A DNA stretch of 60,823 nucleotides, from contig CAMBCF010000010.1 of assembly GCA_945864585.1 (NCBI GenBank), positions 1-60,823 of the forward strand, in the 5' to 3' direction. Shown here piece after piece: positions 1 through 60,823 of this stretch (position 1 is the first letter of the stretch; every line of letters starts with the position of its first letter). Source of the stretch: Bordetella parapertussis (GTDB lineage: Bacteria > Pseudomonadota > Gammaproteobacteria > Burkholderiales > SG8-41). Under the pieces are notes generated by a model. That model did not search any database and had not been told where the DNA came from. It saw only the letters and a list, made by a program, of their open reading frames with translations. The translations under genes were made by a program, and so were the position numbers.

Positions 1-4
1 GAAC

Positions 5-11
5 GTTAGAC
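5..11 (+). other. Integron cassette 5' boundary (core site GTTAGAC)
   Basis: GTTAGAC fits the integron core consensus GTTRRRY exactly. The six bases TTAGAC are the reverse complement of the start of the R'' box (GTCTAAC, 664-670) of the attC site that closes this segment, which is the expected relation between the two ends of a single mobile cassette. It implies that the window begins at the last bases of a preceding attC or attI site. Bases 12-84 hold only the short leader of the toxin gene. Confidence 0.6.
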
Positions 12-84
12 TGCGTCGAGTCGCCCTGAGAGCACGTAACCTTACGGGTTGCGGGTTGTGACTGATTAGGTTACACTGCCCCTT

Positions 85-363
85 GTGATCAAATCCTTCG
101 CTCACAAGGGATTGGAGAAATATTTCCTTGCCGGCAATGCCGCCGGAATCCAGGCGATTCATGCTAAAAAGCTCCGCTTGATTCTCGCGCAACTTGACAA
201 AGCAAAGACCATTGACGACATGGACATCCCAACGCTGCATCTGCACGAGATTAAGGGGTCAAGAAAAGGCATTTGGTCTGTGACAGTTCAAGCAAACTGG
301 CGCGTCACTTTCCGCTTAGTGAACGGTGACGCTGAGGTTGTCAACTACCAGGACTATCATTGA
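85..363 (+). CDS. higB: HigB/RelE-family toxin of a type II toxin-antitoxin system
   Basis: This 92-residue protein has the layout of the HigB branch of RelE-like mRNA interferases. It opens with MIKSF, has a central basic segment (HAKKLRLILAQL), the conserved block HEIKGSRKGIWSVTV and the closing strand VVNYQDYH. Family members cleave mRNA on the ribosome and are held inactive by HigA. The start is GTG at 85. The antitoxin gene follows 9 bases later, which is the toxin-first order typical of higBA. The pair fills a gene cassette bounded by 5-11 and the attC site at 664-718, so it was probably acquired by integron recombination. Family assignment is from visible motifs and the partner gene. 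Confidence 0.88.
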   Translation: MIKSFAHKGLEKYFLAGNAAGIQAIHAKKLRLILAQLDKAKTIDDMDIPTLHLHEIKGSRKGIWSVTVQANWRVTFRLVNGDAEVVNYQDYH

Positions 364-372
364 GAGGCTTTC

Positions 373-651
373 ATGCAAATGCATAACCCGCCCCATCCCG
401 GTGAGATTCTCCAGGGCCTATGGCTGGACCCGATGGGGATCAGCATTACCGATGCCGCCCAAGCTCTGGGGGTAAGCAGGAAGACGTTGTCGAAGATCGT
501 AAATGGTCGCGGCGCACTCACCCCCGAAATGGCAGTGCGCCTGGGGCGGGCCTTTAGCACCTCGCCAGAGAGCTGGCTTGCGCATCAAGCTGCGTATGAC
601 TTGTGGCAACTGCGGCAGGTGAAGATTCGGGTACAGAAGCTGGCTGCTTGA
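373..651 (+). CDS. higA: HigA-family antitoxin (XRE helix-turn-helix)
   Basis: This 92-residue protein starts with the HigA signature [10 protein letters not shown] and contains a helix-turn-helix around residues 27-50 ([20 protein letters not shown]). The tail [13 protein letters not shown] is also typical of the family. It should bind the upstream HigB protein and repress the operon by binding its own promoter. It is co-transcribed with higB. No clear operator is visible in the 84 bases before higB, and in a cassette array transcription may come from outside the cassette. Confidence 0.9.
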
Positions 652-663
652 TGAATTTGCGTA

Positions 664-718
664 GTCTAACTTTAGGTGCAGCGGACGCCTGTCGGCGCCG
701 CTGACCACAACGTTATGC
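664..718 (+). other. attC recombination site of a gene cassette
   Basis: The site runs from R'' GTCTAAC (664-670) to R' GTTATGC (712-718). Between them lies an imperfect palindrome, CAGCGG-a-CGCC, loop tgtc, then GGCG-CCGCTG. The unpaired A is the kind of extrahelical base that integrases use to pick the strand. R' departs from GTTRRRY at one position. The R'' box pairs with the cassette start at 5-11. The 69 bases after the site contain only the leader of the monooxygenase gene. Confidence 0.62.
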
Positions 719-787
719 GGTACCGAATGCCTGGTCGCATTCGTCGCCAGTGGTGCCCCGGCTAGGTGAAGAGGAGGAGCGCATCCA

Positions 788-2467
788 ATGAATGGGAGAC
801 CTCGCACGATTAAGACCAACGTGCTGCTCGTAGGCGGGGGACCGGTCGGCCTGACGCTCGCCATGGACCTTGCCTGGCGCGGTATCGATGTCCTCGTCGC
901 GGAGAGGCGAGAGGCCGACGCTCATTCGAGCGCCAAGTGCGGCCAGATTTCGGCTCGCTCAATGGAAATCTTTCGCCGTCTGGGCGTCGCCCACAAGCTG
1001 CGCGAAATCGGGCTTCCGCCAAACTACCCGAATGACATCGTCTCGGCCACAAGCGTGACCGGAATCGAGCTCTCACGCGTGCCCATCCCTGCGCGAGGCG
1101 AGCGAGGCACCTCCGCAACGGGCCCGGACACGTCGTGGCCAACACCGGAACACACTAACCGGGTCAACCAGACGTTTTTCGACCCGGTACTACTCGCTCA
1201 CGCGAGAGCGCAACCGCGCATCAGCATCCTCAACTGTACCGAATTCGAGGAATTCACTCAGCACGAGCATGGCGTTACGGCAATGGCTCGCAACCCCGAG
1301 AGCGGCGAGGCATTTTCGATCGAGTGTGCGTATCTTGTAGGTTGCGACGGTGCCAGTTCGATAGCCCGCAAGGCAATCGGCGCCGAGTTTAGCGGCACGC
1401 CAGTGGTTCAGCGCGTTCAGTCGACACACATCCGAGCGCCGGGGCTCATGAAGAGGCTCCCCGGGAAACCCGCTTGGAATTACCTGTCCCTCAACCCGCG
1501 TCGCTGTGGATCCACGATGGCCGTCGATGGTCGCGAGACCTGGATCATTCATAATTTTCTCTATCGCGGCGAAGAGGACATTGATTCCGTCGACCGCGAT
1601 TGGGCGATCCGGGCGATCCTTGGCGTCGGACCTGACTTTCATTATGAAGTTATCTCGAAAGAGGACTGGATCAGTCGTCGGCTCGTCGCGGACAAGTTGT
1701 GGGACCGGCGAGCATTCATATGCGGCGATGCGGCGCACGTGTGGATTCCGCATGGAGGCTACGGCATGAATGCCGGCATTGCAGATGCCGCAAACCTGGC
1801 CTGGAAGTTGGCAGCGACGCTGAAAGGCTGGGCCTCGCCGGGCATACTCGATGCCTACGACGCCGAGCGCCAGCCGATCACGGATCAGGCCTCGCGCCTC
1901 ATTACAGAGATCGCCCAGAGGATCGTGACGCACCGGCGCGAAGTCTCTGACGACATTGAGCGGCAGGATTCCGTCGGTGAGGCCACGCGTGCGCGCATTG
2001 GGAAAACAGCCTATGAGCTCGACGTGGAGCAACAATGCTGCGGCGGCCTGAATTTCGGTTACTACTACGACGGCTCGCCGATCATCGCCTATGACGGCGA
2101 GCAGCAGCCCGCATATACCATGGGCACGTTTATTTCGTCCACAGCTCCCGGATGCCGCGCGCCTCACCTGTGGCTCGAAGGCCGCCGGTCACTTTACGAC
2201 GCGCTGGGGCCGGACTACACGCTCCTTCGCTTCGATCCCGCGGCGCGCGTCGCGGGCATCGTCGAAGCCGCGGCGGAACGAAAAGTCCCGCTCACAGTAT
2301 TGGATGTGAAAGCGCCAGCGGCGCGAGAGGTTTATCGGCACAAGCTCGTAGTAATACGCCCGGACCAGCATGTGGCTTGGCGTGGTAACGAGGACCCGGC
2401 CGCTCCGCTGGACTTGATAGATCTCGTCCGCGGCGCTCGCGCAATCCCGACATCGAAAGGGGCATGA
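788..2467 (+). CDS. FAD-dependent aromatic-ring monooxygenase (PheA/TfdB/MhpA type)
   Basis: This 559-residue flavoprotein hydroxylase should use NAD(P)H and oxygen to hydroxylate an aromatic or related substrate. The FAD-binding motif VGGGPVGLTLAMDLAWRG is near residue 16, the DG motif YLVGCDGASS near residue 184, and the second FAD/ribose motif ICGDAAHVWIPHGGYGMNAG near residue 311. Length and order match the FAD_binding_3 family, including a thioredoxin-like C-terminal part. The start is preceded by AGGAGG nine to ten bases upstream. It lies directly after the attC site, but no second attC closes it, so it is either the last gene of an array or part of the insertion target. Its 3' end overlaps the truncated minus-strand gene at 2332-2883. 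The substrate cannot be read from the sequence. Confidence 0.88.
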   Translation: MNGRPRTIKTNVLLVGGGPVGLTLAMDLAWRGIDVLVAERREADAHSSAKCGQISARSMEIFRRLGVAHKLREIGLPPNYPNDIVSATSVTGIELSRVPIPARGERGTSATGPDTSWPTPEHTNRVNQTFFDPVLLAHARAQPRISILNCTEFEEFTQHEHGVTAMARNPESGEAFSIECAYLVGCDGASSIARKAIGAEFSGTPVVQRVQSTHIRAPGLMKRLPGKPAWNYLSLNPRRCGSTMAVDGRETWIIHNFLYRGEEDIDSVDRDWAIRAILGVGPDFHYEVISKEDWISRRLVADKLWDRRAFICGDAAHVWIPHGGYGMNAGIADAANLAWKLAATLKGWASPGILDAYDAERQPITDQASRLITEIAQRIVTHRREVSDDIERQDSVGEATRARIGKTAYELDVEQQCCGGLNFGYYYDGSPIIAYDGEQQPAYTMGTFISSTAPGCRAPHLWLEGRRSLYDALGPDYTLLRFDPAARVAGIVEAAAERKVPLTVLDVKAPAAREVYRHKLVVIRPDQHVAWRGNEDPAAPLDLIDLVRGARAIPTSKGA

Positions 2468-2883
2468 CTGAGAGAGTTTGCAAGCCGCGAGTTGTTCTTG
2501 TAGTTGATCACGATGTAGTTCTCGCCGTCGATCACAGCCGACTGGTTGATCGTGAGTCCGGAATCTTTGCAAATTTTGACTTCCCATCGCTTGTTGAAGC
2601 GCGCCAGGTCCGCGTACCTCAACCCACGTGCGAAAGTTCTGAAATGTTGAATGATCGAGGTTTCGATCTTTTCTGAGAGGTCGCGCGCCAATACGCCGGC
2701 GGACGGCGCCTTGAAACCGTACTCGTCGAATACGGGTGTGATCTTGTCGTAAAGATTCTTGAGCTTAAGGAACGCCGACTTGACCGCGAGGACGATGCCC
2801 TCAATTTCCTCGTCGGTAAGTGGCTCCTTGGGAACGTAACTCTGCTCTGCGGCAGCTAGTTCGGATTGTCGCTGTTCGCGCAT
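2332..2883 (-). CDS. Hypothetical protein, probably truncated at its C-terminus
   Basis: I do not recognise the family. The gene has a strong ribosome-binding site (GGGGAGG six bases before ATG at 2883) and ordinary soluble-protein composition for about 135 residues, including RYADLARFNKRWEVKICKD and VIDGENYIVINYKNNS. From about residue 139 the sequence runs antisense into the end of the monooxygenase gene and turns arginine/serine-rich (APRTRSIKSSGAAG), as expected of an unselected frame. The likely reading is that the original gene was cut near 2470 when the monooxygenase block arrived. Any product would have a foreign tail of about 45 residues. Confidence 0.5.
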   Translation of the reverse strand: MREQRQSELAAAEQSYVPKEPLTDEEIEGIVLAVKSAFLKLKNLYDKITPVFDEYGFKAPSAGVLARDLSEKIETSIIQHFRTFARGLRYADLARFNKRWEVKICKDSGLTINQSAVIDGENYIVINYKNNSRLANSLSHAPFDVGIARAPRTRSIKSSGAAGSSLPRQATCWSGRITTSLCR

Positions 2884-3005
2884 ACCAGCCTCCCCTTGCG
2901 ATTCAGCCTTGCACCAGCACAGATAAGAATAATAAAAACAAACACTTATACTACCTCCTGCTCTGCTATGATTTATTTATCCTCTGAACCCACACAGGAA
3001 TCCAC

Positions 3006-3812
3006 ATGACCGGCAGCATACCCAAGGCCTACCGCAACGAAGCGTTTCTCAACAGCCGTGATGGGCGCGCGCTGCGCATACTCGCCGAATACCTCGAGCC
3101 GAAAAGCCGCTTTGATCGCGAGCATGTCGACGACACCATCGTGTTCATGGGCTCTGCGCGCACCCTGTCACGCGTTCAAGCCGAGGCCGCGCTCCAAAAG
3201 ACCGAGGCTGAAGGCAGCGATCTCACCGCCGTGCAAATGGCGCTAAAAATGTCCGCCTATTACGAGGCTGCGCACAACCTCGCGTTGCGGCTGACGCAAT
3301 GGTCCAAGGCGCTCGACAGCATCGAGAAGCGCTTCGTGGTGTGTACCGGCGGCGGCCCCGGGATCATGGAGGCTGCGAACCGCGGCGCCTCCGCAGCGCG
3401 CGGCGTGAATGTGGGCCTCACCATCTCGCTGCCGATGGAGGAATTCGACAACCCCTACATCACACACGGACTGGCGTTTCACTTCCATTATTTTTTCATG
3501 CGCAAATTCTGGTTCTACTACCTCGCCAAAGCGGTGATCGTGTTCCCCGGTGGATTCGGCACGCTCGACGAATTGTTTGAACTGCTCACGCTGGTGCAAA
3601 CACGCAAGATGAAAAAGCCCATGCCGATTGTGCTGTTCGGCACTGAATACTGGAGCCAGGTCGTCGATTTCGACGCGCTGGTGCGCCACGGCATGATCAA
3701 TGCCGCCGATGTGTCGCTGGTGCATCGCACCGACTCGGTGGATGATGCCTATGACTACCTCGTCAGGCATCTCACCCGGGATGCGCTCGGGCAACCTGGG
3801 CTAATGCTGTAG
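3006..3812 (+). CDS. LOG-family Rossmann-fold protein (TIGR00730-like)
   Basis: The 268-residue protein carries both hallmarks of the LOG / lysine-decarboxylase-like family: a nucleotide-binding GGGPGIMEAANRGA around residue 116 and the catalytic loop PGGFGTLDELFELLT around residue 180. Characterised relatives are cytokinin riboside 5'-monophosphate phosphoribohydrolases or nucleotide N-glycosidases. This is the longer type with an N-terminal helical extension. Start ATG follows CAGGAATCCAC. It is a single gene, convergent with the ThDP enzyme downstream. The AT-rich stretch 2925-2990 probably contains its promoter. Confidence 0.88.
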   Translation: MTGSIPKAYRNEAFLNSRDGRALRILAEYLEPKSRFDREHVDDTIVFMGSARTLSRVQAEAALQKTEAEGSDLTAVQMALKMSAYYEAAHNLALRLTQWSKALDSIEKRFVVCTGGGPGIMEAANRGASAARGVNVGLTISLPMEEFDNPYITHGLAFHFHYFFMRKFWFYYLAKAVIVFPGGFGTLDELFELLTLVQTRKMKKPMPIVLFGTEYWSQVVDFDALVRHGMINAADVSLVHRTDSVDDAYDYLVRHLTRDALGQPGLML

Positions 3813-3824
3813 TGCGCCCTCAGC

Positions 3825-5480
3825 TTAGCCGCGCCCCACCCAGCCGCCGTGCACCGGATGATGCGAGCAGATGAACTCGAGAAAGGCCGGGCGGCCTTTC
3901 GCGTTTTCAGCGAGCGCGCGTTTTAACGCGGGGATAACTCCCGACGGCTCGGTGACATCTTCGCCGTGCAATCCGACGGCGCGCGCCATCGCCGCCATGC
4001 AGGCCGTGCCGTGATCGGACACCTTCCAGGTATGGGGATCATGCCCGCCTCCCCAAAAACCAGGCCCGTATCCGGAATAGCCGCCGTTGTTGATGTGGAT
4101 GACAGTGATGCCGATTTTGTAACGCGTCAGCGCCTCGAAGTTGCCCATCATGTAGCACACGCCCGCGTCACCGGTGATGCATACGCACTGCCGGTCGGGA
4201 TAGGCGAGCTTGGCGCCGATGGCGCCCGCCAGACTAAAGCCCAGCGTCGACACATTACCCCACCCGAGGTGGCCGCGCGGGATCTGCGCTTCGTACACGG
4301 TGCTGGTTTGATCGCGCGTGTTGCCGGAGTCCGCGGTGACAAACGACGCCTTGGGGTCGAGCACCTTCATCAGACCGCCGATGACGCGGTAGGGATTCAT
4401 CGGCTTTTCATCCGACTCCATAAAAGGACGGAACTTGTCGAGGAACACCTGCTTGGCTGCGCGTACCTCTTCGACCAGCGCGGGATTCTTGCGCGCACCG
4501 CCCGCCTGCTTCGCAAACTCGTCGATGAGCGCGCGCAGCGTGAGCTTGGCATCGCCGATCACCGCGTGCCGCGTCTCGTAGCTGCGATTGATGTCGAGCA
4601 TATCCACCGTGCACTGCACGATCACCTTCTTCTCCGGTTCGGGAATCGCGTGACTGAAGCGGTTGGGAAACAGACTGGACCCGATCGAGAACACGAGATC
4701 GCACTTGTTCAGAAAATGCGCGGCATGTGAGCCACGCACGCCCACCGACAGCGCGTGATTCTCGGGGAATGTGCCCTTGGCTTTGAGCGTGGTGAGCACC
4801 GGCGCCTGCACCATCTCGGCGAACTGCAGCAACTCGGCGGTGGCGTCGGCGTAGTAGACCCCTTCACCGACATAGAACAGCGGGTCCTTCGCGGCCAGCA
4901 ATGCTTTGACCGCCGCTTTGACATCGTCCGGATCGGGACCGGCGCGCCAGCCTTTCACCGGCACATAAGGGTGTTGCGTTTCCTCGTATTCGCCGAGATC
5001 GCGCGGGACAATCAGCAGTACCGGGCCGGGCCGGCCCGAGCGCAGATGCGTAAAAGCGCGGCGCATATAATCCGGCACCAGTTCGGCGCGATCGATGGTG
5101 CCGACCCACTTGGTCACCGGCTTCAACGCTTCGGCCATGTTGTAATGCGTGTGCCGGCTGGCGCCCTGACTCACGCCTTCGGTAATCACCAGCAGCGGCG
5201 ATGAATCCTCCCACGCCTGCGCGATTGCGCCGTAGGCCATCTGGATGCCCGCCGCATTGAGGTTGGCCATCACCGTGCATACGCCGATGCGTTTGCCGCA
5301 GGCCACGCGCGAAAATGCGTCGGCAACCGCCACCGCAAAGCGTTCCTCACCCATCATCAGGATCGGCATACCCTCCTCACCTAGCGCGTTGTTCACATGA
5401 TTGGTGGGAAAGCAACTCACCCATGGAACGCCCTCAGCCTTCAGTATCCGTGCAATACCATTCGCCGCTTTTATTTTCAT
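3825..5480 (-). CDS. ThDP-dependent enzyme of the acetolactate synthase / benzoylformate decarboxylase superfamily
   Basis: The 551 residues show the three-domain ThDP layout. The N-terminal PYR domain has the catalytic glutamate in ILMMGEERFAVAVADAFSR (about residue 47). The central domain starts near residue 195 (DDVKAAVKALLAAKDPLFYVGEG). The C-terminal PP domain carries the metal/ThDP motif GDAGVCYMMGNFEALTRY ending in HINNGG. Family members decarboxylate or ligate 2-oxo acids; the particular reaction is not evident. It is a stand-alone gene with no acetolactate synthase small subunit beside it, which argues against a branched-chain biosynthesis role. Confidence 0.85.
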   Translation of the reverse strand: MKIKAANGIARILKAEGVPWVSCFPTNHVNNALGEEGMPILMMGEERFAVAVADAFSRVACGKRIGVCTVMANLNAAGIQMAYGAIAQAWEDSSPLLVITEGVSQGASRHTHYNMAEALKPVTKWVGTIDRAELVPDYMRRAFTHLRSGRPGPVLLIVPRDLGEYEETQHPYVPVKGWRAGPDPDDVKAAVKALLAAKDPLFYVGEGVYYADATAELLQFAEMVQAPVLTTLKAKGTFPENHALSVGVRGSHAAHFLNKCDLVFSIGSSLFPNRFSHAIPEPEKKVIVQCTVDMLDINRSYETRHAVIGDAKLTLRALIDEFAKQAGGARKNPALVEEVRAAKQVFLDKFRPFMESDEKPMNPYRVIGGLMKVLDPKASFVTADSGNTRDQTSTVYEAQIPRGHLGWGNVSTLGFSLAGAIGAKLAYPDRQCVCITGDAGVCYMMGNFEALTRYKIGITVIHINNGGYSGYGPGFWGGGHDPHTWKVSDHGTACMAAMARAVGLHGEDVTEPSGVIPALKRALAENAKGRPAFLEFICSHHPVHGGWVGRG

Positions 5481-5642
5481 GACGTATCTCCCAGGAAGGT
5501 TGAGGCCTGCATTGACAACAGTTTAGAAGAGAATCGGAAATTCAGCCAGTGGATACGCGAAGTTAGATCACCGCATTGAATAGCGATATAGTTCGCGCAT
5601 AATCAAGGCATCCTCCCTTTGCCGAACCCTGAAAGAAAAACC

Positions 5643-5957
5643 ATGAGCAAGCCAGAACCGCTGTTCCCGCCCGCTGCCAACTGCCCGGAGTGCGGCAAGA
5701 AAATTCGCATCAAGTGGGCCTTGCCGCGCGAAGTGTCTGCGGGCCTCAATGGACTGGGACGCATGAAATGCCTGCATTGCGGTGCCAATCACGTGCGTGC
5801 GGTCGGCCCGGAAGACGCCATACAGGAAACATCGCGCATGTTCGCCCTGCAATACCATCAGGCCTGCGGGCATGATCATGGGCACGAGGGCCACGATCAT
5901 GGCGTTGCCATCATTCCCGGCAGCGACACGTTCGCTTATATAAAACTGCCGGGGTAA
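5643..5957 (+). CDS. Small zinc-ribbon protein with His-rich tail, function unknown
   Basis: The 104-residue protein has two CxxC knuckles (CPECGKK near residue 14 and CLHCGA near residue 43) that would form one zinc ribbon, and then a histidine-rich segment CGHDHGHEGHDHG near residue 80. The His cluster suggests further metal binding. I do not recognise a named family. ATG at 5643 is chosen over an upstream TTG at 5619 because GAAAG precedes it. It is divergent from the ThDP gene and convergent with the downstream antitoxin gene. Confidence 0.68.
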   Translation: MSKPEPLFPPAANCPECGKKIRIKWALPREVSAGLNGLGRMKCLHCGANHVRAVGPEDAIQETSRMFALQYHQACGHDHGHEGHDHGVAIIPGSDTFAYIKLPG

Positions 5958-5979
5958 AAAACCGTCGAGGAAGGCGCTG

Positions 5980-6282
5980 TCAGGCCGCCACAGGCGTAAT
6001 TTCACGCTCGATGCGCTTGGCGTTTGCGCGCTCAGCAAGCCGCAAGTCATACGCCGCCTGCAAATTGAGCCACGAGCGCGCATCGCCACCAAAGTATCGC
6101 GCGAGGCGCATGGCAGTATCGGCAGTGACGCCACGCCGTTCGCGGACCACGTCATTGATCCGCGGCGCGGGAACATTCAGCGCCTTGGCGAGCGCATTCG
6201 CGCTCAAGTTGAGCGGCGCCAGGTAATCCTCACGCAAAACTTCGCCGGGATGCACCGGCCGCATGCCGTTTTTGAACATCAC
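5980..6282 (-). CDS. higA: HigA-family antitoxin
   Basis: This 100-residue protein has the HigA opening (GMRPVHPGEVLREDYL) and a helix-turn-helix at about residues 28-52 (SANALAKALNVPAPRINDVV). The tail WLNLQAAYDLRLAE matches the family. It is encoded 9 bases downstream of its toxin and should neutralise it and autoregulate the operon. It differs strongly in sequence from the cassette-borne higA at 373-651, so the two modules are independent acquisitions and not a local duplication. Confidence 0.9.
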   Translation of the reverse strand: MMFKNGMRPVHPGEVLREDYLAPLNLSANALAKALNVPAPRINDVVRERRGVTADTAMRLARYFGGDARSWLNLQAAYDLRLAERANAKRIEREITPVAA

Positions 6283-6291
6283 ATTTCTCCG

Positions 6292-6570
6292 TCAGTGATA
6301 ATCTACAATTTCAACGTCTTCCGGTCCAGACGTTGTCCATCGAAAACACAGCCGATACTGATCGTTGATGCGCATGCTATGTTGGCCGGCGCGGTCGCCC
6401 CTCAATGCTTCCAGCCTGTTGCCCGGCGGGGCGCGTAGGAACTCCAGCGTTTCCGCCGCATCAAGCTGCGCCAGCTTGCGCATGGCGACATTGGCGAAAC
6501 CCGAAAACTGTCTACTCTTACCCGACTCGAACAAAGCTTGTGTATCGGCACACCGAAAGCTCTTGATCAT
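6292..6570 (-). CDS. higB: HigB-family toxin
   Basis: The 92-residue RelE-fold toxin has the recognisable pieces MIKSFRCADTQALFESG, RKLAQLDAAETLEFLRAPP, NRLEALRGDRAGQHSMRIN and the end VEIVDYH. Family members are ribosome-dependent mRNA endonucleases. It precedes higA on the minus strand. The 78 bases upstream (6571-6648) are AT-rich and contain ACGTTAAACGT and ACGTTTAA, a plausible promoter/operator zone. Confidence 0.9.
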   Translation of the reverse strand: MIKSFRCADTQALFESGKSRQFSGFANVAMRKLAQLDAAETLEFLRAPPGNRLEALRGDRAGQHSMRINDQYRLCFRWTTSGPEDVEIVDYH

Positions 6571-6648
6571 GTTTTAAAGAATATAACGAATAACGTTAAA
6601 CGTCAAATACAAACCACATAAAAATACGTTTAAAAATAATAGGCTACA

Positions 6649-8181
6649 CTATCGCTCACCCATTGCAGGCGCCTGCCAGCGGGTATCGAGATCAAGCGGC
6701 CACACCGGACGCGGCATGCGCTTCCACGCACACCGTTCGAGTACCGGTGAAGTCAGACCTGCGGCATCGACTTCGATGATGCGCTGGTCGGGGTACCAGG
6801 TGTCGATGCCGGCACGAAAGTGGCCGCGCGATTTCACCACCAACGAAGAAAAGTCACCGATGTCCAGCCCGAAGGTCTCGAAGAACACCGGGTCCGCGCA
6901 CTGTATGCGCCGCGAGCACAGCACCATGGTGAGGCCGCCGACGCGGATGGCCGCGGACGGGCCGAGGTGTACCGTGCGCCCCGCATAGACGCCGCGCCGC
7001 CCGACCACCACACCGTCGGAGAGCGCGAGAACCGTGGCTTCAATGGGAACAGCACGCCCGTAGACATCGGCACGCCCTTGGTTGAGTATCATGCGCACGC
7101 TTGCACCCACCCCCGCTGCATGGCAGCGCGCCGCTGCCGCGGCATCGACAAAATTGCCCAGCAGCACGCGTTCAACGCGTTCGGCTAAAAGTCGCTCGAG
7201 GATGTCGGTGGTGTTGCCGCGTCCGCCGCCGCCCGGATTGTCGGCGACATCGGCGAGGCAGACCGCCGTGCGCTCACCATCGCGGCCCGCCTGCGCGGCG
7301 CGCGCGATGGCATCGTTCAGCGGCGTGAGCTGCACGCGGAAGCGCTCGCGCCCGGCCCACGCGAATTCGGCGAGCTGCTTCGCGAGCGCCTTTGGTTTGT
7401 CGCCTCGGCCATAGGTGAGTATGGTGATGCCGCCCTCGCGCACGTCGCCAAATACGAAGCCGCCGAGTATCGACACCACCGGCAACTCGGGGCTTATGTG
7501 CCGCTGGCCCTCGGCGATCATGTCGGCATAGGCGCCGCGCGCGGTGAGCAGCGTCACCGACGGCGGCATGATCGGCATGCGGATGAAGGTCTTCTCCCAG
7601 CGTTCACCGGCAAGCAGACGGCGCATCAGCGTAGCCGCCTCCTTGCCGCGCTCGCGCCGGTCGACATGCGGGTTGGTGCGATAGGAGAGAATGCAGTCGG
7701 CGCAATCAAACATGCGGCGCGAAATGTTGGCGTGCAGATCTACGGTAGACAGCACCGGCACATGGGGGCCGGCCGCCTCGCGCGCAAGCGCGTACAGCGC
7801 GCCGTCGGGGTCCTCGGCGCCTGAGGAAGTCATCGCGCCGTGATTGCAGATGTAGATGGCATCGAACGGCGCTGCCGCCGCGAGCAGGGTTCGCATGCGC
7901 GCGAACGTGGCATCGATGAAGTGCTGATCGGCCGGGCCGCCGGGTTCAGTGCCAGTGATGAGTATCGGCGCCGGCTCCCACGGGCCGCTGGCGTTCATGA
8001 CTCCGACAAAGCCGGGAATCTCGCCCGGCATCGCGGGCGCGGGCCGCGCAGCTTCAGCGAGCATCGCTGCGCCCTCGAAGTAACACGAATTGCGGAAATC
8101 TTCCTCGGTGGATACCGGGGCAAACGCATTGCTCTCGAGATGAATGCCGAGCAGGGCGACGCGCGGGCAGCTTGTGGTCAT
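6649..8181 (-). CDS. M81-family metallopeptidase (MlrC-like)
   Basis: The 510-residue protein matches the MlrC / DUF1485 family named for the microcystin-degradation peptidase. It begins RVALLGIHLESNAFAP, typical of the family. Probable zinc-site elements follow: NHGAMTSSG near residue 120 with STVDLHAN near residue 147, and DVADNPGGGGRGNTTD near residue 315. The last third is the MlrC C-terminal domain. In proteobacteria such genes usually sit near ABC or Bug transport genes and act on small amide or peptide compounds. The ATG at 8181 is preferred because GAGGGA lies just upstream; a longer start at 8205 exists. Confidence 0.85.
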   Translation of the reverse strand: MTTSCPRVALLGIHLESNAFAPVSTEEDFRNSCYFEGAAMLAEAARPAPAMPGEIPGFVGVMNASGPWEPAPILITGTEPGGPADQHFIDATFARMRTLLAAAAPFDAIYICNHGAMTSSGAEDPDGALYALAREAAGPHVPVLSTVDLHANISRRMFDCADCILSYRTNPHVDRRERGKEAATLMRRLLAGERWEKTFIRMPIMPPSVTLLTARGAYADMIAEGQRHISPELPVVSILGGFVFGDVREGGITILTYGRGDKPKALAKQLAEFAWAGRERFRVQLTPLNDAIARAAQAGRDGERTAVCLADVADNPGGGGRGNTTDILERLLAERVERVLLGNFVDAAAAARCHAAGVGASVRMILNQGRADVYGRAVPIEATVLALSDGVVVGRRGVYAGRTVHLGPSAAIRVGGLTMVLCSRRIQCADPVFFETFGLDIGDFSSLVVKSRGHFRAGIDTWYPDQRIIEVDAAGLTSPVLERCAWKRMPRPVWPLDLDTRWQAPAMGER

Positions 8182-8202
8182 GATGATCCCTCTGGTTTGA
8201 TG

Positions 8203-8220
8203 CAAGTGTTCCCTTGTCCC
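8203..8220 (+). repeat. 18-bp exact repeat, copy 1 (CAAGTGTTCCCTTGTCCC)
   Basis: This 18-mer recurs exactly at 60649-60666 on the same strand and at 31390-31407 on the opposite strand. Here it lies in the leader of the MlrC-like gene, between short arms CCCTC (8188-8192) and GAGGG (8222-8226). Confidence 0.75.
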
Positions 8221-8278
8221 GGAGGGCGAGGAGTGAAAAGCCCGGCTACGCCCCCCTCGCTCCGCTCTCCCCCCCGGG

Positions 8279-8460
8279 CTAACCTATGCATACATCTTCC
8301 GTAGCCCGGAAGAAGTCCGAAGGACGTATTCCGGGAAGAAGCACCGCGCATCGACAGCACGCGAGTTCATCCACTCACACTTCCCCGGAATACGGCCATG
8401 AAAAGCTATGGCCTTCTTCCGGGCTACATGCTCTAACACTCAAAGTTGTGTGCATGGATT
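8279..8460. repeat. Diverged MITE-like element enclosing a REP-type palindrome pair
   Basis: The outer ends CTAACCTATGCATACA (8279-8294) and TGTGTGCATGGATT (8447-8460) are imperfect inverted copies of the termini of the intact element at 50468-50625. Nested inside are two facing palindromic units, 8301-8335 and 8384-8427. They share GTAGCCCGGAAGAAG at the outer edge and CGTATTCCGGG at the inner edge. The rest of the gene-free gap 8206-8572 shows no convincing coding region. Confidence 0.55.
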
Positions 8461-8572
8461 CGCTCTCCGGGAGACAGGGTTAGGAGTCGCGCAGATACGT
8501 CATTCTCAATAACTTCAGATCCTCCGGATGTGTTTACGCACTGGATGCTGGCGTCCGCCAGCGTGACGGGTC

Positions 8573-9142
8573 TTAGTGCCCTTCCAACTTTCCCGCCAGC
8601 GCAGGGTCAAACTGGCCATCGATGAGTATGAACACGATATCGCACGGTGCATTGGAGCGATTGCTCCAGGCGTGATTGGTGCCGCACTGAATCATCGTGT
8701 CGCCCGCCTTCAGCAGCACTTCGCTGTCGTCGAGCACGCAGTAAATTTCGCCCGCGAGGATGAGCACGTAGTCTATGGTCTCGGTGCGATGCATCAGCGG
8801 ATGGCGCCCGTTCTTGCCGAAGGTAGATGCCTGCTCGTTGCCGAGTGCAGCGAACAGTTTTTTCGATTGCTCCGGGCTCATATTGCGTATCTCGTCGCCC
8901 TCCGGCATCACGCGGTTGATACGGAACACGGTGCCGTTTTTCTCCGGCATCTGCCGCCGCGGACCCAGCGTGGGTTCTGCGTGATTCGCCAATACCGGCG
9001 CGGGCGTCGCATGGGTGCGCCAGATGTCGGTGGAAACGTAACCGGGGCGCGCCGGATTAGTCATCACAAACAGCGCCGGGCCATCTGAGGTAACAACGGC
9101 TTTGCCGTTTGCGTCGTGGCCGGTGACTACGCGTCGAACCAT
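8573..9142 (-). CDS. Cupin-domain protein
   Basis: The 189-residue protein has one C-terminal cupin barrel. Motif 1 is around MHRTETIDYVLILAGEIYCVLDD and motif 2 around GDTMIQCGTNHAWSNRSNAP. The N-terminal 70 residues form an extra strand region (RRVVTGHDANGKAVV, TDIWRTHATPAP). Such cupins are small sugar- or organic-acid-binding, dioxygenase-like or regulatory proteins often found in catabolic clusters. Metal ligands are partly conserved (His in MHRTET, His in TNHAW). It stands alone between the repeat region and a toxin-antitoxin pair. Confidence 0.8.
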   Translation of the reverse strand: MVRRVVTGHDANGKAVVTSDGPALFVMTNPARPGYVSTDIWRTHATPAPVLANHAEPTLGPRRQMPEKNGTVFRINRVMPEGDEIRNMSPEQSKKLFAALGNEQASTFGKNGRHPLMHRTETIDYVLILAGEIYCVLDDSEVLLKAGDTMIQCGTNHAWSNRSNAPCDIVFILIDGQFDPALAGKLEGH

Positions 9143-9236
9143 AAGGTGCTCCTTCTTTCCGTTAGCAGTGGGAAGTGCGCATTATCGTCGAGGATGGGGT
9201 GTAATCACATCCGCTGATGCGGCATTTATATTGTGA

Positions 9237-9253
9237 TATACTTTTGATATCAA
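9237..9253 (+). promoter_or_regulatory. Possible promoter/operator of the PemK-like pair
   Basis: TATACT (9237-9242) resembles a -10 box and is followed directly by the perfect 10-bp palindrome TTGATATCAA (9244-9253). A second TGATAT lies 11 bases upstream. AT-rich dyads at this place are common operators of antitoxins. No good -35 box is visible, so this is a tentative call. Confidence 0.3.
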
Positions 9254-9274
9254 TTCAATGGAATGCAATTTCCC

Positions 9275-9568
9275 ATGGCTGCCCAAACCACCACCCGGCG
9301 CAAAAAGCCACCCACTGCCGGCATTCTGCTGCGCTATCGCGAAAAAGATTCGGCGCTAGGCGTCTCGCGCGAGACAGCAATCAGTCTTGCCGAAACACTC
9401 GGCGTTTCCGAAACGCAGGTAATCCACGTGGCACTGGCGCAACTGGCGCGGCAGACGCTGCCGCGTTATGAGGTGGATAACGGCCCGCTGACGGAAGACC
9501 AGTATCGCGCTATCGGGAAACAAGTGCCGCAACAGGGCTTTGGCAGCTCGCGCAAGCGCCTGTATTGA
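9275..9568 (+). CDS. Putative antitoxin of a PemK/MazF-type module
   Basis: The 97-residue protein is basic at its N-terminus (TTTRRKKPP) and then carries a helix-rich segment, ALGVSRETAISLAETLGVSETQVIHVALAQLARQ, that looks like a ribbon-helix-helix or HTH DNA-binding region. The tail QQGFGSSRKRLY would be the toxin-binding part. It overlaps the next gene by one base (TGATG), the usual coupling in toxin-antitoxin pairs. ATG 9275 is chosen; an in-frame ATG at 9263 is also possible. I identify its role mainly from the neighbouring toxin. Confidence 0.62.
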   Translation: MAAQTTTRRKKPPTAGILLRYREKDSALGVSRETAISLAETLGVSETQVIHVALAQLARQTLPRYEVDNGPLTEDQYRAIGKQVPQQGFGSSRKRLY

Positions 9569-9978
9569 TGGCGGCTCGACGCTTCGCGCTGCCGGAGGTG
9601 GGTGACATCGTGTGGTGCTGGTTTCCGTATGAGGGGTTTACCAAGCCCGGACCGAAACCACGTCCGGCGTTGGTGATTGATGTGGGCGCGTTGCGTGGCG
9701 AGCCTGCGGTTGAAGTTATTTATGGCACCAGCCAAAAGCTCAACCAGCTTTATCCCGGCGAGTTCACCATCACGCCGGAGGACGGTGGTGCATACGCGCT
9801 GTCGGGATTGAGTTACCCCACCAAGTTCAACACGAGGCGCCCGGTATTCCTGCCTTACAACGATGCATGGTTTGCACCCGCGCCCGGTGCGGCTTACGGA
9901 CAAACACCCAAACTCGGCGTGTTGCACCCCAGTCTGTTGCCGCGCGTGGCTGCGGCTGCGCGTAACAGACGAAGCTGA
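9568..9978 (+). CDS. PemK/MazF-like mRNA interferase toxin
   Basis: The 136-residue protein begins with the PemK-type signature VGDIVWCWFPYEGF followed by KPRPALVIDVG, which forms the SH3-like barrel of MazF/PemK endoribonucleases. It is somewhat longer than classical MazF and has a C-terminal extension (GVLHPSLLPRVAAAARNRRS). The start codon overlaps the stop of the antitoxin gene. It converges on the ThDP gene at 9986 with an 7-base gap. Confidence 0.75.
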   Translation: MAARRFALPEVGDIVWCWFPYEGFTKPGPKPRPALVIDVGALRGEPAVEVIYGTSQKLNQLYPGEFTITPEDGGAYALSGLSYPTKFNTRRPVFLPYNDAWFAPAPGAAYGQTPKLGVLHPSLLPRVAAAARNRRS

Positions 9979-9985
9979 GTTCCTG

Positions 9986-11656
9986 CTACTGCTTGAACAC
10001 CACCGGCGCCAGCGTATTCTGGTCGATCATCACATCGATCAGCGCGGGCTTGCCGCTGGCCAGCGCACGCTGGATCGCGCCCTCAAGATCACCGGGTTTG
10101 GTGACGCGTTCACCGTAGGCGCCGAACACTTTTGCCAGCGCGCCGAAGTCAGGGTTTTTGTAATCCACTGCGAAAAAACGCCCGCCGAAGTGTTCGTTCT
10201 GGAACGCACGCTCGTTGCCGAGGCCCTCGTCGTTGAAGATCACATGCACCACCGGAATGTTTTCGCGCACTGCGGTTTCCAGTTCACCGATGTTGCACAT
10301 AATGCCCATGTCACCCGAGGCGGAAATCACCGGCCTCTCGGGGCATGCGAGCTTGGCGCCGAGTGCTATCGGGAACGATCCGCCGACCGACGCCCAGTCG
10401 TCGATACACATAAACGTAAACGGCTCGTAGCTCTTGAAGTAGCTACGCACATGCTTGCCGCCATTGCCGGCATCCACCACGCAGATGCCGTTTTTCGGCA
10501 ACACCTTGCGTATCACGTGCGCAACCCACTGTGATTGAATCGGCACCGCATCGGGTTTGAGCACGCTAGTGAGCTCAGCATCGAAATCGGCGCGCGCTTT
10601 GGCGACATCGACCCACGGCTTGCGTGCGCCTGACTTGCCCGCGCGCTCGGCGAGGCCTTTGATAAAGCTCATGGCAGAGCCCGCCACGCCCATTTCCACC
10701 GGGAAGATGATACCGATTTGTCCGGGTGCTGCGGTGTGATGAATGATTTTTGCGTTGGCGCTGAACACGCCGTACTTGTACATGGTCGAAAACACATCAA
10801 AGTGCGAGCCGACAGCGACGATGACGTCGGCCTTCGGTGCGTTTTTATTGGCGCTCGAAAACCCATTACGCCCCAGCGGCCCCAGCGCCAGCGCATGCGT
10901 GGAGGGGAATCCATCGGGCGAATACTGCAACACCGCCACCGGAATGCCGCTCGCAGTGGCGAGTTTTTCCATTTCACCCACGACTTTTTCTTTCATTACG
11001 CCGCGACCGATCACGAACAGCGGGCGCTCGGCTTTGCAGATCAGCGCCCACGCCGCATCGAGTTGCACAGGGTCGCATACCGCCGGCACGGTGGCGCGAT
11101 AGGCCGCGGGGGCGATGGCCTCGACCTTCACCTTTTGCAGCATCACTTCATTCGGCGCTTCCAGATGCGTGGGGCCTTGCGGCTCCGTGAGTGCCACGCG
11201 AAACGCCTTGCGCACCATCTCCTGTATCCGTTCCGGATAGGGAATGCTGTAGGCCCACTTGGTAATCGGGCGCATGAACGGTATCTGGTCCAGATCCTGC
11301 GTGGCGTCGCGCTCGCGCATCTCACTTTCCTGCACACCACAGATGCTAATGAGCGGCACGTTGCCTTTGTTCGCGGCAGCAATCGCGGTCACCAGATTGG
11401 TGAGGCCCGGGCCTTCGGTGGCGGTGACCACAGCGGGCGCGTTGCGCGCGCGCGCAAAACCGAGCGCCATGAACGCGGCGCCCTGCTCGTGGCGCGTGAG
11501 GATGAAGCGTATCTCCCGTGTGTCGCGCAGCGCGTCGAGAAACGCCAGATTCTGCGTCCCCGGGATGCCGAAGACGTGATCGATGCCTTCGCGCAGCAGC
11601 GCATCCACCATCGCGCGGGAGCCGGTGACGCTTGTCTTGTGCTCGGTGCTGTCCAT
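9986..11656 (-). CDS. ThDP-dependent enzyme (acetolactate synthase-like large subunit)
   Basis: The 556-residue enzyme has a PYR domain with the catalytic glutamate in FILTRHEQGAAFMALGFARA and the ThDP-site segment TEGPGLTNLVTAIAAA. A central domain follows (VQLDAAWALICKAERPLFVIGRGV), then a PP domain with GDMGIMCNIGELETAV ending in IFNDEG. It acts on 2-oxo acids; the exact product is unknown. ATG 11656 is chosen because AAGGA lies 9 bases upstream at the end of the preceding gene. The gap to that dienelactone hydrolase gene is 11 bases, so the two are co-transcribed. Confidence 0.86.
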   Translation of the reverse strand: MDSTEHKTSVTGSRAMVDALLREGIDHVFGIPGTQNLAFLDALRDTREIRFILTRHEQGAAFMALGFARARNAPAVVTATEGPGLTNLVTAIAAANKGNVPLISICGVQESEMRERDATQDLDQIPFMRPITKWAYSIPYPERIQEMVRKAFRVALTEPQGPTHLEAPNEVMLQKVKVEAIAPAAYRATVPAVCDPVQLDAAWALICKAERPLFVIGRGVMKEKVVGEMEKLATASGIPVAVLQYSPDGFPSTHALALGPLGRNGFSSANKNAPKADVIVAVGSHFDVFSTMYKYGVFSANAKIIHHTAAPGQIGIIFPVEMGVAGSAMSFIKGLAERAGKSGARKPWVDVAKARADFDAELTSVLKPDAVPIQSQWVAHVIRKVLPKNGICVVDAGNGGKHVRSYFKSYEPFTFMCIDDWASVGGSFPIALGAKLACPERPVISASGDMGIMCNIGELETAVRENIPVVHVIFNDEGLGNERAFQNEHFGGRFFAVDYKNPDFGALAKVFGAYGERVTKPGDLEGAIQRALASGKPALIDVMIDQNTLAPVVFKQ

Positions 11657-11667
11657 TGCAACCATCC

Positions 11668-12555
11668 TTATCGCAAATGCTTGTTGAAAAAATCCACTGT
11701 GCGTTGCCATGACAGTTTGGCCGCCGCTTCGTCGTAGCGCGGCGTGGTGTCGTTGTGAAAACCATGCTGCGTATTGGGATAACTGAACCACTCGTAGCGC
11801 ACGTTGCTGGCCTTCAGCGCGGCCTCATACGGCGACCAGCCATCATTGATGCGCGGATCGTCTGACGCATTCTGTATCATCAGCGCCGCCTTGATCTTCG
11901 GCACATCGCTTGCCGCGGGTTGCACACCGTAGTAGGCCACGCCCGCTGTAAGATCGGGCAAGCGCGTGGCCAGCAGATTGACGATGCCGCCGCCAAAGCA
12001 AAAACCGACTGCGCCGATTTTGCCGGTGCATTCGGGCCGCGCCTTCAACACGCTTGTACCCATCACCAGATCTTCGATGCGTTTTTTGGTGTCCTGCTTG
12101 GCGAAGAGTTCACGGCCTTTGTCTTCGTCGCCGGGATAACCGCCCACCGGAAACAAGGTATCGGGCGCGAACGCGACGAAATTCAGCAGTGCGAGTCGAC
12201 GCGCCACGTCTTCGATGTAGGGATTGAGGCCGCGATTCTCGTGCACCACATACACGCCGGGCAGCTTGCCGCTGGCCTTCGCAGGCGTGACTAAATAGCC
12301 GCGCATTCTGCCGTGGCCCTGCGGCGAGTCGTATTCGAGATACTCGGTCTTGATGCGCGGATCATCCTTTTTGACCTGCTGCGCCCACGCGAAATTGGGT
12401 TGCATGCTTTGCAGCATGGCCGCTGCCGTCACACCACCCACGGCGAATTTTGCCGCCTCATCCAGAAACTCGCGGCGGCTCTTGCTGCCATGCACATAGC
12501 CGTCAAACAGTCTGAGCACTTCCGGTGGAAAATCACTGGCTTTCTTGCGTTCCAT
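11668..12555 (-). CDS. Dienelactone hydrolase family protein with Tat-type signal
   Basis: The 295-residue alpha/beta hydrolase has a twin-arginine export signal near its start (KSRREFLDEAAKFAVGG followed by AQQ). The cysteine-nucleophile motif is GAVGFCFGGG, the acid lies in QNASDDPR, and the histidine in NTQHGFHND. This Cys-His-Asp triad is the dienelactone hydrolase type. The mature enzyme should be periplasmic and open a lactone or ester. ATG 12555 with GGGGGA upstream is preferred to TTG 12561. It heads a two-gene operon with the ThDP enzyme. Confidence 0.86.
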   Translation of the reverse strand: MERKKASDFPPEVLRLFDGYVHGSKSRREFLDEAAKFAVGGVTAAAMLQSMQPNFAWAQQVKKDDPRIKTEYLEYDSPQGHGRMRGYLVTPAKASGKLPGVYVVHENRGLNPYIEDVARRLALLNFVAFAPDTLFPVGGYPGDEDKGRELFAKQDTKKRIEDLVMGTSVLKARPECTGKIGAVGFCFGGGIVNLLATRLPDLTAGVAYYGVQPAASDVPKIKAALMIQNASDDPRINDGWSPYEAALKASNVRYEWFSYPNTQHGFHNDTTPRYDEAAAKLSWQRTVDFFNKHLR

Positions 12556-12712
12556 GGTCAATATTCCCCCTATGGTTAGTGAAATCAGGATGCGAAAGCT
12601 TCCGTCAGCGCCAGGGTATAGTCAAGCCTGAATTGACAAACACCGTGCGGTAGCGTTTGATTGCAGACAATTTGACGGATTGTGATGAGCGCTGGTTGAC
12701 GGGAGACGGCGT

Positions 12713-12916
12713 ATGGCGAAACTGCGCGTAGCAAAAACTTTTATCGAGCATCAATTGTTCGGCGGCGCATTAAGCCCCGTCAGCATCAATAATATTCAAC
12801 TGTCTGTGGACGGTTATATCATTTTTGACATTTCCGGCGGCTGTGTTCCCGACGTGGAATGGGTGAGCAGCTTCGTCTCGGAGCCGGACAAACAACTGGC
12901 ATTCATGCCGGATTAG
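12713..12916 (+). CDS. Small hypothetical protein
   Basis: The 67-residue protein is not recognised. It has a good ribosome-binding site (GGGAGA before ATG), normal composition and no membrane segment; its middle is beta-rich (NNIQLSVDGYIIFDIS). It lies alone on the plus strand between two minus-strand operons and ends 10 bases from the convergent dehydratase gene. Confidence 0.55.
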   Translation: MAKLRVAKTFIEHQLFGGALSPVSINNIQLSVDGYIIFDISGGCVPDVEWVSSFVSEPDKQLAFMPD

Positions 12917-12925
12917 CGCTGTGGC

Positions 12926-14149
12926 TTAAAAACTTTTCGCCGGCGACAGATTTTTGGTGTGCAGCGTCTTGCCGGCATCCCACGGGTGAGCGCGCGCTAC
13001 TTCTTCGTTCACTGCGGTGCCCCAGCCCGGCCCTTGGGGAATCGTCATGTGGCCGGCAATAATCTCCGGCGCGTGGGTGACGAGTTCGTCTTTCCACGGC
13101 ACGTCGTCGATGTCGATTTCCATGATACGCACATTGCCCAGCGTCGCGCACAGGGCAGCACTCATGTGCGTGGAAAGATGGCTGTAATGATTGTGGGGGG
13201 CGACGTTATGCTGAAACGCCGCCGCCAGATCACCGACCTTTTTTCCCTGCACGATGCCGTTCCACGGCACATCGATCATGAACACATCGGCAGCGTGGCG
13301 CTGAAAAAACGGCAGATAACCGCTCATGTGGATCAGCGTCTCACCGGTGCAAATGCGGGTGCTGGTCGATTGCTTGATCTGCGCCAGCGCGTCCGCATCG
13401 ATGGTGTCGATTTCCAGCCAGTGCAGGTTGAACGGCTCCAGCGCCTTGGCAATGCGCATGCACGCTTCGGGCTTGAAATGCCAATTGAGATCGAGGTTGA
13501 TGTCGAAGTCCGGGCCCACCGCTTCGCGCAGGGTGCCGATGTGTTTTTCGATATGCGCGATCAGTCCATTCGGCGCCCAATCATCGGTTGGCCCCATGGT
13601 GACGCCAAAACCACCAAAGCCGCTGAACCAGGTGCCGTTCTGGCCCGGCATCACGATATTGGTTTTGAGCGCGGTAAAGCCGCGCGCGACGACTTCCTTG
13701 CCCAGCGCGGTGACATCGGCCCAGCTGTTGATCGGCGGCGCGCCCACCATCTCGTGATGGCGCACGCGTGTGGTGCCGCAGTGCGACCAGTACAGCCGCA
13801 CCTTGTCGCGCGTCGGCCCGCCGAGGAGTTCAACCACCGAAATATTGCGGGCGCGCGCCGCAATGTCCACCAGCGCACATTCAATGCCCGCCATCGCCCG
13901 CGCCACGATGCCGCCGGAGCTGGAGCGCGTCATGCGCGCCATATCGATGAAGCGCGCCTCATACGCGCGCGGGTCCTGCCCTATGAGTATGGTCGAGAAA
14001 TCGCGCACCGCGCCACATACGGCATGGGGCACGCGCGTGTCGGAGCATTCGCCCCAGCCGGTGATGCCCTCATCGGTTTCGACCTTGACGTAAGTCCACG
14101 CGCGCCAGCCGCCATCGACGACGAAGGTTTCGAGTTTGGTGATTTTCAT
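12926..14149 (-). CDS. Mandelate racemase / muconate lactonizing enzyme family protein (sugar-acid dehydratase-like)
   Basis: The 407-residue enolase-superfamily enzyme has an N-terminal capping domain (MKITKLETFVVDGG) and a barrel domain. Metal ligands fit INLDLNW (Asp), HWLEIDT (Glu) and CTGETL (Glu). The basic residue on strand 2 lies in FTALKTNIVMPG, and HNHYSHLSTH supplies candidate catalytic histidines. The pattern is closest to galactonate-dehydratase-like members that remove water from acid sugars. ATG 14149 with GGA seven bases upstream is chosen; ATG 14161 is an alternative. It is the last gene of an operon with two SDRs and a lactonase, fitting an oxidative sugar or sugar-acid route. 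Confidence 0.85.
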   Translation of the reverse strand: MKITKLETFVVDGGWRAWTYVKVETDEGITGWGECSDTRVPHAVCGAVRDFSTILIGQDPRAYEARFIDMARMTRSSSGGIVARAMAGIECALVDIAARARNISVVELLGGPTRDKVRLYWSHCGTTRVRHHEMVGAPPINSWADVTALGKEVVARGFTALKTNIVMPGQNGTWFSGFGGFGVTMGPTDDWAPNGLIAHIEKHIGTLREAVGPDFDINLDLNWHFKPEACMRIAKALEPFNLHWLEIDTIDADALAQIKQSTSTRICTGETLIHMSGYLPFFQRHAADVFMIDVPWNGIVQGKKVGDLAAAFQHNVAPHNHYSHLSTHMSAALCATLGNVRIMEIDIDDVPWKDELVTHAPEIIAGHMTIPQGPGWGTAVNEEVARAHPWDAGKTLHTKNLSPAKSF

Positions 14150-14186
14150 TTTAGTATCCATTAATTGATCGTGGAAAAACCATCCG

Positions 14187-14978
14187 TTACAGCACCGACC
14201 GCACCAGCCCGCCATCGACACGTATAGTGGTGCCGGTGATGTAACTCGATTTTCCCGACGCCAGAAACGCCACCAGATTCGCCAGTTCGCGCGGATCACC
14301 AATGCGGCCAACAGCAGTTTCCTTGGCGCGCTCTTCCAGCGCTTTCTCCAGCGAAATACCCAGCTCCTTCGCGCGCGCTGTAACGTTGCCGAGCATGCGT
14401 TCGCTCAGCAATGAGCCGGGACACACGTTGTTGACCAGTATGCCGTCACGCCCGACTTCATCGGCAAGACTTTTCGCAAACGCCACCACGCCCATGCGCG
14501 TGGCGCCCGACAGCGCCAGATTCGGTATCGGCTGATACACCGTGCTGGCGAGGATGTTGATAATGCGCCCGCCTTTTTGCGCACGCATATGCGGCAGCGC
14601 CTCGCGCGACATGCGCGCGAAAAAAAGCAGCGAACGCTGCACCGCTATCGCCCATTGTTCTTCGGTCGCATCAATCGATTTCGCCAGCGGCGGACCGCCG
14701 GAGTTGCTCACCAGCACATCGATGCGTCCGTATTTTTCGGCGGCGGCGGCAAATAATTTCTGGATGGTTTCATTTTTTTCCAGGTCGCCGGCGAACACGA
14801 ATACATCCGCTTTGGTCTTCGCGCGGATATCCTGCGCGGCCTGCTCAAGATCGGCTAGACTGCGGCTGCACATCACCACTTTCATGCCTTCTTCCGCCAG
14901 CACTTGCGCACACGCGCGGCCGAGGCCTTTACTCGCGCCGCCGACGATGGCGACTTTGTTTTTGAGTTCCAGATCCAT
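14187..14978 (-). CDS. SDR-family protein with non-canonical active site (BKR-like)
   Basis: The 263-residue Rossmann protein has a modified nucleotide motif (VGGASKGLGRACAQ instead of TGxxxGIG) and SNSGGPP in place of NNAG. The catalytic YxxxK position reads S-G-A-T-R in NLALSGATRMGVVAF, so the Tyr and Lys are replaced by Ser and Arg. This combination is known for a beta-ketoacyl-ACP-reductase-like SDR subgroup that lacks the standard tetrad, and the natural reaction is unclear. The C-terminal end (YITGTTIRVDGGLVRSVL) is intact. The start is at MDLELKNK. It lies between the lactonase and dehydratase genes in the same operon. Confidence 0.85.
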   Translation of the reverse strand: MDLELKNKVAIVGGASKGLGRACAQVLAEEGMKVVMCSRSLADLEQAAQDIRAKTKADVFVFAGDLEKNETIQKLFAAAAEKYGRIDVLVSNSGGPPLAKSIDATEEQWAIAVQRSLLFFARMSREALPHMRAQKGGRIINILASTVYQPIPNLALSGATRMGVVAFAKSLADEVGRDGILVNNVCPGSLLSERMLGNVTARAKELGISLEKALEERAKETAVGRIGDPRELANLVAFLASGKSSYITGTTIRVDGGLVRSVL

Positions 14979-15030
14979 GATGGAGTTCTTTAGTAAGTAT
15001 TTGTTTTTATTAATTTTTTCTGCTTGGTGG

Positions 15031-16104
15031 CTATGAGGCGAAGGCAATGCACGAGGGCGAGCCGGTAGCGATGATCAAACCCGTGGGCGCCGGCTTGCCG
15101 CTCGCCGCGTCGAGCTTGAAGGCGACTATGGTATCGCTGTCTTCGTTCGCCACGTACAAGTTTTCGCCGGCGGGATCGAGTGCGAAAAAGCGCGGTTTCC
15201 TGCCCTGTGTCGATTCCCATCCAACGTGGGCAAGCGTGCCGTCTTTGGCATCCACCGCAAAGGTCGCAATGCTGTTGTGTCCGCGGTTCGACACGTAAAC
15301 AAATTTACCGGATGGCGCAACCGCAATTTCCGCGCCGGTGTTGTCGCCCACAAACGTCACCGGGGTCGTGGTGATGATATGCACCGGCGTCAAGGTGCCG
15401 CCCGTATCACGATTGGCATCCCACTGATAGGTTGTTACCGTCGAATCGAGCTCGTTAATCAAATAGGCAAACGGCCGCGACGGATGAAATGACAAATGCC
15501 GCGGCCCGGCGCCGTAGCGCGATTTCACAAACGGCGGATCGTTAGGCACGAGTTTGCCGCTGGCAAGGTCGAGACGGTAGATGTGCGTCGCATCTTCGCC
15601 CTTGTCGGGTGACACCAGAAAGCGACCGGCGGGATCGAACACCACTTGATGCGGATGCGCGCCGAGGCCCTGCTCCCGCTTGTACGGCCCCTCCTTGCCC
15701 GGCGGCACCACCGCGTCGGTGGACGGCGCGAGCGAGCCGTCCTGGTTAATCGGCAGCGCGGCAATGCCCGGCCCGTTCGCCACCACTACATACTGATCAC
15801 TCGGATCAACAACCAAATGCGGCCCATTATCACCGCTGCTCGGCTGTTGATTGAGAAATTTGAGCCGGCGCGTTTGCGCATCAATCGCGTAGGCGCTCAC
15901 CGTATCGCCGTCGCCGTGCGAGGCGTAAAGAAAACGCTGTTTGCCGTCGAGCGCAACATAGCCGGGATTGGCTATGCTCTCGAATACTTCAACCAACGAC
16001 CAGGTGCTGAATGAGCCGGATGACGCGTCAACACGGTAAACGCCGATGCCCTTACCGCGCGCCTTGCGATGCGCGGTGGTAAAACAGCCTACGTAGGCAA
16101 ACAT
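15031..16104 (-). CDS. Lactonase-family beta-propeller protein (Pgl / carboxy-cis,cis-muconate cyclase-like)
   Basis: The 357-residue protein is a seven-bladed propeller of the 6-phosphogluconolactonase / cycloisomerase-2 family. Repeated blade elements include RFLYASHGDGDTVSAYAID, QYVVVANGPGIAALPI, FAYLINELDSTVTTYQWD, KFVYVSNRGHNSIATFAVD and NLYVANEDSDTIVAFKLD. The family hydrolyses sugar lactones. No signal peptide is evident. It sits between two SDR genes and upstream of the dehydratase, consistent with dehydrogenase, lactonase and dehydratase acting in sequence. Confidence 0.88.
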   Translation of the reverse strand: MFAYVGCFTTAHRKARGKGIGVYRVDASSGSFSTWSLVEVFESIANPGYVALDGKQRFLYASHGDGDTVSAYAIDAQTRRLKFLNQQPSSGDNGPHLVVDPSDQYVVVANGPGIAALPINQDGSLAPSTDAVVPPGKEGPYKREQGLGAHPHQVVFDPAGRFLVSPDKGEDATHIYRLDLASGKLVPNDPPFVKSRYGAGPRHLSFHPSRPFAYLINELDSTVTTYQWDANRDTGGTLTPVHIITTTPVTFVGDNTGAEIAVAPSGKFVYVSNRGHNSIATFAVDAKDGTLAHVGWESTQGRKPRFFALDPAGENLYVANEDSDTIVAFKLDAASGKPAPTGLIIATGSPSCIAFAS

Positions 16105-16125
16105 GATGTGGATTTATCCTGGTTG

Positions 16126-16914
16126 CTACAACCCCAGCCCGCCATCCAGCAGCAGGGTCTGTCCGGTCATGTAGTCGGATGCATCCGACGCGAGATAGAG
16201 CGCCAGCAACCCAACTTCCCTGAGCCGTCCGGGCCGCTTGAGCGGCACCGTCTGCTCCGCGCGCTGTGCGCTCTGCCGCACACGTTCTTCGCCGGATGTC
16301 ACCACGTCCGGAAATATGCCGGGCGCAATGGCATTGACGTGAACGTGATAAGGCGCCCACTCCAGCGCCTGTGCCCGCGTAAATCCGGCGAGCGCGGTCT
16401 TGGCCGTGGTGTAGAGCACCATGTCGCGGCCGCCCTGATGCGCAGTCCACGACGCAATATTGATGACCTTGCCGGAGCGGCGCGCCAGCATATGCGGGCC
16501 GACGGCGCGCGTGCACAGCAGCGCCTCGGTCAGGTTGATATCCATGATGAAGCGCAGTTCGTCGTCGGAGGCGCCTTCGCCCTCCTTGCCCGGCAGCGCC
16601 ACCAGCGGTTTGCGGATGGAGTCTCCCAGCGCATTCACCAGCACATCGATGCGTCCGAAGGTGGCGAGCACGTAATCAACCGCGCGCTTGACATCGTCCG
16701 CCTTGGTCGCGTCGGCGATGACCGGAACCACACGCCTTCCGGATGCCGCGGCGATCTGCGCCGCAACGCCTTCCACGTACTTCGGCGTCAATGCGTTGAG
16801 CGCAATATCCGCGCCCGCCTCGGCCAGCACCTGGGCAATGCCTTTGCCGATGCCGCGTCCGGCGCCGGTGATAAAAACGACTTTTCCCGTAACATCAAAT
16901 TCAGCAGGCATCAT
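16126..16914 (-). CDS. SDR-family oxidoreductase
   Basis: The 262-residue classical short-chain dehydrogenase has TGAGRGIGKGIAQVL (NAD(P) binding), LVNALGDS in place of NNAG, the catalytic Ser in INIASWTAHQ and the YxxxK pair in LYTTAKTALAGFTR. ATG 16914 follows AGGAG by eight bases. It is the first gene of the operon running to 12926 and is the likely sugar or alcohol dehydrogenase of that set. Upstream at 16925-16960 the leader contains two short copies of TGTGGTGTGGCCC. Confidence 0.88.
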   Translation of the reverse strand: MMPAEFDVTGKVVFITGAGRGIGKGIAQVLAEAGADIALNALTPKYVEGVAAQIAAASGRRVVPVIADATKADDVKRAVDYVLATFGRIDVLVNALGDSIRKPLVALPGKEGEGASDDELRFIMDINLTEALLCTRAVGPHMLARRSGKVINIASWTAHQGGRDMVLYTTAKTALAGFTRAQALEWAPYHVHVNAIAPGIFPDVVTSGEERVRQSAQRAEQTVPLKRPGRLREVGLLALYLASDASDYMTGQTLLLDGGLGL

Positions 16915-17042
16915 GAGGTCTTCTCCTGTGGTGTGGCCCTGTGGTGTGGCCCTGTGTGGCGGCCACGGCGCATTATCGAACACGCGACGTGCAAGGCGCA
17001 ACAGGGCGCATCGCTACGGCGGATTCACATTACTGGTAGGGC

Positions 17043-17066
17043 GGGCAAAACGTTTTTGTTTTGCCC
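17043..17066. repeat. Small hairpin GGGCAAAA ... TTTTGCCC
   Basis: Eight-base perfect arms with an 8-base loop in the gap between the SDR promoter and the exonuclease gene. The same word (GCAAAAC / GTTTTGCCCAC) recurs in the hairpin cluster at 24089-24218. Confidence 0.55.
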
Positions 17067-17138
17067 ACGCGGTCGAACATGAACCTCTCCACTACGCGTG
17101 AACACAAAAGGCGTGCCAAACACGCGCTGATGCCACAA

Positions 17139-17711
17139 TCAGACCATGACTTTCAAACGCCTAAGTTCAAAATAACATTTTGCGCAGGCGCGCACATCGA
17201 CCAGCGCACGGTGCGCGCCAGTGAATTCTTCGTGAAATAGTTTGCCGTAGAGTTCCTGCAGCGTAGGCCACTTGTTGCCGTACGGGCCGGGTATGCGGCA
17301 GTAATTCGTCGCCGATTGCATGGTGCATTTTCGTTGCCTGGCCTCGACGTGATTAGGATAGCCGGCACGCAACAGTTCGGCGCCAAGAATCTTTTCGTCA
17401 AACTGCATGTTGTGCGCGATCAGCACAGATGCATTAGCGATGTCCGCCACCAGCGGATCGAAGATAGTCTTGATCGCGATCCCGTTTTGCATCGCCAATG
17501 CGGTGGTAATACCATGAATCTTCGCTGCGCCGGGCGGGATGGTGTAGCCGTCCGGCTTGACGATGTGCTCGGCGCTGGCGATTTCGTTGCCTTTTTCATC
17601 GGCAACTAGCCACGCTATTTGCACCAGCCGGGGCCAGTTTTTCAAATCGGACGCCGGAGCCTTGTAGTTCTTCGGAATGCCGGTCGTTTCTGTGTCAAAG
17701 AACAGGTACAT
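17139..17711 (-). CDS. DnaQ-like 3'-5' exonuclease (DEDDh)
   Basis: The 190-residue protein contains the three exonuclease motifs: FDTETTG (residues 5-11, Asp and Glu), HNMQFDEKIL (Exo II Asp) and HRALVDVRA (Exo III His and Asp). This fits the DNA polymerase III epsilon / RNase T fold. It is a free-standing nuclease domain with no clamp-binding or polymerase part. Its role in repair or RNA processing cannot be distinguished. No operon partner is seen. Confidence 0.87.
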   Translation of the reverse strand: MYLFFDTETTGIPKNYKAPASDLKNWPRLVQIAWLVADEKGNEIASAEHIVKPDGYTIPPGAAKIHGITTALAMQNGIAIKTIFDPLVADIANASVLIAHNMQFDEKILGAELLRAGYPNHVEARQRKCTMQSATNYCRIPGPYGNKWPTLQELYGKLFHEEFTGAHRALVDVRACAKCYFELRRLKVMV

Positions 17712-17851
17712 GGGGTCTGTGGGCCTTGCGTTTAAATTGGCCTATGCAATATTGCCATTGATCTCACGCTCGCGCCTTGTGGTTTCTAATTTTGCCGTGC
17801 AGTATAGGCGCGCGTCGCAAAAGCTGCCAGCGCCACAGCGGAGTAACCAGC

Positions 17852-18079
17852 ATGTTCAAACTGCAAGTACAGGACGATGACAACGATGCGCGCGTTTGGC
17901 ACGATGTCAAAGGGCCGAACGGCGAATTGCTCAAGTTCGAGAAGGAAGGCGACGCGCGCGCCAGGCTCGAAGAATTATTCCCGGTGCTGGTGAAAATGGA
18001 ACGCTACGCCGGCCCCAAACGCACACGGGTGATCAACATCATTACCGACGACGACGATTGGCCGAAGAAAAAATCGTAG
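17852..18079 (+). CDS. Small acidic hypothetical protein
   Basis: The 75-residue protein has GGAGTAACCAGC before ATG at 17852, strong codon bias and no recognised domain. Visible are VWHDVKGPNGELLKFE, RARLEELFPVLVKM and an acidic end (NIITDDDDWPKKKS). Soluble and probably a single-domain protein. Its last codons overlap the first bases of the inverted repeat at 18076-18182. Confidence 0.65.
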   Translation: MFKLQVQDDDNDARVWHDVKGPNGELLKFEKEGDARARLEELFPVLVKMERYAGPKRTRVINIITDDDDWPKKKS

Positions 18080-18182
18080 GGCGGGTTAGGCGACGGGGTT
18101 GGTCGCCGTAACCCGCCATGCCGCGATGCCTACACACTGAACGGCGGGTTACGGCGCAAACAACGCGCCTAACCCGCCCTAC
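18076..18182. repeat. Long inverted repeat (GTAGGGCGGGTTAGGCG type)
   Basis: The left arm 18076-18117 starts GTAGGGCGGGTTAGGCG and the right arm 18143-18182 ends CGCCTAACCCGCCCTAC. Each arm also contains its own internal dyad (GGCGGGTTACGGCG). It separates a plus-strand gene from the end of a minus-strand gene, so a bidirectional terminator role is possible. It resembles widespread intergenic palindromes of betaproteobacteria. Confidence 0.75.
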
Positions 18183-18185
18183 GGA

Positions 18186-19166
18186 CTAATCAATTTTCAA
18201 CCCCGAAGTCTTGACCACATTCGCATACTTGTCGTACTCACGCTTTAAAAACGCCGCAAACTCCTCAGGACTGTTGCCCACCGGATCAGCGCCCTGCGCT
18301 TCGAACTGGCTTACGGTTTCCGGCGCGCGCAGCGCTTTGAGCAAGGTTTCGTGTATGCGTAGCAAGTGCGGCTTGGGCGTTCTGGCCGGCGCGAGCAGCC
18401 CGAACCACGCATGGAATTCGTAACCCGGCACGCCGGCTTCGCTGATGGTGGGAAGCTCCGGCATTTGCGCTATGCGTTTGCTGTGAGACACGCCCAACGC
18501 ACGCAAACGCCCGGCTCTGACGTGGGGGGCCAGCGGCGGTATCGAGCCGAATATCACGCGCACGTGTCCACCCAGCACATCGGTCACGCTTTGCGGCGCG
18601 CCTTTGTAAGGCACATGCAGCAGGTTAATGCCCGCCATGTTCTTGAACAATTCGCTCGCCAGATGATTCGGTGCGCCGTTGCCCGCCGAGGCATAGTTGA
18701 TTTTGCCCGGCTCGGCCTTGGCCGCCGCGATCAGTTCCTTTACAGTTTTAAACGGCACACTCGGGTGTGTCGTCAGCAAGTACGGCCCCGCCGAGATCAA
18801 ACTCACCGCGGTGAAATCACGCAGAGTGTCGTAGGGCACATTCTTTTGCAGATGCGGCAGAATGGTGATCGGCCCCTGACTGCACATCAGCAAGGTGTAG
18901 CCATCGGGCGCGGCACGTGCCGCGAGTTCAGTGCCAATCAATCCGCCCGCGCCACCGCGATTATCGATCACCATCTGCTGGCCAAGCAGGTTCGACATCG
19001 CGGGGGTGAGCATGCGTGCGAGCAGGTCGACGGTGCCGCCGGCGGGAACCGGGACCAGGATACGCACGGGTTTGGTGGGGTAGTTTTGTGCGTGTGCGGC
19101 GCCTGCAACCGCAAGTACTGCCACGCAGAAAACTCCCATCACGCTGCCGCTGGAGCCTATGTTCAT
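18186..19166 (-). CDS. Bug-family periplasmic solute receptor (TctC-like)
   Basis: The 326-residue protein has a Sec signal peptide (VMGVFCVAVLAVAGAAHAQ) followed by the Bug opening NYPTKPVRILVPVPAGGTVD. The ligand-loop motifs VIDNRGGAGGLIGTELAA, NVPYDTLRDFTAV, INYASAGNGAPNHLA and LHVPYKGAPQSVTDVLGG follow, and the end is the typical KYANVVKTSGLKI. Family members bind small carboxylates and sometimes feed tripartite transporters or signalling; none of those partners is nearby. The ATG overlaps the stop of a tiny Tat-signal reading frame by four bases. Confidence 0.93.
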   Translation of the reverse strand: MNIGSSGSVMGVFCVAVLAVAGAAHAQNYPTKPVRILVPVPAGGTVDLLARMLTPAMSNLLGQQMVIDNRGGAGGLIGTELAARAAPDGYTLLMCSQGPITILPHLQKNVPYDTLRDFTAVSLISAGPYLLTTHPSVPFKTVKELIAAAKAEPGKINYASAGNGAPNHLASELFKNMAGINLLHVPYKGAPQSVTDVLGGHVRVIFGSIPPLAPHVRAGRLRALGVSHSKRIAQMPELPTISEAGVPGYEFHAWFGLLAPARTPKPHLLRIHETLLKALRAPETVSQFEAQGADPVGNSPEEFAAFLKREYDKYANVVKTSGLKID

Positions 19167-19282
19167 CGCGCTGTTGTACCTACTGGTGCCAGCGCCAAGC
19201 CTACCGCCGCCGTGGTGGCCACCGCGCCGCCCGCCAATGTACCTTTCAGAAATTCACGCCGATGGATGCCTTCGTCTTTCAT
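19163..19282 (-). CDS. 39-residue twin-arginine signal micro-ORF
   Basis: ATG at 19282 has a near-perfect ribosome-binding site (AGGGAGATCACC). It encodes MKDEGIHRREFLKGTLAGGA, a hydrophobic stretch VATTAAVGLALAPV and a short tail, then stops in an ATGA overlap with the Bug gene. It looks like a complete Tat signal with no mature protein. Options are a leader peptide that couples translation to the receptor gene, a small membrane peptide, or the beheaded remnant of a Tat-exported enzyme. Confidence 0.45.
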   Translation of the reverse strand: MKDEGIHRREFLKGTLAGGAVATTAAVGLALAPVGTTAR

Positions 19283-19359
19283 GGTGATCTCCCTGTAAAG
19301 TCGGACTTTCCCATTATAATCGTCCGCGTCGCAAAGCACAGTTGGCTTCAGGAGCGTGC

Positions 19360-20328
19360 ATGTCATTGATCTTCAAAGCGTTGACGGTTTGCATCGTATT
19401 TGCACTGGGCTGCGCACCGGTACACGCACAACAATACCCCACCAAGCCCCTGCGCCTGGTCGTTCCCTTCGGTCCCGGTGGCGTCGGCGACATTACCGCG
19501 CGCACCGTGGCACAGAAGATGGGCGAGGCCATGGGGCAACAAATCGTCATCGACAATCGCCCCAGCGCCAGCGGCATCGTCGCTGCCGAAATGGTCGCTA
19601 GGGCCGAGCCCGACGGCTACACGCTGATGCTGCGCAACAACGCCAACGCGGTGAGCATGGCAATGTTCAAAGCGCTGCCCTACGACACACTCAAAGACTA
19701 TGCGATGGTCAGCACCATCGCCGCGTTCAGTCTCGGCGTGCTGGTGGCGCCGGATTCTCCGGTGAAAACCGACCGGGAATTGATCGCGCAGGCGCGCGCG
19801 GCAGGCGGCAAATTTAACGCCGGCAGTATGCAGATCGGCAGCGCGCAGTATTTGGCGGCGGAGTTGTTCAAATCGCTGGCCGCGCTTAATTACACGACCG
19901 TGCCGTTCAACAACACCGATGCTGTGATCGGCGCGCTGCGCGGCAATGAGGTGCAGGTTGCCTTCGAGTTTCTGCCGCCGGTGCTCGGCCAGATTCGCGC
20001 CGGCAGCCTGCGCGCGGTGGCGGTGTCTTCAAAAACACGTTTCACGCTGCTGCCCAGTGTGCCGACGCTGGATGAATCCGGGCTGCCGGGCTACGATGTG
20101 ATTTCCTGGAATGGCATCGGTGCGCCGGCGAAAACACCGCGCGCCATGGTGGATCGTCTGCACAAGGAAGTTCACGCCGCGGTCAATTCGCCAGCGGTGA
20201 AACAGCGCTTTGCCGAACTCGGCATCGAACAAAATCTCAGCACGCCCGAAGGCATGCGCACCTTCGTCATCAGCGAAATCGCCAATTGGAATGCATTGAT
20301 TGATAAGGCGAAGATTCCGCGACTGTGA
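19360..20328 (+). CDS. Bug-family periplasmic solute receptor
   Basis: The 322-residue receptor has signal peptide LTVCIVFALGCAPVHAQ, then QYPTKPLRLVVPFGPGGVGD, VIDNRPSASGIVAAEMVA and NYTTVPFNNTDAVIGALRG. The VPYKG loop is altered to VPFNN and the middle is less typical than in the other copies, so its ligand may differ. ATG 19360 follows CAGGAG. It is divergent from the neighbouring Bug gene and 55 bases upstream of an SDR gene on the same strand. Confidence 0.92.
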   Translation: MSLIFKALTVCIVFALGCAPVHAQQYPTKPLRLVVPFGPGGVGDITARTVAQKMGEAMGQQIVIDNRPSASGIVAAEMVARAEPDGYTLMLRNNANAVSMAMFKALPYDTLKDYAMVSTIAAFSLGVLVAPDSPVKTDRELIAQARAAGGKFNAGSMQIGSAQYLAAELFKSLAALNYTTVPFNNTDAVIGALRGNEVQVAFEFLPPVLGQIRAGSLRAVAVSSKTRFTLLPSVPTLDESGLPGYDVISWNGIGAPAKTPRAMVDRLHKEVHAAVNSPAVKQRFAELGIEQNLSTPEGMRTFVISEIANWNALIDKAKIPRL

Positions 20329-20340
20329 AGGGGTGAGGAC

Positions 20341-20376
20341 GTGAAGGGTGAAGGGTGAAGGGTGAAACGTGAAAGG
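20341..20376 (+). repeat. GTGAAGG heptamer repeat tract
   Basis: GTGAAGG-type units repeat about five times directly before the SDR gene and include its ribosome-binding site. The reverse-complement unit (CCTTCAC) forms a similar tract at 59369-59396 before the UxaA-like gene. Confidence 0.7.
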
Positions 20377-20383
20377 AAGTTCA

Positions 20384-21139
20384 ATGCTGCTCAAGGACAA
20401 AATTGCGGTCATCGCGGGCGACGCCTATGGTATCGGACAGGCGGCGGCCATGCTGTTCAGGCGCGAAGGCGCACAGGCGATCTGCATCGACGACAAGGCC
20501 GGCATGGAAGGCTCGCGCACGCTACACATGGGCGAACTGGAGGTGCCATATATTCACGCCGACGTCACCGATTCGGCGCAGGTTCAGGCCGCTGTGCGCG
20601 CTTGCGCAAAGACCTTCGCCAGGGTGGACATACTTTTCAACGTCGCCGGGCGCGGCGCGATCAAGCAGTCGTTCGAGGAAACCAGCGAAGACACCTGGGC
20701 AACCATGATCGGCCGCAACCTCACCTCGGGATTTTTATGCGCGAAGTATTTTTTGCCGCTGATGAAGCAGGCGGGATCGGGCTCGATTATCAATCACGCA
20801 TCGATTGACGGTTTTCTCGGCAACCCTTCGCTGGTTGCTTATTCTGCCGCGAAAGGCGGGGTGCTGCCGCTAACCCATGTGATGGCGCACAATCTGGCCA
20901 AATACAATATCCGGGTCAACAGTATTGCCACCGGTGGCATACGCGAGACCGCGGCACCCGCAAGACCTCGTGATCAGGCGCGCATCGCGGTGACACCCGC
21001 ACAACGCATGGGCACGGCGGAGGATGTGGCGAAAGTCGCGTTGTTTCTCGCGTCGGACATGTCCTCGTACGTGAATGGCACGAACATCGTCGTCGATGGC
21101 GGGCGCACCGCCACCACGCATGGCTGTTACGACGATTAA
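20384..21139 (+). CDS. SDR-family oxidoreductase
   Basis: The 251-residue protein is a classical SDR. The cofactor motif is slightly unusual (IAGDAYGIGQAAA), NVAGRG replaces NNAG, the catalytic Ser is in NHASIDGF and the YxxxK pair is in AYSAAKGGVLPLTH. The Asp in ICIDDKAG suggests NAD preference. ATG 20384 follows AAAGGAAG, formed by the heptamer repeat tract. It follows the Bug gene and probably shares its transcript. Confidence 0.88.
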   Translation: MLLKDKIAVIAGDAYGIGQAAAMLFRREGAQAICIDDKAGMEGSRTLHMGELEVPYIHADVTDSAQVQAAVRACAKTFARVDILFNVAGRGAIKQSFEETSEDTWATMIGRNLTSGFLCAKYFLPLMKQAGSGSIINHASIDGFLGNPSLVAYSAAKGGVLPLTHVMAHNLAKYNIRVNSIATGGIRETAAPARPRDQARIAVTPAQRMGTAEDVAKVALFLASDMSSYVNGTNIVVDGGRTATTHGCYDD

Positions 21140-21148
21140 CGATCCCGT

Positions 21149-22042
21149 TTAATCTTTCGCGGGCGTGAGCGCCGCGCGCTGCTCGATTATCGTAAAAATC
21201 ACGCTGGTGTCTTTTTCGCCCAGCCCGGCGGCAAGGGCAGCCTGCTGATAGTGTTGGGCCATGTTCGAGAAGCTCACAGGGACATGGACTTCCTTCGCGA
21301 TCGCATGAAAGGTGTCGAGGTCCTTGTTCATCAGCGCTACTTTGAAGCCGGGCTCGAAGTCGCGCGGAATCAATGCGCGATCGACGCGCGCCAGCGCATT
21401 GCTGTTGCCGCTGCTCGCTTTGACGATGTCGGACATGGTCTTCAGATCAAGTCCCGCTTTCAGGCCGACCGCAAATCCCTCCATCATGGCGCAGGCATTC
21501 ACCGTCGACATCATGTTATTGATGGCCTTGATGGTGTTGGCGGCGCCCGCCGGCCCTACATGGTAAATGTTCTTCCCGATGGCGTTGAGGATCGGCTGCA
21601 CACGCTCCAGCACCGTCGCATCCCCGCCGGTCATGACCGCGAGCGTTGCGGCCCTGGCCCCGGTTACGCCGCCACTGACCGGCGCTTCCAGAAAGAACAG
21701 GCCGCGCGCCTTGGCGCCGGCTTCGATTTTGCGCGGTGTCGAAGGCAACACGCTGCTGAGGTCAATCAATATGGTACCCTTTTTCGCCAACTCGATGGCT
21801 CCGCCTGCGCCCAAGTAGAAAGGTTCGACTTCCGGTGAACCCGGCAGGCTGGTGAAAAGCACGTCAACATTTTCGATAACGCCCGCAGCCGAGGATGCGC
21901 CCTTGGCGCCGGCCGCGACGACGTTTCGCATGGCCTTGGGATTCATGTCGAACACCGTCAGCGCATAGCCATTCTTGAGTACGTTCAAAGCCATCGGATT
22001 GCCCATGTTTCCGAGACCGATAAAGCCTACCGAGAGCGTCAT
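21149..22042 (-). CDS. 3-hydroxyisobutyrate dehydrogenase-family NAD(P)-dependent oxidoreductase
   Basis: The 297-residue beta-hydroxyacid dehydrogenase has the N-terminal signature VGFIGLGNMGNPMA, the substrate-binding loop EAPVSGGVTGA near residue 119, and the catalytic lysine in NTIKAINNMMS near residue 172. Length and motif spacing match hydroxyisobutyrate / tartronate semialdehyde reductases. The specific hydroxy acid is unknown. It follows a Bug receptor gene by 36 bases on the same strand, a common pairing. Confidence 0.9.
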   Translation of the reverse strand: MTLSVGFIGLGNMGNPMALNVLKNGYALTVFDMNPKAMRNVVAAGAKGASSAAGVIENVDVLFTSLPGSPEVEPFYLGAGGAIELAKKGTILIDLSSVLPSTPRKIEAGAKARGLFFLEAPVSGGVTGARAATLAVMTGGDATVLERVQPILNAIGKNIYHVGPAGAANTIKAINNMMSTVNACAMMEGFAVGLKAGLDLKTMSDIVKASSGNSNALARVDRALIPRDFEPGFKVALMNKDLDTFHAIAKEVHVPVSFSNMAQHYQQAALAAGLGEKDTSVIFTIIEQRAALTPAKD

Positions 22043-22078
22043 AATGTCCTTTGCAAGTTGGATGGAGGAAAACGACTA

Positions 22079-23038
22079 TTACAGCACAATTTTTTGCGCG
22101 CGTATCACCTGCCCCCAGCGTTCGATCTCGGCTTTGATCCACTGATCGAACTGCGCGGGCGTGCCGCCGACCGTTTCCAGCCCTAATTCAGCGAAGCGCG
22201 ATTTAACCTCGGGCTGCGCCAGCACTTTGGCGCTTTCAGTATTCAGGCGCGCGATGATTTCCGGCGGCAACTTCGCGGGCGCCAGCAAGCCCACCCACGA
22301 TTCCGCGCGGAAATTCGGATACACGCTCATCATCAGCGGCACGCCGGGTAACGCGGCAGAGGGCTTTTCAGAAGTAACGGCAATCGCACGCAAACGTTTG
22401 CTGCGCACATGGGGTGCTGCGGTCGACACCGTGGGAAACATCGCATCGACGTGGCCGGCGATCAAATCGGTAATCGCGCCGCCCGCGCCCTTATACGGCA
22501 CATTAAGAATATCGATACCTGCTTCCAGCCGCAGAAGTTCCAGCAACAGCCGTGCCGGCGAACCGGGGCCGACGCTGGCGAAATTAAGCGCACCGGGTCT
22601 GGCTCTGGCGAGCGCAATCAGTTCAGCTACTGTTTTCGCCGGCACACCCGGATTCACCACCAGCACCAGCGGGCCGCGCACCAGCAGCGAAATCGGCGTC
22701 AGATCGTTGAGCGTGTTGTAGTCAAGGCTCTTGAACAGATGCAAATTGGTCGCATGGCTGTCGAACACCGCGAGCAGCGTGTAGCCATCGGGCGCGGCAC
22801 GCACTGCCGCCGCCGTGCCCAATGTGCTGCCGGCGCCGACGCGGTTTTCAACAATGAACTGCTGCGCGAAGGCTTCGGAAAGTTTGGCCGCAACGATGCG
22901 CGCACTGACATCGGCAAGACCGCTGGGGGCGTTGGGCACGATGATGCGCACCGGTTTAGCGGGGTAGTTTTGTGCAACAGCCCACCCGGCAACCAGCAGG
23001 CATACCAGTGAATAAAGGCTTTTCAGTAGCGGTTTCAT
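22079..23038 (-). CDS. Bug-family periplasmic solute receptor
   Basis: The 319-residue receptor has signal peptide LYSLVCLLVAGWAVAQ, then NYPAKPVRIIVPNAPSG, ENRVGAGSTLGTAAAV, LNFASVGPGSPARLL and LNVPYKGAGGAITDLIAG. The usual PGG of the first loop reads PSG. ATG 23038 is chosen because it leads directly into the signal peptide; GTG 23065 is an in-frame alternative. It is divergent from the FAH-family gene and upstream of the hydroxyisobutyrate dehydrogenase-like gene. Confidence 0.92.
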   Translation of the reverse strand: MKPLLKSLYSLVCLLVAGWAVAQNYPAKPVRIIVPNAPSGLADVSARIVAAKLSEAFAQQFIVENRVGAGSTLGTAAAVRAAPDGYTLLAVFDSHATNLHLFKSLDYNTLNDLTPISLLVRGPLVLVVNPGVPAKTVAELIALARARPGALNFASVGPGSPARLLLELLRLEAGIDILNVPYKGAGGAITDLIAGHVDAMFPTVSTAAPHVRSKRLRAIAVTSEKPSAALPGVPLMMSVYPNFRAESWVGLLAPAKLPPEIIARLNTESAKVLAQPEVKSRFAELGLETVGGTPAQFDQWIKAEIERWGQVIRAQKIVL

Positions 23039-23142
23039 TGGACTATCGTTTGGATCAAAACTCACTGTCGATGCGTGGCATTATAAGGTGAGCCTACTTG
23101 CATCATGTTAAAGTTTCATCCTAAACAAAAGGGTCACACCAC

Positions 23143-24057
23143 ATGTCGAGCTTCAGGCTGCTGAACTACGCGGATGCCGATGGCGCGCCGCGCGCGGGAA
23201 TTTTGGCCGGTGGCAATACGGTGATTGATCTGCGCGATGCACTTCCGAACAATGCATGGTCGCAGTCCACGCTCGCAGTGTTGGGCGCGTGGGATGAAGC
23301 CCTGCCCGCGCTGCACGCGCTCGCCGCTGCGCCGCGCGGCAAGCAACTGCCGCTAGCTTCGGTGCATTTGCTGGCGCCGATTTATTATCCGCCGGCTATT
23401 TATTGCACCGGCGCCAACTACATGGCGCACGCCGAAGAAATGTCCGCTGAGGGCGCGGGCGTGGACAAGGCAACCACGCAGCCGTACCTGTTTCTGAAAT
23501 CCGCACAGCATTGCATGATAGGCCCCGGTGACGCGATCAAGCTGCCGAACACCTCGAAGAAAGTCGATTGGGAAGCCGAATGCGCCGTGGTGATCGGCAA
23601 AAAAGGCCGCAACATCAGCGTGGCCGACGCGATGAAGCATGTCGCCGGCTACACCATCATGAACGACGTGTCCGCGCGCGATCTGTCACGCCGCACCGAC
23701 TGGCCGCGCTGGGGCGTCGATTGGTTCGGCCACAAGAATTTCGAGACCGCGGCACCGATGGGCCCGTGGATCACGCCCGCCGATGAAGTGCCGGATATCT
23801 ACCAGTGCCGGTTGCAACTGTGGGTGAATCAGGAAAAGATGCAGGACACGCTGGTGGATAAACTGATTTTTAATATCGCGGAGCTGATCGAATACCTGAG
23901 CCGCCGCATGACGCTGCTGCCCGGCGACGTAATCGCCACTGGCACGCCGTCGGGTGTAGGCCGCCCACGCGGGATTTTCTTGAAGCCCGGCGACACAGTG
24001 CGCATCGAACTGGATTGCGTGGGCACGCTGGAAAATCCGGTGGTGCAGGGTGTGTGA
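23143..24057 (+). CDS. Fumarylacetoacetate hydrolase (FAH) family protein
   Basis: The 304-residue protein has the N-terminal cap domain seen in many bacterial members and the FAH catalytic core. Core motifs are VDWEAECAVVIGKKGRNI (metal-binding Glu), GYTIMNDVSARDLS and the signature GDVIATGTPSGVG. Members hydrolyse or isomerise acylpyruvates and hydroxymuconate-type dioic acids late in aromatic catabolism. Metal ligands appear complete, so activity is expected. Divergent from a Bug gene, with which it may share a substrate pathway. Confidence 0.92.
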   Translation: MSSFRLLNYADADGAPRAGILAGGNTVIDLRDALPNNAWSQSTLAVLGAWDEALPALHALAAAPRGKQLPLASVHLLAPIYYPPAIYCTGANYMAHAEEMSAEGAGVDKATTQPYLFLKSAQHCMIGPGDAIKLPNTSKKVDWEAECAVVIGKKGRNISVADAMKHVAGYTIMNDVSARDLSRRTDWPRWGVDWFGHKNFETAAPMGPWITPADEVPDIYQCRLQLWVNQEKMQDTLVDKLIFNIAELIEYLSRRMTLLPGDVIATGTPSGVGRPRGIFLKPGDTVRIELDCVGTLENPVVQGV

Positions 24058-24088
24058 TTAAACGAGGCGTAACGTTACCAACGCAAGG

Positions 24089-24218
24089 GTGGGCACGCAC
24101 TTTGTGCCCACACGGTGCGGTGAATTCACGTTCGCCGGCGTGAGCAAAACAAAGTACGTTTTGCCCACCCTACCCAACCATTGGTTTGAGATTTTGTGGG
24201 CACGCTGTTTGTGCCCAC
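24089..24218. repeat. Cluster of GTGGGCAC ... GTGCCCAC hairpins
   Basis: Two hairpins share the arms GTGGGCAC / GTGCCCAC (24089-24111 and 24196-24218), each with a 7-base loop. Between them is a third dyad, GTGAGCAAAAC ... GTTTTGCCCAC (24140-24168). They fill most of the gap 24058-24270 between the FAH-family gene and the DGLPVV pair. No coding region is visible in the gap. Confidence 0.7.
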
Positions 24219-24270
24219 CGTTCAGAGTTTCGCATTTACGCGACGGTATTGCCTGCCACGAATAATTCTC

Positions 24271-25290
24271 ATGGATGAGTTCGAATATTTTCTCGAGAAA
24301 GACTGGTCCGACGGCCTGCCGGTGGTCACGCCGACCGAGGCGCGCGTTGCGCGCATGATCACGGGTACCAAGCGCAATCCAGATGAATTGATCGGCAACA
24401 TTCCTCCGGCAATGGAACCGGTCACGGTGCGCACCGCCGCGATACACGCGCTAATGGCGGGCTGCAAGCCCGAGTATCTGCCGGTGGTGCTGGGTGCGCT
24501 ACCGCTGATGCTGCGCGAAGAATTCAACCTGAACGGCGTGCAGGGCACCATGCACGGCGTAGCACCCTTGATGATCGTCAGCGGGCCGTATGCGCAACAC
24601 ATCGGCATCCACGGCGGCAATGGCTGCTTCGGCCCCGGCTTTCGCGCCAACGCAGCCATAGGCCGCGCCATACGCTTGATGTTGATGAATCTTGGCGGTG
24701 GTATTGCCGGGCTGGCTTCGGCCACCATCTTCGCCACGCCCATGCGCTATACCGCCTGCCTCACCGAAAACATCGAACTCAGCCCGTGGGAATCGCTGGC
24801 GGTATCCAAAGGTTACCAGGCTACGGATAATGTGATCACCTGCGCCATGGTGGAAAGCCCGCGCCTCACCTTCGACGATGTGAGCGATGAACCGCAGCGG
24901 CTGCTCACCGGCATTGCCGATGCCATGACCGCAATGGGTTCATGGAACATGCACGCGCGCTCCGACATGGTGGTGGCAATGGGGCCGCAACACGCGTCGA
25001 TTTGTGCCAGGGCGGGTATGAGCCGCGCCGATGTGCACGCGTGGCTGGTCGCGCGTGCCGGACGCAAGGTGCGCGATCTTACAGGCGGCGGCAACTGGCG
25101 CCCGCAACGTGTGCATGCGCTGGCGCCGTTCATGCAACTCGATCCGGACAATGATGATTGCTTTATTCCGGTGATAAAAGTGGCGGATGATTTGCAGTTG
25201 ATGGTGGCAGGTGGCTGGGGGCCCTGCACGGCAGTGTGTCATGGCTGGAGCGGCGGCAGCAAAGCGGTGCATGGCACTTACACCATTTAG
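24271..25290 (+). CDS. Conserved protein with DGLPVVTPT motif, copy 1
   Basis: The 339-residue soluble protein opens with WSDGLPVVTPTEARVARM (residues 12-29). It continues with LMAGCKPEYLPVVLGAL, FNLNGVQGTMHGVAPLMIV, GGNGCFGPGFRANAAIGRAIR and ENIELSPWESLAV. The set DGLPVV(T/P)PT plus RANAxIGRAxRL is, from memory, the C-terminal module found with UGSC-type selenoproteins; its biochemical function is not known to me. Conserved Cys occur at MAGCKPEY and NGCFGPG. No signal peptide. A close paralog follows 37 bases downstream. Confidence 0.72.
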   Translation: MDEFEYFLEKDWSDGLPVVTPTEARVARMITGTKRNPDELIGNIPPAMEPVTVRTAAIHALMAGCKPEYLPVVLGALPLMLREEFNLNGVQGTMHGVAPLMIVSGPYAQHIGIHGGNGCFGPGFRANAAIGRAIRLMLMNLGGGIAGLASATIFATPMRYTACLTENIELSPWESLAVSKGYQATDNVITCAMVESPRLTFDDVSDEPQRLLTGIADAMTAMGSWNMHARSDMVVAMGPQHASICARAGMSRADVHAWLVARAGRKVRDLTGGGNWRPQRVHALAPFMQLDPDNDDCFIPVIKVADDLQLMVAGGWGPCTAVCHGWSGGSKAVHGTYTI

Positions 25291-25327
25291 AAGAATTAAT
25301 ATAAGACTATGTTTTTATTGACTATTT

Positions 25328-26344
25328 ATGCCTGTTGATGAATTCGAGTTCTTCCTCGAAAAGGAATGGTCCGATGGCCTGCCGGTAGTCACGCCCACGG
25401 ACGCACGCGTCGCGCGCATGCTCGCGGGCACCACGCGCGATGCCGATGAATTGCTCGGCAACATTCCGCCCGCAATGGAACCCGCCACCGTGCGCACCGT
25501 CGCAATACACGCGGTGATGGCGGGCTGTAAACCCGAGTATCTGCCGGTGGTGCTCGGCGGCATCACGCTCATGCTGCGCGAAGCATTCAATCTCAACGGC
25601 GTGCAGGGCACCATGCATGGCGTAGCGCCCTTGATGATCGTCAATGGGCCTTACGCCAAACAAATCGGCATCAACGGCGGCAACGGCTGTTTCGGCCCCG
25701 GCTTTCGCGCCAACGCCACCATCGGCCGCGCGATACGCCTGATGCTGCTCAACCTTGGCAGCGGCATTGCCGGCGTGGCTTCGGCAACGGTGTTCGCCAC
25801 ACCGCTGCGCTACACCGCATGCATTACTGAAAACAGCGAACGCAGTCCATGGGAAACACTCGCGGTCGCGCGTGGCTATGGCGCAGAAGACAACGTAATC
25901 ACCTGCGCGATGGTGGAAAGCCCGCGGCTGTGTTACGACGACGCGAGTCAGGAGCCGGAGCGTTTATTAACCGGGCTCACCGATTCGATGAGTGCGATGT
26001 GCTCGTGGAATCAGCACGTGCGCTCCGACATGGTGGTGGCGATGGGCCCGGAGCATGCGACGATTTGTTCGCGCGCCGGCATGCGCCGCGCCGACGTTCA
26101 CGCTTGGCTGGTCGAACGCGCGGGCCGTAAAGTGCGTGATCTCAAGCGCGGCGGCAACTGGCGGCCGGAACGTGCGCGCGCCCTTGGCATTGATCCGGAA
26201 GATGACGAACGCTTCGTGCCGGTGATCAAGGACGCGTGCGATCTGCATCTCACCGTCGCCGGCGGCTGGGGGCCGCTCACCGCGATCTGCCACGGCTGGG
26301 GCGGCGGCAGCCGCGCGGTGCATAGCGTGTACGGCATAGCATAA
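25328..26344 (+). CDS. Conserved protein with DGLPVVTPT motif, copy 2
   Basis: The 338-residue protein is collinear with the preceding gene over its whole length, with most residues identical, for example WSDGLPVVTPTDARVARM, VMAGCKPEYLPVVLGG, FGPGFRANATIGRAIRLML and ENSERSPWETLAV. It is a tandem duplication product that has diverged but kept the full frame, which argues that both copies function, possibly as a heteromer. The spacer contains no terminator. It converges on the LysR-type gene. Confidence 0.72.
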   Translation: MPVDEFEFFLEKEWSDGLPVVTPTDARVARMLAGTTRDADELLGNIPPAMEPATVRTVAIHAVMAGCKPEYLPVVLGGITLMLREAFNLNGVQGTMHGVAPLMIVNGPYAKQIGINGGNGCFGPGFRANATIGRAIRLMLLNLGSGIAGVASATVFATPLRYTACITENSERSPWETLAVARGYGAEDNVITCAMVESPRLCYDDASQEPERLLTGLTDSMSAMCSWNQHVRSDMVVAMGPEHATICSRAGMRRADVHAWLVERAGRKVRDLKRGGNWRPERARALGIDPEDDERFVPVIKDACDLHLTVAGGWGPLTAICHGWGGGSRAVHSVYGIA

Positions 26345-26369
26345 TGGGGTCGCTTAGCGTAGAAAACTA

Positions 26370-27328
26370 TCAGCGCCCGCTTTTTGCATACACCGCTCGT
26401 TGCTTTGGGTGTGGCGGCAATTTCTCAGCGGCAATTTCTTGTGCCTGTGCTTTCAGAATTTCAATCAACCGCCGGGCGGCAGGAGAGAGATAACCGTCCT
26501 TGCGATAGATGATCGACATGCGGCGCACATGGGTTATTTCCTTCATGGGCAGCTCGACCAGGGGGAACTTGCGCGCTTCCTGGCGCAGAAATTGTTTGGA
26601 GCCGATCCCGAGGTAATCGGAGGACGCGATGGCACGAATCCTCAACGCCTGCGAATTCGTTTCCAGCGCAATGCAGGGCGCCGGTAGACCCTTGTTCGTC
26701 AACGCCCGCAACAACTGTTGCCAGTGTGAACGAAAAGCAGTATTCGCCGACGCCCAGCGCGCGCCGGCAAGATCCGCGAGCGTAATCCGCCTGCGTCCGG
26801 CAAGCGGGCAACTGGCAGACGCAAAGATCACATACTGATCGTCGTACAGATGTTCCTGGACGATATCCGTCGAAGTCGTCGCGCGCGTGCCGGCGACGAA
26901 AAAGTCGATCTCCCCTTTGAGCAGTGTATCCGTGAGAATGTCCCCATGGAGTATGGAAACTTTGAGCGTAATCCTCGAGGCTTCCTGGGACAGTGCTATG
27001 CATGCCTCCATCAGAAAACCTTCCGGCCCGCCAGTGCCAGCGCCGACATGCACAAGGCCGGCGCGGCCCTCGGTCAGGTCCGCTGCTTCGTGCCTCACGT
27101 CGTTCAGCGTCCCCTGCAGCGGTCCGATCCTGGCCAACAGCGCGGCGCCGACTGTGGTGAGGGCTATCCCGTTCGCCGCGCGCTTGACCAGTTTGGCCCC
27201 ACCGACTTTTCCAGCCGGCGCAGGCTCTTGCTGAGCGCCGTCGCACTCAGCCCCAGCGCCTCCGCGGCGTGGGCGATGTTCTGCTTTTCGGCCACTACCG
27301 CGAAATAGCGGATGTCGCGCAACTCCAT
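26370..27328 (-). pseudogene. LysR-type transcriptional regulator with a one-base deletion
   Basis: Reading from ATG at 27328, the winged-helix domain is clear (MELRDIRYFAVVAEKQNIAH, AAEALGLSATALSKSLRRLE). It then goes out of frame at the CCCC run 27197-27200 (GGGG on the coding strand) and meets a stop. Adding one G restores KSVG-AKLVKRAANGIALTT and joins the complete effector domain (RIGPLQGTLNDVRHEAADL to the stop at 26370). The restored protein would be 319 residues, normal for the family. Either the gene is inactive or the base was lost in sequencing a homopolymer. It is divergent from a Bug gene that is itself interrupted. Confidence 0.85.
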
Positions 27329-27342
27329 GTCAGTAACCAGAA

Positions 27343-27358
27343 TTCAGCTCATGCTGAA
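27343..27358. promoter_or_regulatory. Dyad TTCAGC-TCAT-GCTGAA, candidate LysR-type operator
   Basis: A perfect 6-bp inverted repeat with a 4-base centre lies in the 106-base space between the divergent LysR-type gene and the Bug gene, close to the regulator start. LysR proteins bind interrupted dyads at such positions. Binding is inferred from location only. Confidence 0.35.
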
Positions 27359-27434
27359 GGTTGGATCATTGCGGATGTGATTGGGCAGTGTCAAGCTGTT
27401 TGCAGTTTCAATCAGCCCAACACGAGGAGGCGTC

Positions 27435-28415
27435 ATGCATGCCCTTTTCAGAAACGTGTTAGCAGCGGCGGTCGCGGTTGGAATGGTCACAGCAGCGCCG
27501 GGCCTTGCGCAAATGGAACAGAATTACCCGAGCAAGCCGATCCGCCTGGTAGTGTCATTTTCAGCCGGCACCGAGGTCGACATCAATGCCCGCTTGGTGG
27601 CCATGAAACTGAGCGAGAGCTGGGGACAGCCGGTCGTCATTGAAAACCGCACGGGAGGCGGCGGCAGGCTCGGCGCGGCGACTGTCGCCAAGGCTATGCC
27701 TGACGGCTACACACTGCTGTGGACCAGCGTGGCCTTTACCATTTCCGCAGCGCTTTATTCAGACCTGCCGTACGACCCGTACAAGGATTTTGCAGGCGTT
27801 ACCCGCATCGGCATCGGTACCGGCGTATTGGTGGTGTCGCCCGCGCTGGGATTCAAGTCGGTGCATGAATTCATCGCGCACGCCCAGGCGCGGCCCGGGA
27901 AGATTTTCATGGGGTCCGCCGGCGCCGGCAGCAGCACTCACTTGTCCGGGGAACGATTCAGGTTTGGCGCCGGCATCAAGTCGGTACACGTGGGATTCAA
28001 GGGCGTGCCGGAATTCATGATAGAAATCATGGCGGGCCGTATCCATTTTGGGTTCGGGGGCTTGGCGACAGCACTACCTCCCATCAGGGACGGAAAGTTG
28101 CAGGCGCTGGCGGTCACAACGCAGGAGCGCTCACCGCTGCTGCCAGATGTGCCGGCACTGCCGGAGGTGCTGCCCGGCTGGACCAGGGAAGGAGCATCAG
28201 CTCTGCTGGCGCCCGCCGAGACACCGCGTCCCACCCTGAAGAAGATCAGCAAGGAAGTGGGGCGGATACTCGACCTCCCGGATATCAAGTAGCGGATGCT
28301 TGCGATGGGTTTTGTCGCCGATCCCTGCACGCCGGAGGAACACGAGCGCTTCCTGCGCGCCCAGATCGAGAACTTTTCGGGGATGGTCAGGCTGGCCGGT
28401 CTGCGCGCACCGTAA
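27435..28415 (+). pseudogene. Bug-family receptor interrupted by an in-frame amber codon
   Basis: ATG 27435 (GAGGAGG upstream) starts a signal peptide and a normal Bug protein (QNYPSKPIRLVVSFSAGTEV, VIENRTGGGGRLGAATVA, VHVGFKGVPEFMIEIMAG). Translation stops at TAG 28290-28292, after RILDLPDIK. The same frame then continues for 40 codons, RMLAMGFVADPCTPEEHERF to LAGLRAP and TAA at 28413-28415, which is exactly the missing C-terminal end of a Bug protein. A single CAG-to-TAG change explains it. The full frame would be 326 residues, while the truncated product has 285. Confidence 0.85.
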
Positions 28416-28456
28416 TGGGCATCCGGTAACTGTTACGGCGTAACAGTCTCTGAGTC

Positions 28457-28502
28457 CTACACTTTCCGCTTGCGCTCCTGCGCGATGCGGATCGGCGGCA
28501 CC
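28457..28502 (-). pseudogene. Remnant of the 3' end of a ThDP-enzyme gene
   Basis: These 46 bases encode, on the minus strand, VPPIRIAQERKRKV and a stop. They align without gaps to the last 46 bases of the ThDP pseudogene at 29396-29441 (VPPISGARERTRKV, stop), with 40 of 46 bases identical by my count. The two copies are in the same orientation and flank the VapBC-like pair. Confidence 0.65.
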
Positions 28503-28547
28503 TTTATGCTATCATGAATGCCTGCAACAGATAGCAAAGGTAATATC

Positions 28548-28808
28548 ATGGCCAATCTCAGCGTGCGCGGCGTGGCGGAAAAATCTCTGCAACGCATGAA
28601 GCAAACCGCCAAGCGTCAAGGTGTTAGTGTGAACAGTCTGATTACCGACATGCTCAACGCGGAGACCGGCCTTGCGCCAGTAGCGAAACCGTTCGCCATT
28701 CACCATGATCTGGATAAACTGGCCGGCACCTGGAGTGCCTCTGAGGCGCGCGCGTTTGATAAGGCCACAGCTTCGTTCGGGCAAATCGACAAAGGGCTTT
28801 GGCGTTGA
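28548..28808 (+). CDS. FitA/VapB-like ribbon-helix-helix antitoxin
   Basis: The 86-residue protein opens with MANLSVRGVAEKSLQRMKQT and continues AKRQGVSVNSLITDMLN, the Arc-type ribbon-helix-helix fold of FitA-like antitoxins. The tail (DKLAGTWSASEARAFDKATA) would bind the toxin. AAAGG lies before ATG. The stop codon TGA overlaps the TTG start of the PIN-domain toxin, so the two are translationally coupled. Confidence 0.85.
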   Translation: MANLSVRGVAEKSLQRMKQTAKRQGVSVNSLITDMLNAETGLAPVAKPFAIHHDLDKLAGTWSASEARAFDKATASFGQIDKGLWR

Positions 28809-29215
28809 GGCGCATTCTAGTCGACACCAATGCTTACGCCGCCTTCAAGCGCGGCGATGTGCGTACGCTGGACATCTTTCGCCATGCGCCGGAAATCGCG
28901 CTCAATGCCACGGTAATGGGCGAATTGCTAGCGGGTTTTGCCAGCGGCAACTACGCTGCCAGAAACAGGCGTGAACTCGCCGAATTCCTGAGCAGTCCCA
29001 GAGTGCGGCAACTGGTGGTGGACGGCGAAACCGCAGAGCACTACGCCGTGCTGTTTGCCGGGTTGCGCAAGAAAGGCCGCCCGGTTCCCACCAACGATCT
29101 GTGGATAGCCGCCTCGGCCATGCAACATGGCTATGCGGTATTCAGTTTCGATAAACACTTTATCGAAATGGACAACCTTATCGTGGGCAGTGTGCTGGAA
29201 GATTTCCTGCCATAA
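28805..29215 (+). CDS. PIN-domain toxin (VapC/FitB-like ribonuclease)
   Basis: The 136-residue PIN domain keeps the acidic active-site residues: Asp in ILVDTNAYAAF, Glu in VMGELLAGF, Asp in TNDLWIAASAM and the last Asp in FSFDKHF. VapC-type toxins cleave tRNA or rRNA. The start is TTG at 28805 within the overlap with the antitoxin stop; TTG 28799 is an alternative. The pair sits between two copies of a 46-bp ThDP-gene end. Confidence 0.88.
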   Translation: MRRILVDTNAYAAFKRGDVRTLDIFRHAPEIALNATVMGELLAGFASGNYAARNRRELAEFLSSPRVRQLVVDGETAEHYAVLFAGLRKKGRPVPTNDLWIAASAMQHGYAVFSFDKHFIEMDNLIVGSVLEDFLP

Positions 29216-29395
29216 GTTTATCCGATTGGTTGGTGGGAAAACGTCGTCTGTTCCCGATTGTTTCGCTGTATTGCCAGCGGCTGTCCGCGTGGGCACAAAA
29301 AACGTACGCGCCCTTGCTGGATAACAAGGCTTGTACTTTGTTTTCCCTCGCGTCCTTGGCGTCCTTTGCGGTGAATAGCTTTTTCTAGGTTCATC
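29216..29395. other. Gene-free spacer with degenerate repeats
   Basis: No coding region is visible. The stretch has CGTCCTTGGCGTCCTTTGCG-type sequence, which recalls a widespread intergenic repeat, and the small hairpin CTAGG-ttcat-CCTAG at 29385-29398 at the end of the ThDP pseudogene. Confidence 0.5.
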
Positions 29396-30898
29396 CTAGA
29401 CTTTCCGCGTGCGCTCCCGCGCGCCGCTGATCGGCGGCACCCACGGCTGCTCCGCCCACGCCACGCCCACCCGTGCCAACTGCGCGTCTATAAGGTAGGG
29501 CTTGCCGTCGCGCGGCGCGCGCGCGCCAGCGCCGCCTTGAGTTGCTCAGGTGACGACACCACTTCGCCGTCGACGCCGAACCCTTTGGCGATATGCGCCA
29601 TGTTCATGTCCGGCTTGCCGAGGTAGTCGTGAACGAATTGGCCGGTCTGCACCATGCGTCCTCCGGGCACTTTATCGATGACACGGCCGTGCGGGCAACT
29701 GTAGGCGTGATTGTTGTAGACCACGGTGATTACCGGCAATTCGAGCCGCGCCATGTTCCACAGCGCAGTGGGACCGAAGATGAACGAGCCGTCGCCGACC
29801 AGACAGATCACCTGCTGGTTCGGGCGCGCGAGCTTGACCCCCGCCGCAGTGCCGACGCCCGAGCCAAGATGCGCGCCGTAGTAGAAAAAAAGTTCGCGCC
29901 CGCCGAGCGGGTTGAAGCCAAAGCTGTGCGCGCTCACCGAACCCGCCTCATGCACGATGATCGCGTCCTTGTCGGCGAAGTGGGCTATCTCCCAGGTGAG
30001 GCGGTCGGCGAGCATCGGGTTGCGGTTCCAGTCGAGATTTTTCGTGACCAGTGCCCGCATTCCCTTCGCCTGGTCGGTGAAGCGACGCACCTCGTCCGCC
30101 CGCTCCTGCGCCTTTTGCCTGAGTGACGGCGTCATCAGGCCCTCCACGGCCGCAATGAGATCATCCAGCCCGTAGTCGACATCCGCGACCAGCCTCACAT
30201 CGGTGGCCATCACATTGCCCATGCTGCAGCTGTCGATTCTCAATTCGATGAATTTCACGTTGCGCCCGACCATCAGCGCCGGCGACTGGTGCTGGAGCTT
30301 GTTGCCAACGTTGATGACGACGTCAGGCTCTTTCGGATACGCAAGCGAGTTGATTCGCGCCACCGGCAGGTTACCCACCCATAACGGATGTCCGGTCGGC
30401 AAATTCGCGAATATCTGCCGCGCCTGCGCCACCGGCATGCCGAGCAACTCGGCCAGCGCGACCGCCTTGGCCACCGACTTGGTGTGGTAGAGCTCATCGC
30501 CGACGATCAGCAGCGGCAGTTTGGCCTCGACCAGCAGCTTCGCCGCCCGCTGCGGCCATCGCGGCGCCCGGCCCCTCGTGCGGCGTCAGGATGTACTTGA
30601 GCTGCGGCCGTTCGACGGGTGCTTCGTAGAACTGCGCATCCTCGCTCGACGAATTGCCGAAGACGTATTTAACGCCCGAGGCGATTAGCTGCTCGGCCAT
30701 GCACGCGCCACCGCTGCCTTCGAATACCTTGATCCCGCGCGCCGCCGCGCCGCCGGCCTCCTGCGCGTGTGCGACCGGGATCAGCGTGCTCAGGATAGAC
30801 ACGGCGGCGGTGAGCGACACGCCGGTGGAGGTCAGACTCTTCAGGAAGTCACGCCGTGAAATCGAGTGTCTGAGGTAACGCGCGACCAGTTCTCTCAT
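29396..30898 (-). pseudogene. ThDP-dependent enzyme with Tat signal, broken by a deletion and a frameshift
   Basis: ATG 30898 starts a Tat signal (SISRRDFLKSLTSTGVSL, AHAQ) and the first part of a PYR domain (KVFEGSGGACMAEQLIASG, ILTPHEGPGAAMAA). The next codons jump directly to the central domain in another frame (RAAKLLVEAKLPLLIVGDEL), so roughly 130-150 residues are missing near 30565. The PP domain is intact (CLVGDGSFIFGPTALWNM, VVYNNHA). A second frameshift lies in the GC-repeat at about 29515-29530; beyond it the true end is GKPYLIDAQLARVGVAW to VPPISGARERTRKV, stop at 29396. It is non-functional as sequenced. Confidence 0.85.
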
Positions 30899-30923
30899 TT
30901 GTGACTCCACTGCGTGCTTGCGA

Positions 30924-31241
30924 TCATTCAACAGGCTTGCCGTCTTGTGTCGAGTACACCGCGCCGAGGTAACCCGCCATGGCATTGACCTCCTCCTCCG
31001 TCCACAGCGCGCCCCGCTCCGCGATGCGGTAGATCACGCCTTCCCATACCCTGCGGTCCTGGCGATGGTCGCGCCACATGGCGTCGGAATGGCACTGAAA
31101 ACAAAGCTTCAATGTCGTTTCTCTGCCCGGCGCGTCGGGAAACCCGAGCGGCTTCGCCTGCTGCGCCGGCGCTGAGTGGGACGCAAGCATTAGTGCTGCG
31201 CCCAACAGGACGGCCATTACGTTTTTTTGCTGAACGGACAT
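30924..31241 (-). CDS. Small secreted c-type cytochrome
   Basis: The 105-residue protein has a Sec signal (VMAVLLGAALMLASHSAPAQ) and one haem motif CFQCH near residue 47; the likely axial methionine is in VNAMAGYLGAVY near the end. It should be a periplasmic electron carrier of about 8 kDa after processing. GAGAGG precedes ATG. It lies 25 bases upstream of the ThDP pseudogene, suggesting that the intact ancestor of that exported enzyme passed electrons to it. Confidence 0.88.
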   Translation of the reverse strand: MSVQQKNVMAVLLGAALMLASHSAPAQQAKPLGFPDAPGRETTLKLCFQCHSDAMWRDHRQDRRVWEGVIYRIAERGALWTEEEVNAMAGYLGAVYSTQDGKPVE

Positions 31242-31335
31242 CGCCTCTCCCCTGGTAGATCAAGCCTTGTAACAGTCACGCGTATTTGGCAGTGCGTCTA
31301 ACGTAGTGTCTGTCAAATAACTTTACAGCGCGTAG

Positions 31336-31424
31336 GGCGCAATCCCCATTGCGCCGAATGCGGTTTGCAACGTAATCATGCGGCGCAATGGGACAAGGGA
31401 ACACTTGAAGCGAAGCATTGCGCC
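31336..31424. repeat. GGCGCAAT-type palindromes with the 18-bp repeat, copy 2
   Basis: A compact hairpin GGCGCAAT-cccc-ATTGCGCC (31336-31355) is followed by a second dyad, GGCGCAATG (31382-31390) and CATTGCGCC (31416-31424). The loop of the second dyad holds the reverse complement of CAAGTGTTCCCTTGTCCC at 31390-31407. Confidence 0.7.
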
Positions 31425-31439
31425 CTTCGCTGGGCAATT

Positions 31440-32357
31440 CTAGCCGCCCGGCAGTGTCCCCTGCGGCAGACTGTAGCAATAGTCGGCCACATCGGCCGGC
31501 TTGCACTTCCACACGCGATCCATGAATTTATTTGAGAAACAGTGTCTGAGCGCGTTGCGCAGCGGGCGCAGCCGGAACGGCTGGCCGAAGACGAAGGGAT
31601 GGATCGAGATGTTGCACACCAGCGGATGCTGCGCGCTTTGCTCGATCATTTCTTCGAACTGGTCCACCAGCATGTCGCAAAACTCGCGCGCCGTGTGCTG
31701 GCGGTGAATGATCTGCGGCGAATCGTTGAGCTCCACCGGGTACGGCACCAGCAGGAGCGGCCCTGAACGCGTGCGCATCCAGATCGGCTGATCGTCGCAC
31801 GGCCAGTCCATCGAGTAGATGTATCCCGCCTCTTTCAGCAGATCGGGCGTCCATGAATTCTCGTAGGCGCCGGCCCCCATCCAGCCCTTGGGCGGTTTGC
31901 CTTCGTGGCGGACGAAGGTATCGGTCACCTCGCGGATCAGGCGCGCCTCGTCTTCTTCCCAGCGAAAGTCGTGAAGGTTCTCCGAATTGGTGCGGCCGTG
32001 CCCGACGATTTCGTCGCCGCGGCTGCGGATACGCTGCATGATCTGCGGCGCGTTTTCATAGAGCAGGCTGTTGGCATTGTGCGCGAGCGGCATCTGCAAC
32101 TCCTCGGCAAGGTCAAACAGCCGCCAGATGCCGATGCGATTGCCGTAGTCGCGCCACGAATAGTTGCGCTGCGTCTGCGGCTCGCCGTGCTTGGCGTTGT
32201 CGTGGCCGCGCCCTTTGCCGTAGGCGTAGACCTCGACGTTGGTGGTGATGCAAAAAGCCAGCCGCTTGCCGCCGGGCCAGTCGTAATCTTTGCGCTCGGT
32301 CAGCGGAACGTAGTCATAGCGCGTGTGCCGGGGAACCAGTTGCGATGGGGATGGCAT
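31440..32357 (-). CDS. Polysaccharide deacetylase-family (NodB-like) hydrolase
   Basis: The 305-residue protein has the carbohydrate esterase 4 barrel of the allantoinase-like (PuuE) type. Visible are LAFCITTNVEVYAYG near the start, MPLAHNANSLLYENAPQ, EIVGHGRTNSENLHD with the metal-site histidine, KGWMGAGAYENSWTPDLLKE and ISIHPFVFGQP near the end. The usual TFDD is changed to TTNVE, as in several amide-acting members, so an N-acyl or cyclic amide substrate is possible. It lies between a Bug receptor and the cytochrome gene on one strand, probably one operon. Confidence 0.85.
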   Translation of the reverse strand: MPSPSQLVPRHTRYDYVPLTERKDYDWPGGKRLAFCITTNVEVYAYGKGRGHDNAKHGEPQTQRNYSWRDYGNRIGIWRLFDLAEELQMPLAHNANSLLYENAPQIMQRIRSRGDEIVGHGRTNSENLHDFRWEEDEARLIREVTDTFVRHEGKPPKGWMGAGAYENSWTPDLLKEAGYIYSMDWPCDDQPIWMRTRSGPLLLVPYPVELNDSPQIIHRQHTAREFCDMLVDQFEEMIEQSAQHPLVCNISIHPFVFGQPFRLRPLRNALRHCFSNKFMDRVWKCKPADVADYCYSLPQGTLPGG

Positions 32358-32378
32358 GAGCGGCCTTTCAACCTAGGT

Positions 32379-33353
32379 TCAATCAATGCGTGCAGCGGAA
32401 AGCTGCACCAGCTTGCCCAGCTTGACCATTTCCGACTGGATATGCGCGGCAAACTCTTCCGGCGTGTTGGTGACCGGCAGCGCGCCGACCTTGCTGTAGA
32501 TATTCTGCACTTCGGGCGAGCGCACGGCCTTGCCGAACTCCGCGTTGAGCTTGTCGACGACGGCACGCGGCACACCGCGCGGCGCGAGAATGCCGCTGTA
32601 GAGCACGAGTTCGAAATCTTTCAGCCCCGACTCTTTCATCGTCGGCACGTGCGGCGCGGCGCCAGTGCGCTGCGGCGTGGTGACGCCCAGCGCACGCAGC
32701 TTGCCCGCCGCCACCATCGGCATCGCCGGCGGCATAGTAGAAAACAGCATTCCAATCTCGCCGCCCAGCAGTCCGGTGATCGCCTGCGGGCTGCCCTTGT
32801 ACGGCACGTGTACCATGCGGATATCCGCCATCGTTTTCAGCATCTCGCCGGCGAGATGCACGATCGTGCCGTTACCCGATGAGCCGAAGGAAATGTCGTT
32901 GGGACGCTTTCTGGCCAGCGCCGTGAGTTCCTTCACCGATGTCGCCGGTAGCGAAGGATGCACCACCAGTATCAGCGGCGTGGCGGCAATCAGCGTGACC
33001 GGGGTGAAATCGCGCACCGAGTCATACGGCAGCCGCCGATAGAGGCTGGCGTTGATCGCATGCGTGGTGATGTCCTGCAGGAACAAGGTGTAGCCGTCCG
33101 CAGGCGACTTGGCGATCTGCTCCGAGGCGATGGTCGTGCCTGCGCCGGGACGCGGATCAACCACCACCTGCTGGCCGAGGTTCGCCGTGAGCCGGGCGCC
33201 AATCGAGCGCGCCAGCACGTCAGATATGCCGCCCGCCGTAAACCCATGCGCCAGACGCACGGTCTTGGCGGGATAGTCTGATTGAGCCACAGCGTACGGC
33301 GTGAGCAGCGCGAGGCCGCCAATGACGGTCGTCGCGACACAGGCTATGCGCAA
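32379..33353 (-). CDS. Bug-family periplasmic solute receptor
   Basis: The 324-residue receptor has signal peptide VIGGLALLTPYAVAQ, then DYPAKTVRLAHGFTAGGISD, DPRPGAGTTIASEQIA, RLPYDSVRDFTPVTL and VHVPYKGSPQAITGLLGG. The first loop (HGFTAGG) departs from the usual PFPPGG. The start codon appears to be TTG at 33353; no better start is seen. It is the first gene of the operon with the deacetylase-like enzyme and cytochrome and probably binds that pathway's substrate. Confidence 0.92.
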   Translation of the reverse strand: MRIACVATTVIGGLALLTPYAVAQSDYPAKTVRLAHGFTAGGISDVLARSIGARLTANLGQQVVVDPRPGAGTTIASEQIAKSPADGYTLFLQDITTHAINASLYRRLPYDSVRDFTPVTLIAATPLILVVHPSLPATSVKELTALARKRPNDISFGSSGNGTIVHLAGEMLKTMADIRMVHVPYKGSPQAITGLLGGEIGMLFSTMPPAMPMVAAGKLRALGVTTPQRTGAAPHVPTMKESGLKDFELVLYSGILAPRGVPRAVVDKLNAEFGKAVRSPEVQNIYSKVGALPVTNTPEEFAAHIQSEMVKLGKLVQLSAARID

Positions 33354-33503
33354 CCCGTGCGCGACCTGCGGAGGAAATAAATGGGAAATTGAAACGCCCC
33401 TTTTTGTTGCACGGAACTATATCGCCGCACCGGCATGCGGTCAAACACGCGCGCGCCTTCCGCCGACGTTGTTATGCAGGATGTTGCTCGTGGGCACGCT
33501 ACG

Positions 33504-33552
33504 CCCTTCGACAAGCTCAGAGCCTGCCCCGGACTCGATCCGGGGACAGGCT
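33504..33552. repeat. CTTCGACAAGCTCAG repeat with palindrome
   Basis: CCTTCGACAAGCTCAG is followed by the dyad AGCCTGCCCCGGA ... TCCGGGGACAGGCT (33521-33552). The same core occurs inverted and inside a coding region at 53937-53968. The remaining gap 33354-33656 shows no gene. Confidence 0.7.
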
Positions 33553-33656
33553 TTGTCCGCGCTACGCCTTGCTGCCTACCCCGGAATGCCCGCCTTTCTG
33601 GCAGCGGGCAGAACGACTGGCTCGTAAAGCCTGCGGTAAGCTTGTGGAGACAAAGG

Positions 33657-35129
33657 TCACGGTAGTTCAATAAGATCACTGATCTTGAAGTTGAGCGCAA
33701 TACGCAGTAAGGTCTCTACTGCAAGCCGCGCTGCAGCATCGTCCCCCTTCTGTGCATACGCTGCGGCAAGAGAAGCATGAGTGCGAGGAAGCTTTGGATT
33801 TGACGACCGCGCTTTGAGTAACCATTCGAGCGCCAGATCGCTACGCCATTGCAGGAAATACGCACTGCCCATATGAGATTGCTGAAGGCTAATTGTAGGA
33901 CCCAAGAGATCGCGACGCATCGCTTGTTCGATCCACGGAATGGCCTTCTCTGGTTCTCCGAGACGAATCAGGGCAGTTCCTACATTGGCGTGTGCATGCG
34001 CTAAGTTGCGATCAAGCGCAATAGCGGCCTCAAACGATCGAGCACTTTCGGCAAGATTACCGAGTGCCCGGTAGAGTAATCCTTCGGCGAGATGTGCGCG
34101 GGCGCTGTTTGGATCGAGGGCAAGGACCTTTTCAACTGCCTTGCGGCCTTCTCTTAGTTTCTCGTCCTTTTCTTATGCTAATAAAGCGCTGCCGAAATTA
34201 GTCCGCTGCAACAAGATCGCTCGCCCAAGTCGCGCCCACGCGTCGCTGTTGTTGGGGTCGAGCGCCAACGCTTTGCGAAACAGCACTTCTTGTTCAAGCA
34301 AGCCCTCCAAGGTGCGAGGTTTGTCTGCTAAAGCGATCCCGCGGATCAGGAAGTCGGTCGCCTGAGGATTGGTCTTGCGCTTTTCTGCGTCCGTCGCGGC
34401 GATCACATTAATTTCGCGCCCGATGGAATTCGCAATGCGCGCAGTGATCTGATCTTGCAGTGCAAATACGTCCGCCTCTCCACCATCGAAACGATCCGAC
34501 CAGAGTTGCGCTCCACTCACCGCCTCGCCTAACTGGGCATTCACCCGCAACCGGTCACTACCTCTTTGCACACTGCCTTGAAGTACATAGCGAACCCCAA
34601 GATCCCGGCCGAGCTGCCGTATGTCCATTATTTTTCCGGCCAAGGTCGCGGTGGTTGCGGAGGCAATAACGAATAGGCCTGATATACGAGACAAATCCGT
34701 GATGAGGCTTGCTGTCAACCCTTCCGGAAAGTAGGCCTGTTTCGGGTCATTGCCGATGTTGTCGAAGGGAAGTACGGCGATCGATTGCTTATCAGACAGA
34801 GTGAGCTACTCAACGGCGACAGGCCGCGATTCGATCAGGGCACTCGATGTTGTCGCAGGAACTTCGAGTTTCAAACGCCGCCGATTGCGCAGCACCACGT
34901 CGGCTACGATCATCAACACTCCGAGGCAAACGACAATCAAGCGATAGTCGATGCCTGATGGAAACGCCTGACGCCAACTGGCGGGAATTGCGTGCAGAAG
35001 ATGCGCCACCCAGTGGTCCGGGGCGAAGCCCGTCGTCGTAACTATGACGCCGGCGACGGCCCAATGGGTGACGTATTCCCGAAAGGTCGTGCGTAGATGG
35101 TGGATAGGCTTCGGTTGGCTTTCGGTCAT
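33657..35129 (-). pseudogene. TolB/FlgO-like plus TPR protein with two in-frame stops
   Basis: One frame from ATG 35129 to the stop at 33657 encodes two membrane helices (HWAVAGVIVTTTGF; YRLIVVCLGVLMIVADVVL), then the segment SIAVLPFDNIGNDP with LITDLSRISGLFVIAS and YVLQGSVQRGSDRLRVNAQL, then TPR repeats (AHANVGTALIRLGEPEKAIP, ASLAAAYAQKGDDAAARLAV). This is the layout of CadC / adenylate-cyclase-associated TPR proteins. The frame is broken by TAG at 34806-34808, just before the VLPF domain, and TAA at 34173-34175 between the VLPF domain and the TPRs. No winged-helix or cyclase domain is left upstream. Confidence 0.8.
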
Positions 35130-35296
35130 GTGGCGTGCGTTGGTTTTCTGCGGCGGAGCGGAACAACAATTAGCCAGCCCGAACGGGCAAAAGTATCGTC
35201 GGCGGCAGCGACTCTGTCAAATATCAGCCGATCTGTCGGCGAGTGCGATTGGCGGATTACTTTGCTGGACGCTGGGCAAGTGGTCACAGAATTCCT

Positions 35297-35325
35297 TTGA
35301 CTAAATATATTAGTCTTGGTATAAT
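35297..35325 (+). promoter_or_regulatory. Sigma-70 promoter overlapping a 17-bp palindromic operator
   Basis: TTGACT (35297-35302) and TATAAT (35320-35325) are separated by exactly 17 bases. The palindrome GACTAA-ATATA-TTAGTC (35299-35315) covers the -35 box and most of the spacer, so a bound repressor would block RNA polymerase. It lies 54 bases before the start assigned to the toxin gene. The XRE-type antitoxin encoded second in the operon is the obvious candidate repressor. Confidence 0.72.
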
Positions 35326-35378
35326 TTTACATTGCATATCTTCCGCCGAGCCTGTCCCGTGAAAAGCCCCTCCACTGG

Positions 35379-35711
35379 GTGGCCTCGGCGAAAAAGGACT
35401 ATCTGAGCTTCCCGGCCGAGGTGCAGGACGAGATGGGCTATGCACTCGGCTTGGCGCAGTTAGGTGCCAGGCATCCGAACGCCAAACCCTGGAAAGGTGA
35501 AGGACCGGGTGAGCTGGAGATCATCGAGGACCGCCGCGGCGATACCTACCGCGCGGTCTATACGGTGAGGTTTACCGAAGTGGTGTACGTGCTGCACGCC
35601 TTTCAGAGGAAATCGAAGCGCGGCATCAAGACACCCCAGACAGACGTAAAGTTGATCACGGAGCGCCTGAAACGCGCCCAAGCCGATAACGAACGCAGAG
35701 GGACGCCATGA
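35379..35711 (+). CDS. RelE/ParE-superfamily toxin (phage Gp49-like)
   Basis: The 110-residue protein matches the Gp49-like (PF05973) toxin family: SAKKDYLSFPAEVQDEMGYA, KPWKGEGPGELEIIEDRRGD, TYRAVYTVRFTEVVYVLHAF and KSKRGIKTPQTDVKLI. Relatives usually begin with EKPLHW; here that sequence is encoded in frame just upstream (REKPLHWV, 35361-35381) but has no ATG, GTG or TTG start, only a CTG at 35352. Translation therefore starts at GTG 35379 or at the rare CTG. Predicted mRNA interferase controlled by the palindromic promoter. Confidence 0.85.
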   Translation: MASAKKDYLSFPAEVQDEMGYALGLAQLGARHPNAKPWKGEGPGELEIIEDRRGDTYRAVYTVRFTEVVYVLHAFQRKSKRGIKTPQTDVKLITERLKRAQADNERRGTP

Positions 35712-36031
35712 CCACGATTACCCGAGGCACCACCAACGTCTTTGCTGACTTGGGCTATGCCGATGCCGCCGAACGGCAAATCAAGACTCGCCTGGCACTC
35801 GCGGTCAATGAACTACTCAAAGCACGCAAGCTGAAACAACGCGAAATTGCCATCCTGCTGGGCGTCCCGCAACCCAAGGTCTCGGCCCTGAAAAACTATC
35901 GGCTCGACCAATTTTCCGTTGAACGTCTGATGGAATTCCTCACTGCGCTCAATCAAGACGTGGAAATCATGATACGGCCGCGCGCCAATACCAGCGGGGC
36001 CGGGCATATTTCGGTACTGGCATTGCAGTAG
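35708..36031 (+). CDS. XRE-family antitoxin (HigA-like, HTH_37 type)
   Basis: The 107-residue protein has a helix-turn-helix at about residues 41-65 (LKQREIAILLGVPQPKVSAL) followed by FSVERLMEFLTALNQDVEIM, the standard pattern of antitoxins paired with Gp49-like toxins. ATG overlaps the toxin stop (ATGA). It should repress the promoter at 35297-35325 and neutralise the toxin. Confidence 0.88.
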   Translation: MTTITRGTTNVFADLGYADAAERQIKTRLALAVNELLKARKLKQREIAILLGVPQPKVSALKNYRLDQFSVERLMEFLTALNQDVEIMIRPRANTSGAGHISVLALQ

Positions 36032-36143
36032 CCTTTGGAAAACGAATTCGCAATCAGAAGACCGGAAGCACTCATGGCTCGTTTCTGCAAACCGTCTTCC
36101 ACCTGCGATCGTTCGATTACAGGAGATATTCAGGACCAACACC

Positions 36144-36674
36144 ATGACTGAAGAACTCGGCTTCATCGACCCCACTGCCGGCAGCGGCCGCAAGCGCGTG
36201 CCACAGGCACCCCGCACCGCCGATCTCGCGGGCAAAGTGGTGGGCCTGCTCGATAACACCAAGGAACAGGGTAGTCTGATTCTTGAAACCATCGGCACGA
36301 AGCTGCGTGAGCAATACGGCGTCGCGCGCGTGGTCACGCGGCGCAAGGAGCATTATTCCAAGCCGGCCACCGATGCACTGATAGACGAAATGGCAAAGGA
36401 GGTTGATGTCGCCATCGCGGCCCTGGGCGGGTGAGGCTCTTGCACGTTGTGCAGTGTGCACGACGCCATCGAATTCGAAAAACGTGGCATCCCGGCCGCA
36501 GTGATTATCACGCAGGCGTTTCGCAATGCCGCAGTGTTTCAGTTCAGGAGCAAAGGCATGGAAGGCCACGCTTACGTCGAAATGCCGCACCCGGTTAGTA
36601 ATCTTTCGCCGGGCGAAATGCGTGCGCTGACACTGACGTTCGTGGATGACGTCGCGCGCCAGTTGAAAGAATAG
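36144..36674 (+). CDS. UGSC-family selenoprotein (in-frame TGA = selenocysteine)
   Basis: ATG 36144 (CAGGA eight bases upstream) opens MTEELGFIDPTAGSGRKR, then AGKVVGLLDNTKEQGSLILE and EVDVAIAALGG. The next codon is TGA (36432-36434), and the same frame continues GSCTLCSVHDAIEFEKRGIP to VDDVARQLKE, stop at 36672-36674. The motif at the TGA is therefore U-G-S-C, exactly the signature for which the UGSC (seleno)protein family is named, with Sec at residue 97 of 176. Codon use and similarity are normal on both sides. A redox or thiol-chemistry role is inferred from Sec plus the nearby Cys pair (GSCTLC). No selA, selB or selC is in the window. Confidence 0.8.
36432..36460 (+). promoter_or_regulatory. 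Possible SECIS-like hairpin after the Sec codon
   Basis: Bacterial SECIS elements sit directly after the UGA. Here TGCAC (36441-36445) can pair with GTGCA either at 36449-36453 (loop GTT) or at 36456-36460 (10-base loop). Both are short, so folding with the flanking bases is needed to judge them. Confidence 0.3.
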
Positions 36675-36821
36675 CGCGGCCATGCCTCCGCAATGCTCTG
36701 CGAATTGCTGGTGCGCACCTAGCAGGCACAGGCCGCGCAGTCGCCATCGCAGCAACTGGGTTAACATGCGGCTTGATCGTGTTGCGCCCCCTAACCGAAC
36801 CCCACGAACGGAGTAATCAAA

Positions 36822-37580
36822 ATGACCACCCACAACAAAGTTGCCGTCATCACCGGCGGCGGCACCGGCATCGGCAAGGCCACCGCACTCGCCTTCACCA
36901 AGGACGGTTATCGCGTCGCCATCAGCGGCCGGCGCCCCGAACCCCTCGACGAAACCATCAAAGAAGCGGGTATGGATAGCTCGCGCATGATCGGCGTGCC
37001 TACCGATGTGGGAGACCCCGCCGCCGTGAAAGCCTTGTTTGCCAAAACCATGACGGCGTTCGGCCGCGTTGACGTGCTGTTCAACAACGCCGGCACCAAC
37101 GCGCCCGGCGTGCTGTTTGAAGATCTGCCCTGGGAAAAATGGAAAGCCGTGGTGGATGCCAATCTCAACGGCATGTTTTTGTGCTCGCAGGAAGCCTACA
37201 AGATCATGAAGGATCAGACGCCGCGCGGCGGCCGCATCATCAACAACGGCTCCATCTCCGCCCACATCCCGCGCCCGGATTCCGCACCCTACACCTCGAC
37301 CAAGCACGCTGTGTCCGGGCTGACGCGCACCATCGCGCTCGACGGACGCAAGTACGACATTGCCTGCTGCCAGGTGGATGTGGGCAACGCCATGTCGTCG
37401 CTCGCGTCACGCATGGCCAAGGGCGTGAAGCAGGCCAACGGCACCGTCGCGCCCGAACCGATGATCACCTGCGATGACGTGGCGCGTTCGGTGCTGTTCA
37501 TGGCCAGCCAGCCGCCGGAAGTGAACATCTACCACCTGATGGTGATGGCTACCAAGATGCCTTACGCAGGACGGGGTTAG
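36822..37580 (+). CDS. SDR-family oxidoreductase
   Basis: The 252-residue protein is a fully canonical SDR with [27 protein letters not shown], the catalytic Ser in [12 protein letters not shown] and the YxxxK pair in [15 protein letters not shown]. The arginine in ISGRRPEP suggests NADP preference. It follows the UGSC gene after 147 bases with no obvious terminator. The stop codon lies inside a strong hairpin (37564-37588). Confidence 0.92.
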
Positions 37581-37588
37581 TCCTGCGT
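37564..37588 (+). terminator. Hairpin at the end of the SDR gene
   Basis: ACGCAGGAC and GTCCTGCGT form a perfect 9-bp stem with a 7-base loop across the stop codon. No U-tract follows, so it could slow RNA decay or need Rho to end transcription. Confidence 0.4.
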
Positions 37589-37599
37589 CGTCGAGAACT

Positions 37600-37679
37600 G
37601 TAGCGTGCGCTGTGCGCGCGATGAACCACACGGCGCGCACCAGCTTGCTGCTGTTGATCGTGCGCACAGCGCACGCTAC
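37600..37679. repeat. Perfect 18-bp inverted repeat
   Basis: GTAGCGTGCGCTGTGCGC (37600-37617) is exactly inverted at 37662-37679, with a 44-base centre. It lies between converging genes and belongs to the class of intergenic palindromes seen elsewhere in the window. Confidence 0.8.
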
Positions 37680-37736
37680 CGAGTACGGCGAGGCTCACGG
37701 TAAACGGCGTGAACGGGCTAATCGCACCACCTTGCG

Positions 37737-38498
37737 CTACGGCTTGGTTCCGCCTGACGCTGTTTTCGACTGTGGGATATTGAAAGCATCCCTATCCAGA
37801 CCCACAGGTATAAACACGCCCTGCAGGTCTTTCATCACCAGACCCGCCAGCCCCAGGTGACGGTCAAAATCTGCGACGGGCGCGAACAAATTCATGCGTA
37901 TCGCCATGCGCGGATTTTCGGGATGCTGGCGGAACAGAATTACCGATGAATACGGGTCTTCCTCGCCCTCGTAAATATTGGATTCGCGCATACCGAAAGT
38001 GCCATTGGCGAGCCGGATCAGGCGCGCCTGATAACGCGGGTCTTTCTTGGCGCGCGCGGCAGCCGTCAGACGCGCGTGTTTCCATACTTCTTCACGCGTC
38101 TCGTCCCAGGATTCAAAGCTTTCCAGCGGCATGGCGTTAATCACGATGCCGATATTGCCCGCCGGCGTGAATAGCCGCGTGCGTCTGCCATCGTCGAAAC
38201 CGCGCCACCCCATCGGCACCGGCACCAGCAGGCGCGAGGAGGGCGCCAGCGCAAATACATAACCCTCCAATACCTGCCGCACACCCACCGGGAAGCCGAA
38301 TCCCTTTTCGAGCAACCCTTTGTTTTCCGGGCTATCCGGCGAAAAACTTGAGCTGTCCTGGGCCAGCGCAAACGCCGAATAGGTCGCGCTGGGCAAGGTG
38401 GTTTCAAGCAACAGGAACTGCGTCTGTGCGCGCGCCGGTCCCGCCATCAGCAGCACCGCCACCAGCAACCCTCGTAACAAATTTCGCTGCGCTCGCAT
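37737..38498 (-). CDS. Secreted hypothetical protein
   Basis: The 253-residue protein has a clear Sec signal (LLRGLLVAVLLMAGPARAQ) and a soluble mature part with no recognised domain. Visible features are PMGWRGFDDGRRTRLFTPAG, INAMPLESFESWDETREEVW and SNIYEGEEDPYSSVILF. The end (DFDRHLGLAGLVMKDLQGVF) looks helical. GGAGACGCT precedes ATG 38498. Probably a periplasmic protein. It is divergent from the PanE-like gene. Confidence 0.72.
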   Translation of the reverse strand: MRAQRNLLRGLLVAVLLMAGPARAQTQFLLLETTLPSATYSAFALAQDSSSFSPDSPENKGLLEKGFGFPVGVRQVLEGYVFALAPSSRLLVPVPMGWRGFDDGRRTRLFTPAGNIGIVINAMPLESFESWDETREEVWKHARLTAAARAKKDPRYQARLIRLANGTFGMRESNIYEGEEDPYSSVILFRQHPENPRMAIRMNLFAPVADFDRHLGLAGLVMKDLQGVFIPVGLDRDAFNIPQSKTASGGTKP

Positions 38499-38600
38499 AG
38501 CGTCTCCGAATTCCGACAGCATGAGCTTAGCTGCCGCGCAGGAGCCGCGCAAGTTATCCGTTAAAATGCCGGGTCATTCAACGTTGCAAGGAAACCCCTC

Positions 38601-39581
38601 ATGCAGGTCTGTGTTTTTGGTGCGGGTGCGCTCGGCGGACATCTCGCCGCACGCTTGATCGCTGCAAAAAATTGCGAACTGTCGCTGGTCACGCGCGGCG
38701 CGCACCTCGCCGCGATCCGCGAACGCGGCATCACGCTCAAGGCCGGCGGACGCGAAGTCGGCGGCAAAGCCGCGGCAGCCACCGATAATCCCGCAACCCT
38801 GCCGGCACAGGACATCGTGTTCGTGGCGTTAAAAGCGCAAACGCTGTCGGTCGCCGCTGCGGCCATCGGCAAACTAATAAAACCCGACGGTTGCGCGGTG
38901 TTTCTGATGAATGGCATTCCGTGGTGGTTCAATATGGGCCTGCCCGGCAACAAGGGCACGTTGCCGCTGCTCGACCCGGATTGCGCGCTATGGCGCGAGG
39001 TGCGGCCCGAGCGCACAGTCGGCTCGGTGATCTCTTCGCCCAACGAAGTCGTCGCGCCCGGCGTGATCGTGACTTCAGCTCAAAGCCGCTGGATGTTCGG
39101 CGAACCCGATTTATCCTCCAGTGCGCGGCTTACAACCATCGTCGATCTGGTCGGCGCCACCGGCGTCGACAGCGCAGCCGTTGCGGACATCCGCCGCGAG
39201 ATTTTCCGCAAGCTCGCCAACAACGCGTCGAACAATACGCTGTGTTCATTGACGCGTCTCGATTCGACGGGTGTCGCCAACGATGACGCGCTGGTCGGGC
39301 TTTCCGCGGGCATCATCAGCGAAACCCTCGCGGTGGCTGCCCGGCTCGGCTGGGACATGAGCAGCGAGATCAACGTGCAGCAAGTCGCCTTGCGCTCGCG
39401 CGGCAAACCCGGCATGCGCCCATCCACGTTTCAGGACGTGCTCGCGGGCAAGTCACTTGAAATCGATGGTCTGCTGGGGCAAACGCAGGCGTTTGCGCGC
39501 GAGCACGGCATTGCCACGCCGGTGATTGATGTATGTTTGCCGTTGTTGCGCGGACTGGATGCATCGCTGCGCACAAAATAG
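38601..39581 (+). CDS. Ketopantoate reductase-like (PanE/ApbA family) oxidoreductase
   Basis: The 326-residue protein has the N-terminal nucleotide motif VCVFGAGALGGHLAARL, the catalytic lysine/asparagine segment FRKLANNASNNTL near residue 207 and the family end motif RPSTFQDVLAGKSLEIDGL. It should reduce a 2-oxo acid with NADPH. In catabolic regions, PanE-like enzymes are often not the biosynthetic ketopantoate reductase. No pan genes are nearby, so I leave the symbol empty. Confidence 0.88.
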   Translation: MQVCVFGAGALGGHLAARLIAAKNCELSLVTRGAHLAAIRERGITLKAGGREVGGKAAAATDNPATLPAQDIVFVALKAQTLSVAAAAIGKLIKPDGCAVFLMNGIPWWFNMGLPGNKGTLPLLDPDCALWREVRPERTVGSVISSPNEVVAPGVIVTSAQSRWMFGEPDLSSSARLTTIVDLVGATGVDSAAVADIRREIFRKLANNASNNTLCSLTRLDSTGVANDDALVGLSAGIISETLAVAARLGWDMSSEINVQQVALRSRGKPGMRPSTFQDVLAGKSLEIDGLLGQTQAFAREHGIATPVIDVCLPLLRGLDASLRTK

Positions 39582-39606
39582 ATAGCCGTGCGCGGGTGCA
39601 GGCGCG

Positions 39607-40590
39607 TTACTGCGCCTTGATACCCGCCGCCTTGACAATTTTCCCGGCCGCCTCGCTATCGACCAGCAGAAACGCGTCAAATGCCTCCGGCTTCATCAGC
39701 AGCGTCTCCGCGCCCAGCATGCGATAGCGCTCGCGCAACTCCACTGTGCCCAGCGCTTTTTGCAATTCCGCGTTTAGCTTTGCGATCGCGGCGCGCGGTG
39801 TCTTGCGCGGCGCGAGCAGCCCCACCCAGAACTGGTACTCGGCGTCAGGCACGCCGGCTTCGGTGGTCGTCGGCAACTCCGGCAATAGCGTCATCCTGCG
39901 TTTTGAGCTGACCGCAAGCGCCTTCAGCCTGCCGTCTTTCACCAGCGGCACGGCCGCTGCCGCCGGCGAAAAGAACCAATCCAGCCGCCCCGCCGCGACT
40001 TCGATCAACCCTTCCGCGGTGCCTTTGAACGGCACGTGCGTCGCCGTTATCGCTGCTGCCAACATCAATTTTTCCGAGCTCATGTGCGTGCCGCTGCCGA
40101 CACCGCCTGATCCGAAATTAAGCGCGCGCGGTTTATTTCTGGCCACCGCAATCATATCCTTGAGCGACGCCCAGCCGCGCTGCGGTGGAACCACCAGCAG
40201 GTTGGGCAATTCCGCGAGTGTGGCAACGCCGGAAAAATCGCGAATCGGATCAAAGCCCAGATTGCTGTAGAGCCACGGCATGCCCGACTGCGCCGAAGCG
40301 GTTAGCAGCAGCGAATGCCCGTCGGGCTCGCTGCTCGCGGCCGCACCCGCCGCGATTGTGCCTCCCGCGCCGGGACGATTTTCCACCGCGATCTGCACGC
40401 CGATCTGCCGTGTCAGAACTTCGGCAGCGGCGCGTCCGATGATGTCGCTCGGACTGCCTGCGGTGGCTATGCCGATAAAGCGGATCGGCCGCGCGGCGTA
40501 GGGCTGGGCGTTAGCGGGCGGGATCGAACATAGCAACACCGTAGCCGCTGCCAGCGTGGTTCGTAAAATGATTGGGGTGGTGGTTTTCAT
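39607..40590 (-). CDS. Bug-family periplasmic solute receptor
   Basis: The 327-residue receptor has signal peptide LAAATVLLCSIPPANAQ, then PYAARPIRFIGIATAGSPSD, ENRPGAGGTIAAGAAA, LNFGSGGVGSGTHMSSEKLM and THVPFKGTAEGLIEVAAG. The first loop reads ATAGSPSD and not PPGGxxD, an unusual variant of the ligand contact region. It is 7 bases downstream of the MetE-like gene and is the last gene of a five-gene minus-strand operon. Confidence 0.92.
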   Translation of the reverse strand: MKTTTPIILRTTLAAATVLLCSIPPANAQPYAARPIRFIGIATAGSPSDIIGRAAAEVLTRQIGVQIAVENRPGAGGTIAAGAAASSEPDGHSLLLTASAQSGMPWLYSNLGFDPIRDFSGVATLAELPNLLVVPPQRGWASLKDMIAVARNKPRALNFGSGGVGSGTHMSSEKLMLAAAITATHVPFKGTAEGLIEVAAGRLDWFFSPAAAAVPLVKDGRLKALAVSSKRRMTLLPELPTTTEAGVPDAEYQFWVGLLAPRKTPRAAIAKLNAELQKALGTVELRERYRMLGAETLLMKPEAFDAFLLVDSEAAGKIVKAAGIKAQ

Positions 40591-40597
40591 TGCAGCA

Positions 40598-41626
40598 TCA
40601 GCCTTTCTTCGCTAACTCGGCACGAACAATACGCGCGCCGCCGACCAGCGCATCGAGCTTGGCGCGCGCCACGGCACGCGGCAATGCGGTGCAGCCGCAA
40701 TCGGGCGCCGCGATCAAGCGCTGTGGCGGCACCACCTCGAGCGCCGCGCGCAGGCGCTGCGCAACCTGCAGCGCCGACTCCACATCATTGCGCCCGACAT
40801 CAATGACACCATACTGGATGACCTTGCCCGGCAGCATTTCAAGCAGGGCGGGCGGCAACGCAGGTTCGGCGAATTCCAGCGAAACCTGCGCCACGTTTGC
40901 CCTGGCGAGTGCGGGCAGAATTTCATCATAGCCGTGCTGCCATTGCTTGCCGCTTTTTGCACGCTGCGCGTAACCGTAGCACACATGCACACAGGTCACG
41001 GCGTCGATGCCGGCGAACGCGCGGTCGAGCGCTTCAACGCCCCAGGCGTGCAGCTTCTCCGGCAGGCGCGTAACCGCCGGCTCGTCGAGCTGTATCATCT
41101 GGCAACCGGCTGCCGCCAGCGCGCGCATTTCCTCATTTAAAACATCGGCATAGGCAAACGCCAGCGCGCGCTCATCGCCGTAGTATTCATCCAGCGCGCC
41201 ATCCACCAGCGTCGAAGGACCGGGCAGCGTCATCTTGACCGGCGCCGTGGTCAGCCCGCGCAGAAACCCATAATCATCCAGCGTCAGCCGCGAGCGCAGC
41301 GTGAGCGGGCCGATCACGCGCGGCACGTCCTGCGTGAGCTTGCCGGCACGCACCGTCTTCGGCTTCAGGGTCGTGAAATCGATGCCGTTAAGCTGCGCGA
41401 GAAAATAAGTGTGGTGCGTGGGCCGCCGCTGCTCACCATCGCACACGATATCGATGCCCGCCTCGATTTGCTCCGCCAGCGCAAGCCGCGTCGCGTCATC
41501 CTGCGCTTCGCGCAACGCCTCACCCGACAACCGCCAACTGCCTGCGATGCTGTACCAATCCGCCGCCAGCCACGAAGGTTTCGGCAGGCTGCCGACTATC
41601 GTCGTGGGAATCAGCGGAAGCGTCAT
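40598..41626 (-). CDS. MetE C-terminal-domain-like (cobalamin-independent methionine synthase family) protein
   Basis: The 342-residue protein corresponds only to the catalytic barrel of MetE. It has TTIVGSLPKPSWL, DIVCDGEQRRP, MTLPGPSTLVDG and MIQLDEPAV. Candidate zinc ligands are in VTCVHVCYGY (His, Cys), SLEFAEP (Glu) and APDCGCTAL (Cys). Such short forms are not classical methionine synthases; related proteins move methyl groups from various donors. In this operon with a flavoprotein dehydrogenase and a Bug receptor, a catabolic role is likely. ATG 41626 is chosen; GTG 41635 is possible. Confidence 0.87.
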   Translation of the reverse strand: MTLPLIPTTIVGSLPKPSWLAADWYSIAGSWRLSGEALREAQDDATRLALAEQIEAGIDIVCDGEQRRPTHHTYFLAQLNGIDFTTLKPKTVRAGKLTQDVPRVIGPLTLRSRLTLDDYGFLRGLTTAPVKMTLPGPSTLVDGALDEYYGDERALAFAYADVLNEEMRALAAAGCQMIQLDEPAVTRLPEKLHAWGVEALDRAFAGIDAVTCVHVCYGYAQRAKSGKQWQHGYDEILPALARANVAQVSLEFAEPALPPALLEMLPGKVIQYGVIDVGRNDVESALQVAQRLRAALEVVPPQRLIAAPDCGCTALPRAVARAKLDALVGGARIVRAELAKKG

Positions 41627-41656
41627 GCGTTGCACTGCTGATGCAGCTTCAGAACT

Positions 41657-43369
41657 TCATGCATGGGCTATCGATTTCCACGACCGTACCAGGTACTCTG
41701 CGGTCCGCCACCCCAGCGCCTGCGCGGTCAGCGTCGGATTGTGCGAACCGCTGGTGCCCATCACCGAAGCGCCGATGATGCCGAGATTGGGTACTTCGTG
41801 CGCAAAACCCCAGCGGTTGACGACATTGGTGTCCTTGTTGTCACCCATGCGCGTGCCACCATAGGCGTGCGTGGATGGCCCCATGGTGCCGGCCGGACCA
41901 CGCTCGACGGCAATCGCACCCGCCTCGTTGAACCACTGCGTCATGCGATCCTGCATGTAGGCGCCGATGCGCTTGTCGTTGTCCTTGAAGTCGGCGGTAA
42001 TCCGCGTCACCGGAAACCCGAGCGGATCTTTCACCGTAGGGTCGAGGTCCAGATAATTATCCTCGTACGGCAGCGTGCTTTTTTGGATGTAAGCGAGGTT
42101 CCAGCGGTCGGCGTTCTGGCTTATAAACGATTTCCATCCGGCGCCCCACGTCGGCGCCTTGCCGAAGGTGCTCATGCTGGCCGCGACGATGGGCCGGCGG
42201 TCGGAGTACACCCACATATTGCCGCCGCCGATGAAATCGAGATTTGAATGATCAAAGTTGTCGTCGGCGTAGTTGTCAACCGCCACGCCCTGCGCCGGCA
42301 TACCGTACCAGGCGTTGATGTCGAACGGAAACAGCGCCGTGAGCGTCGAAGCCGTGTTGTGGGTGAAATAATGCCGCCCTACTTGACCATTGTTGTTGGC
42401 AAGACCGTTTGGAAACGGCTTTGATTTCGACAGCAGCATAAGACGCAAGTTTTCGTAGGTGTAGCTCCCCAGCAGCACCACCTCAGCCGGCTGAAAATAT
42501 TCCTGTCCGCCGTTGAGGTAGTTCACGCCGCTGACGCGTCCGGTGCGCTCATCGACCGCGATGGTGGTGACATGCGCCTGATCGACAACCTTGAGCCGCC
42601 CGGTCTTCTGCGCCTTCGGAATGGTGCTGACCGCGGTCGAATTCTTGGCATGAATGTGACAGCCGCCACGATTGCAGTAGCCGTGGTACACGCAACCGGG
42701 CCTGTCATCGAAGACCTGCGAATTAATCGCCGCCGGCCCCGGAAACGGGTGCCAGCCCAAGCGCCTGGCCGCAGCACCCATGTGTTCGGTGAACTCGGTG
42801 CCGCGCAACGGCGGCATGGGAAACTCGCGCCTGCGCGGGCCTTCGAATATGTTGCCCGCCGGATCAATCCTGCCATTGATGTTGCCTGCTTTGCCGGAGA
42901 TGCCGACTTCGTATTCGACTTTGTCGTAATAAGGTTCGAGTTCGTCGAGACCAAACGGCCAGTCCTCCACCGTCGAGCCTTTGGGTATGCGCGCAGCACC
43001 ATAGCGCCTGATGGTCTCACTCACCGTTTTGAAGTCCCACGGATTCAGCCGCCAGCTCTGCGCCCAATAGTGCAGCGAGGTGCCGCCCACCGCATTCATC
43101 ATCGGATGCATCGGAAAACGCGGCGAATAGGGCGCCTTGTCGTGCGGGCGATGGGTGGGAATTTCGCGATTCGCCTTCTGCACCGACATCGGCCAGCCAC
43201 GAAAATTGTTGCTGATCTCGTCGGGTGCAAAATCTTTTGCAGACAGCCACGTACCCGCCTCCAGCCCGATCACCTCGCACCCGGCGCGCGCAAGCGGCAG
43301 CACAGCAACGCCGCCCACTGCACCCAGCCCGACCACCACCACATCGGTCTTCTTCAGATTAATGGCCAT
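41657..43369 (-). CDS. GMC-family flavoprotein, gluconate 2-dehydrogenase large-subunit-like
   Basis: The 570-residue protein has the FAD motif VVVVGLGAVGGVAVLPLA, the sequence NAVGGTSLHYWAQSWR typical of membrane-linked GMC dehydrogenases, CVYHGYCNRGGCHIHAKNST with a Cys-rich loop, and the C-terminal GMC motif THAYGGTRMGD and SGSHNPTLTAQALGWRTAEY with the catalytic His-Asn pair. Its start overlaps the end of the subunit 3 gene by 11 bases. With subunit 3 it forms a periplasmic dehydrogenase, probably exported by the Tat signal of its partner. The cytochrome c subunit of classical complexes is missing. Confidence 0.9.
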   Translation of the reverse strand: MAINLKKTDVVVVGLGAVGGVAVLPLARAGCEVIGLEAGTWLSAKDFAPDEISNNFRGWPMSVQKANREIPTHRPHDKAPYSPRFPMHPMMNAVGGTSLHYWAQSWRLNPWDFKTVSETIRRYGAARIPKGSTVEDWPFGLDELEPYYDKVEYEVGISGKAGNINGRIDPAGNIFEGPRRREFPMPPLRGTEFTEHMGAAARRLGWHPFPGPAAINSQVFDDRPGCVYHGYCNRGGCHIHAKNSTAVSTIPKAQKTGRLKVVDQAHVTTIAVDERTGRVSGVNYLNGGQEYFQPAEVVLLGSYTYENLRLMLLSKSKPFPNGLANNNGQVGRHYFTHNTASTLTALFPFDINAWYGMPAQGVAVDNYADDNFDHSNLDFIGGGNMWVYSDRRPIVAASMSTFGKAPTWGAGWKSFISQNADRWNLAYIQKSTLPYEDNYLDLDPTVKDPLGFPVTRITADFKDNDKRIGAYMQDRMTQWFNEAGAIAVERGPAGTMGPSTHAYGGTRMGDNKDTNVVNRWGFAHEVPNLGIIGASVMGTSGSHNPTLTAQALGWRTAEYLVRSWKSIAHA

Positions 43370-44018
43370 GACTGCTCCCTTTCGCGAACATCGGATCCGC
43401 ATAGGCCGACTGGCGATGCGGCTTCACCTTTACACCGAGACGCTGTTCCTCCGGCGCCACCGCCATGCGTATGCCGGGATAGCCGATCATGTCCCAGCCG
43501 ACAAAATTGGCATTGCCACCATAAAAAGGATCGCAGAACGTGCCCTGTATGGTGTGGTTGCGCACCAGGTTAAAAAACGCCGCCGAGTTTGGGGTAAATC
43601 CTTTGGCTGCGTTTTTCTGCATCGCCGTCAACAACTCATCCTGAGTGGCCGGCGACAATGCCGCAAACGCGGCGCCTTTGCTCGACTGCGCATATGCATC
43701 CAGCGCCGCAAGTCCTGCCGCGTAGGCTTTGCGTGAGCCGGCAAGCGCACCCGCAAGCGAACGGTCGATGTAGTCGGCGGCGCGCGCTTCCTTCGCACCC
43801 GGCCCGCTTACGTCGCTTGGAATGAGTCGCGCGACCATGGCTTCGAGAATGGCGGATTCGGCGGCGGTGAGCGCCTGCAGTGCGCCGCGTGGTGGCGCCA
43901 CGTCCGCCGCACGAGCCACTGCCGGTGGCAACATGCCTGCCGGCAGCGCTGCTGCAGCACCCATCGCCGCGACACCCTTTAGCGCTTTGCGCCGGCTGTT
44001 GTATTTATAGTCCGCCAT
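43359..44018 (-). CDS. Gluconate 2-dehydrogenase subunit 3-family protein with Tat signal
   Basis: The 219-residue protein starts with a twin-arginine signal (NSRRKALKGVAAMGAAAALP, then ARAAD). The small-subunit fold follows: LTAAESAILEAMVARLIPSD, DYIDRSLAGALAG, FFNLVRNHTIQGTFCDPFYGG and WDMIGYPG. The last two are diagnostic for the family. It should piggy-back the flavoprotein across the membrane and form the complex with it. CGGAGA precedes ATG 44018. Confidence 0.9.
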   Translation of the reverse strand: MADYKYNSRRKALKGVAAMGAAAALPAGMLPPAVARAADVAPPRGALQALTAAESAILEAMVARLIPSDVSGPGAKEARAADYIDRSLAGALAGSRKAYAAGLAALDAYAQSSKGAAFAALSPATQDELLTAMQKNAAKGFTPNSAAFFNLVRNHTIQGTFCDPFYGGNANFVGWDMIGYPGIRMAVAPEEQRLGVKVKPHRQSAYADPMFAKGSSHGH

Positions 44019-44067
44019 GTCGAATCTCCGTTTGGTGATTTGCAATGTCTGATTAAAGCAGTATGCC

Positions 44068-44886
44068 TCAGTTGCGCGTGCGCAAAATAAAATCACGCAC
44101 CTCCTGTGCACAGGTGTTTGCGTGCGTCGCGGCAACATGAAATGAATCGCCCGGCAGCGCAAGCAGTGTGGAATTTGGAATCTTCTGCTGCCATGCCCGC
44201 ATTTCCTCCACCGAACCCAGCGCACTGCCCTCGGTGGTGATCACCAATGTCGGGCACTTGATGTGCGGCAAATCCGCGGCAACATCCCAGCTCGGTATCG
44301 TCGACATAAACCCCAGCGCGGTTGATTTTGCCGTGCGCCCCATCAGATTGTTCGCCCACCACGCGAGACCCTGCGGCGGAAAGTCGCTGCCGAGACGGCC
44401 CGCCATGGTGCTGTGCGCCCAGCTCGCCATGCCTTCGCGTTCGATCAGCGCAAGCCAGGCATCGAGGGTGCCGGGCTGGTGATCGCGGCGCGGCGGCGGC
44501 GTGCCAACCAGCGTGAGCGTCAACACGCGCTCTGCGTAGCGCGCGGCAAAGCGCCTTGCGATGGTGCCGGCGATTTTGGCGCCCACCAGATGATAACGTT
44601 CGATACCCAGTTGCTGCATGAGATTTGCAAAGTCATCGACGACGCGGTCCAGCACCCACGGATAGCTGCGCGGCATCGGCGTGGAGGCGCCAAAGCCGCG
44701 CATGTCAGGACGAACCACGCGAAAGTGGCGCGCGAGGTGCGGCACCCAGCCAAACCACATGGCACCGCTTTCGGCATTGCCGTGCAGCAGCATTATGGTT
44801 TCCGGCTTGCGCCACGGATCGGTGAAATCATCAACTACGTAATGCAGTTCCAGGTCATCGGCTACCTGTGCTGTGGGCATCGGCAT
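44068..44886 (-). CDS. Alpha/beta-hydrolase-fold protein without the serine nucleophile
   Basis: The 272-residue protein has the oxyanion segment MLLHGNAESGAMW, the strand VVRPDMRGFGAST and the terminal histidine in GDSFHVAATHA. The nucleophile elbow, normally GxSxG, reads LVGAKIAGTIA, so Lys takes the serine position. It may be a cofactor-independent oxygenase-like, lyase-like or non-catalytic member. It is the first gene of the minus-strand operon with the dehydrogenase subunits (49-base gap). Confidence 0.85.
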   Translation of the reverse strand: MPMPTAQVADDLELHYVVDDFTDPWRKPETIMLLHGNAESGAMWFGWVPHLARHFRVVRPDMRGFGASTPMPRSYPWVLDRVVDDFANLMQQLGIERYHLVGAKIAGTIARRFAARYAERVLTLTLVGTPPPRRDHQPGTLDAWLALIEREGMASWAHSTMAGRLGSDFPPQGLAWWANNLMGRTAKSTALGFMSTIPSWDVAADLPHIKCPTLVITTEGSALGSVEEMRAWQQKIPNSTLLALPGDSFHVAATHANTCAQEVRDFILRTRN

Positions 44887-44916
44887 ACTCCTGTTCGACT
44901 TAAATCGTGAAGGCGT

Positions 44917-44976
44917 TCAAAATACGCACTGCACCCCCGCCGACTTGACTACTTTGGCCCATACCGCGATCTCGCG
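44917..44976 (-). pseudogene. C-terminal remnant of a Bug receptor gene
   Basis: The minus strand encodes REIAVWAKVVKSAGVQCVF and a stop, the standard Bug ending (compare KYANVVKTSGLKI at 18186). Nothing upstream in this frame continues the protein, because the GST gene begins there. It is a relic of a ninth receptor gene. Confidence 0.6.
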
Positions 44977-44995
44977 CGCGCGGTGTTGCGGTGGC

Positions 44996-45607
44996 TTACC
45001 GGCGCGACGGCGCCGCGGTCGCCACAAACGACGCTCGCGTGGCAATCCGCCCAAACCAGTCACACAGCTTCGGATGCCCCGGCCGCCACTGCAGATCAGG
45101 ATTGCGGGCTTCCATGCCGAGGGCGCAGGCGAGCGTGATCTGCGCCATGTTGAGTGGGCCACGCATCCACGGATGATCGATTTCGGCCTCCCACAGGTCA
45201 ATCATGCGCACACTGCGTGCGGTTTCGTGTTTGATGGTCGTCGGCGAACGCTCATCTTCGGGCCGCGCATTCTCGCGGCTCCACACCGCGAGACCATCTG
45301 CCATGCTGCGCGCCAATGCTTCGAGACGGCGCGCTTCCCAGCCGGCTTCTGTCGCCGGCACATTGAAGGCGGGCTTGCCGTCCAGTTGATCGAGGTAGGC
45401 GCAGATCAGCGCGGATTCCTCCAGCCCGACGCCGTCGTCACGCATGAGATAAGGCACGCGACCGGACGCATTGATGTGATAGTAGGGGCTGTTCGCACTG
45501 CGCGTTTGCGCGAGGATGATTTCCACGCGACTCTGCAGCCCCTTCTCGATAATGACGATGCGCGCGATGCGCGCGTAGGGGGAACCTTCGGTGATGTAGA
45601 GTTTCAT
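44996..45607 (-). CDS. Glutathione S-transferase family protein
   Basis: The 203-residue protein has the thioredoxin-like N-terminal domain (MKLYITEGSPYARIARIV; ASGRVPYLMRDDGVGLEESA with the glutathione-binding Pro and Glu-Ser) and the helical C-terminal domain (NMAQITLACALGMEARNPDL). The SPYARI segment places the likely catalytic Ser near residue 9. The C-terminal end FVATAAPSRR meets the Bug remnant. Stress or catabolic isomerase role; substrate unknown. Confidence 0.88.
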   Translation of the reverse strand: MKLYITEGSPYARIARIVIIEKGLQSRVEIILAQTRSANSPYYHINASGRVPYLMRDDGVGLEESALICAYLDQLDGKPAFNVPATEAGWEARRLEALARSMADGLAVWSRENARPEDERSPTTIKHETARSVRMIDLWEAEIDHPWMRGPLNMAQITLACALGMEARNPDLQWRPGHPKLCDWFGRIATRASFVATAAPSRR

Positions 45608-45671
45608 ATCTGATTAATTTCCACGCTCGAGTCCGCGGGCTAAAGCATTGTAGAGCAACCTGCCGAGACAC

Positions 45672-45776
45672 GTAGCCCGGATGCAGCGTAGCGCAATCCG
45701 GGAATCAGGTTTTCACTCTACCCATCACATGCTGACTTGTCCGGCACTGATTTCCCCGGATTTCATCCGGGCTACG
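45672..45776. repeat. GTAGCCCGGAT-type inverted repeat
   Basis: The left unit is 45672-45703 (GTAGCCCGGATGCAGCG ... AATCCGGGA) and the right unit is 45754-45776 (CCCCGGATTTCATCCGGGCT and following bases). The word GTAGCCCGGA is shared with the pair at 8301-8427. It fills the space between the GST and MetX-like genes. Confidence 0.7.
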
Positions 45777-45786
45777 CTGGCCACAC

Positions 45787-46974
45787 TCAACGCGGACAAT
45801 AATCCGCACGCGTGAAATTCCTGGGAATGCGCGGCCCGCTGATGCCCGGCCTGCCGTCGTCGACACGCTTGAGCAGATCGCGAACCTCCGTGGCGAATGT
45901 CGCCAGCGCGTGTGCGCCGCCGGAGGCGCGATGCCCGCCGATGTCATCGTAGTCGACCAGCTTTGCGACCGGGATGTGCTGCATCGCTTCGAGTACGCCA
46001 CCCTCGCGCGGCGGGTGCAACTGATCCTGACAATTCGGAAACATCAGCACCCGCGCGCGTATCGAACGCGCGGCTGCCACCAGATCACCATTAAATCCCG
46101 GCGTCTGTCCGATATCGTGACTCTGAATCGCCCAACTGCGATAAATCCAGTCGCGCGCCTGCACGTTATTGCCCACCGTCTTGGCGCTCGCCGCGTGAAA
46201 CGCATGCACCTGCTCGCGCGTGGCGAAGCCCTCCTCGAAACCCGCCGCGGACCAACCAACGACGGTCTGAATTTGCAAACCCACGCCGATGCCCGCGCGC
46301 GGCGGATCGTCGTTCGGGTAATTGCCGTCTTGCCATTTCGGATCAAGCATGATGGCCTGGCGTATCGATTCCCAGATGAAATTGCCCTGCCGGTTGCCGC
46401 GCGCCATCGGCGTCTGCGGTATCGCGATCGCCATGAAATCTGGAAAGCTCACCGCCCACTGCATGGTCTCGATGCCGCCCATCGAACTGCCCGCCACCGC
46501 GACCAGGCGCTTGATGCCGAGACACTCGGTCAGCATGCGGTGCTCGGCCTTTACCATATCGCGAATGTTAAAGCGCGGAAACGACATGTTCAAACCGGAG
46601 CGCGTGGGCGACGTCGTCGCATTCGGATCGGTGGACGCCGCACCCAGCGTGTCGGGTTGAATCACAAAATACTTGTTGCTATCGAAAGCCCCTCCCGGCC
46701 TCACCCACGCCGACTGGCTGTTGCGGTTGCCCTGCAGGCCGTGGATGGAGAGGATCGCATTGCTCTTGTCGGCGTTGAGCTTGCCGAAGGTAATGTACGT
46801 CATCCTGAAATCTTGGATGACTTCGCCGCTTTCGAGGATCAGGCCGCCGAGCTGGCAGGTTTGCACTGGGGGTGTTTGGGCGACTGCGGGTTGCACCTGC
46901 AATAGCATGGTCATCGATAGCGCGGCGAACACGCCCGCACGAGACGCTGTCATCAAGCATTGAAACAATCGCAT
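45787..46974 (-). CDS. Secreted MetX-like alpha/beta hydrolase (homoserine acetyltransferase family)
   Basis: The 395-residue protein has a Sec signal (GVFAALSMTMLLQVQPAVAQ), unusual for MetX relatives. The body matches the family: MTYITFGKLNADKSNAIL, FVIQPDTLGAASTDPN, nucleophile VAVAGSSMGGIETMQWA, the acid in FPNCQDQLHPP and the histidine in DIGGHRASGG. Because it is exported, a role in homoserine acetylation is unlikely and an esterase-type activity is inferred. GGAGG lies 8 bases before ATG. Confidence 0.88.
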   Translation of the reverse strand: MRLFQCLMTASRAGVFAALSMTMLLQVQPAVAQTPPVQTCQLGGLILESGEVIQDFRMTYITFGKLNADKSNAILSIHGLQGNRNSQSAWVRPGGAFDSNKYFVIQPDTLGAASTDPNATTSPTRSGLNMSFPRFNIRDMVKAEHRMLTECLGIKRLVAVAGSSMGGIETMQWAVSFPDFMAIAIPQTPMARGNRQGNFIWESIRQAIMLDPKWQDGNYPNDDPPRAGIGVGLQIQTVVGWSAAGFEEGFATREQVHAFHAASAKTVGNNVQARDWIYRSWAIQSHDIGQTPGFNGDLVAAARSIRARVLMFPNCQDQLHPPREGGVLEAMQHIPVAKLVDYDDIGGHRASGGAHALATFATEVRDLLKRVDDGRPGISGPRIPRNFTRADYCPR

Positions 46975-47123
46975 AAAAATTTCCTCCGAGGTTATCCTTG
47001 ACAGTTTCGCGGATCTGCTGAGGTGTCATGCCTTCTGGCTGCGACGGTAAGATTTGCCTAATTGTACTGTGTTATTGATTATGGCATTCTCCGGACATCT
47101 TCATACATCCACGGAGGTTTGTC

Positions 47124-47393
47124 ATGGGAAGCGTTGTAGAAACGCGATTTGAACGCTACGCCGAGGTGATGGTACGGGCGCTGGGGCATGCGGATCGGGC
47201 AGCCCCGGCGCGCCGGTATCTGCGCGGGCTGATGCTGCCAGGGCAACGCAAGAGCGTGGAGCCGATGGCCGCACGGGTGCATCCCGGGGGTGTGCGCTCG
47301 GCACACCAGTCGATGCATCACTTGGTGGCCGAGGCCCAATGGAGCGATACCGCAGTGCTTGCGGCAGTGGCTGGCGAAGTGGTGCCGGTGCTC
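47124..47393 (+). mobile_element. IS701-family transposase, N-terminal fragment
   Basis: ATG 47124 (GGAGG upstream) opens about 90 residues of the IS701 DDE transposase start: RFERYAEVMVRALGHADRAA, YLRGLMLPGQRKSVEPMAAR and HQSMHHLVAEAQWSDTAVLA. The sequence ends before the first catalytic Asp (the expected DDTGFPKKG block is absent) and runs in frame into a Bug receptor. The right side of the element is missing. No terminal inverted repeat could be recognised in 46975-47123. Confidence 0.82.
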
Positions 47394-48146
47394 ACCGAGG
47401 CGTGGGGTCAGCAGGTGATCATCGAAAACCGGCCCGGCGCTGCTGCGATCCTGGGCACCGAAGTTGCCGCGAAAGCATTGCCGGATGGCTACACGTTGAT
47501 GATGAACGGCACCGGCGCGCTGGCCATCAACCCGGGGCTGTATGCAAAACTTCCGTATGACCCGGTGCGCGATTTCGCGCCGATCACCAAGCTGGTGATC
47601 GTGACGCAGACGCTGGTGGTGCATCCTTCGTTGCCGGCGAAAACGGTGAAGGAATTTATTGCCATCGCAAAAGCCAGGCCGGGGCAGCTCAACTATGCGT
47701 CCTTCGGCAACGGGACGGTCAACCACCTGACCACGGAAATGCTGCAGAGTGCAGCGGGCATCCGGCTCGGCAACAACGTAGCGTTCCGCGGTAGCGCCGA
47801 TGCGAATATTCAGGTGATGAGCGGAGAATTGCCGACGATGTTCGATTCGATGACCTCGGTGTTGCCGAACGTCAAATTCGGCAGGCTGCGCGGATTGGCG
47901 GTGTCGAGTGCTGCGCGCTCGCCGTTCCTGCCCCAACTGCCGACCATAGCCGAGTCTGGCTACGCGGGGTTCGAGGTGACCGGCTGGATCGGCGTATTTG
48001 CGCCGTCGAGGACGCCCGATGCGGTGCTGGATAAAATCGACCGCGAATTAATTGCGGTGCTGAAGAGACCGGAGATCAAAGAGCATTTCAATCAGCTCGC
48101 CTTTGTCGCTGCCAGCGAATCGCGGGAAGAGTTCAGACGCCACATC
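47394..48146 (+). pseudogene. Bug receptor fragment fused behind the transposase start
   Basis: From TEAWGQQVIIENRPGAAAIL the frame is a Bug protein lacking the signal peptide and about 60 N-terminal residues. It keeps PDGYTLMMNG, KLPYDPVRDFAPIT, LNYASFGNGTVNHL, FGRLRGLAVSSAARSPF and RDELI-type helices up to EEFRRHI. There the similarity stops (48146), and the same frame runs on to 48476 antisense to the CoA ligase gene. Both ends are thus lost. The chimeric reading frame (450 codons) is open but cannot yield a working receptor. Confidence 0.82.
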
Positions 48147-48223
48147 CCCGCAACCGCGCACGAATCAAATCTGCCTCGACTACCGTGTCAGGTGATAGAG
48201 CATCAAATGTTTCGCGCCCATCA

Positions 48224-50341
48224 CTACCTCAAAACAATCAACGCATCCGCTACAACCACGCCAGACCCCGCCGGCCGCACCAGCACAGGATTCAAATCCA
48301 TCTCGGCAATCCACTCCCGCAGCAACCACGCGAATTCCGACACCGCCGAGAGCATTTGCGCCAGCGCATCGATATCGCGCGGCGCCTGCCCGCGCAAGCC
48401 GGCAAAAACCGGTGATGCCTTGAGTTCGCCGATCATCTCGCGCGCTGTCTCGGTGTCAAAAGGCGCAATGCGGTAAGTCGTATCGCGCAGCGTTTCCGCC
48501 AGCACGCCGCCCAATCCGAACACCACTATCGGTCCAAACACAGGATCATTCAGCACGCCGATAATGGTCTCAAGCCCGTCGCTGATCATCTCGGACACGA
48601 GTACGCCGGCAATCGCCGCCGTGGGCGACGCTTTTTTCGCATTGGCGACGACTTCCACGACCGCGCGTTCGAGTTGGGCATTGTCAGCGACGCCCAGCTT
48701 TACGCCGCCGATGTCGGACTTGTGTGCGATATCGCGCGAAACGATTTTTACTGCCACCGGAAATTGCATGCCATCGGGCAAATGCTTCACGGCAGCGTTT
48801 GCATCGAGCAATACGTCGCGCGTCACGCTGAGGCCAAACTCACGCAGGATTTGCTTGGAGGCATGTTCGTTCAGCGCGCCGCTAGTTGCCGGTAACGCGG
48901 GCAGCTTGCGGCTCGTGGGCAGGTACTCGGTGCTCAGCCGCGCCGACTGTGCGCGTGCGCGGCTGTAATCGGCGAGTTTGTCCATTGCGGCGGCGACGCG
49001 GCGGGGCGTGCCCATCGTCGGGATACCGGCCTTGCGAAAAATTTCTCGTCCCTCGACCGTCATTTCAGGCGGCAGCGCGGAGAAAACAAGCACCGGCTTG
49101 TGGCCGGGGTTGCGTGCAGCGAGTGTGGCAGTGGCGGACTGCACCAAGGTGTCGCCGCCGCCGGTGGCGAGAAACACACCCAATTGATCGATACCGGGAT
49201 CGGCCAGCACCGCTTCGATGCACTCGGTAAACCGTGGCATGTTTTCTTTTTTCTGAAAGCCGGCGGTGAGGTCGATGGGGTTGACCACCGAGCCGATGCT
49301 GGGCACGTGCTCACGCAGTATCGCGCGGGTGGCTTCAGTGAGCGGCGCGAGTGTCAGGCCGTGATCGTCGGCGGCATCCGAAAAACTCACCAGCGATCCG
49401 CCGGAGCCGCTCATCACGGCCACATTGCGCCCGCGCGCCAGACGCCCGCCAACCAGCGTTTGCAGAATATCCACCGCGTCGCCGATGTCGAGGGCTTCGA
49501 CCACGCTACACTGCCTGCAGGCGGCGCGATACACATCGTGGGAGCCGGTGAGGAATGCGGTGTGCGAGGCGGCGGCACGCTTGCCCTGGTGCGTGTTGCC
49601 GGCTTTGATCACGACCAGCGGCTTGCCGGCGGCGAGCGCGCGCCGTGCCGCGGCCATGAAGGCGCGGCCATCGTGCACGCCTTCGAGATAGGCGAGGATG
49701 ACCTTAGTGCCGGGATCATCCACAAGAGCATCGATCAACTCGGTGGCTTTGATGTCGCACTCGGCGCCGCTCGCCACCAGATAACGAAAGCCCACGCCAG
49801 CATAGCCGCACTGGATGACCATGCTGTTGCCGTAACCGCCGCTCTGGATGATGGCGGATACCGGCCCCGGCTTGAGATCGGGCGGGCGCGTGATGCTGCC
49901 AAAACCGGCGTACACATGATCATGCACGTTTTTGTAACCGAGGCAGTTGGGTCCGATGATGCGCACGCCGCCCGCGCGCGCGGCTTCGAGCATCTGGCGT
50001 TCGAGTTCTGCGCCTTCCGCACCCACTTCGCGAAAGCCGCCGCCGACTACTACCGCAAAGCCGATGCCTTTGTGGCTGCATTGCGTGATGACAGCGGGAA
50101 CATATTTCGCCTGCAACACAATCACGGCGACATCGACTGGCCCGTCTATATCGGCAATCGCGCGGTAGCATTTTTTGCCGGCGATTTCTTCGTAGTTCGG
50201 GTTGACCGGATAGATGCCGCATTGATAGCCGTGCCGGTCGAGTGCGTGCAAGGTTTGTCGTCCGGGCCGCGACAGATCGTTGTTGGCGCCGACGATGGCA
50301 ATGCCGCGCGGGTTGAACATGTGGGTGAAGTTGGACGGCAT
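48224..50341 (-). CDS. NDP-forming acyl-CoA synthetase (acetate-CoA ligase family)
   Basis: The 705-residue protein has a CoA-binding domain (FNPRGIAIVGANNDLSRPG), succinyl-CoA-ligase-like domains with the phospho-histidine region KRAAASHTAFLTGSHDVYRA, and a C-terminal ATP-grasp domain (NEHASKQILREFGLSVTRDV, VAVKIVSRDIAHKSDIGGVK, GPIVVFGLGGVLAE, EMDLNPVLV). It activates an organic acid with CoA or makes ATP from an acyl-CoA. It is the last gene of the minus-strand acyl-CoA operon that starts at 53716, though a 314-base gap with a MITE-like insertion now separates it from the others. Confidence 0.92.
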   Translation of the reverse strand: MPSNFTHMFNPRGIAIVGANNDLSRPGRQTLHALDRHGYQCGIYPVNPNYEEIAGKKCYRAIADIDGPVDVAVIVLQAKYVPAVITQCSHKGIGFAVVVGGGFREVGAEGAELERQMLEAARAGGVRIIGPNCLGYKNVHDHVYAGFGSITRPPDLKPGPVSAIIQSGGYGNSMVIQCGYAGVGFRYLVASGAECDIKATELIDALVDDPGTKVILAYLEGVHDGRAFMAAARRALAAGKPLVVIKAGNTHQGKRAAASHTAFLTGSHDVYRAACRQCSVVEALDIGDAVDILQTLVGGRLARGRNVAVMSGSGGSLVSFSDAADDHGLTLAPLTEATRAILREHVPSIGSVVNPIDLTAGFQKKENMPRFTECIEAVLADPGIDQLGVFLATGGGDTLVQSATATLAARNPGHKPVLVFSALPPEMTVEGREIFRKAGIPTMGTPRRVAAAMDKLADYSRARAQSARLSTEYLPTSRKLPALPATSGALNEHASKQILREFGLSVTRDVLLDANAAVKHLPDGMQFPVAVKIVSRDIAHKSDIGGVKLGVADNAQLERAVVEVVANAKKASPTAAIAGVLVSEMISDGLETIIGVLNDPVFGPIVVFGLGGVLAETLRDTTYRIAPFDTETAREMIGELKASPVFAGLRGQAPRDIDALAQMLSAVSEFAWLLREWIAEMDLNPVLVRPAGSGVVVADALIVLR

Positions 50342-50458
50342 GGCGTGTCTCTTCAGCGAGTAAGGTATTATAAGTATATGTTTTAAATGGCTTTATTCGC
50401 AGGCACAAACGTCTTGGGCTACGTAAACGCCTTGCGGAATGTAAACGTCGCTCCCTCC

Positions 50459-50634
50459 CCCAAGGGGCTAATCTATGCACACAAGTCATCTCATGCCGTT
50501 CGCTCTGAGTAAGTCGAAGCATGAATGGCTTGATTTTATGGGTTTTTTTAAGCTGCTCATTCTTCGGTAATATTATGGAAAACTCTTTAATAATCAATTA
50601 GTTGTAAGATGTGTGCATAGATTAGCCCAAGGGG
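50459..50634. mobile_element. 158-bp MITE-like element with 9-bp target duplication
   Basis: The element is 50468-50625. Its ends CTAATCTATGCACACA and TGTGTGCATAGATTAG are perfect 16-bp inverted repeats. CCCAAGGGG flanks it on both sides (50459-50467 and 50626-50634), a classic 9-bp target-site duplication. The interior is AT-rich (TTTAAGCTGCTCATTC) and has no coding region. A diverged relative lies at 8279-8460. Confidence 0.82.
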
Positions 50635-50655
50635 ATACGCTGCGCTCCTTCCAGG

Positions 50656-51507
50656 CTACAGTTTGCTTTCAGCACCGCGCAGCTTGATGATCTGCGTATG
50701 GTAAATCTCGGCGCAGACTTCATCGTTAGAGCGCACCGCGCAGTAGATGGTGAGCCAGTGGTTTTGTTTTTTCTCCCACTTGGCTATGGGCAAAGTCAGG
50801 ATGTGCACGGGATCGCCCACGCGCAGCATTTTGCGGATCACGGCTTTGGTTGAGCTGTGCACGGCGTTGTCGCCGATGAACTGGTTGTTGTAGCCGAGCT
50901 GCACCAGCCGCAACACGTGCGCGGGGTGTAGCGGCGCTCGCTCGCCGTCTTCGTAGATCGGCAGATCGTCTTCGAGCACGCCCTTCCAGTAGGCGTTGTC
51001 CTGCGCGGTGAGCGTAAGACTCAGCGAACGATACGCCCGACCAACGATGATGTTGTCCCAGGTGCGGCGCTGCGTGACCGGGCCTTCCCATTCGTTGGGC
51101 CGGGTCGCGGCGGCGGCATCCACTGCGGGAAAAGCGCTGGGCACAGCACTCAGCAGGCGCGCGCAAATTTCGCCGCCTGCGGTTTCGTTATAGGCCGTGA
51201 CCTCGTATGCCTGTTCTGCCTCGCGGCCCGCAACCGGCAAGGTTTCGATGCGCAGGTGATCGCCTTCGCATACGGGCTTGATGAATTTCGCTTCCACCAC
51301 CGCGCGGCTCAACCACGTTGCGCCCAATTGCGATACCAGCGCGCGCGTCATGTTGCCGTAGTTCGCCACACCCAGCACAAAGGGGCCGCGAAAGCCAAGT
51401 TTTTGCGGCAGGCCATCAGTGTGCATGCGGTTGTGCGATTGGTGATTCGCGTGATGCGCTACTACGGTGTAGGGCCTGCCGACGGCGTAGATTTGGGCTG
51501 TGGTCAT
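50656..51507 (-). CDS. MaoC-like double hot-dog protein
   Basis: The 283-residue protein appears to have two hot-dog units. The first carries NRMHTDGLPQKLGFRGPFVL, which resembles the hydratase motif HxDxxxAxxxGF, and FIKPVCEGDHLRIETLPVAG. The second includes YNNQFIGDNAVHSSTKAVIR and LRVGDPVHILTLPIAKWEKK. It should act on an acyl-CoA as hydratase or thioesterase. It sits in the acyl-CoA operon between a second MaoC-type gene and the CoA ligase. Confidence 0.8.
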   Translation of the reverse strand: MTTAQIYAVGRPYTVVAHHANHQSHNRMHTDGLPQKLGFRGPFVLGVANYGNMTRALVSQLGATWLSRAVVEAKFIKPVCEGDHLRIETLPVAGREAEQAYEVTAYNETAGGEICARLLSAVPSAFPAVDAAAATRPNEWEGPVTQRRTWDNIIVGRAYRSLSLTLTAQDNAYWKGVLEDDLPIYEDGERAPLHPAHVLRLVQLGYNNQFIGDNAVHSSTKAVIRKMLRVGDPVHILTLPIAKWEKKQNHWLTIYCAVRSNDEVCAEIYHTQIIKLRGAESKL

Positions 51508-51588
51508 GGCGTTTGTTGCCCTATTGCATAAGCAACGGCAGGCACGCCCAGCAGCATTGCGACCGTCGCAACTTTGCCGAGGGCTTTG

Positions 51589-52053
51589 CTATTCAAAAAA
51601 GAACCGCCCCACCTTCACGCCGGTGACCCACGGCTTGTCGCTGTTTTCAACTTCGATGCTGAATTCGACTTCCACCCGCAGGGAACCATCAGGCCGTTCC
51701 TCAATGGCGAGTAATTTCGAGCGCGCGCGGATACGTGAACCGGTGCGCAGCGGCGACAAAAAGCGGATGCGATCCCAACCCTGATTCAACGAATACTTGC
51801 GCGGGTAACGGCTGTACGGGGAGATCGCGCGGCTCAGTCGTGGCATCAGCGCGATGCCCATGTTGCCCGGCGCGATGGTGTTTCCAAAATTTGATTGCTC
51901 GGCGCGCTCGACGTCGGTGTGTATCCAGCCGGTTTCGCCGCTGAGTTCCACGAAATCATCGATCAATTTTTGCGTGATTACGAACCATTCGCCGGGTTCG
52001 GACTCCTGCCCGATATCCTTGCGCATGGCTTCGAGCACGGCTTGCTTTTGCAT
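51589..52053 (-). CDS. MaoC-family enoyl-CoA hydratase-like protein
   Basis: The 154-residue single hot-dog protein carries the R-hydratase region ELSGETGWIHTDVERAEQSN followed by TIAPGNMGIALMPRL. The Asp and His of the active site are seen in IHTD; the usual SGDxNP is changed to SGETGW. It should hydrate a CoA-bound enoyl group. Spaces of about 80-90 bases separate it from both neighbours, the upstream one containing a CCCTCC-type repeat (52098-52137). Confidence 0.85.
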   Translation of the reverse strand: MQKQAVLEAMRKDIGQESEPGEWFVITQKLIDDFVELSGETGWIHTDVERAEQSNFGNTIAPGNMGIALMPRLSRAISPYSRYPRKYSLNQGWDRIRFLSPLRTGSRIRARSKLLAIEERPDGSLRVEVEFSIEVENSDKPWVTGVKVGRFFFE

Positions 52054-52143
52054 TTTTGTGGATGGGGATGGAGGCGCATTGGCGAGATGCTGGCTGCCCC
52101 CTCCCCAACCCTCCCCCGCTTACGCAAGGGAGGGAGCTATCTT

Positions 52144-52545
52144 CTACGCCGGCGTAAACATCGGCACCGAAAACCCATTCTCGGTTTTCTTGAACACCAC
52201 TTTCACTTTTTGTCCAATCTTCACCGTATCCAGATCGCAATCGACGATGTTGGTCATCATCTTGGGGCCTTCGTCGAGTGTGACGTAGGCGATGCAATAG
52301 GGCACCGGGCCGCCACGGCGGGTGACGCTGTAGGCGTAGATCACGCCGCTGCCTTTGGTTTGCAGCCACTCGACTTTGGCGCTGAAGCAAAACGGGCACA
52401 GCACGCGCGGGTAATGGTGTAGTTCGCCGCAAGCGCCGCACTTTTTGACCAACAACTTGCCTTCGGCGCAGGCGTCGAAGTACGGCTTGTCGCCGGGATT
52501 CAGCGTCGGGTCGCGCAGTTTTCTGTCTTGTGCTGGGGTAGCCAT
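52144..52545 (-). CDS. Zn-ribbon / OB-fold protein (DUF35, thiolase partner)
   Basis: The 133-residue protein has the rubredoxin-like zinc ribbon with KKCGACGELHHYPR and CPFCFSAK (four Cys), then an OB fold (GSGVIYAYSVTRRGGPVP, IAYVTLDEGP). DUF35 proteins bind acyl-CoA and form complexes with thiolase-like partners in steroid, fatty-acid and ketone pathways. The thiolase gene ends 4 bases upstream, so the two form such a pair. Confidence 0.92.
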   Translation of the reverse strand: MATPAQDRKLRDPTLNPGDKPYFDACAEGKLLVKKCGACGELHHYPRVLCPFCFSAKVEWLQTKGSGVIYAYSVTRRGGPVPYCIAYVTLDEGPKMMTNIVDCDLDTVKIGQKVKVVFKKTENGFSVPMFTPA

Positions 52546-52549
52546 TTTG

Positions 52550-53716
52550 TTATTCCCTTTCCATAATCAAGGTGCCGCTGCCATGCCGGTGGCCGAGTGC
52601 GCCGCCGGTGCCGTGTGCGAGTGCGAGGTTGCAGTTTTTCACTTGCACTGCGGCATGTGCTTCACCGCGCAACTGGCGCACCGCTTCGAGAATTTTGGTC
52701 ATGCCGCCGCGATTCGCCGGGTGGTTGTTGCAGAGGCCACCGCCGTCGGTGTTAAACGGCAGTTTGCCGCTGCCGGCAATCAGGTTGCCGTTGGCAACAA
52801 ACTTGCCGCCGTCGCCTTTTTTGCAGAAGCCCAGGTCTTCAAGCTGCATCACCACGGTGATGGTGAAGCTGTCATAAATCGACGCGTACTTGATGTCGGC
52901 GGGTGTGACGCCGGCTTCTTCAAACGCACGCGGGCCGCTCCATGCGGCGCCGGAGTAGGTCAGGTCAACCTTGCCGCCCATCTGGCCTTTCATGGCTTCG
53001 CCTGCACCGATCAGCTTGACCAGCGGCCGCTTGAGGCTTTTGGCGATTTCCGGCTTGCACACAATTACCGCGCCAGCGCCGTCGCTCACCACGCAGCAAT
53101 CGAGGCGATGCAGCGGGTCGGAAATCATCGGCGAGGCCAGTACCTCCTCAACCGTGACCACATTGCGCAGCATGGCATTCGGGTTGTGCTGCGCGTGATG
53201 CGAAGCCGCGACTTTCACCCACGCGAGCTGTTCGCTGGTGGTGCCGAATTCGTACATGTGGCGCATCGCGCACATCGCATACAAATTGACGGTTACCGGG
53301 CCGTAAGGCATTTCAAACGGCCCATCGGGCATATTCGCGCCACGATCGCGCACCTGGGTGCCGGAGCTGCCTTCCGAATTGGGGCGTCCGGCAAGTGTGA
53401 CCAGCGCCACGTTGCATTTGCCGGTGGCAATGGCCTGCGCCGCATGCGCGACATGCAACAGATACGACGTGCCGCCCATGTCGGTGGAGTCTATGTGCCG
53501 CAACTTCAAGTTCATATAGTTCGCCATGCTCCAGACGTTGGCGCCTGGCGCATCACCGGCGCAGAAGTAGCCGTCGATGTCGTTTTTGGTGAGTCCCGCG
53601 TCTTCGAGCGCGCCTTTTGCAACTTCGGCGTGCAACTGGGCGACGGAATGATCGGGCGCTTTTCGCAGCGGATGCTCGTAAGCGCCTACGATGTAGGCTT
53701 TGCCTTTGGTGCTCAT
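52550..53716 (-). CDS. Thiolase-family acyl-CoA acetyltransferase (SCP2-like)
   Basis: The 388-residue protein has the thiolase double fold of the SCP2/lipid-transfer type: AYIVGAYEHPLRKAPDHS, IDSTDMGGTSYLLHVAHAAQ at the nucleophile position, VVSDGAGAVIV, DSFTITVVMQLEDLGFC, GGGLCNNHPANRGGMTKILE and ALAHGTGGALGHRHGSG. The nucleophile Cys of normal thiolases appears to be Gly/Thr/Ser here (MGGTSY), as in several lyase-like or non-condensing members that need a DUF35 partner. It may be a retro-aldol or similar C-C cleaving enzyme. First gene of the operon. Confidence 0.9.
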   Translation of the reverse strand: MSTKGKAYIVGAYEHPLRKAPDHSVAQLHAEVAKGALEDAGLTKNDIDGYFCAGDAPGANVWSMANYMNLKLRHIDSTDMGGTSYLLHVAHAAQAIATGKCNVALVTLAGRPNSEGSSGTQVRDRGANMPDGPFEMPYGPVTVNLYAMCAMRHMYEFGTTSEQLAWVKVAASHHAQHNPNAMLRNVVTVEEVLASPMISDPLHRLDCCVVSDGAGAVIVCKPEIAKSLKRPLVKLIGAGEAMKGQMGGKVDLTYSGAAWSGPRAFEEAGVTPADIKYASIYDSFTITVVMQLEDLGFCKKGDGGKFVANGNLIAGSGKLPFNTDGGGLCNNHPANRGGMTKILEAVRQLRGEAHAAVQVKNCNLALAHGTGGALGHRHGSGTLIMERE

Positions 53717-53854
53717 GTGTGATTCCCCTTTTTTAAGACCACGGCCAATTTAACTCGAAATGGGGAAACTCACAAATCCTTGCGTGTCGCATGACGCCGG
53801 AGTTCATTTGGTGAATAATACGCGGATACTTAAAAATCCCCGGAGAGATTTCAC

Positions 53855-54877
53855 GTGATTTCGCGATCAATGTTTGGTGTTTTCGTAAGCGCCATGCTTT
53901 ACGTGGCGGCCGGCACTGTGTGCCAGGCGCAGACCGCTTCGACAGAGCCGGTCCTGAGCTTGTCGAAGGGCTCAGCACAGGCCTGGCCCACCAAGCCGAT
54001 ACGCATGCTGGTGGGCTTTCCACCGGGCGGGCCGACCGACGTGGTGGCGCGCATCGTCAGTGAAAAAGTCGCGCAGCAGACCGGTCAGCAGGTGGTGGTG
54101 GATAACCGCCCTGGCGCTGCGGGCAATATTGCGGTGGAAATTCTCACGCGCGCCGCGGGCGACGGCCACACGCTGTTGTATTCAAGCAATGCGATTGCGG
54201 TGTCGCCGGGACTATATTCCAGGCTGCCGTATGATCCGCTGAAGGACGTCACGCCAGTGACTGAAATCGGCGCCGGCTGCCTGATATTCGTCACGCATCC
54301 GGCGCTGCCGATAAAAAACGTGCCGGAATTCATCGCCTACGCCAAAGCGCGGCCGGGGCAACTTAACTATGCGTCGTCGGGCGCCGGCACCAGCACCCAT
54401 CTGGCGGCGGTGATGTTCTCGCAGCGCGTGGGTATTACCACCCAGCACATACCCTACAAAGGCACGGCGCCGTCGCTGGTGGACATGATTGCCGGGCGCA
54501 CACAGTTTTTGATGGGCGCGGTGTTGACGGCGGTGCCGCATGTGCGCGACGGGCGCTTGCGCGCGCTGGGCGTCACCGGCAAAAAGCGTATTGCGTCGCT
54601 GCCCGATTTGCGCACGCTGGATGAAGGCGATGTGCCGGGCTTTGTGGTGACCACATGGCAGGGTTTATTCGCACCCGCGGGCGTGGCGCCGGCGCTGCTG
54701 ACGCGGGTGAACGCGGAATTTGTGAAAGCGATCAAAAGCCCGGAACTGCGCCCGCGTATCGAACAGCAGGATATGGAGCCGACAGGGCCGGGGCATGTTG
54801 AATTCAACGCGATGTATCGCGCAGAACTTGCGCGCTGGACCAAGGTGGTGAAGGATGCGGGATTGAAGGCGGATTAA
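53855..54877 (+). CDS. Bug-family receptor with a repeat-derived insert
   Basis: The 340-residue receptor starts at GTG 53855 (GGAGAG upstream). Signal peptide VFVSAMLYVAAGTVCQAQ is followed by an insert TASTEPVLSLSKGSAQA, translated from a palindromic repeat, before the normal WPTKPIRMLVGFPPGGPTD. The rest is a complete receptor with NRPGAAGNIAVEILT, RLPYDPLKDVTPVTE, LNYASSGAGTSTHLAAV and HIPYKGTAPSLVDMIAG. The insert lies just after the likely signal cleavage site, where extra residues should be tolerated. Confidence 0.93.
   Translation: MISRSMFGVFVSAMLYVAAGTVCQAQTASTEPVLSLSKGSAQAWPTKPIRMLVGFPPGGPTDVVARIVSEKVAQQTGQQVVVDNRPGAAGNIAVEILTRAAGDGHTLLYSSNAIAVSPGLYSRLPYDPLKDVTPVTEIGAGCLIFVTHPALPIKNVPEFIAYAKARPGQLNYASSGAGTSTHLAAVMFSQRVGITTQHIPYKGTAPSLVDMIAGRTQFLMGAVLTAVPHVRDGRLRALGVTGKKRIASLPDLRTLDEGDVPGFVVTTWQGLFAPAGVAPALLTRVNAEFVKAIKSPELRPRIEQQDMEPTGPGHVEFNAMYRAELARWTKVVKDAGLKAD
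53937..53968. repeat. Palindromic repeat inserted in a coding region
   Basis: CTTCGACA (53937-53944) and TGTCGAAG (53961-53968) frame GAGCCGGTCCTGAGCT. It encodes the peptide EPVLSLSKG in frame. The same repeat core lies in a gene-free gap at 33504-33520. Confidence 0.75.
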
Positions 54878-54916
54878 TGTCGTTTCAAAATTAATAGTTC
54901 CACACCGGTATTGCCC

Positions 54917-55354
54917 ATGACCCTCGATCTGAATGCATTCACTCCTGCGTCGGCTGCGGCCGGTGGCGCGCTGATTGGCCTTGCGGCCGCCCTGTTGCTG
55001 TTGTTCAGCGGACGCATTGCCGGCATCAGCGGCATCGTAGGCGGTTTGTTGCAGCCGAAGGCGGGCGATGTGAGCTGGCGGCTGGCATTTGTGATCGGCT
55101 TGATGGCTGCTCCGGCAGCATACCAACTGTTTGCGGCACTGCCCGCGAGTCGTATCGAAACCGGTGACGCGATACTCGTCGTGGCCGGATTGCTGGTGGG
55201 TGTGGGCACGCGCTACGGTGCGGGTTGCACCAGCGGTCACGGCGTGTGCGGGCTTTCGCGCCTTTCCATGAGATCGCTGGTCGCCACTCTGCTATTCATG
55301 GCAGCGGGATTTGTCACCGTGTTTGTGGTGCGCCATCTCCTGGGCGCTGTGTGA
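54917..55354 (+). CDS. YeeE/YedE-family membrane transporter, first half
   Basis: The 145-residue protein has four hydrophobic segments ([75 protein letters not shown]) and the family signature [18 protein letters not shown] with conserved Cys. YeeE/YedE proteins carry thiosulfate or related sulfur compounds across the inner membrane. The second half is encoded 7 bases downstream, and the two should assemble together. Confidence 0.9.
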
Positions 55355-55361
55355 GGACTAT

Positions 55362-55796
55362 ATGAACGCGTTGCTTGCTTTCGTGGCGGGTCTGGTGTTC
55401 GGCGTGGGACTGCTGGTATCGGGTATGGCCAACCCTGCAAAGGTGCTGGGATTTCTCGATCTTGCCGGACGGTGGGATTTGTCGTTGGCGCTGGTGATGG
55501 CCGGCGCCATAGCGGTGGGGCTGGCGGCGTTCACGCTCGCTAAGCGCCGTCAAACTAGCTGGCTGGGCTTGCCGATGCAAATACCAGGTGCGACACGCAT
55601 CGACCGCCGTCTGGTCATCGGCAGCGTGTTGTTTGGTGTGGGCTGGGGGCTGGCGGGTATTTGTCCCGGCCCGGCGCTGGTGCTGGTGGGGGCGGGCGCC
55701 GCTAACGGTAAGGGTCTGATCTTTGCGGCCGCTATGCTCGCGGGCATGGGGGTATTCGAGGTGTTGGAACGGGTTAGGTCCAGACGCCAGCGCTAA
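55362..55796 (+). CDS. YeeE/YedE-family membrane transporter, second half (DUF6691-like)
   Basis: The 144-residue protein has about four membrane segments (LLAFVAGLVFGVGLLVSGMA, LALVMAGAIAVGLAAFTLA, RLVIGSVLFGVGWGLAG, GLIFAAAMLAGMGVFEVLE) and the signature GVGWGLAGICPGPALV with a conserved Cys. GAGG precedes ATG 55362. It complements the preceding gene to give a full transporter for a sulfur-containing anion. Confidence 0.9.
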   Translation: MNALLAFVAGLVFGVGLLVSGMANPAKVLGFLDLAGRWDLSLALVMAGAIAVGLAAFTLAKRRQTSWLGLPMQIPGATRIDRRLVIGSVLFGVGWGLAGICPGPALVLVGAGAANGKGLIFAAAMLAGMGVFEVLERVRSRRQR

Positions 55797-55822
55797 CGCT
55801 GTTCAGGCTGAAAGTTGCGTAA

Positions 55823-56680
55823 TTACTTCAGGCTGAATTTTTGGTCGCGAATAAACGCGCCAAAGTCAGACCGCTCCGGCACCGAGTAGTGCCGTGCTTT
55901 ATCTTCCGACCAGCCGTTGAAAGGCGCATCGGGGTAACGGTCGCTGTGTCGCTGTTTGCGCAACGGAAACAAAGCATGGCGGCGCTGATCGTAGGCATCG
56001 ATTTTTTGTTTAAGGTTGGTTTCGTCAAAGCGATCAGTATGCACCGTGATGTCGAGTGACAGACGTGCGGTGACGTGGCCGTGCTCCAGCGGGTAGCCCA
56101 GGCACAGGCCGGCGACCGGGAACACGGCATCGGGCAGGCCGAGAATATCGCTGGTCTCACGCGGATGATTGCGCACGGCACTGATCGGCACTGTACCTAA
56201 ACCTGCTGCTTCGGCGGCGCGGATAAATTGCGCCAACACTATGCCCGCGTCCACGGCGGCGTTCATGAAGTGATCGAGATGCTCGTTCACAAACGGTTTG
56301 CCGCGCCATGCGCCGATTTGACGGATACGCCGGTTGTTGCCGCAGAAAACCAGAAACACCGGCGCGTCATTGATCCACGGCATGTCGGGGATGCCATCGG
56401 CGATGGCTTTGATCCTGCTGCGATCTGCGACGTGAATAATGTCAGCCTGCTGCAAATCCGATTTGGAGGGGGCTGACAGTGCGCACGCGAACAACAATTT
56501 GAGCAGCGCCGCATCCACCGCTTGCGGTGTCCATTTGCGATGCGAGCTGTGCTCTACCATGCGCCGCAGTTCGGCGATGCCGTCGTTGGACAGACCGGCG
56601 GGTGTGAAAATGGCTTCACCAAAGCGGGTAAGCGTGGCTTTTGCGATTCGAGCAGAATCGTTGGCGGCGGGCTGATTCAT
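55823..56680 (-). CDS. Nitroreductase-family flavoprotein
   Basis: The 285-residue protein resembles FMN-dependent NADPH nitro/flavin reductases. Visible are TRFGEAIFTPAG, LLFACALSAPSKSDLQQ (FMN contact), the strand APVFLVFCGNN, NAAVDAGIVLAQFIRAAEAAG, GTVPISAVRNHPRE and PVAGLCLGYPLEHG. The terminal YSVPERSDFGAFIRDQKFSL is a typical helix. ATG 56680 has AGGA eight bases upstream. It is divergent from the ribosomal operon. Confidence 0.87.
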   Translation of the reverse strand: MNQPAANDSARIAKATLTRFGEAIFTPAGLSNDGIAELRRMVEHSSHRKWTPQAVDAALLKLLFACALSAPSKSDLQQADIIHVADRSRIKAIADGIPDMPWINDAPVFLVFCGNNRRIRQIGAWRGKPFVNEHLDHFMNAAVDAGIVLAQFIRAAEAAGLGTVPISAVRNHPRETSDILGLPDAVFPVAGLCLGYPLEHGHVTARLSLDITVHTDRFDETNLKQKIDAYDQRRHALFPLRKQRHSDRYPDAPFNGWSEDKARHYSVPERSDFGAFIRDQKFSLK

Positions 56681-56920
56681 CTTGAATATCCTGTGCATTT
56701 ATTAAAAATATCTAATAAAAACAGATAGTTATATTACTTTTTCACTGGCGTGTGCGGGCTTGTGCATGACGCCACCGTGCATGAGGAGAGTCGCTACATT
56801 TCTTGCCCCGAAGACGTAAAGTGTCGTAAACTCACGCCCTTTCTATTTTCACCCGAACTGCCCTTCTATTATTGGCGTTTTGCGGTGTGCGATCCACGCA
56901 TAAGTAAGGATAAAACCCTC

Positions 56921-57220
56921 ATGGTAGTGATTCGTTTAGCGCGCGGTGGCGCCAAAAAGCGTCCGTTTTACAACGTTGTGGTCGCGGATTCCCGCCGCGC
57001 CCGTGATGGTCGATTTATCGAGCGTATCGGATTTTACGATCCCAAGGCGCCCGCAGGCCATGAAACGTTTCGGCTTGACCGCGCGCGTCTGACGCACTGG
57101 CAGTCGGTGGGTGCGCAACCTTCCGATACCGTGAGTCGTCTTGCCAAGCAATTTGCCAAAGTTGCCGGCGCTGTGCCCGCCGCTGCCGCCGTCGCCGCCA
57201 TTGAGCCTGCCGCTGCCTGA
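56921..57220 (+). CDS. rpsP: 30S ribosomal protein S16
   Basis: The 99-residue protein starts [20 protein letters not shown] and continues [19 protein letters not shown], unmistakable for S16. The C-terminal Ala-rich tail ([13 protein letters not shown]) is common in betaproteobacteria. AAGGA lies before ATG 56921. First gene of rpsP-rimM-trmD-rplS. The 240-base gap upstream must hold the operon promoter; no single strong one stands out. Confidence 0.97.
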
Positions 57221-57224
57221 TAAA

Positions 57225-57761
57225 TTGGTGGAAATGGGGCGCATCAGTGCTCCGTTTGGGATCAAGGGCTGGGTGAGGGTTCAGTCGTATAGTAGTTCCG
57301 GTGGGACCGCCAGTGGCGTAAATGGTTTGGCACAGTACCCGACATGGTGGCTCAGTGATGCCGCTGATGGCTGGCGGGAAGTGGCGGTGGTGCAAGCGCA
57401 GGTGCAGGGCGTTGATGTGGTGGCAAAGTTAGCTGGATGTGATGATCGCGATGTGGCGGCTAGTTTTAAGGGCCAGACAGTCGCGATACCACGGGCAGCC
57501 TTTCCGCCGGCTGAAAAAGGCGAGTATTACTGGGCCGATTTGCTGGGGCTGAACGTCAAGAATTCTGAAGGGCTGGATTTTGGTGTCGTAACCTCGATGC
57601 TGGAAACCGGCGCTAATGCAGTGATGGTTGTGCAACAAAGTGCGGTTGACGGCGCCGGGAACGGCAAAGAGGAACGCTTGATACCGTTCATCGCCAGTGT
57701 AATCAAGCGTGTGGATATTGCAGCTGGTTTGATCGAAGTCGACTGGGGTGCGGATTTTTAG
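57225..57761 (+). CDS. rimM: 16S rRNA processing protein RimM
   Basis: About 178 residues. The N-terminal RimM domain has GRISAPFGIKGWVRVQSYSS and WWLSDAADGWREVAV; the C-terminal PRC-barrel has YYWADLLGLNVKNSEGLDFG, ANAVMVV, LIPFIASVIKRVD and the end IEVDWGADF. It assists 30S head maturation by binding S19. The start is uncertain: TTG 57225, GTG 57228 and ATG 57234 are in frame just after the rpsP stop, and TTG 57201 would overlap rpsP. Confidence 0.95.
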   Translation: MVEMGRISAPFGIKGWVRVQSYSSSGGTASGVNGLAQYPTWWLSDAADGWREVAVVQAQVQGVDVVAKLAGCDDRDVAASFKGQTVAIPRAAFPPAEKGEYYWADLLGLNVKNSEGLDFGVVTSMLETGANAVMVVQQSAVDGAGNGKEERLIPFIASVIKRVDIAAGLIEVDWGADF

Positions 57762-57773
57762 CCGTAACTGCCT

Positions 57774-58538
57774 ATGCTGCAATTTGACGTAGTTACGCTG
57801 TTTCCGAAAATGTTCGACGCGCTTACCGAGTCGGGCATTATCGGGAGGGCGCGCGACCGGCGGGCGTACCAGTTTTTGCCGTGGAATCCGCGTGATTTCG
57901 CCACCAACAGCCACCGCACGGTGGACGACCGGCCTTACGGCGGCGGCCCCGGCATGGTGATGATGATTGATCCGCTGGAAAAGGCGGTGTGTGCGGCGCG
58001 GCAGCGGCAGATCAGCGCCGGCGTGCGCAAGCCGCGGGTGATTTACCTGTCGCCGCAGGGACGATTGTTGACACACCAGTTGGTGATGTCGCTGGCGGCG
58101 GAGCAGGGCATAGTGTTGCTGGCGGGACGCTACGAAGGTGTGGATGAACGCTTGATTGCACGCCAGTTTGACGACGAAATCTCGATAGGTGATTTCGTGA
58201 TGTCGGGTGGTGAGTTGGCGGCGATGGCTTTGATGGACGCGGTGATACGGCAGTTGCCCGGCGTGCTGGGCGATGCGCAGTCGGCGGAACAGGATTCGTT
58301 TGTGCGCGGGTTGCTGGATTGCCCGCACTACACGCGGCCTGAGGTGTATGAAGGCGAAGGCGTGCCGCCGGTGTTGATGTCGGGCAACCATGCGCAGATT
58401 AGCCGCTGGCGCTTGCAGCAGTCACTGGGCAGAACGCAGCAACGGCGGCCGGATTTGCTGGCGGCACGCGGGATAAGCAATGACGAGCGTGCGCTATTGG
58501 ATGAATACAGGAACGAAGCACAAGGAGCAGCAAAATGA
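57774..58538 (+). CDS. trmD: tRNA (guanine-37-N1)-methyltransferase
   Basis: The 254-residue SPOUT enzyme shows [20 protein letters not shown], the substrate loop [14 protein letters not shown], the knot motifs [14 protein letters not shown] and [15 protein letters not shown], and the C-terminal [17 protein letters not shown]. It modifies G37 of tRNAs to prevent frameshifting. The stop overlaps the start of rplS by four bases (ATGA). Confidence 0.97.
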
Positions 58539-58951
58539 ACTTGTTAGACGAACTCGAAAATGAAGAAATCGCGCGTCTGGGTAAAAAAATCCCGGATTTT
58601 TCCGCTGGCGACACCGTGGTGGTCAGTGTCAAAGTAGTCGAAGGCGAACGCAAACGTGTGCAGGCCTACGAAGGCGTGGTAATTTCCAGGCGCAATCGCG
58701 GACTGAATTCAAATTTCATCGTGCGCAAAATCTCCTCGGGTGAGGGTGTGGAGCGTACGTTCCAGACGTACTCGCCGCTGATCACCAGCATCGAGATCAA
58801 GCGCCGAGGCGATGTGAGCCGCTCCAAGCTCTATTACCTGCGCAACCTCACCGGCAAAGCCGCGCGTATCAAGGAAAAGCTGGCTGTTCGCGGTTCAGCC
58901 GCAGCGGTGCCGGAAATGCTGCCGGAAGCGCCGGCCGAGGCTGCGAAATAA
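58535..58951 (+). CDS. rplS: 50S ribosomal protein L19
   Basis: The 138-residue protein has the L19 core: [57 protein letters not shown] and the end [21 protein letters not shown] 20-residue Ala/Glu-rich tail follows. It overlaps trmD and ends 39 bases before the operon terminator. Confidence 0.97.
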
Positions 58952-58990
58952 GCGCAAAATAGTCGCGCAAATCTTAGTTTATTGAAAAAA

Positions 58991-59021
58991 GCGGCTTATT
59001 TACATAAGCCGCCTTTTTTTT
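58991..59021 (+). terminator. Rho-independent terminator of the rpsP-rplS operon
   Basis: GCGGCTTAT-TTAC-ATAAGCCGC is a perfect 9-bp stem with a 4-base loop, followed by a run of T and preceded by a run of A, so it can work in both directions. Confidence 0.93.
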
Positions 59022-59071
59022 GGATAGAATCCAGCTTCCCCAAGGATTTTCACGATAGTTCAGGAGCACAC

Positions 59072-59353
59072 ATGATTCACATTCTGGTTCATGACAAGAA
59101 AGACAGCGTGGGCGTGGCCGTGGTTGAAGGTATCAAGGCCGGGCAGGAGTTGGTGGGTTGGGTGATGGAGGACGACTCGACCATCAAGGTCAAGGCGATC
59201 AACGATATTCCCATCGGCCATAAAGTGGCGACCAGCGGCATCAAAAACGGCGACACCATCATCAAGTATGGTTTCGACATCGGCAAGGCGGTGGCCGATA
59301 TCAAGGTGGGCGAGCATGCGCACGTACACAACATCAAAACCAAGCGCTGGTGA
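59072..59353 (+). CDS. SAF-domain small subunit of a UxaA/SuyA-type hydro-lyase
   Basis: The 93-residue protein matches the N-terminal SAF domain of altronate dehydratase and the SuyA subunit: HILVHDKKDSVGVAVVEG, IKVKAINDIPIGHKVATSGI, DTIIKYGFDIGKAVADIKVG and the end HVHNIKTKRW. GAG-rich CAGGAG precedes ATG 59072. It pairs with the large subunit encoded 53 bases downstream. In classical UxaA the two parts are fused. Confidence 0.9.
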   Translation: MIHILVHDKKDSVGVAVVEGIKAGQELVGWVMEDDSTIKVKAINDIPIGHKVATSGIKNGDTIIKYGFDIGKAVADIKVGEHAHVHNIKTKRW

Positions 59354-59406
59354 TATGACGGGTTACCCCCTTCACCCTTCACCCTTCACTCTTCACGAGG
59401 TCAATA

Positions 59407-60576
59407 ATGATTAACAGCAAAACCACATTCATGGGTTATCGCCGCGAGAACGGCCGCGTCGGCGTGCGCAACCACGTCATCATTCTGCCGCTGGATGATT
59501 TGTCGAATGCCGCTTGCGACGGCGTCGCGCACAACATCAAGGGCACGGTGGCCGTTGGCCATCCGTATGGGCGCTTGCAGTTCGGCGCGGACCTTGAGCT
59601 GCATTTCCGCACGCTGATAGGCGCGGGCTGCAATCCCAATGTCGCCGCGGTGGTGGTGATCGGGATCGAGGAAGAGTGGACCAATCGCATCGTCCAGGCC
59701 ATTGCCAAGACCGGCAAGCCGGTCACCGGCTTTGGCATAGAACTGCACGGCGATCACGACACGATTCTGCGCGCCTCCAAAGTGGCAAAGGAATACCTGC
59801 AGTGGGCGTCGGAGCAGCGGCGCGTGGAATGCCCGATCAGCGATCTGTGGGTGTCCACCAAATGCGGCGAGTCCGATACCACTTCCGGCTGCGGTTCCAA
59901 TCCGACAGTCGGCAGCGCATTCGACAAGCTCGATCCGCTGGGCGTCACCCTGTGTTTCGGTGAAACCACCGAAATTACCGGCGGCGAGCACATCGTGGCG
60001 GATCGTTGTGCGACGCCGGAAGTGCGCGCCGCGTTCATGAAAATGTTCGACCGCTATCAGGCAGTGATCGAACGCCACAAGACCAGTGATCTATCGGACT
60101 CGCAACCGACCAAGGGCAACATTGCGGGCGGCCTCACCACCATCGAAGAAAAAGCGCTCGGTAATATCCAGAAAATCGGCAAGCACTGCAAGGTGATTGG
60201 CGTTCTCGACAAAGCCGAGATGCCGACCCGGCCGGGCCTGTGGTTCATGGATTCGTCTTCGGCGGCGGCGGAAATGGTGACGCTGTGTGCCGCTTCGGGT
60301 TACGTGGTGCATCTGTTTCCCACGGGACAGGGCAACGTGATTGGCAATCCGATTATTCCGGTGATTAAACTGTGCGCTAATCCGCGCACCGTGCGCACCA
60401 TGTCGGAACACGTCGATTACGATTGCACGGGTCTGTTGCAGCGCGAAAAGAATCTCGATCAAACCGGCAACGAATTGCTCGACGTGATGTTGCGCACCTG
60501 TAACGGCCGCCTCACCGCGGCCGAAGCGCTGGGCCATAACGAATTCGTGATGACGCGATTGTACGAGTCGGCGTAA
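59407..60576 (+). CDS. UxaA/SuyB-type hydro-lyase large subunit
   Basis: The 389-residue protein starts [20 protein letters not shown], the diagnostic opening of the UxaA C-terminal domain. Conserved Cys/Asp elements follow: [36 protein letters not shown] and [19 protein letters not shown]. The end has [36 protein letters not shown] and [10 protein letters not shown]. It should eliminate water (altronate type) or sulfite (sulfolactate type) with a bound metal. The split architecture is that of SuyAB, but the substrate cannot be fixed. Confidence 0.9.
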
Positions 60577-60648
60577 CGCAAACTGGCGCGGTTGTGATTG
60601 TGCTCCTGCCTCAAGACCTTCCCTCACCCCTGCCCCTCTGCTCTGCGG

Positions 60649-60763
60649 CAAGTGTTCCCTTGTCCCAGTGGGAGAGGGGTTACAACATCCGCTTTTTCTG
60701 GCGTGAATGTCTGGTTCCACCGGTGGCGCGATGGTTTGCTCCCTTCTCCCGCCGGGAGAAGGG
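60649..60763. repeat. 18-bp repeat copy 3 and a 10-bp hairpin
   Basis: CAAGTGTTCCCTTGTCCC at 60649-60666 lies in the loop between CCCCTCT (60633-60639) and AGAGGGG (60673-60679). Further on, CCCTTCTCCC-gcc-GGGAGAAGGG (60741-60763) is a perfect hairpin of the common GAGAAGGG repeat type. The stretch 60577-60823 has no visible gene. Confidence 0.7.
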
Positions 60764-60823
60764 CCGGGGATGAGGGAGAGAAGCACCGCGCACCCTATCT
60801 GAAATGGCCGGAAAATTTAGAGG

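Follow-up and report, generated by a model that had tools for sequence, protein, structure and literature searches.

UGSC-family selenoprotein genes, their near-constant partner and their multiplication in an uncultured Burkholderiales lineage

Introduction

Selenoprotein catalogues have carried UGSC since 2008 as abundant but functionally unassigned. Its fusion to a conserved domain, 'Unknown_1', was described that year by the Global Ocean Sampling study, which considered the protein likely to be thioredoxin-like (PMC2398784). When upwards of 5,200 sequenced organisms were surveyed, 33 UGSC genes were listed, spread over 26 of them (PMC5029168). The two largest whole selenoproteomes on record have 57 and 63 genes (PMC13188914), the 63-gene genome being a Methylomirabilota assembly attributed there to Deng 2026. 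The family is modelled by Pfam PF24696 and NCBIfam NF041046. Further afield, the GrdB protein of glycine, sarcosine and betaine reductase and its D-proline counterpart PrdB also enter into the comparison below.

Here we analyse a window, by which we mean the whole 60,823-nt stretch of contig CAMBCF010000010.1 (forward strand) from the Bordetella parapertussis assembly GCA_945864585.1, in which an initial annotation had pointed to a UGSC gene read through an in-frame TGA. Like the family as modelled, the locus scores above both cut-offs and has the UGSC motif with predicted selenocysteine (Sec) at U and a SECIS element directly downstream. By itself the window gene merely adds one member to an established family. 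What merits attention is the multiplication of that family and its near-constant partner, neither of which was visible to the initial annotation. Coordinates of the features are collected in Table 1.

Table 1. Positions of the UGSC gene, its recoding elements and the partner genes in the window
Feature	Position	Strand	Basis and remarks
UGSC-family selenoprotein gene, 176 aa (predicted)	36144..36674	+	Frame and profile matches; Sec is residue 97; stop codon TAG
In-frame TGA, predicted Sec codon (U of UGSC)	36432..36434	+	TGA in 36/36 relatives and 18/18 host copies
Cys100 codon, UxxC motif, putative resolving Cys	36441..36443	+	At least 90% conserved among 24 UGSC proteins
Predicted bacterial SECIS hairpin, stem CGTTGTGC / GCACGACG, loop AGTGT	36445..36465	+	Synonymous identity, compensatory pairs, 51-site fold test
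WSDGLP partner, copy 1	24271..25290	+	Profile match from ATG 24271; ORF listed from GTG 24196; beside UGSC in most orthologous loci
WSDGLP partner, copy 2	25328..26344	+	Profile match; in most orthologous loci the gene just before UGSC

The selenocysteine codon and its SECIS element

Translation of 36144-36674 on the forward strand meets a single internal stop, the TGA at 36432-36434, and with that codon read as U the product runs ...AALGG-U-GSCTLCSVHD..., just as the initial annotation had described two same-phase frames split by one TGA. The downstream ORF is listed from a TTG start at 36447, yet the frame is open directly from 36435, and we agree that a standard gene caller would report two short ORFs instead of one gene. 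Family membership is likewise confirmed: the read-through product scores 174 bits against PF24696 (cut-off 25) and 142.8 bits against NF041046 (UGSC_fam; cut-off 125), each half alone passes PF24696 (74.5 and 80 bits), and the motif U/C-G-S-C, with Sec supplied by the in-frame TGA, is present at 36432-36443. The Cys100 position is occupied by Ser in one host copy (UGSS).

For comparison we used 36 relatives of the window gene from named assemblies, mostly uncultured Burkholderiales/Betaproteobacteria with two Chloroflexota, 37-91% identical to it. TGA stands at the Sec codon in every one, and the plain-Cys homologs that would have spoken against the reading do not occur among them. As all 18 UGSC copies of the host genome also have TGA at this codon, its presence in the window gene is not due to chance, and the earlier argument that a random nonsense mutation is improbable holds.

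Codons +4 to +10 form the hairpin GTTGTGC-AGTGT-GCACGAC, which begins 13 nt downstream of the UGA and places GU at +22/+23 counted from the U of UGA. Counted from the UGA, its loop is as far downstream as that of E. coli fdhF. Folding of the single sequence is weak, the energy of the window gene by itself being unremarkable (z about -0.5), so the case for a SECIS was built on comparison. Among 31 close orthologues, synonymous identity is 0.98 in codons +4 to +10 and 0.53 (sd 0.16) outside them, and no 7-codon stretch elsewhere exceeds 0.76. The sole variant among them (locus L066) combines TTG>TTA with CAC>CAT, changing both partners of one base pair, and in a Chloroflexi gene (L093) the stem sequence is changed and the pairing kept. 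Across 51 Sec sites from the paralogues of the host and its relatives, the 36 nt after TGA fold more stably than synonymous recodings (mean z -1.40 versus -0.27 in 403 control windows, p 3e-10, a value that is indicative because the sites are related), and GU falls at +21 to +23 in 46 of the 51. At least three host copies, C104_11982 (the UGSS form), C184_210 and C31, gave no clear hairpin in this test, and an Rfam search of 23000-38000 returned no match. Judged by these comparisons, the window hairpin is a bacterial SECIS under selection; the fold check suggested at the outset thus succeeds across relatives and stays weak for the window sequence alone.

The host genome (5.0 Mb, scored 100% complete) holds all four of the selA, selB, selC and selD genes that had been proposed for checking. 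Profile searches recovered selA at 586 bits and selB at 448 bits, on one contig and within 5 kb together with tRNA-Sec (74.5 bits), while selD (426 bits; C41:18416-19339, locus L057) contains one internal TGA, and the host selenophosphate synthetase is therefore probably a selenoprotein itself. A GrdB/PrdB-like gene at C5:45471-45683 and upstream (L127), with an in-frame TGA in SPVUPNYTC, is likely a further selenoprotein of the same superfamily. With TGA in all relatives and a constrained hairpin behind it, the placing of Sec at the U of GG-U-GSCTLC is borne out, and we take it as close to certain on comparative grounds that the TGA encodes selenocysteine and that the frame is one Sec-encoding gene.

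Multiplication of UGSC in the host and its relatives

A whole-genome profile search placed 18 UGSC matches over the Pfam cut-off in the host, each with exactly one TGA in the same motif column (variants UGSC, UGTC, UGAC, USTC and UGSS). A few copies look damaged: in C54 and C184_2933 the partner portion has shifted frame, and C104_1191 is short of about 86 partner positions. Two or more UGSC places were found in 36 of 36 genomes of the host's taxonomic family (range 2 to 58). In an evenly drawn sample of 298 other Pseudomonadota genomes, only 3 have any at all. Among four relatives searched in full, the richest (5.7 Mb, 98% complete, 2% contamination) has 58 places, about 51 of which, as counted from the search table, contain one TGA and no other stop. 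With 18 genes in the host and as many as 58 places in one of its relatives, the lineage stands apart from the family as surveyed (PMC5029168).

In a UGSC tree the host copies fall into several deep clades alongside orthologues from other genera, with weak support at the deep forks, and on the strength of this spread the expansion is old. A UGSC gene with a motif Cys was also observed (L118, genome G333), in which a TGA follows about 24 codons later and the N-terminal part is broken; it is probably a decayed gene and not a Sec form.

The WSDGLP partner protein

All-against-all comparison of neighbouring genes revealed a family of about 340 aa that is joined to UGSC genes either as a C-terminal extension or as a neighbouring gene. 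It is marked by the motif WSDGLPxVPPT and a near-invariant MAGCxPEY. Cys67, considered as a potential cleavage Cys of a GrdE/PrdA-type pyruvoyl protein, is near-invariant too, with Ala or Gly in its place in two fused proteins. In the loci examined, 86 of 95 UGSC places have the partner either fused (21) or adjacent on the same strand (65); it lies further off at 7 and is absent from the stretch examined at 2. Most orthologous loci have one or two partner genes directly upstream of UGSC. In the window the partner pair is 9.8 kb upstream of the UGSC gene, and in a near relative (L059) 6.5 kb, so a segment has come in between. Host partner matches away from any UGSC amount to one intact gene and two remnants (C40 and C29). 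The intact gene is at C17:19676-20683 (L121), and the 16 kb examined there contains no UGSC.

Searches of Pfam, NCBIfam and PDB sequences found no relative of the partner, the pyruvoyl families of GrdE/PrdA type included, and it had no match in the GrdB-like set. No credible match came from PDB sequence searches with the two profiles, UGSC and partner; a complex II match at 0.003, confined to a short segment, was discounted. The 'Unknown_1' domain of the 2008 study is probably the WSDGLP domain, and some of the fusions seen here are probably of the kind described there, in that UGSC is fused with an extra conserved domain (PMC2398784). The WSDGLP partner differs from that description in accompanying nearly every UGSC gene, mostly as a neighbouring gene of its own, and in occurring in Chloroflexota too.

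Other genes were noted in the window. Two short overlapping genes of HigB/HigA toxin-antitoxin appearance (35379-36031, forward strand) directly precede the UGSC gene, within the segment that divides it from its partner genes. A ThDP-dependent acetolactate-synthase-like enzyme (29488-30985, reverse strand) has a Tat-like signal, SRRDFLK, and is split by an apparent frameshift near 30490; a CxxCH cytochrome-like ORF (30924-31241) overlaps its upstream part. TctC/Bug solute-binding proteins are encoded at, for example, 18186-19166, 32379-33353 and 39607-40590. The 5-Mb host genome has at least 150 such genes (150 of 568 candidates listed), and a functional tie between these receptors and UGSC was set aside, as adjacency at this abundance is background.

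Fold and kinship to GrdB and PrdB

The structure model of UGSC (pLDDT 93.3) alternates strands and helices, with Sec97 just before helix 98-113, and its PDB matches are of a general Rossmann-like kind (SDR, receiver and flavodoxin-like), with no thioredoxin among the matches listed. The domain is thus predicted to be a Rossmann-like alpha/beta fold with Sec at the start of the helix after the third strand. A fold search with the fused UGSC-partner model returned no match at E <= 0.001, and its rows span mainly the UGSC part.

Profiles point to a more specific relationship. The glycine reductase selenoprotein B profile TIGR01917 matches 15 of 24 UGSC proteins across Sec (best 4.9e-6) and the PrdB profile TIGR04483 matches 8 of 24 (best 9.5e-5), while hhalign of UGSC against three GrdB-like proteins gives a probability of 86 and an E of 4.9e-6 with the Sec columns aligned. 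The spacing from Sec to the GIP motif is the same as in the GrdB-like host selenoprotein L127. Unlike GrdB and PrdB, UGSC is a short stand-alone domain that falls far below their cut-offs (window protein versus TIGR01917, 16.6 bits, cut-off 602.2; another host copy versus TIGR04483, 14.1 bits, cut-off 300), and its partner, unlike the components of those systems, matches neither known Grd/Prd models nor the GrdB-like set. From these alignments UGSC appears remotely akin to the Sec domain of glycine/sarcosine/D-proline reductase selenoprotein B without being a member. The 'redox role' of the initial annotation was too generic and is better put as this kinship.

Discussion

We consider it rather probable that UGSC and WSDGLP are the Sec subunit and the partner of a GrdB-related, probably thioredoxin-fed reductase whose paralogues differ in substrate. 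Comparison with relatives, rather than chemistry, shows that the UGA at 36432 is decoded as Sec by SelA, SelB and tRNA-Sec with the downstream hairpin. Gene linkage suggests an enzyme of two parts, with UGSC as its Sec subunit and the WSDGLP protein as the other; the latter is encoded here at 24271-26344, and in other loci it shares an operon or a polypeptide with UGSC. UGSC may contribute a catalytic selenolate for attack on, and reductive cleavage of, a substrate bond, with the partner binding substrate or cofactor; oxidised Sec might then be resolved by Cys100 and thereafter by thioredoxin. The link to thioredoxin comes from two loci, both in other genomes: in one (L119, genome G201) a Cys-form UGSC adjoins a partner with an N-terminal thioredoxin-like domain (CETC; a weak match, E 0.001), and in the other (L120) a thioredoxin-reductase-like gene precedes UGSC. 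The 18 host paralogues could differ in substrate. Their neighbours include UbiD, acyl-CoA dehydrogenase, CoA ligase, amidohydrolase, amidase, GMC oxidoreductase and mandelate-racemase family genes, a variety that would suit substrate-specialised copies.

It is also conceivable, if unlikely, that UGSC is a general thiol-disulfide redox or antioxidant protein of thioredoxin-like type to which the partner is an accessory. The UxxC motif, the thioredoxin-linked genes at two loci and the suggestion made in the Global Ocean Sampling paper (PMC2398784) all fit such a protein, but the alternating beta/alpha, Rossmann-like model (pLDDT 93), its SDR, receiver and flavodoxin-like PDB matches and the sequence kinship to GrdB and PrdB speak against it, and a near-constant partner of about 340 aa together with 18-58 diverged copies better suits a substrate enzyme. 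We find it harder still to credit that the pair reduces or detoxifies selenium, sulfur or metal species instead of an organic catabolite; such a role would go with the Sec, the two conserved Cys and a partner fused to a thioredoxin-like domain, but the host neighbours are assorted catabolic genes and a single detoxifier would have no need of 18 diverged copies.

Two readings that dispense with selenocysteine have negligible probability. An ordinary pseudogene or an assembly error, with the TGA a nonsense mutation, would explain the two short ORFs of a standard caller, but was rejected: every one of the 36 relatives has the TGA, the sequence to either side of it is constrained as coding, the hairpin is frozen and the Sec machinery is complete. 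Genome-wide sense recoding of UGA has nothing for it except the in-frame TGA itself, and was rejected because many host genes, several UGSC paralogues included, terminate on TGA and because Sec-specific tRNA, SelA, SelB and hairpins are all present.

The broader form of our proposal, that UGSC and WSDGLP make up an undescribed two-part Sec enzyme class, related to GrdB and PrdB, multiplied into dozens of substrate-specific versions in one uncultured Burkholderiales lineage and forming most of a very large selenoproteome, is put forward tentatively, and we hold it slightly more doubtful than probable. UGSC genes get split or truncated by standard gene calling. With a near-constant partner, a likely connection with Sec-dependent amino-acid reductases and a lineage carrying 18 to about 50 copies, the family gains a biochemical identity that can be tested. 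A large Sec proteome can arise from one multiplied enzyme family, and if the proposal is true, one such family would account for most of a very large selenoproteome.

Follow-up and report, generated by a model that had tools for sequence, protein, structure and literature searches.

A 158-bp MITE with IS50-type ends in an acyl-CoA gene run and its probable mobilisation by a Tn5-like transposase

Introduction

A short sequence with perfect inverted ends, bounded by a direct repeat, lies between two co-directional acyl-CoA genes of a bacterial genome. What is this sequence, and what brought it there? We analysed it within the window, the whole stretch of 60,823 nucleotides in which it was noticed, and in the genome from which the window comes. 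We favour, with a probability of roughly 0.9, the reading that it is a MITE of 158 bp and that an IS50-subgroup (Tn5-like) insertion sequence (IS) of the IS4 family in the same genome supplied the transposase in trans.

Results

The element spans window positions 50468–50625, where perfect 16-bp terminal inverted repeats and 158 bp of non-coding sequence can be read directly. Its left repeat, CTAATCTATGCACACA (50468–50483, plus strand), agrees with the IS50-subgroup end consensus at 7/7 positions. The right repeat, TGTGTGCATAGATTAG (50610–50625, minus strand), is evident from direct reading and end comparison, and the two pair over 16/16 bp. Between them lies a non-coding interior of 126 bp (50484–50609), which aligns lengthwise with a 155-bp element at locus L156. 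The element is flanked by two copies of a 9-bp target-site duplication, CCCAAGGGG (50459–50467 and 50626–50634), which agree at 9/9 bp and are nearly palindromic in their own right. The longest open frame within the 158 bp has 43 codons, and no transposase gene is present.

To gauge chance occurrence, we searched for perfect inverted repeats of at least 14 bp, with arms 60–600 bp apart and bounded by a direct repeat of 8–11 bp. This combination is found at one place only in the whole window, that of the element, and in none of 100 dinucleotide-preserving shuffles of the window. The direct reading confirms that the first-pass annotation had described the ends, the 126-bp interior, the duplications and their coordinates exactly. 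The element is short, lacks a transposase gene, and has terminal repeats, a target duplication and ends shared with an IS, all of them features by which MITEs are recognised. It is a MITE, that is, a non-autonomous element, of the ordinary kind.

The 16-bp end occurs exactly 15 times in the 5.0-Mb genome, compared with 0 occurrences of a reversed control pattern; with up to 3 mismatches the counts are 59 and 8. Complete short elements number 14: the 158-bp one of the window and 13 of 183/184 bp, which have related ends with mismatches and an interior unrelated to that of the window element. A decayed 184-bp copy of this commoner type lies in the window itself (8279–8462), with 2 mismatches per end and the flanks CCCCCCGGG/CTCTCCGGG. 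The subtype of the window element is single-copy in the genome, as all others of 55 matches to its whole stretch cover the ends only. Its own mobility therefore rests on the duplication and on L156. Recurrence of the ends elsewhere in the genome, the check proposed at first reading, is borne out by the 15 exact copies, the 13 further MITEs and ends linked to transposase sequence.

A complete IS with the same ends is found in a Propionivibrio MAG (L154, positions 2087–3551). It is 1465 bp long with two perfect 16-bp ends, and its right flank stops after 3 bp at the contig end. The transposase, of 438 amino acids in a single frame, has its last codons inside the end repeat. It matches the NCBIfam family IS4_3 (2.1e-97) and Tn5 transposase structures (2.1e-25), and is 47–48% identical to one annotated ISSysp3. 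The catalytic residues D62-D158-E299 and the YREK motif Y292-R295-E299-K306 fit the spacing of the IS4 signature, D(60~110)D(100~150)E and Y(2)R(3)E(6)K, as laid out in PMC2266710. Table 1 of that paper gives the IS50 subgroup the end consensus CW------Y---CA-A--W-, a duplication of 8–9 bp and a length of 1350–1550 bp. Nine ends that we compared, both of L154 included, each agree with the consensus at 7/7 positions, and the length of L154 and the 9-bp duplication of the window element fall within the ranges of this table. The end of ISSysp3, CTACTGTGTACACACA, differs from the window element end, CTAATCTATGCACACA.

The host genome contains its own relatives of this IS, whose ends are identical to the window element over 20 bp at the right end and 16 bp at the left. 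The right end together with the next 4 bp inward thus gives a 20-bp identity with both ends of the genome's own IS. Pieces of the transposase C-terminus, 81–86% identical to that of L154, continue from the ends on contigs C60, C128, C134 and C187; the first three hold the last 43 codons at 86% identity to the L154 transposase, and C187 holds 31 codons. An N-terminal piece on C112 corresponds to query residues 2–33 (81% identical to L154), a shorter one lies on C178, and C53 holds a transposase core that lacks its 5' part, is distributed over two frames and stops at the contig end. The assembly of the window's genome yielded no intact transposase gene, only pieces at contig ends, mostly short. 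Contigs ending inside a repeated IS would be expected from short-read assembly of a multi-copy IS, and an intact transposase probably exists in the living cell. The suggestion that the element was moved by a transposase encoded elsewhere agrees with the end copies, the second MITE type and the transposase gene pieces of this genome, and with the existence of a complete IS with the same ends.

One contig end could indicate that an IS1380-family transposase, and not an IS4-family one, moves these ends. On C97 (1-422), a transposase C-terminus matching PF13701 (2.3e-11), which we take to stand for IS1380, lies some 200 bp inward of the same end, and four more pieces of that family are present in the genome. 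However, the first 36 bp of the C97 end equal the IS4-type 5' end of C112 and the sequence changes thereafter, as it would if an IS1380 element were located within a copy of the IS4 element or next to one. IS1380-family elements make duplications of 4–5 bp, compared with 9 bp here and 9–11 bp in 21 of 43 paired elements (defined below). Moreover, IS4-type transposase sequence accompanies the ends on C60, C128, C134, C187, L154 and L124, the last judged by eye. We consider mobilisation by an IS1380-family transposase very unlikely. Four loci, L006, L010, L011 and L005 (contigs C107, C165 and C97 of genome G000), agree with the IS 5' end over its first 36 bp or more before the sequences part; on these three contigs, IS1380 elements may have inserted into the IS4 element.

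Among 399 genomes of the order, matches to the window element at 1e-8 are found in three: the window's genome, G118 and G421. The match in G118 covers all 158 bp at 78% identity and has the same sequence as L156, the 155-bp element from another genome of the order that is 78% identical to the whole window element. The G421 match is limited to the first 68 bp. L156 is flanked by CCTTTTTGG/CCTTTTGAG, a target different from that of the window. As for the ends, a 19-base pattern is found in 5 of 74 genomes of the family and a 20-base form in 66 stretches of a GTDB-based collection. The window element had no match in the plasmids collection, the L154 IS DNA none in the phages collection, and the 20-base end pattern was absent from viral_contigs. 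Several of the 66 stretches (L109, L116, L119 and others) come from records that carry the name Bordetella parapertussis, a depositor's label that looks doubtful for what are apparently MAGs of the same genus.

These relatives bear on a further alternative, in which the window element is the immobile remnant of a full IS, shortened at this site by internal deletion, with the duplication left by the original IS. The ends shared with the IS, the single copy in the genome and the assembly without an intact transposase speak for such a remnant. Its interior, however, shares nothing with the IS beyond the ends, and a full-length relative with 78% identity sits at a different target (L156/G118), with a partial one in G421; the short form itself must therefore have moved. 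The remnant is no more credible than the IS1380 transposase. For the MITE reading, the claim of recent movement is made plausible by the perfect ends and the duplication, but the subtype is single-copy and its interior is more decayed than that of L156.

We collected 43 paired elements, allowing up to 3 mismatches in either end and up to 4 in the two together, a threshold that excludes L056 (2+3), one of the 13 MITEs of the host genome itself. A perfect duplication of 9–11 bp is present in 21 of them; among the 22 without one, one is cut by a contig end. Duplications are 9, often 10 bp in the MITEs, 10 bp in ISSysp3 and L222, and 11 bp in L223, so that several relatives have 10-bp duplications compared with the 8–9 bp listed for the subgroup in PMC2266710. 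At L024, L052, L083 and L108 the flanks look inverted or nearly so instead of direct, and all four lie in hairpin-like sites. Recombination between copies in different hairpins would explain mismatched flanks, by analogy with what PMC1525189 proposes for ISRm22.

The family prefers hairpins of the form CCC-N3-GGG as landing sites. GGG stands directly outside 64 of 133 distinct ends, compared with 1.3% of window positions, and the further flank is CT-rich. We restored the target for those elements, 20 of 43, whose duplication is perfect and 9 or 10 bp long, leaving out L142 (11 bp). In these sites a mean of 7.5 of 12 flanking positions pair, compared with 4.96 in 4000 random window sites, a rough contrast in which an axis shift was allowed in both sets and a few extra shifts, with the centre between bases, for the elements only. 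Pairing at 8 or more of 12 positions is seen in 11 of 20 restored sites and in 2.25% of random sites; the random control is one window of one genome, whereas the elements come from many genomes. There are 36 occurrences of the pattern TCTCCCNNNGGGAGA in the genome and 0 of its reversed control, and such hairpins are therefore a repeat class of the host genome. When joined, the target interrupted by the window element (50448–50645) reads tcgctccctcccccaaggggatacgctgcgc, a partial CT-rich hairpin in which 7/12 flanking positions pair. The restored site, taken at first for typical intergenic sequence, is rather a weaker example of the hairpin type that the family prefers.

The interiors of the 43 elements fall into 10 groups by single linkage with at least 60 aligned bases, one group consisting of two IS-sized elements. 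Most of the other groups have an interior composed of a single palindromic repeat or of two in opposite orientation. Folded without their ends, 15 representatives hand-picked from the 43 gave z below -4 in 10 cases and -2.1 in one; four were unremarkable, namely the window's copy (z -1.3), L136, L151 and L171. In L156 a GTTCG...TGTCGAAG repeat, present in two clear copies inverted to each other, makes up the interior. In the window, alignment with L156 places a decayed copy of this short palindromic repeat (GCCGTTCGTGCTGAACTTGTCGAAGCATGAATGGC in L156) at 50495–50529, and the second copy, which stands out in L156, can hardly be recognised here at about 50560–50585. By this alignment, the window interior is a decayed version of the L156 type. 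The host genome has free inverted pairs of the L156-type repeat at three further positions. The group of 161/215 bp carries a CTCTCCC...GGGAGAG hairpin, the sort of site in which the elements land.

The spacer that holds the window element is 314 bp long and separates two minus-strand genes, neither of which is broken. They encode a 283-residue protein without a Pfam match (50656–51507) and a protein with CoA-binding, succinyl-CoA-ligase-like and ATP-grasp domains (48224–50341), and the same gene run includes a MaoC-like dehydratase, a ChsH2-like OB-fold protein and a thiolase. With the CoA-ligase protein as query, some homologue was found in 14 of 14 genomes of the genus, the window's genome counted, but the only close one besides the window's own is in G068 (91% identical). 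The orthologous spacer there consists of 280 bp of other sequence, with neither the element nor the CCCAAGGGG target. The first-pass annotation had proposed to look for an empty site with a single target copy in relatives; at this locus the element is missing, but so is the single copy, and the comparison speaks neither for nor against the insertion. No empty allele of the window site was seen at this one close orthologous locus. The spacer of the gene pair seems to turn over quickly. The G068 spacer (C31, L183:3604-3883) contains a different palindrome, CCGTCATTCCAGCTTGCGCTGGAATGACGG, and no MITE.

Between 50300 and 50760 no sigma-70 promoter-like or terminator-like site and no Rfam match was found, and an effect of the element on expression of the CoA ligase, as initially suggested, is thus unsupported. 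The sole predicted RNA feature is a hairpin in a read-through transcript, whose terminal stem has 16 bp (-42.1 kcal/mol, z -6.5). One might take this stem for a conserved, static hairpin with a regulatory or structural role, but that is the least probable reading: the stem coincides exactly with the terminal repeat, the interior folds unremarkably on its own, the element is missing from the G068 spacer and has no Rfam match, and many genomes have the same ends elsewhere, next to direct repeats.

Discussion

Mobilisation in trans by the IS50-subgroup transposase builds on observed ends, a duplication, family members, a related transposase with the IS4 signature and a target preference. By analogy with Tn5, a transposase dimer would bind both ends, over 16–20 bp, and the element would be cut out and joined to staggered cuts 9 bp apart, whose repair would leave the 9-bp duplication; such cut-and-paste chemistry is probable for this family, and a transposase of the L154 type probably moves the window element. 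Preferred sites are GC-capped palindromes with a CT-rich arm, CCC-N3-GGG and a GA-rich arm, many of them present as short hairpins in the genome. The window copy would have entered one such site, a partial hairpin, in the spacer that separates the two acyl-CoA genes.

The transposase family of the MITE is well supported, and what began as an isolated sequence oddity becomes a member of a widespread family with a likely transposase and a clear landing-site rule. What deserves to be retained is this rule, together with the palindrome-filled interiors. A hairpin preference has an IS4-family precedent in ISRm22, for which PMC1525189 reports 10 of 10 Sinorhizobium meliloti copies in palindromic REPs, at the symmetry axis. 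The present family resembles ISRm22 in this respect and adds an IS50-type case, but it has IS50-type ends and duplications of 9–10 bp, whereas ISRm22 is placed in subgroup IS4Sa (PMC2266710) and has 6-bp repeats (PMC1525189). New beyond the earlier finding are the CCC-N3-GGG preference and the inverted palindrome pairs in many MITE interiors. We considered L223, an S. meliloti IS, as ISRm22 and set it aside, as its ends are IS50-type and the subgroup differs.

The window element lacks a transposase, unlike IS50 and Tn5 themselves. Like the bacterial MITEs of a review (PMC10969869), it is short, non-coding and intergenic, with IS-shared ends and a duplication; the hairpin-site preference and the palindrome-filled interiors are marked in the present family. 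The term IS4 is absent from the main text of that review. The end sequence was not found in published text within open-licence PMC, and literature searches brought up no obvious report of an IS50-subgroup MITE, which is no proof of absence.

A wider interpretation can be offered only tentatively, and we hold it to be rather doubtful. In it, a set of MITEs of this Tn5-like IS lineage would both land in hairpins and be filled throughout by inverted pairs of short palindromic repeats, with several unrelated sequences and, in one lineage, the hairpin type of the landing sites; they might thereby spread their own landing pads. Part of the REP-like hairpins of these bacteria would then be dispersed by a DDE transposase and not by REP-associated tyrosine transposases, and the same route would have picked up a toxin–antitoxin pair. 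If palindrome-carrying interiors prove to be a rule, they offer a testable route for the spread of REP-like repeats.

The toxin–antitoxin pair lies in a 1084-bp element of G068 (C20, L092:436-1519), which has the same ends and contains genes for a MazE-like antitoxin and a PIN-domain protein. Its arms match the 184-bp MITE at 94% over 94 bp and at 84% over 161 aligned bp, and it is a non-autonomous element with toxin–antitoxin cargo. Mobile insertion cassettes have no transposase and carry a gene between IS ends. The L092 element is similar to these in holding the MazE-like/PIN pair between its ends, whereas the window element carries no gene.
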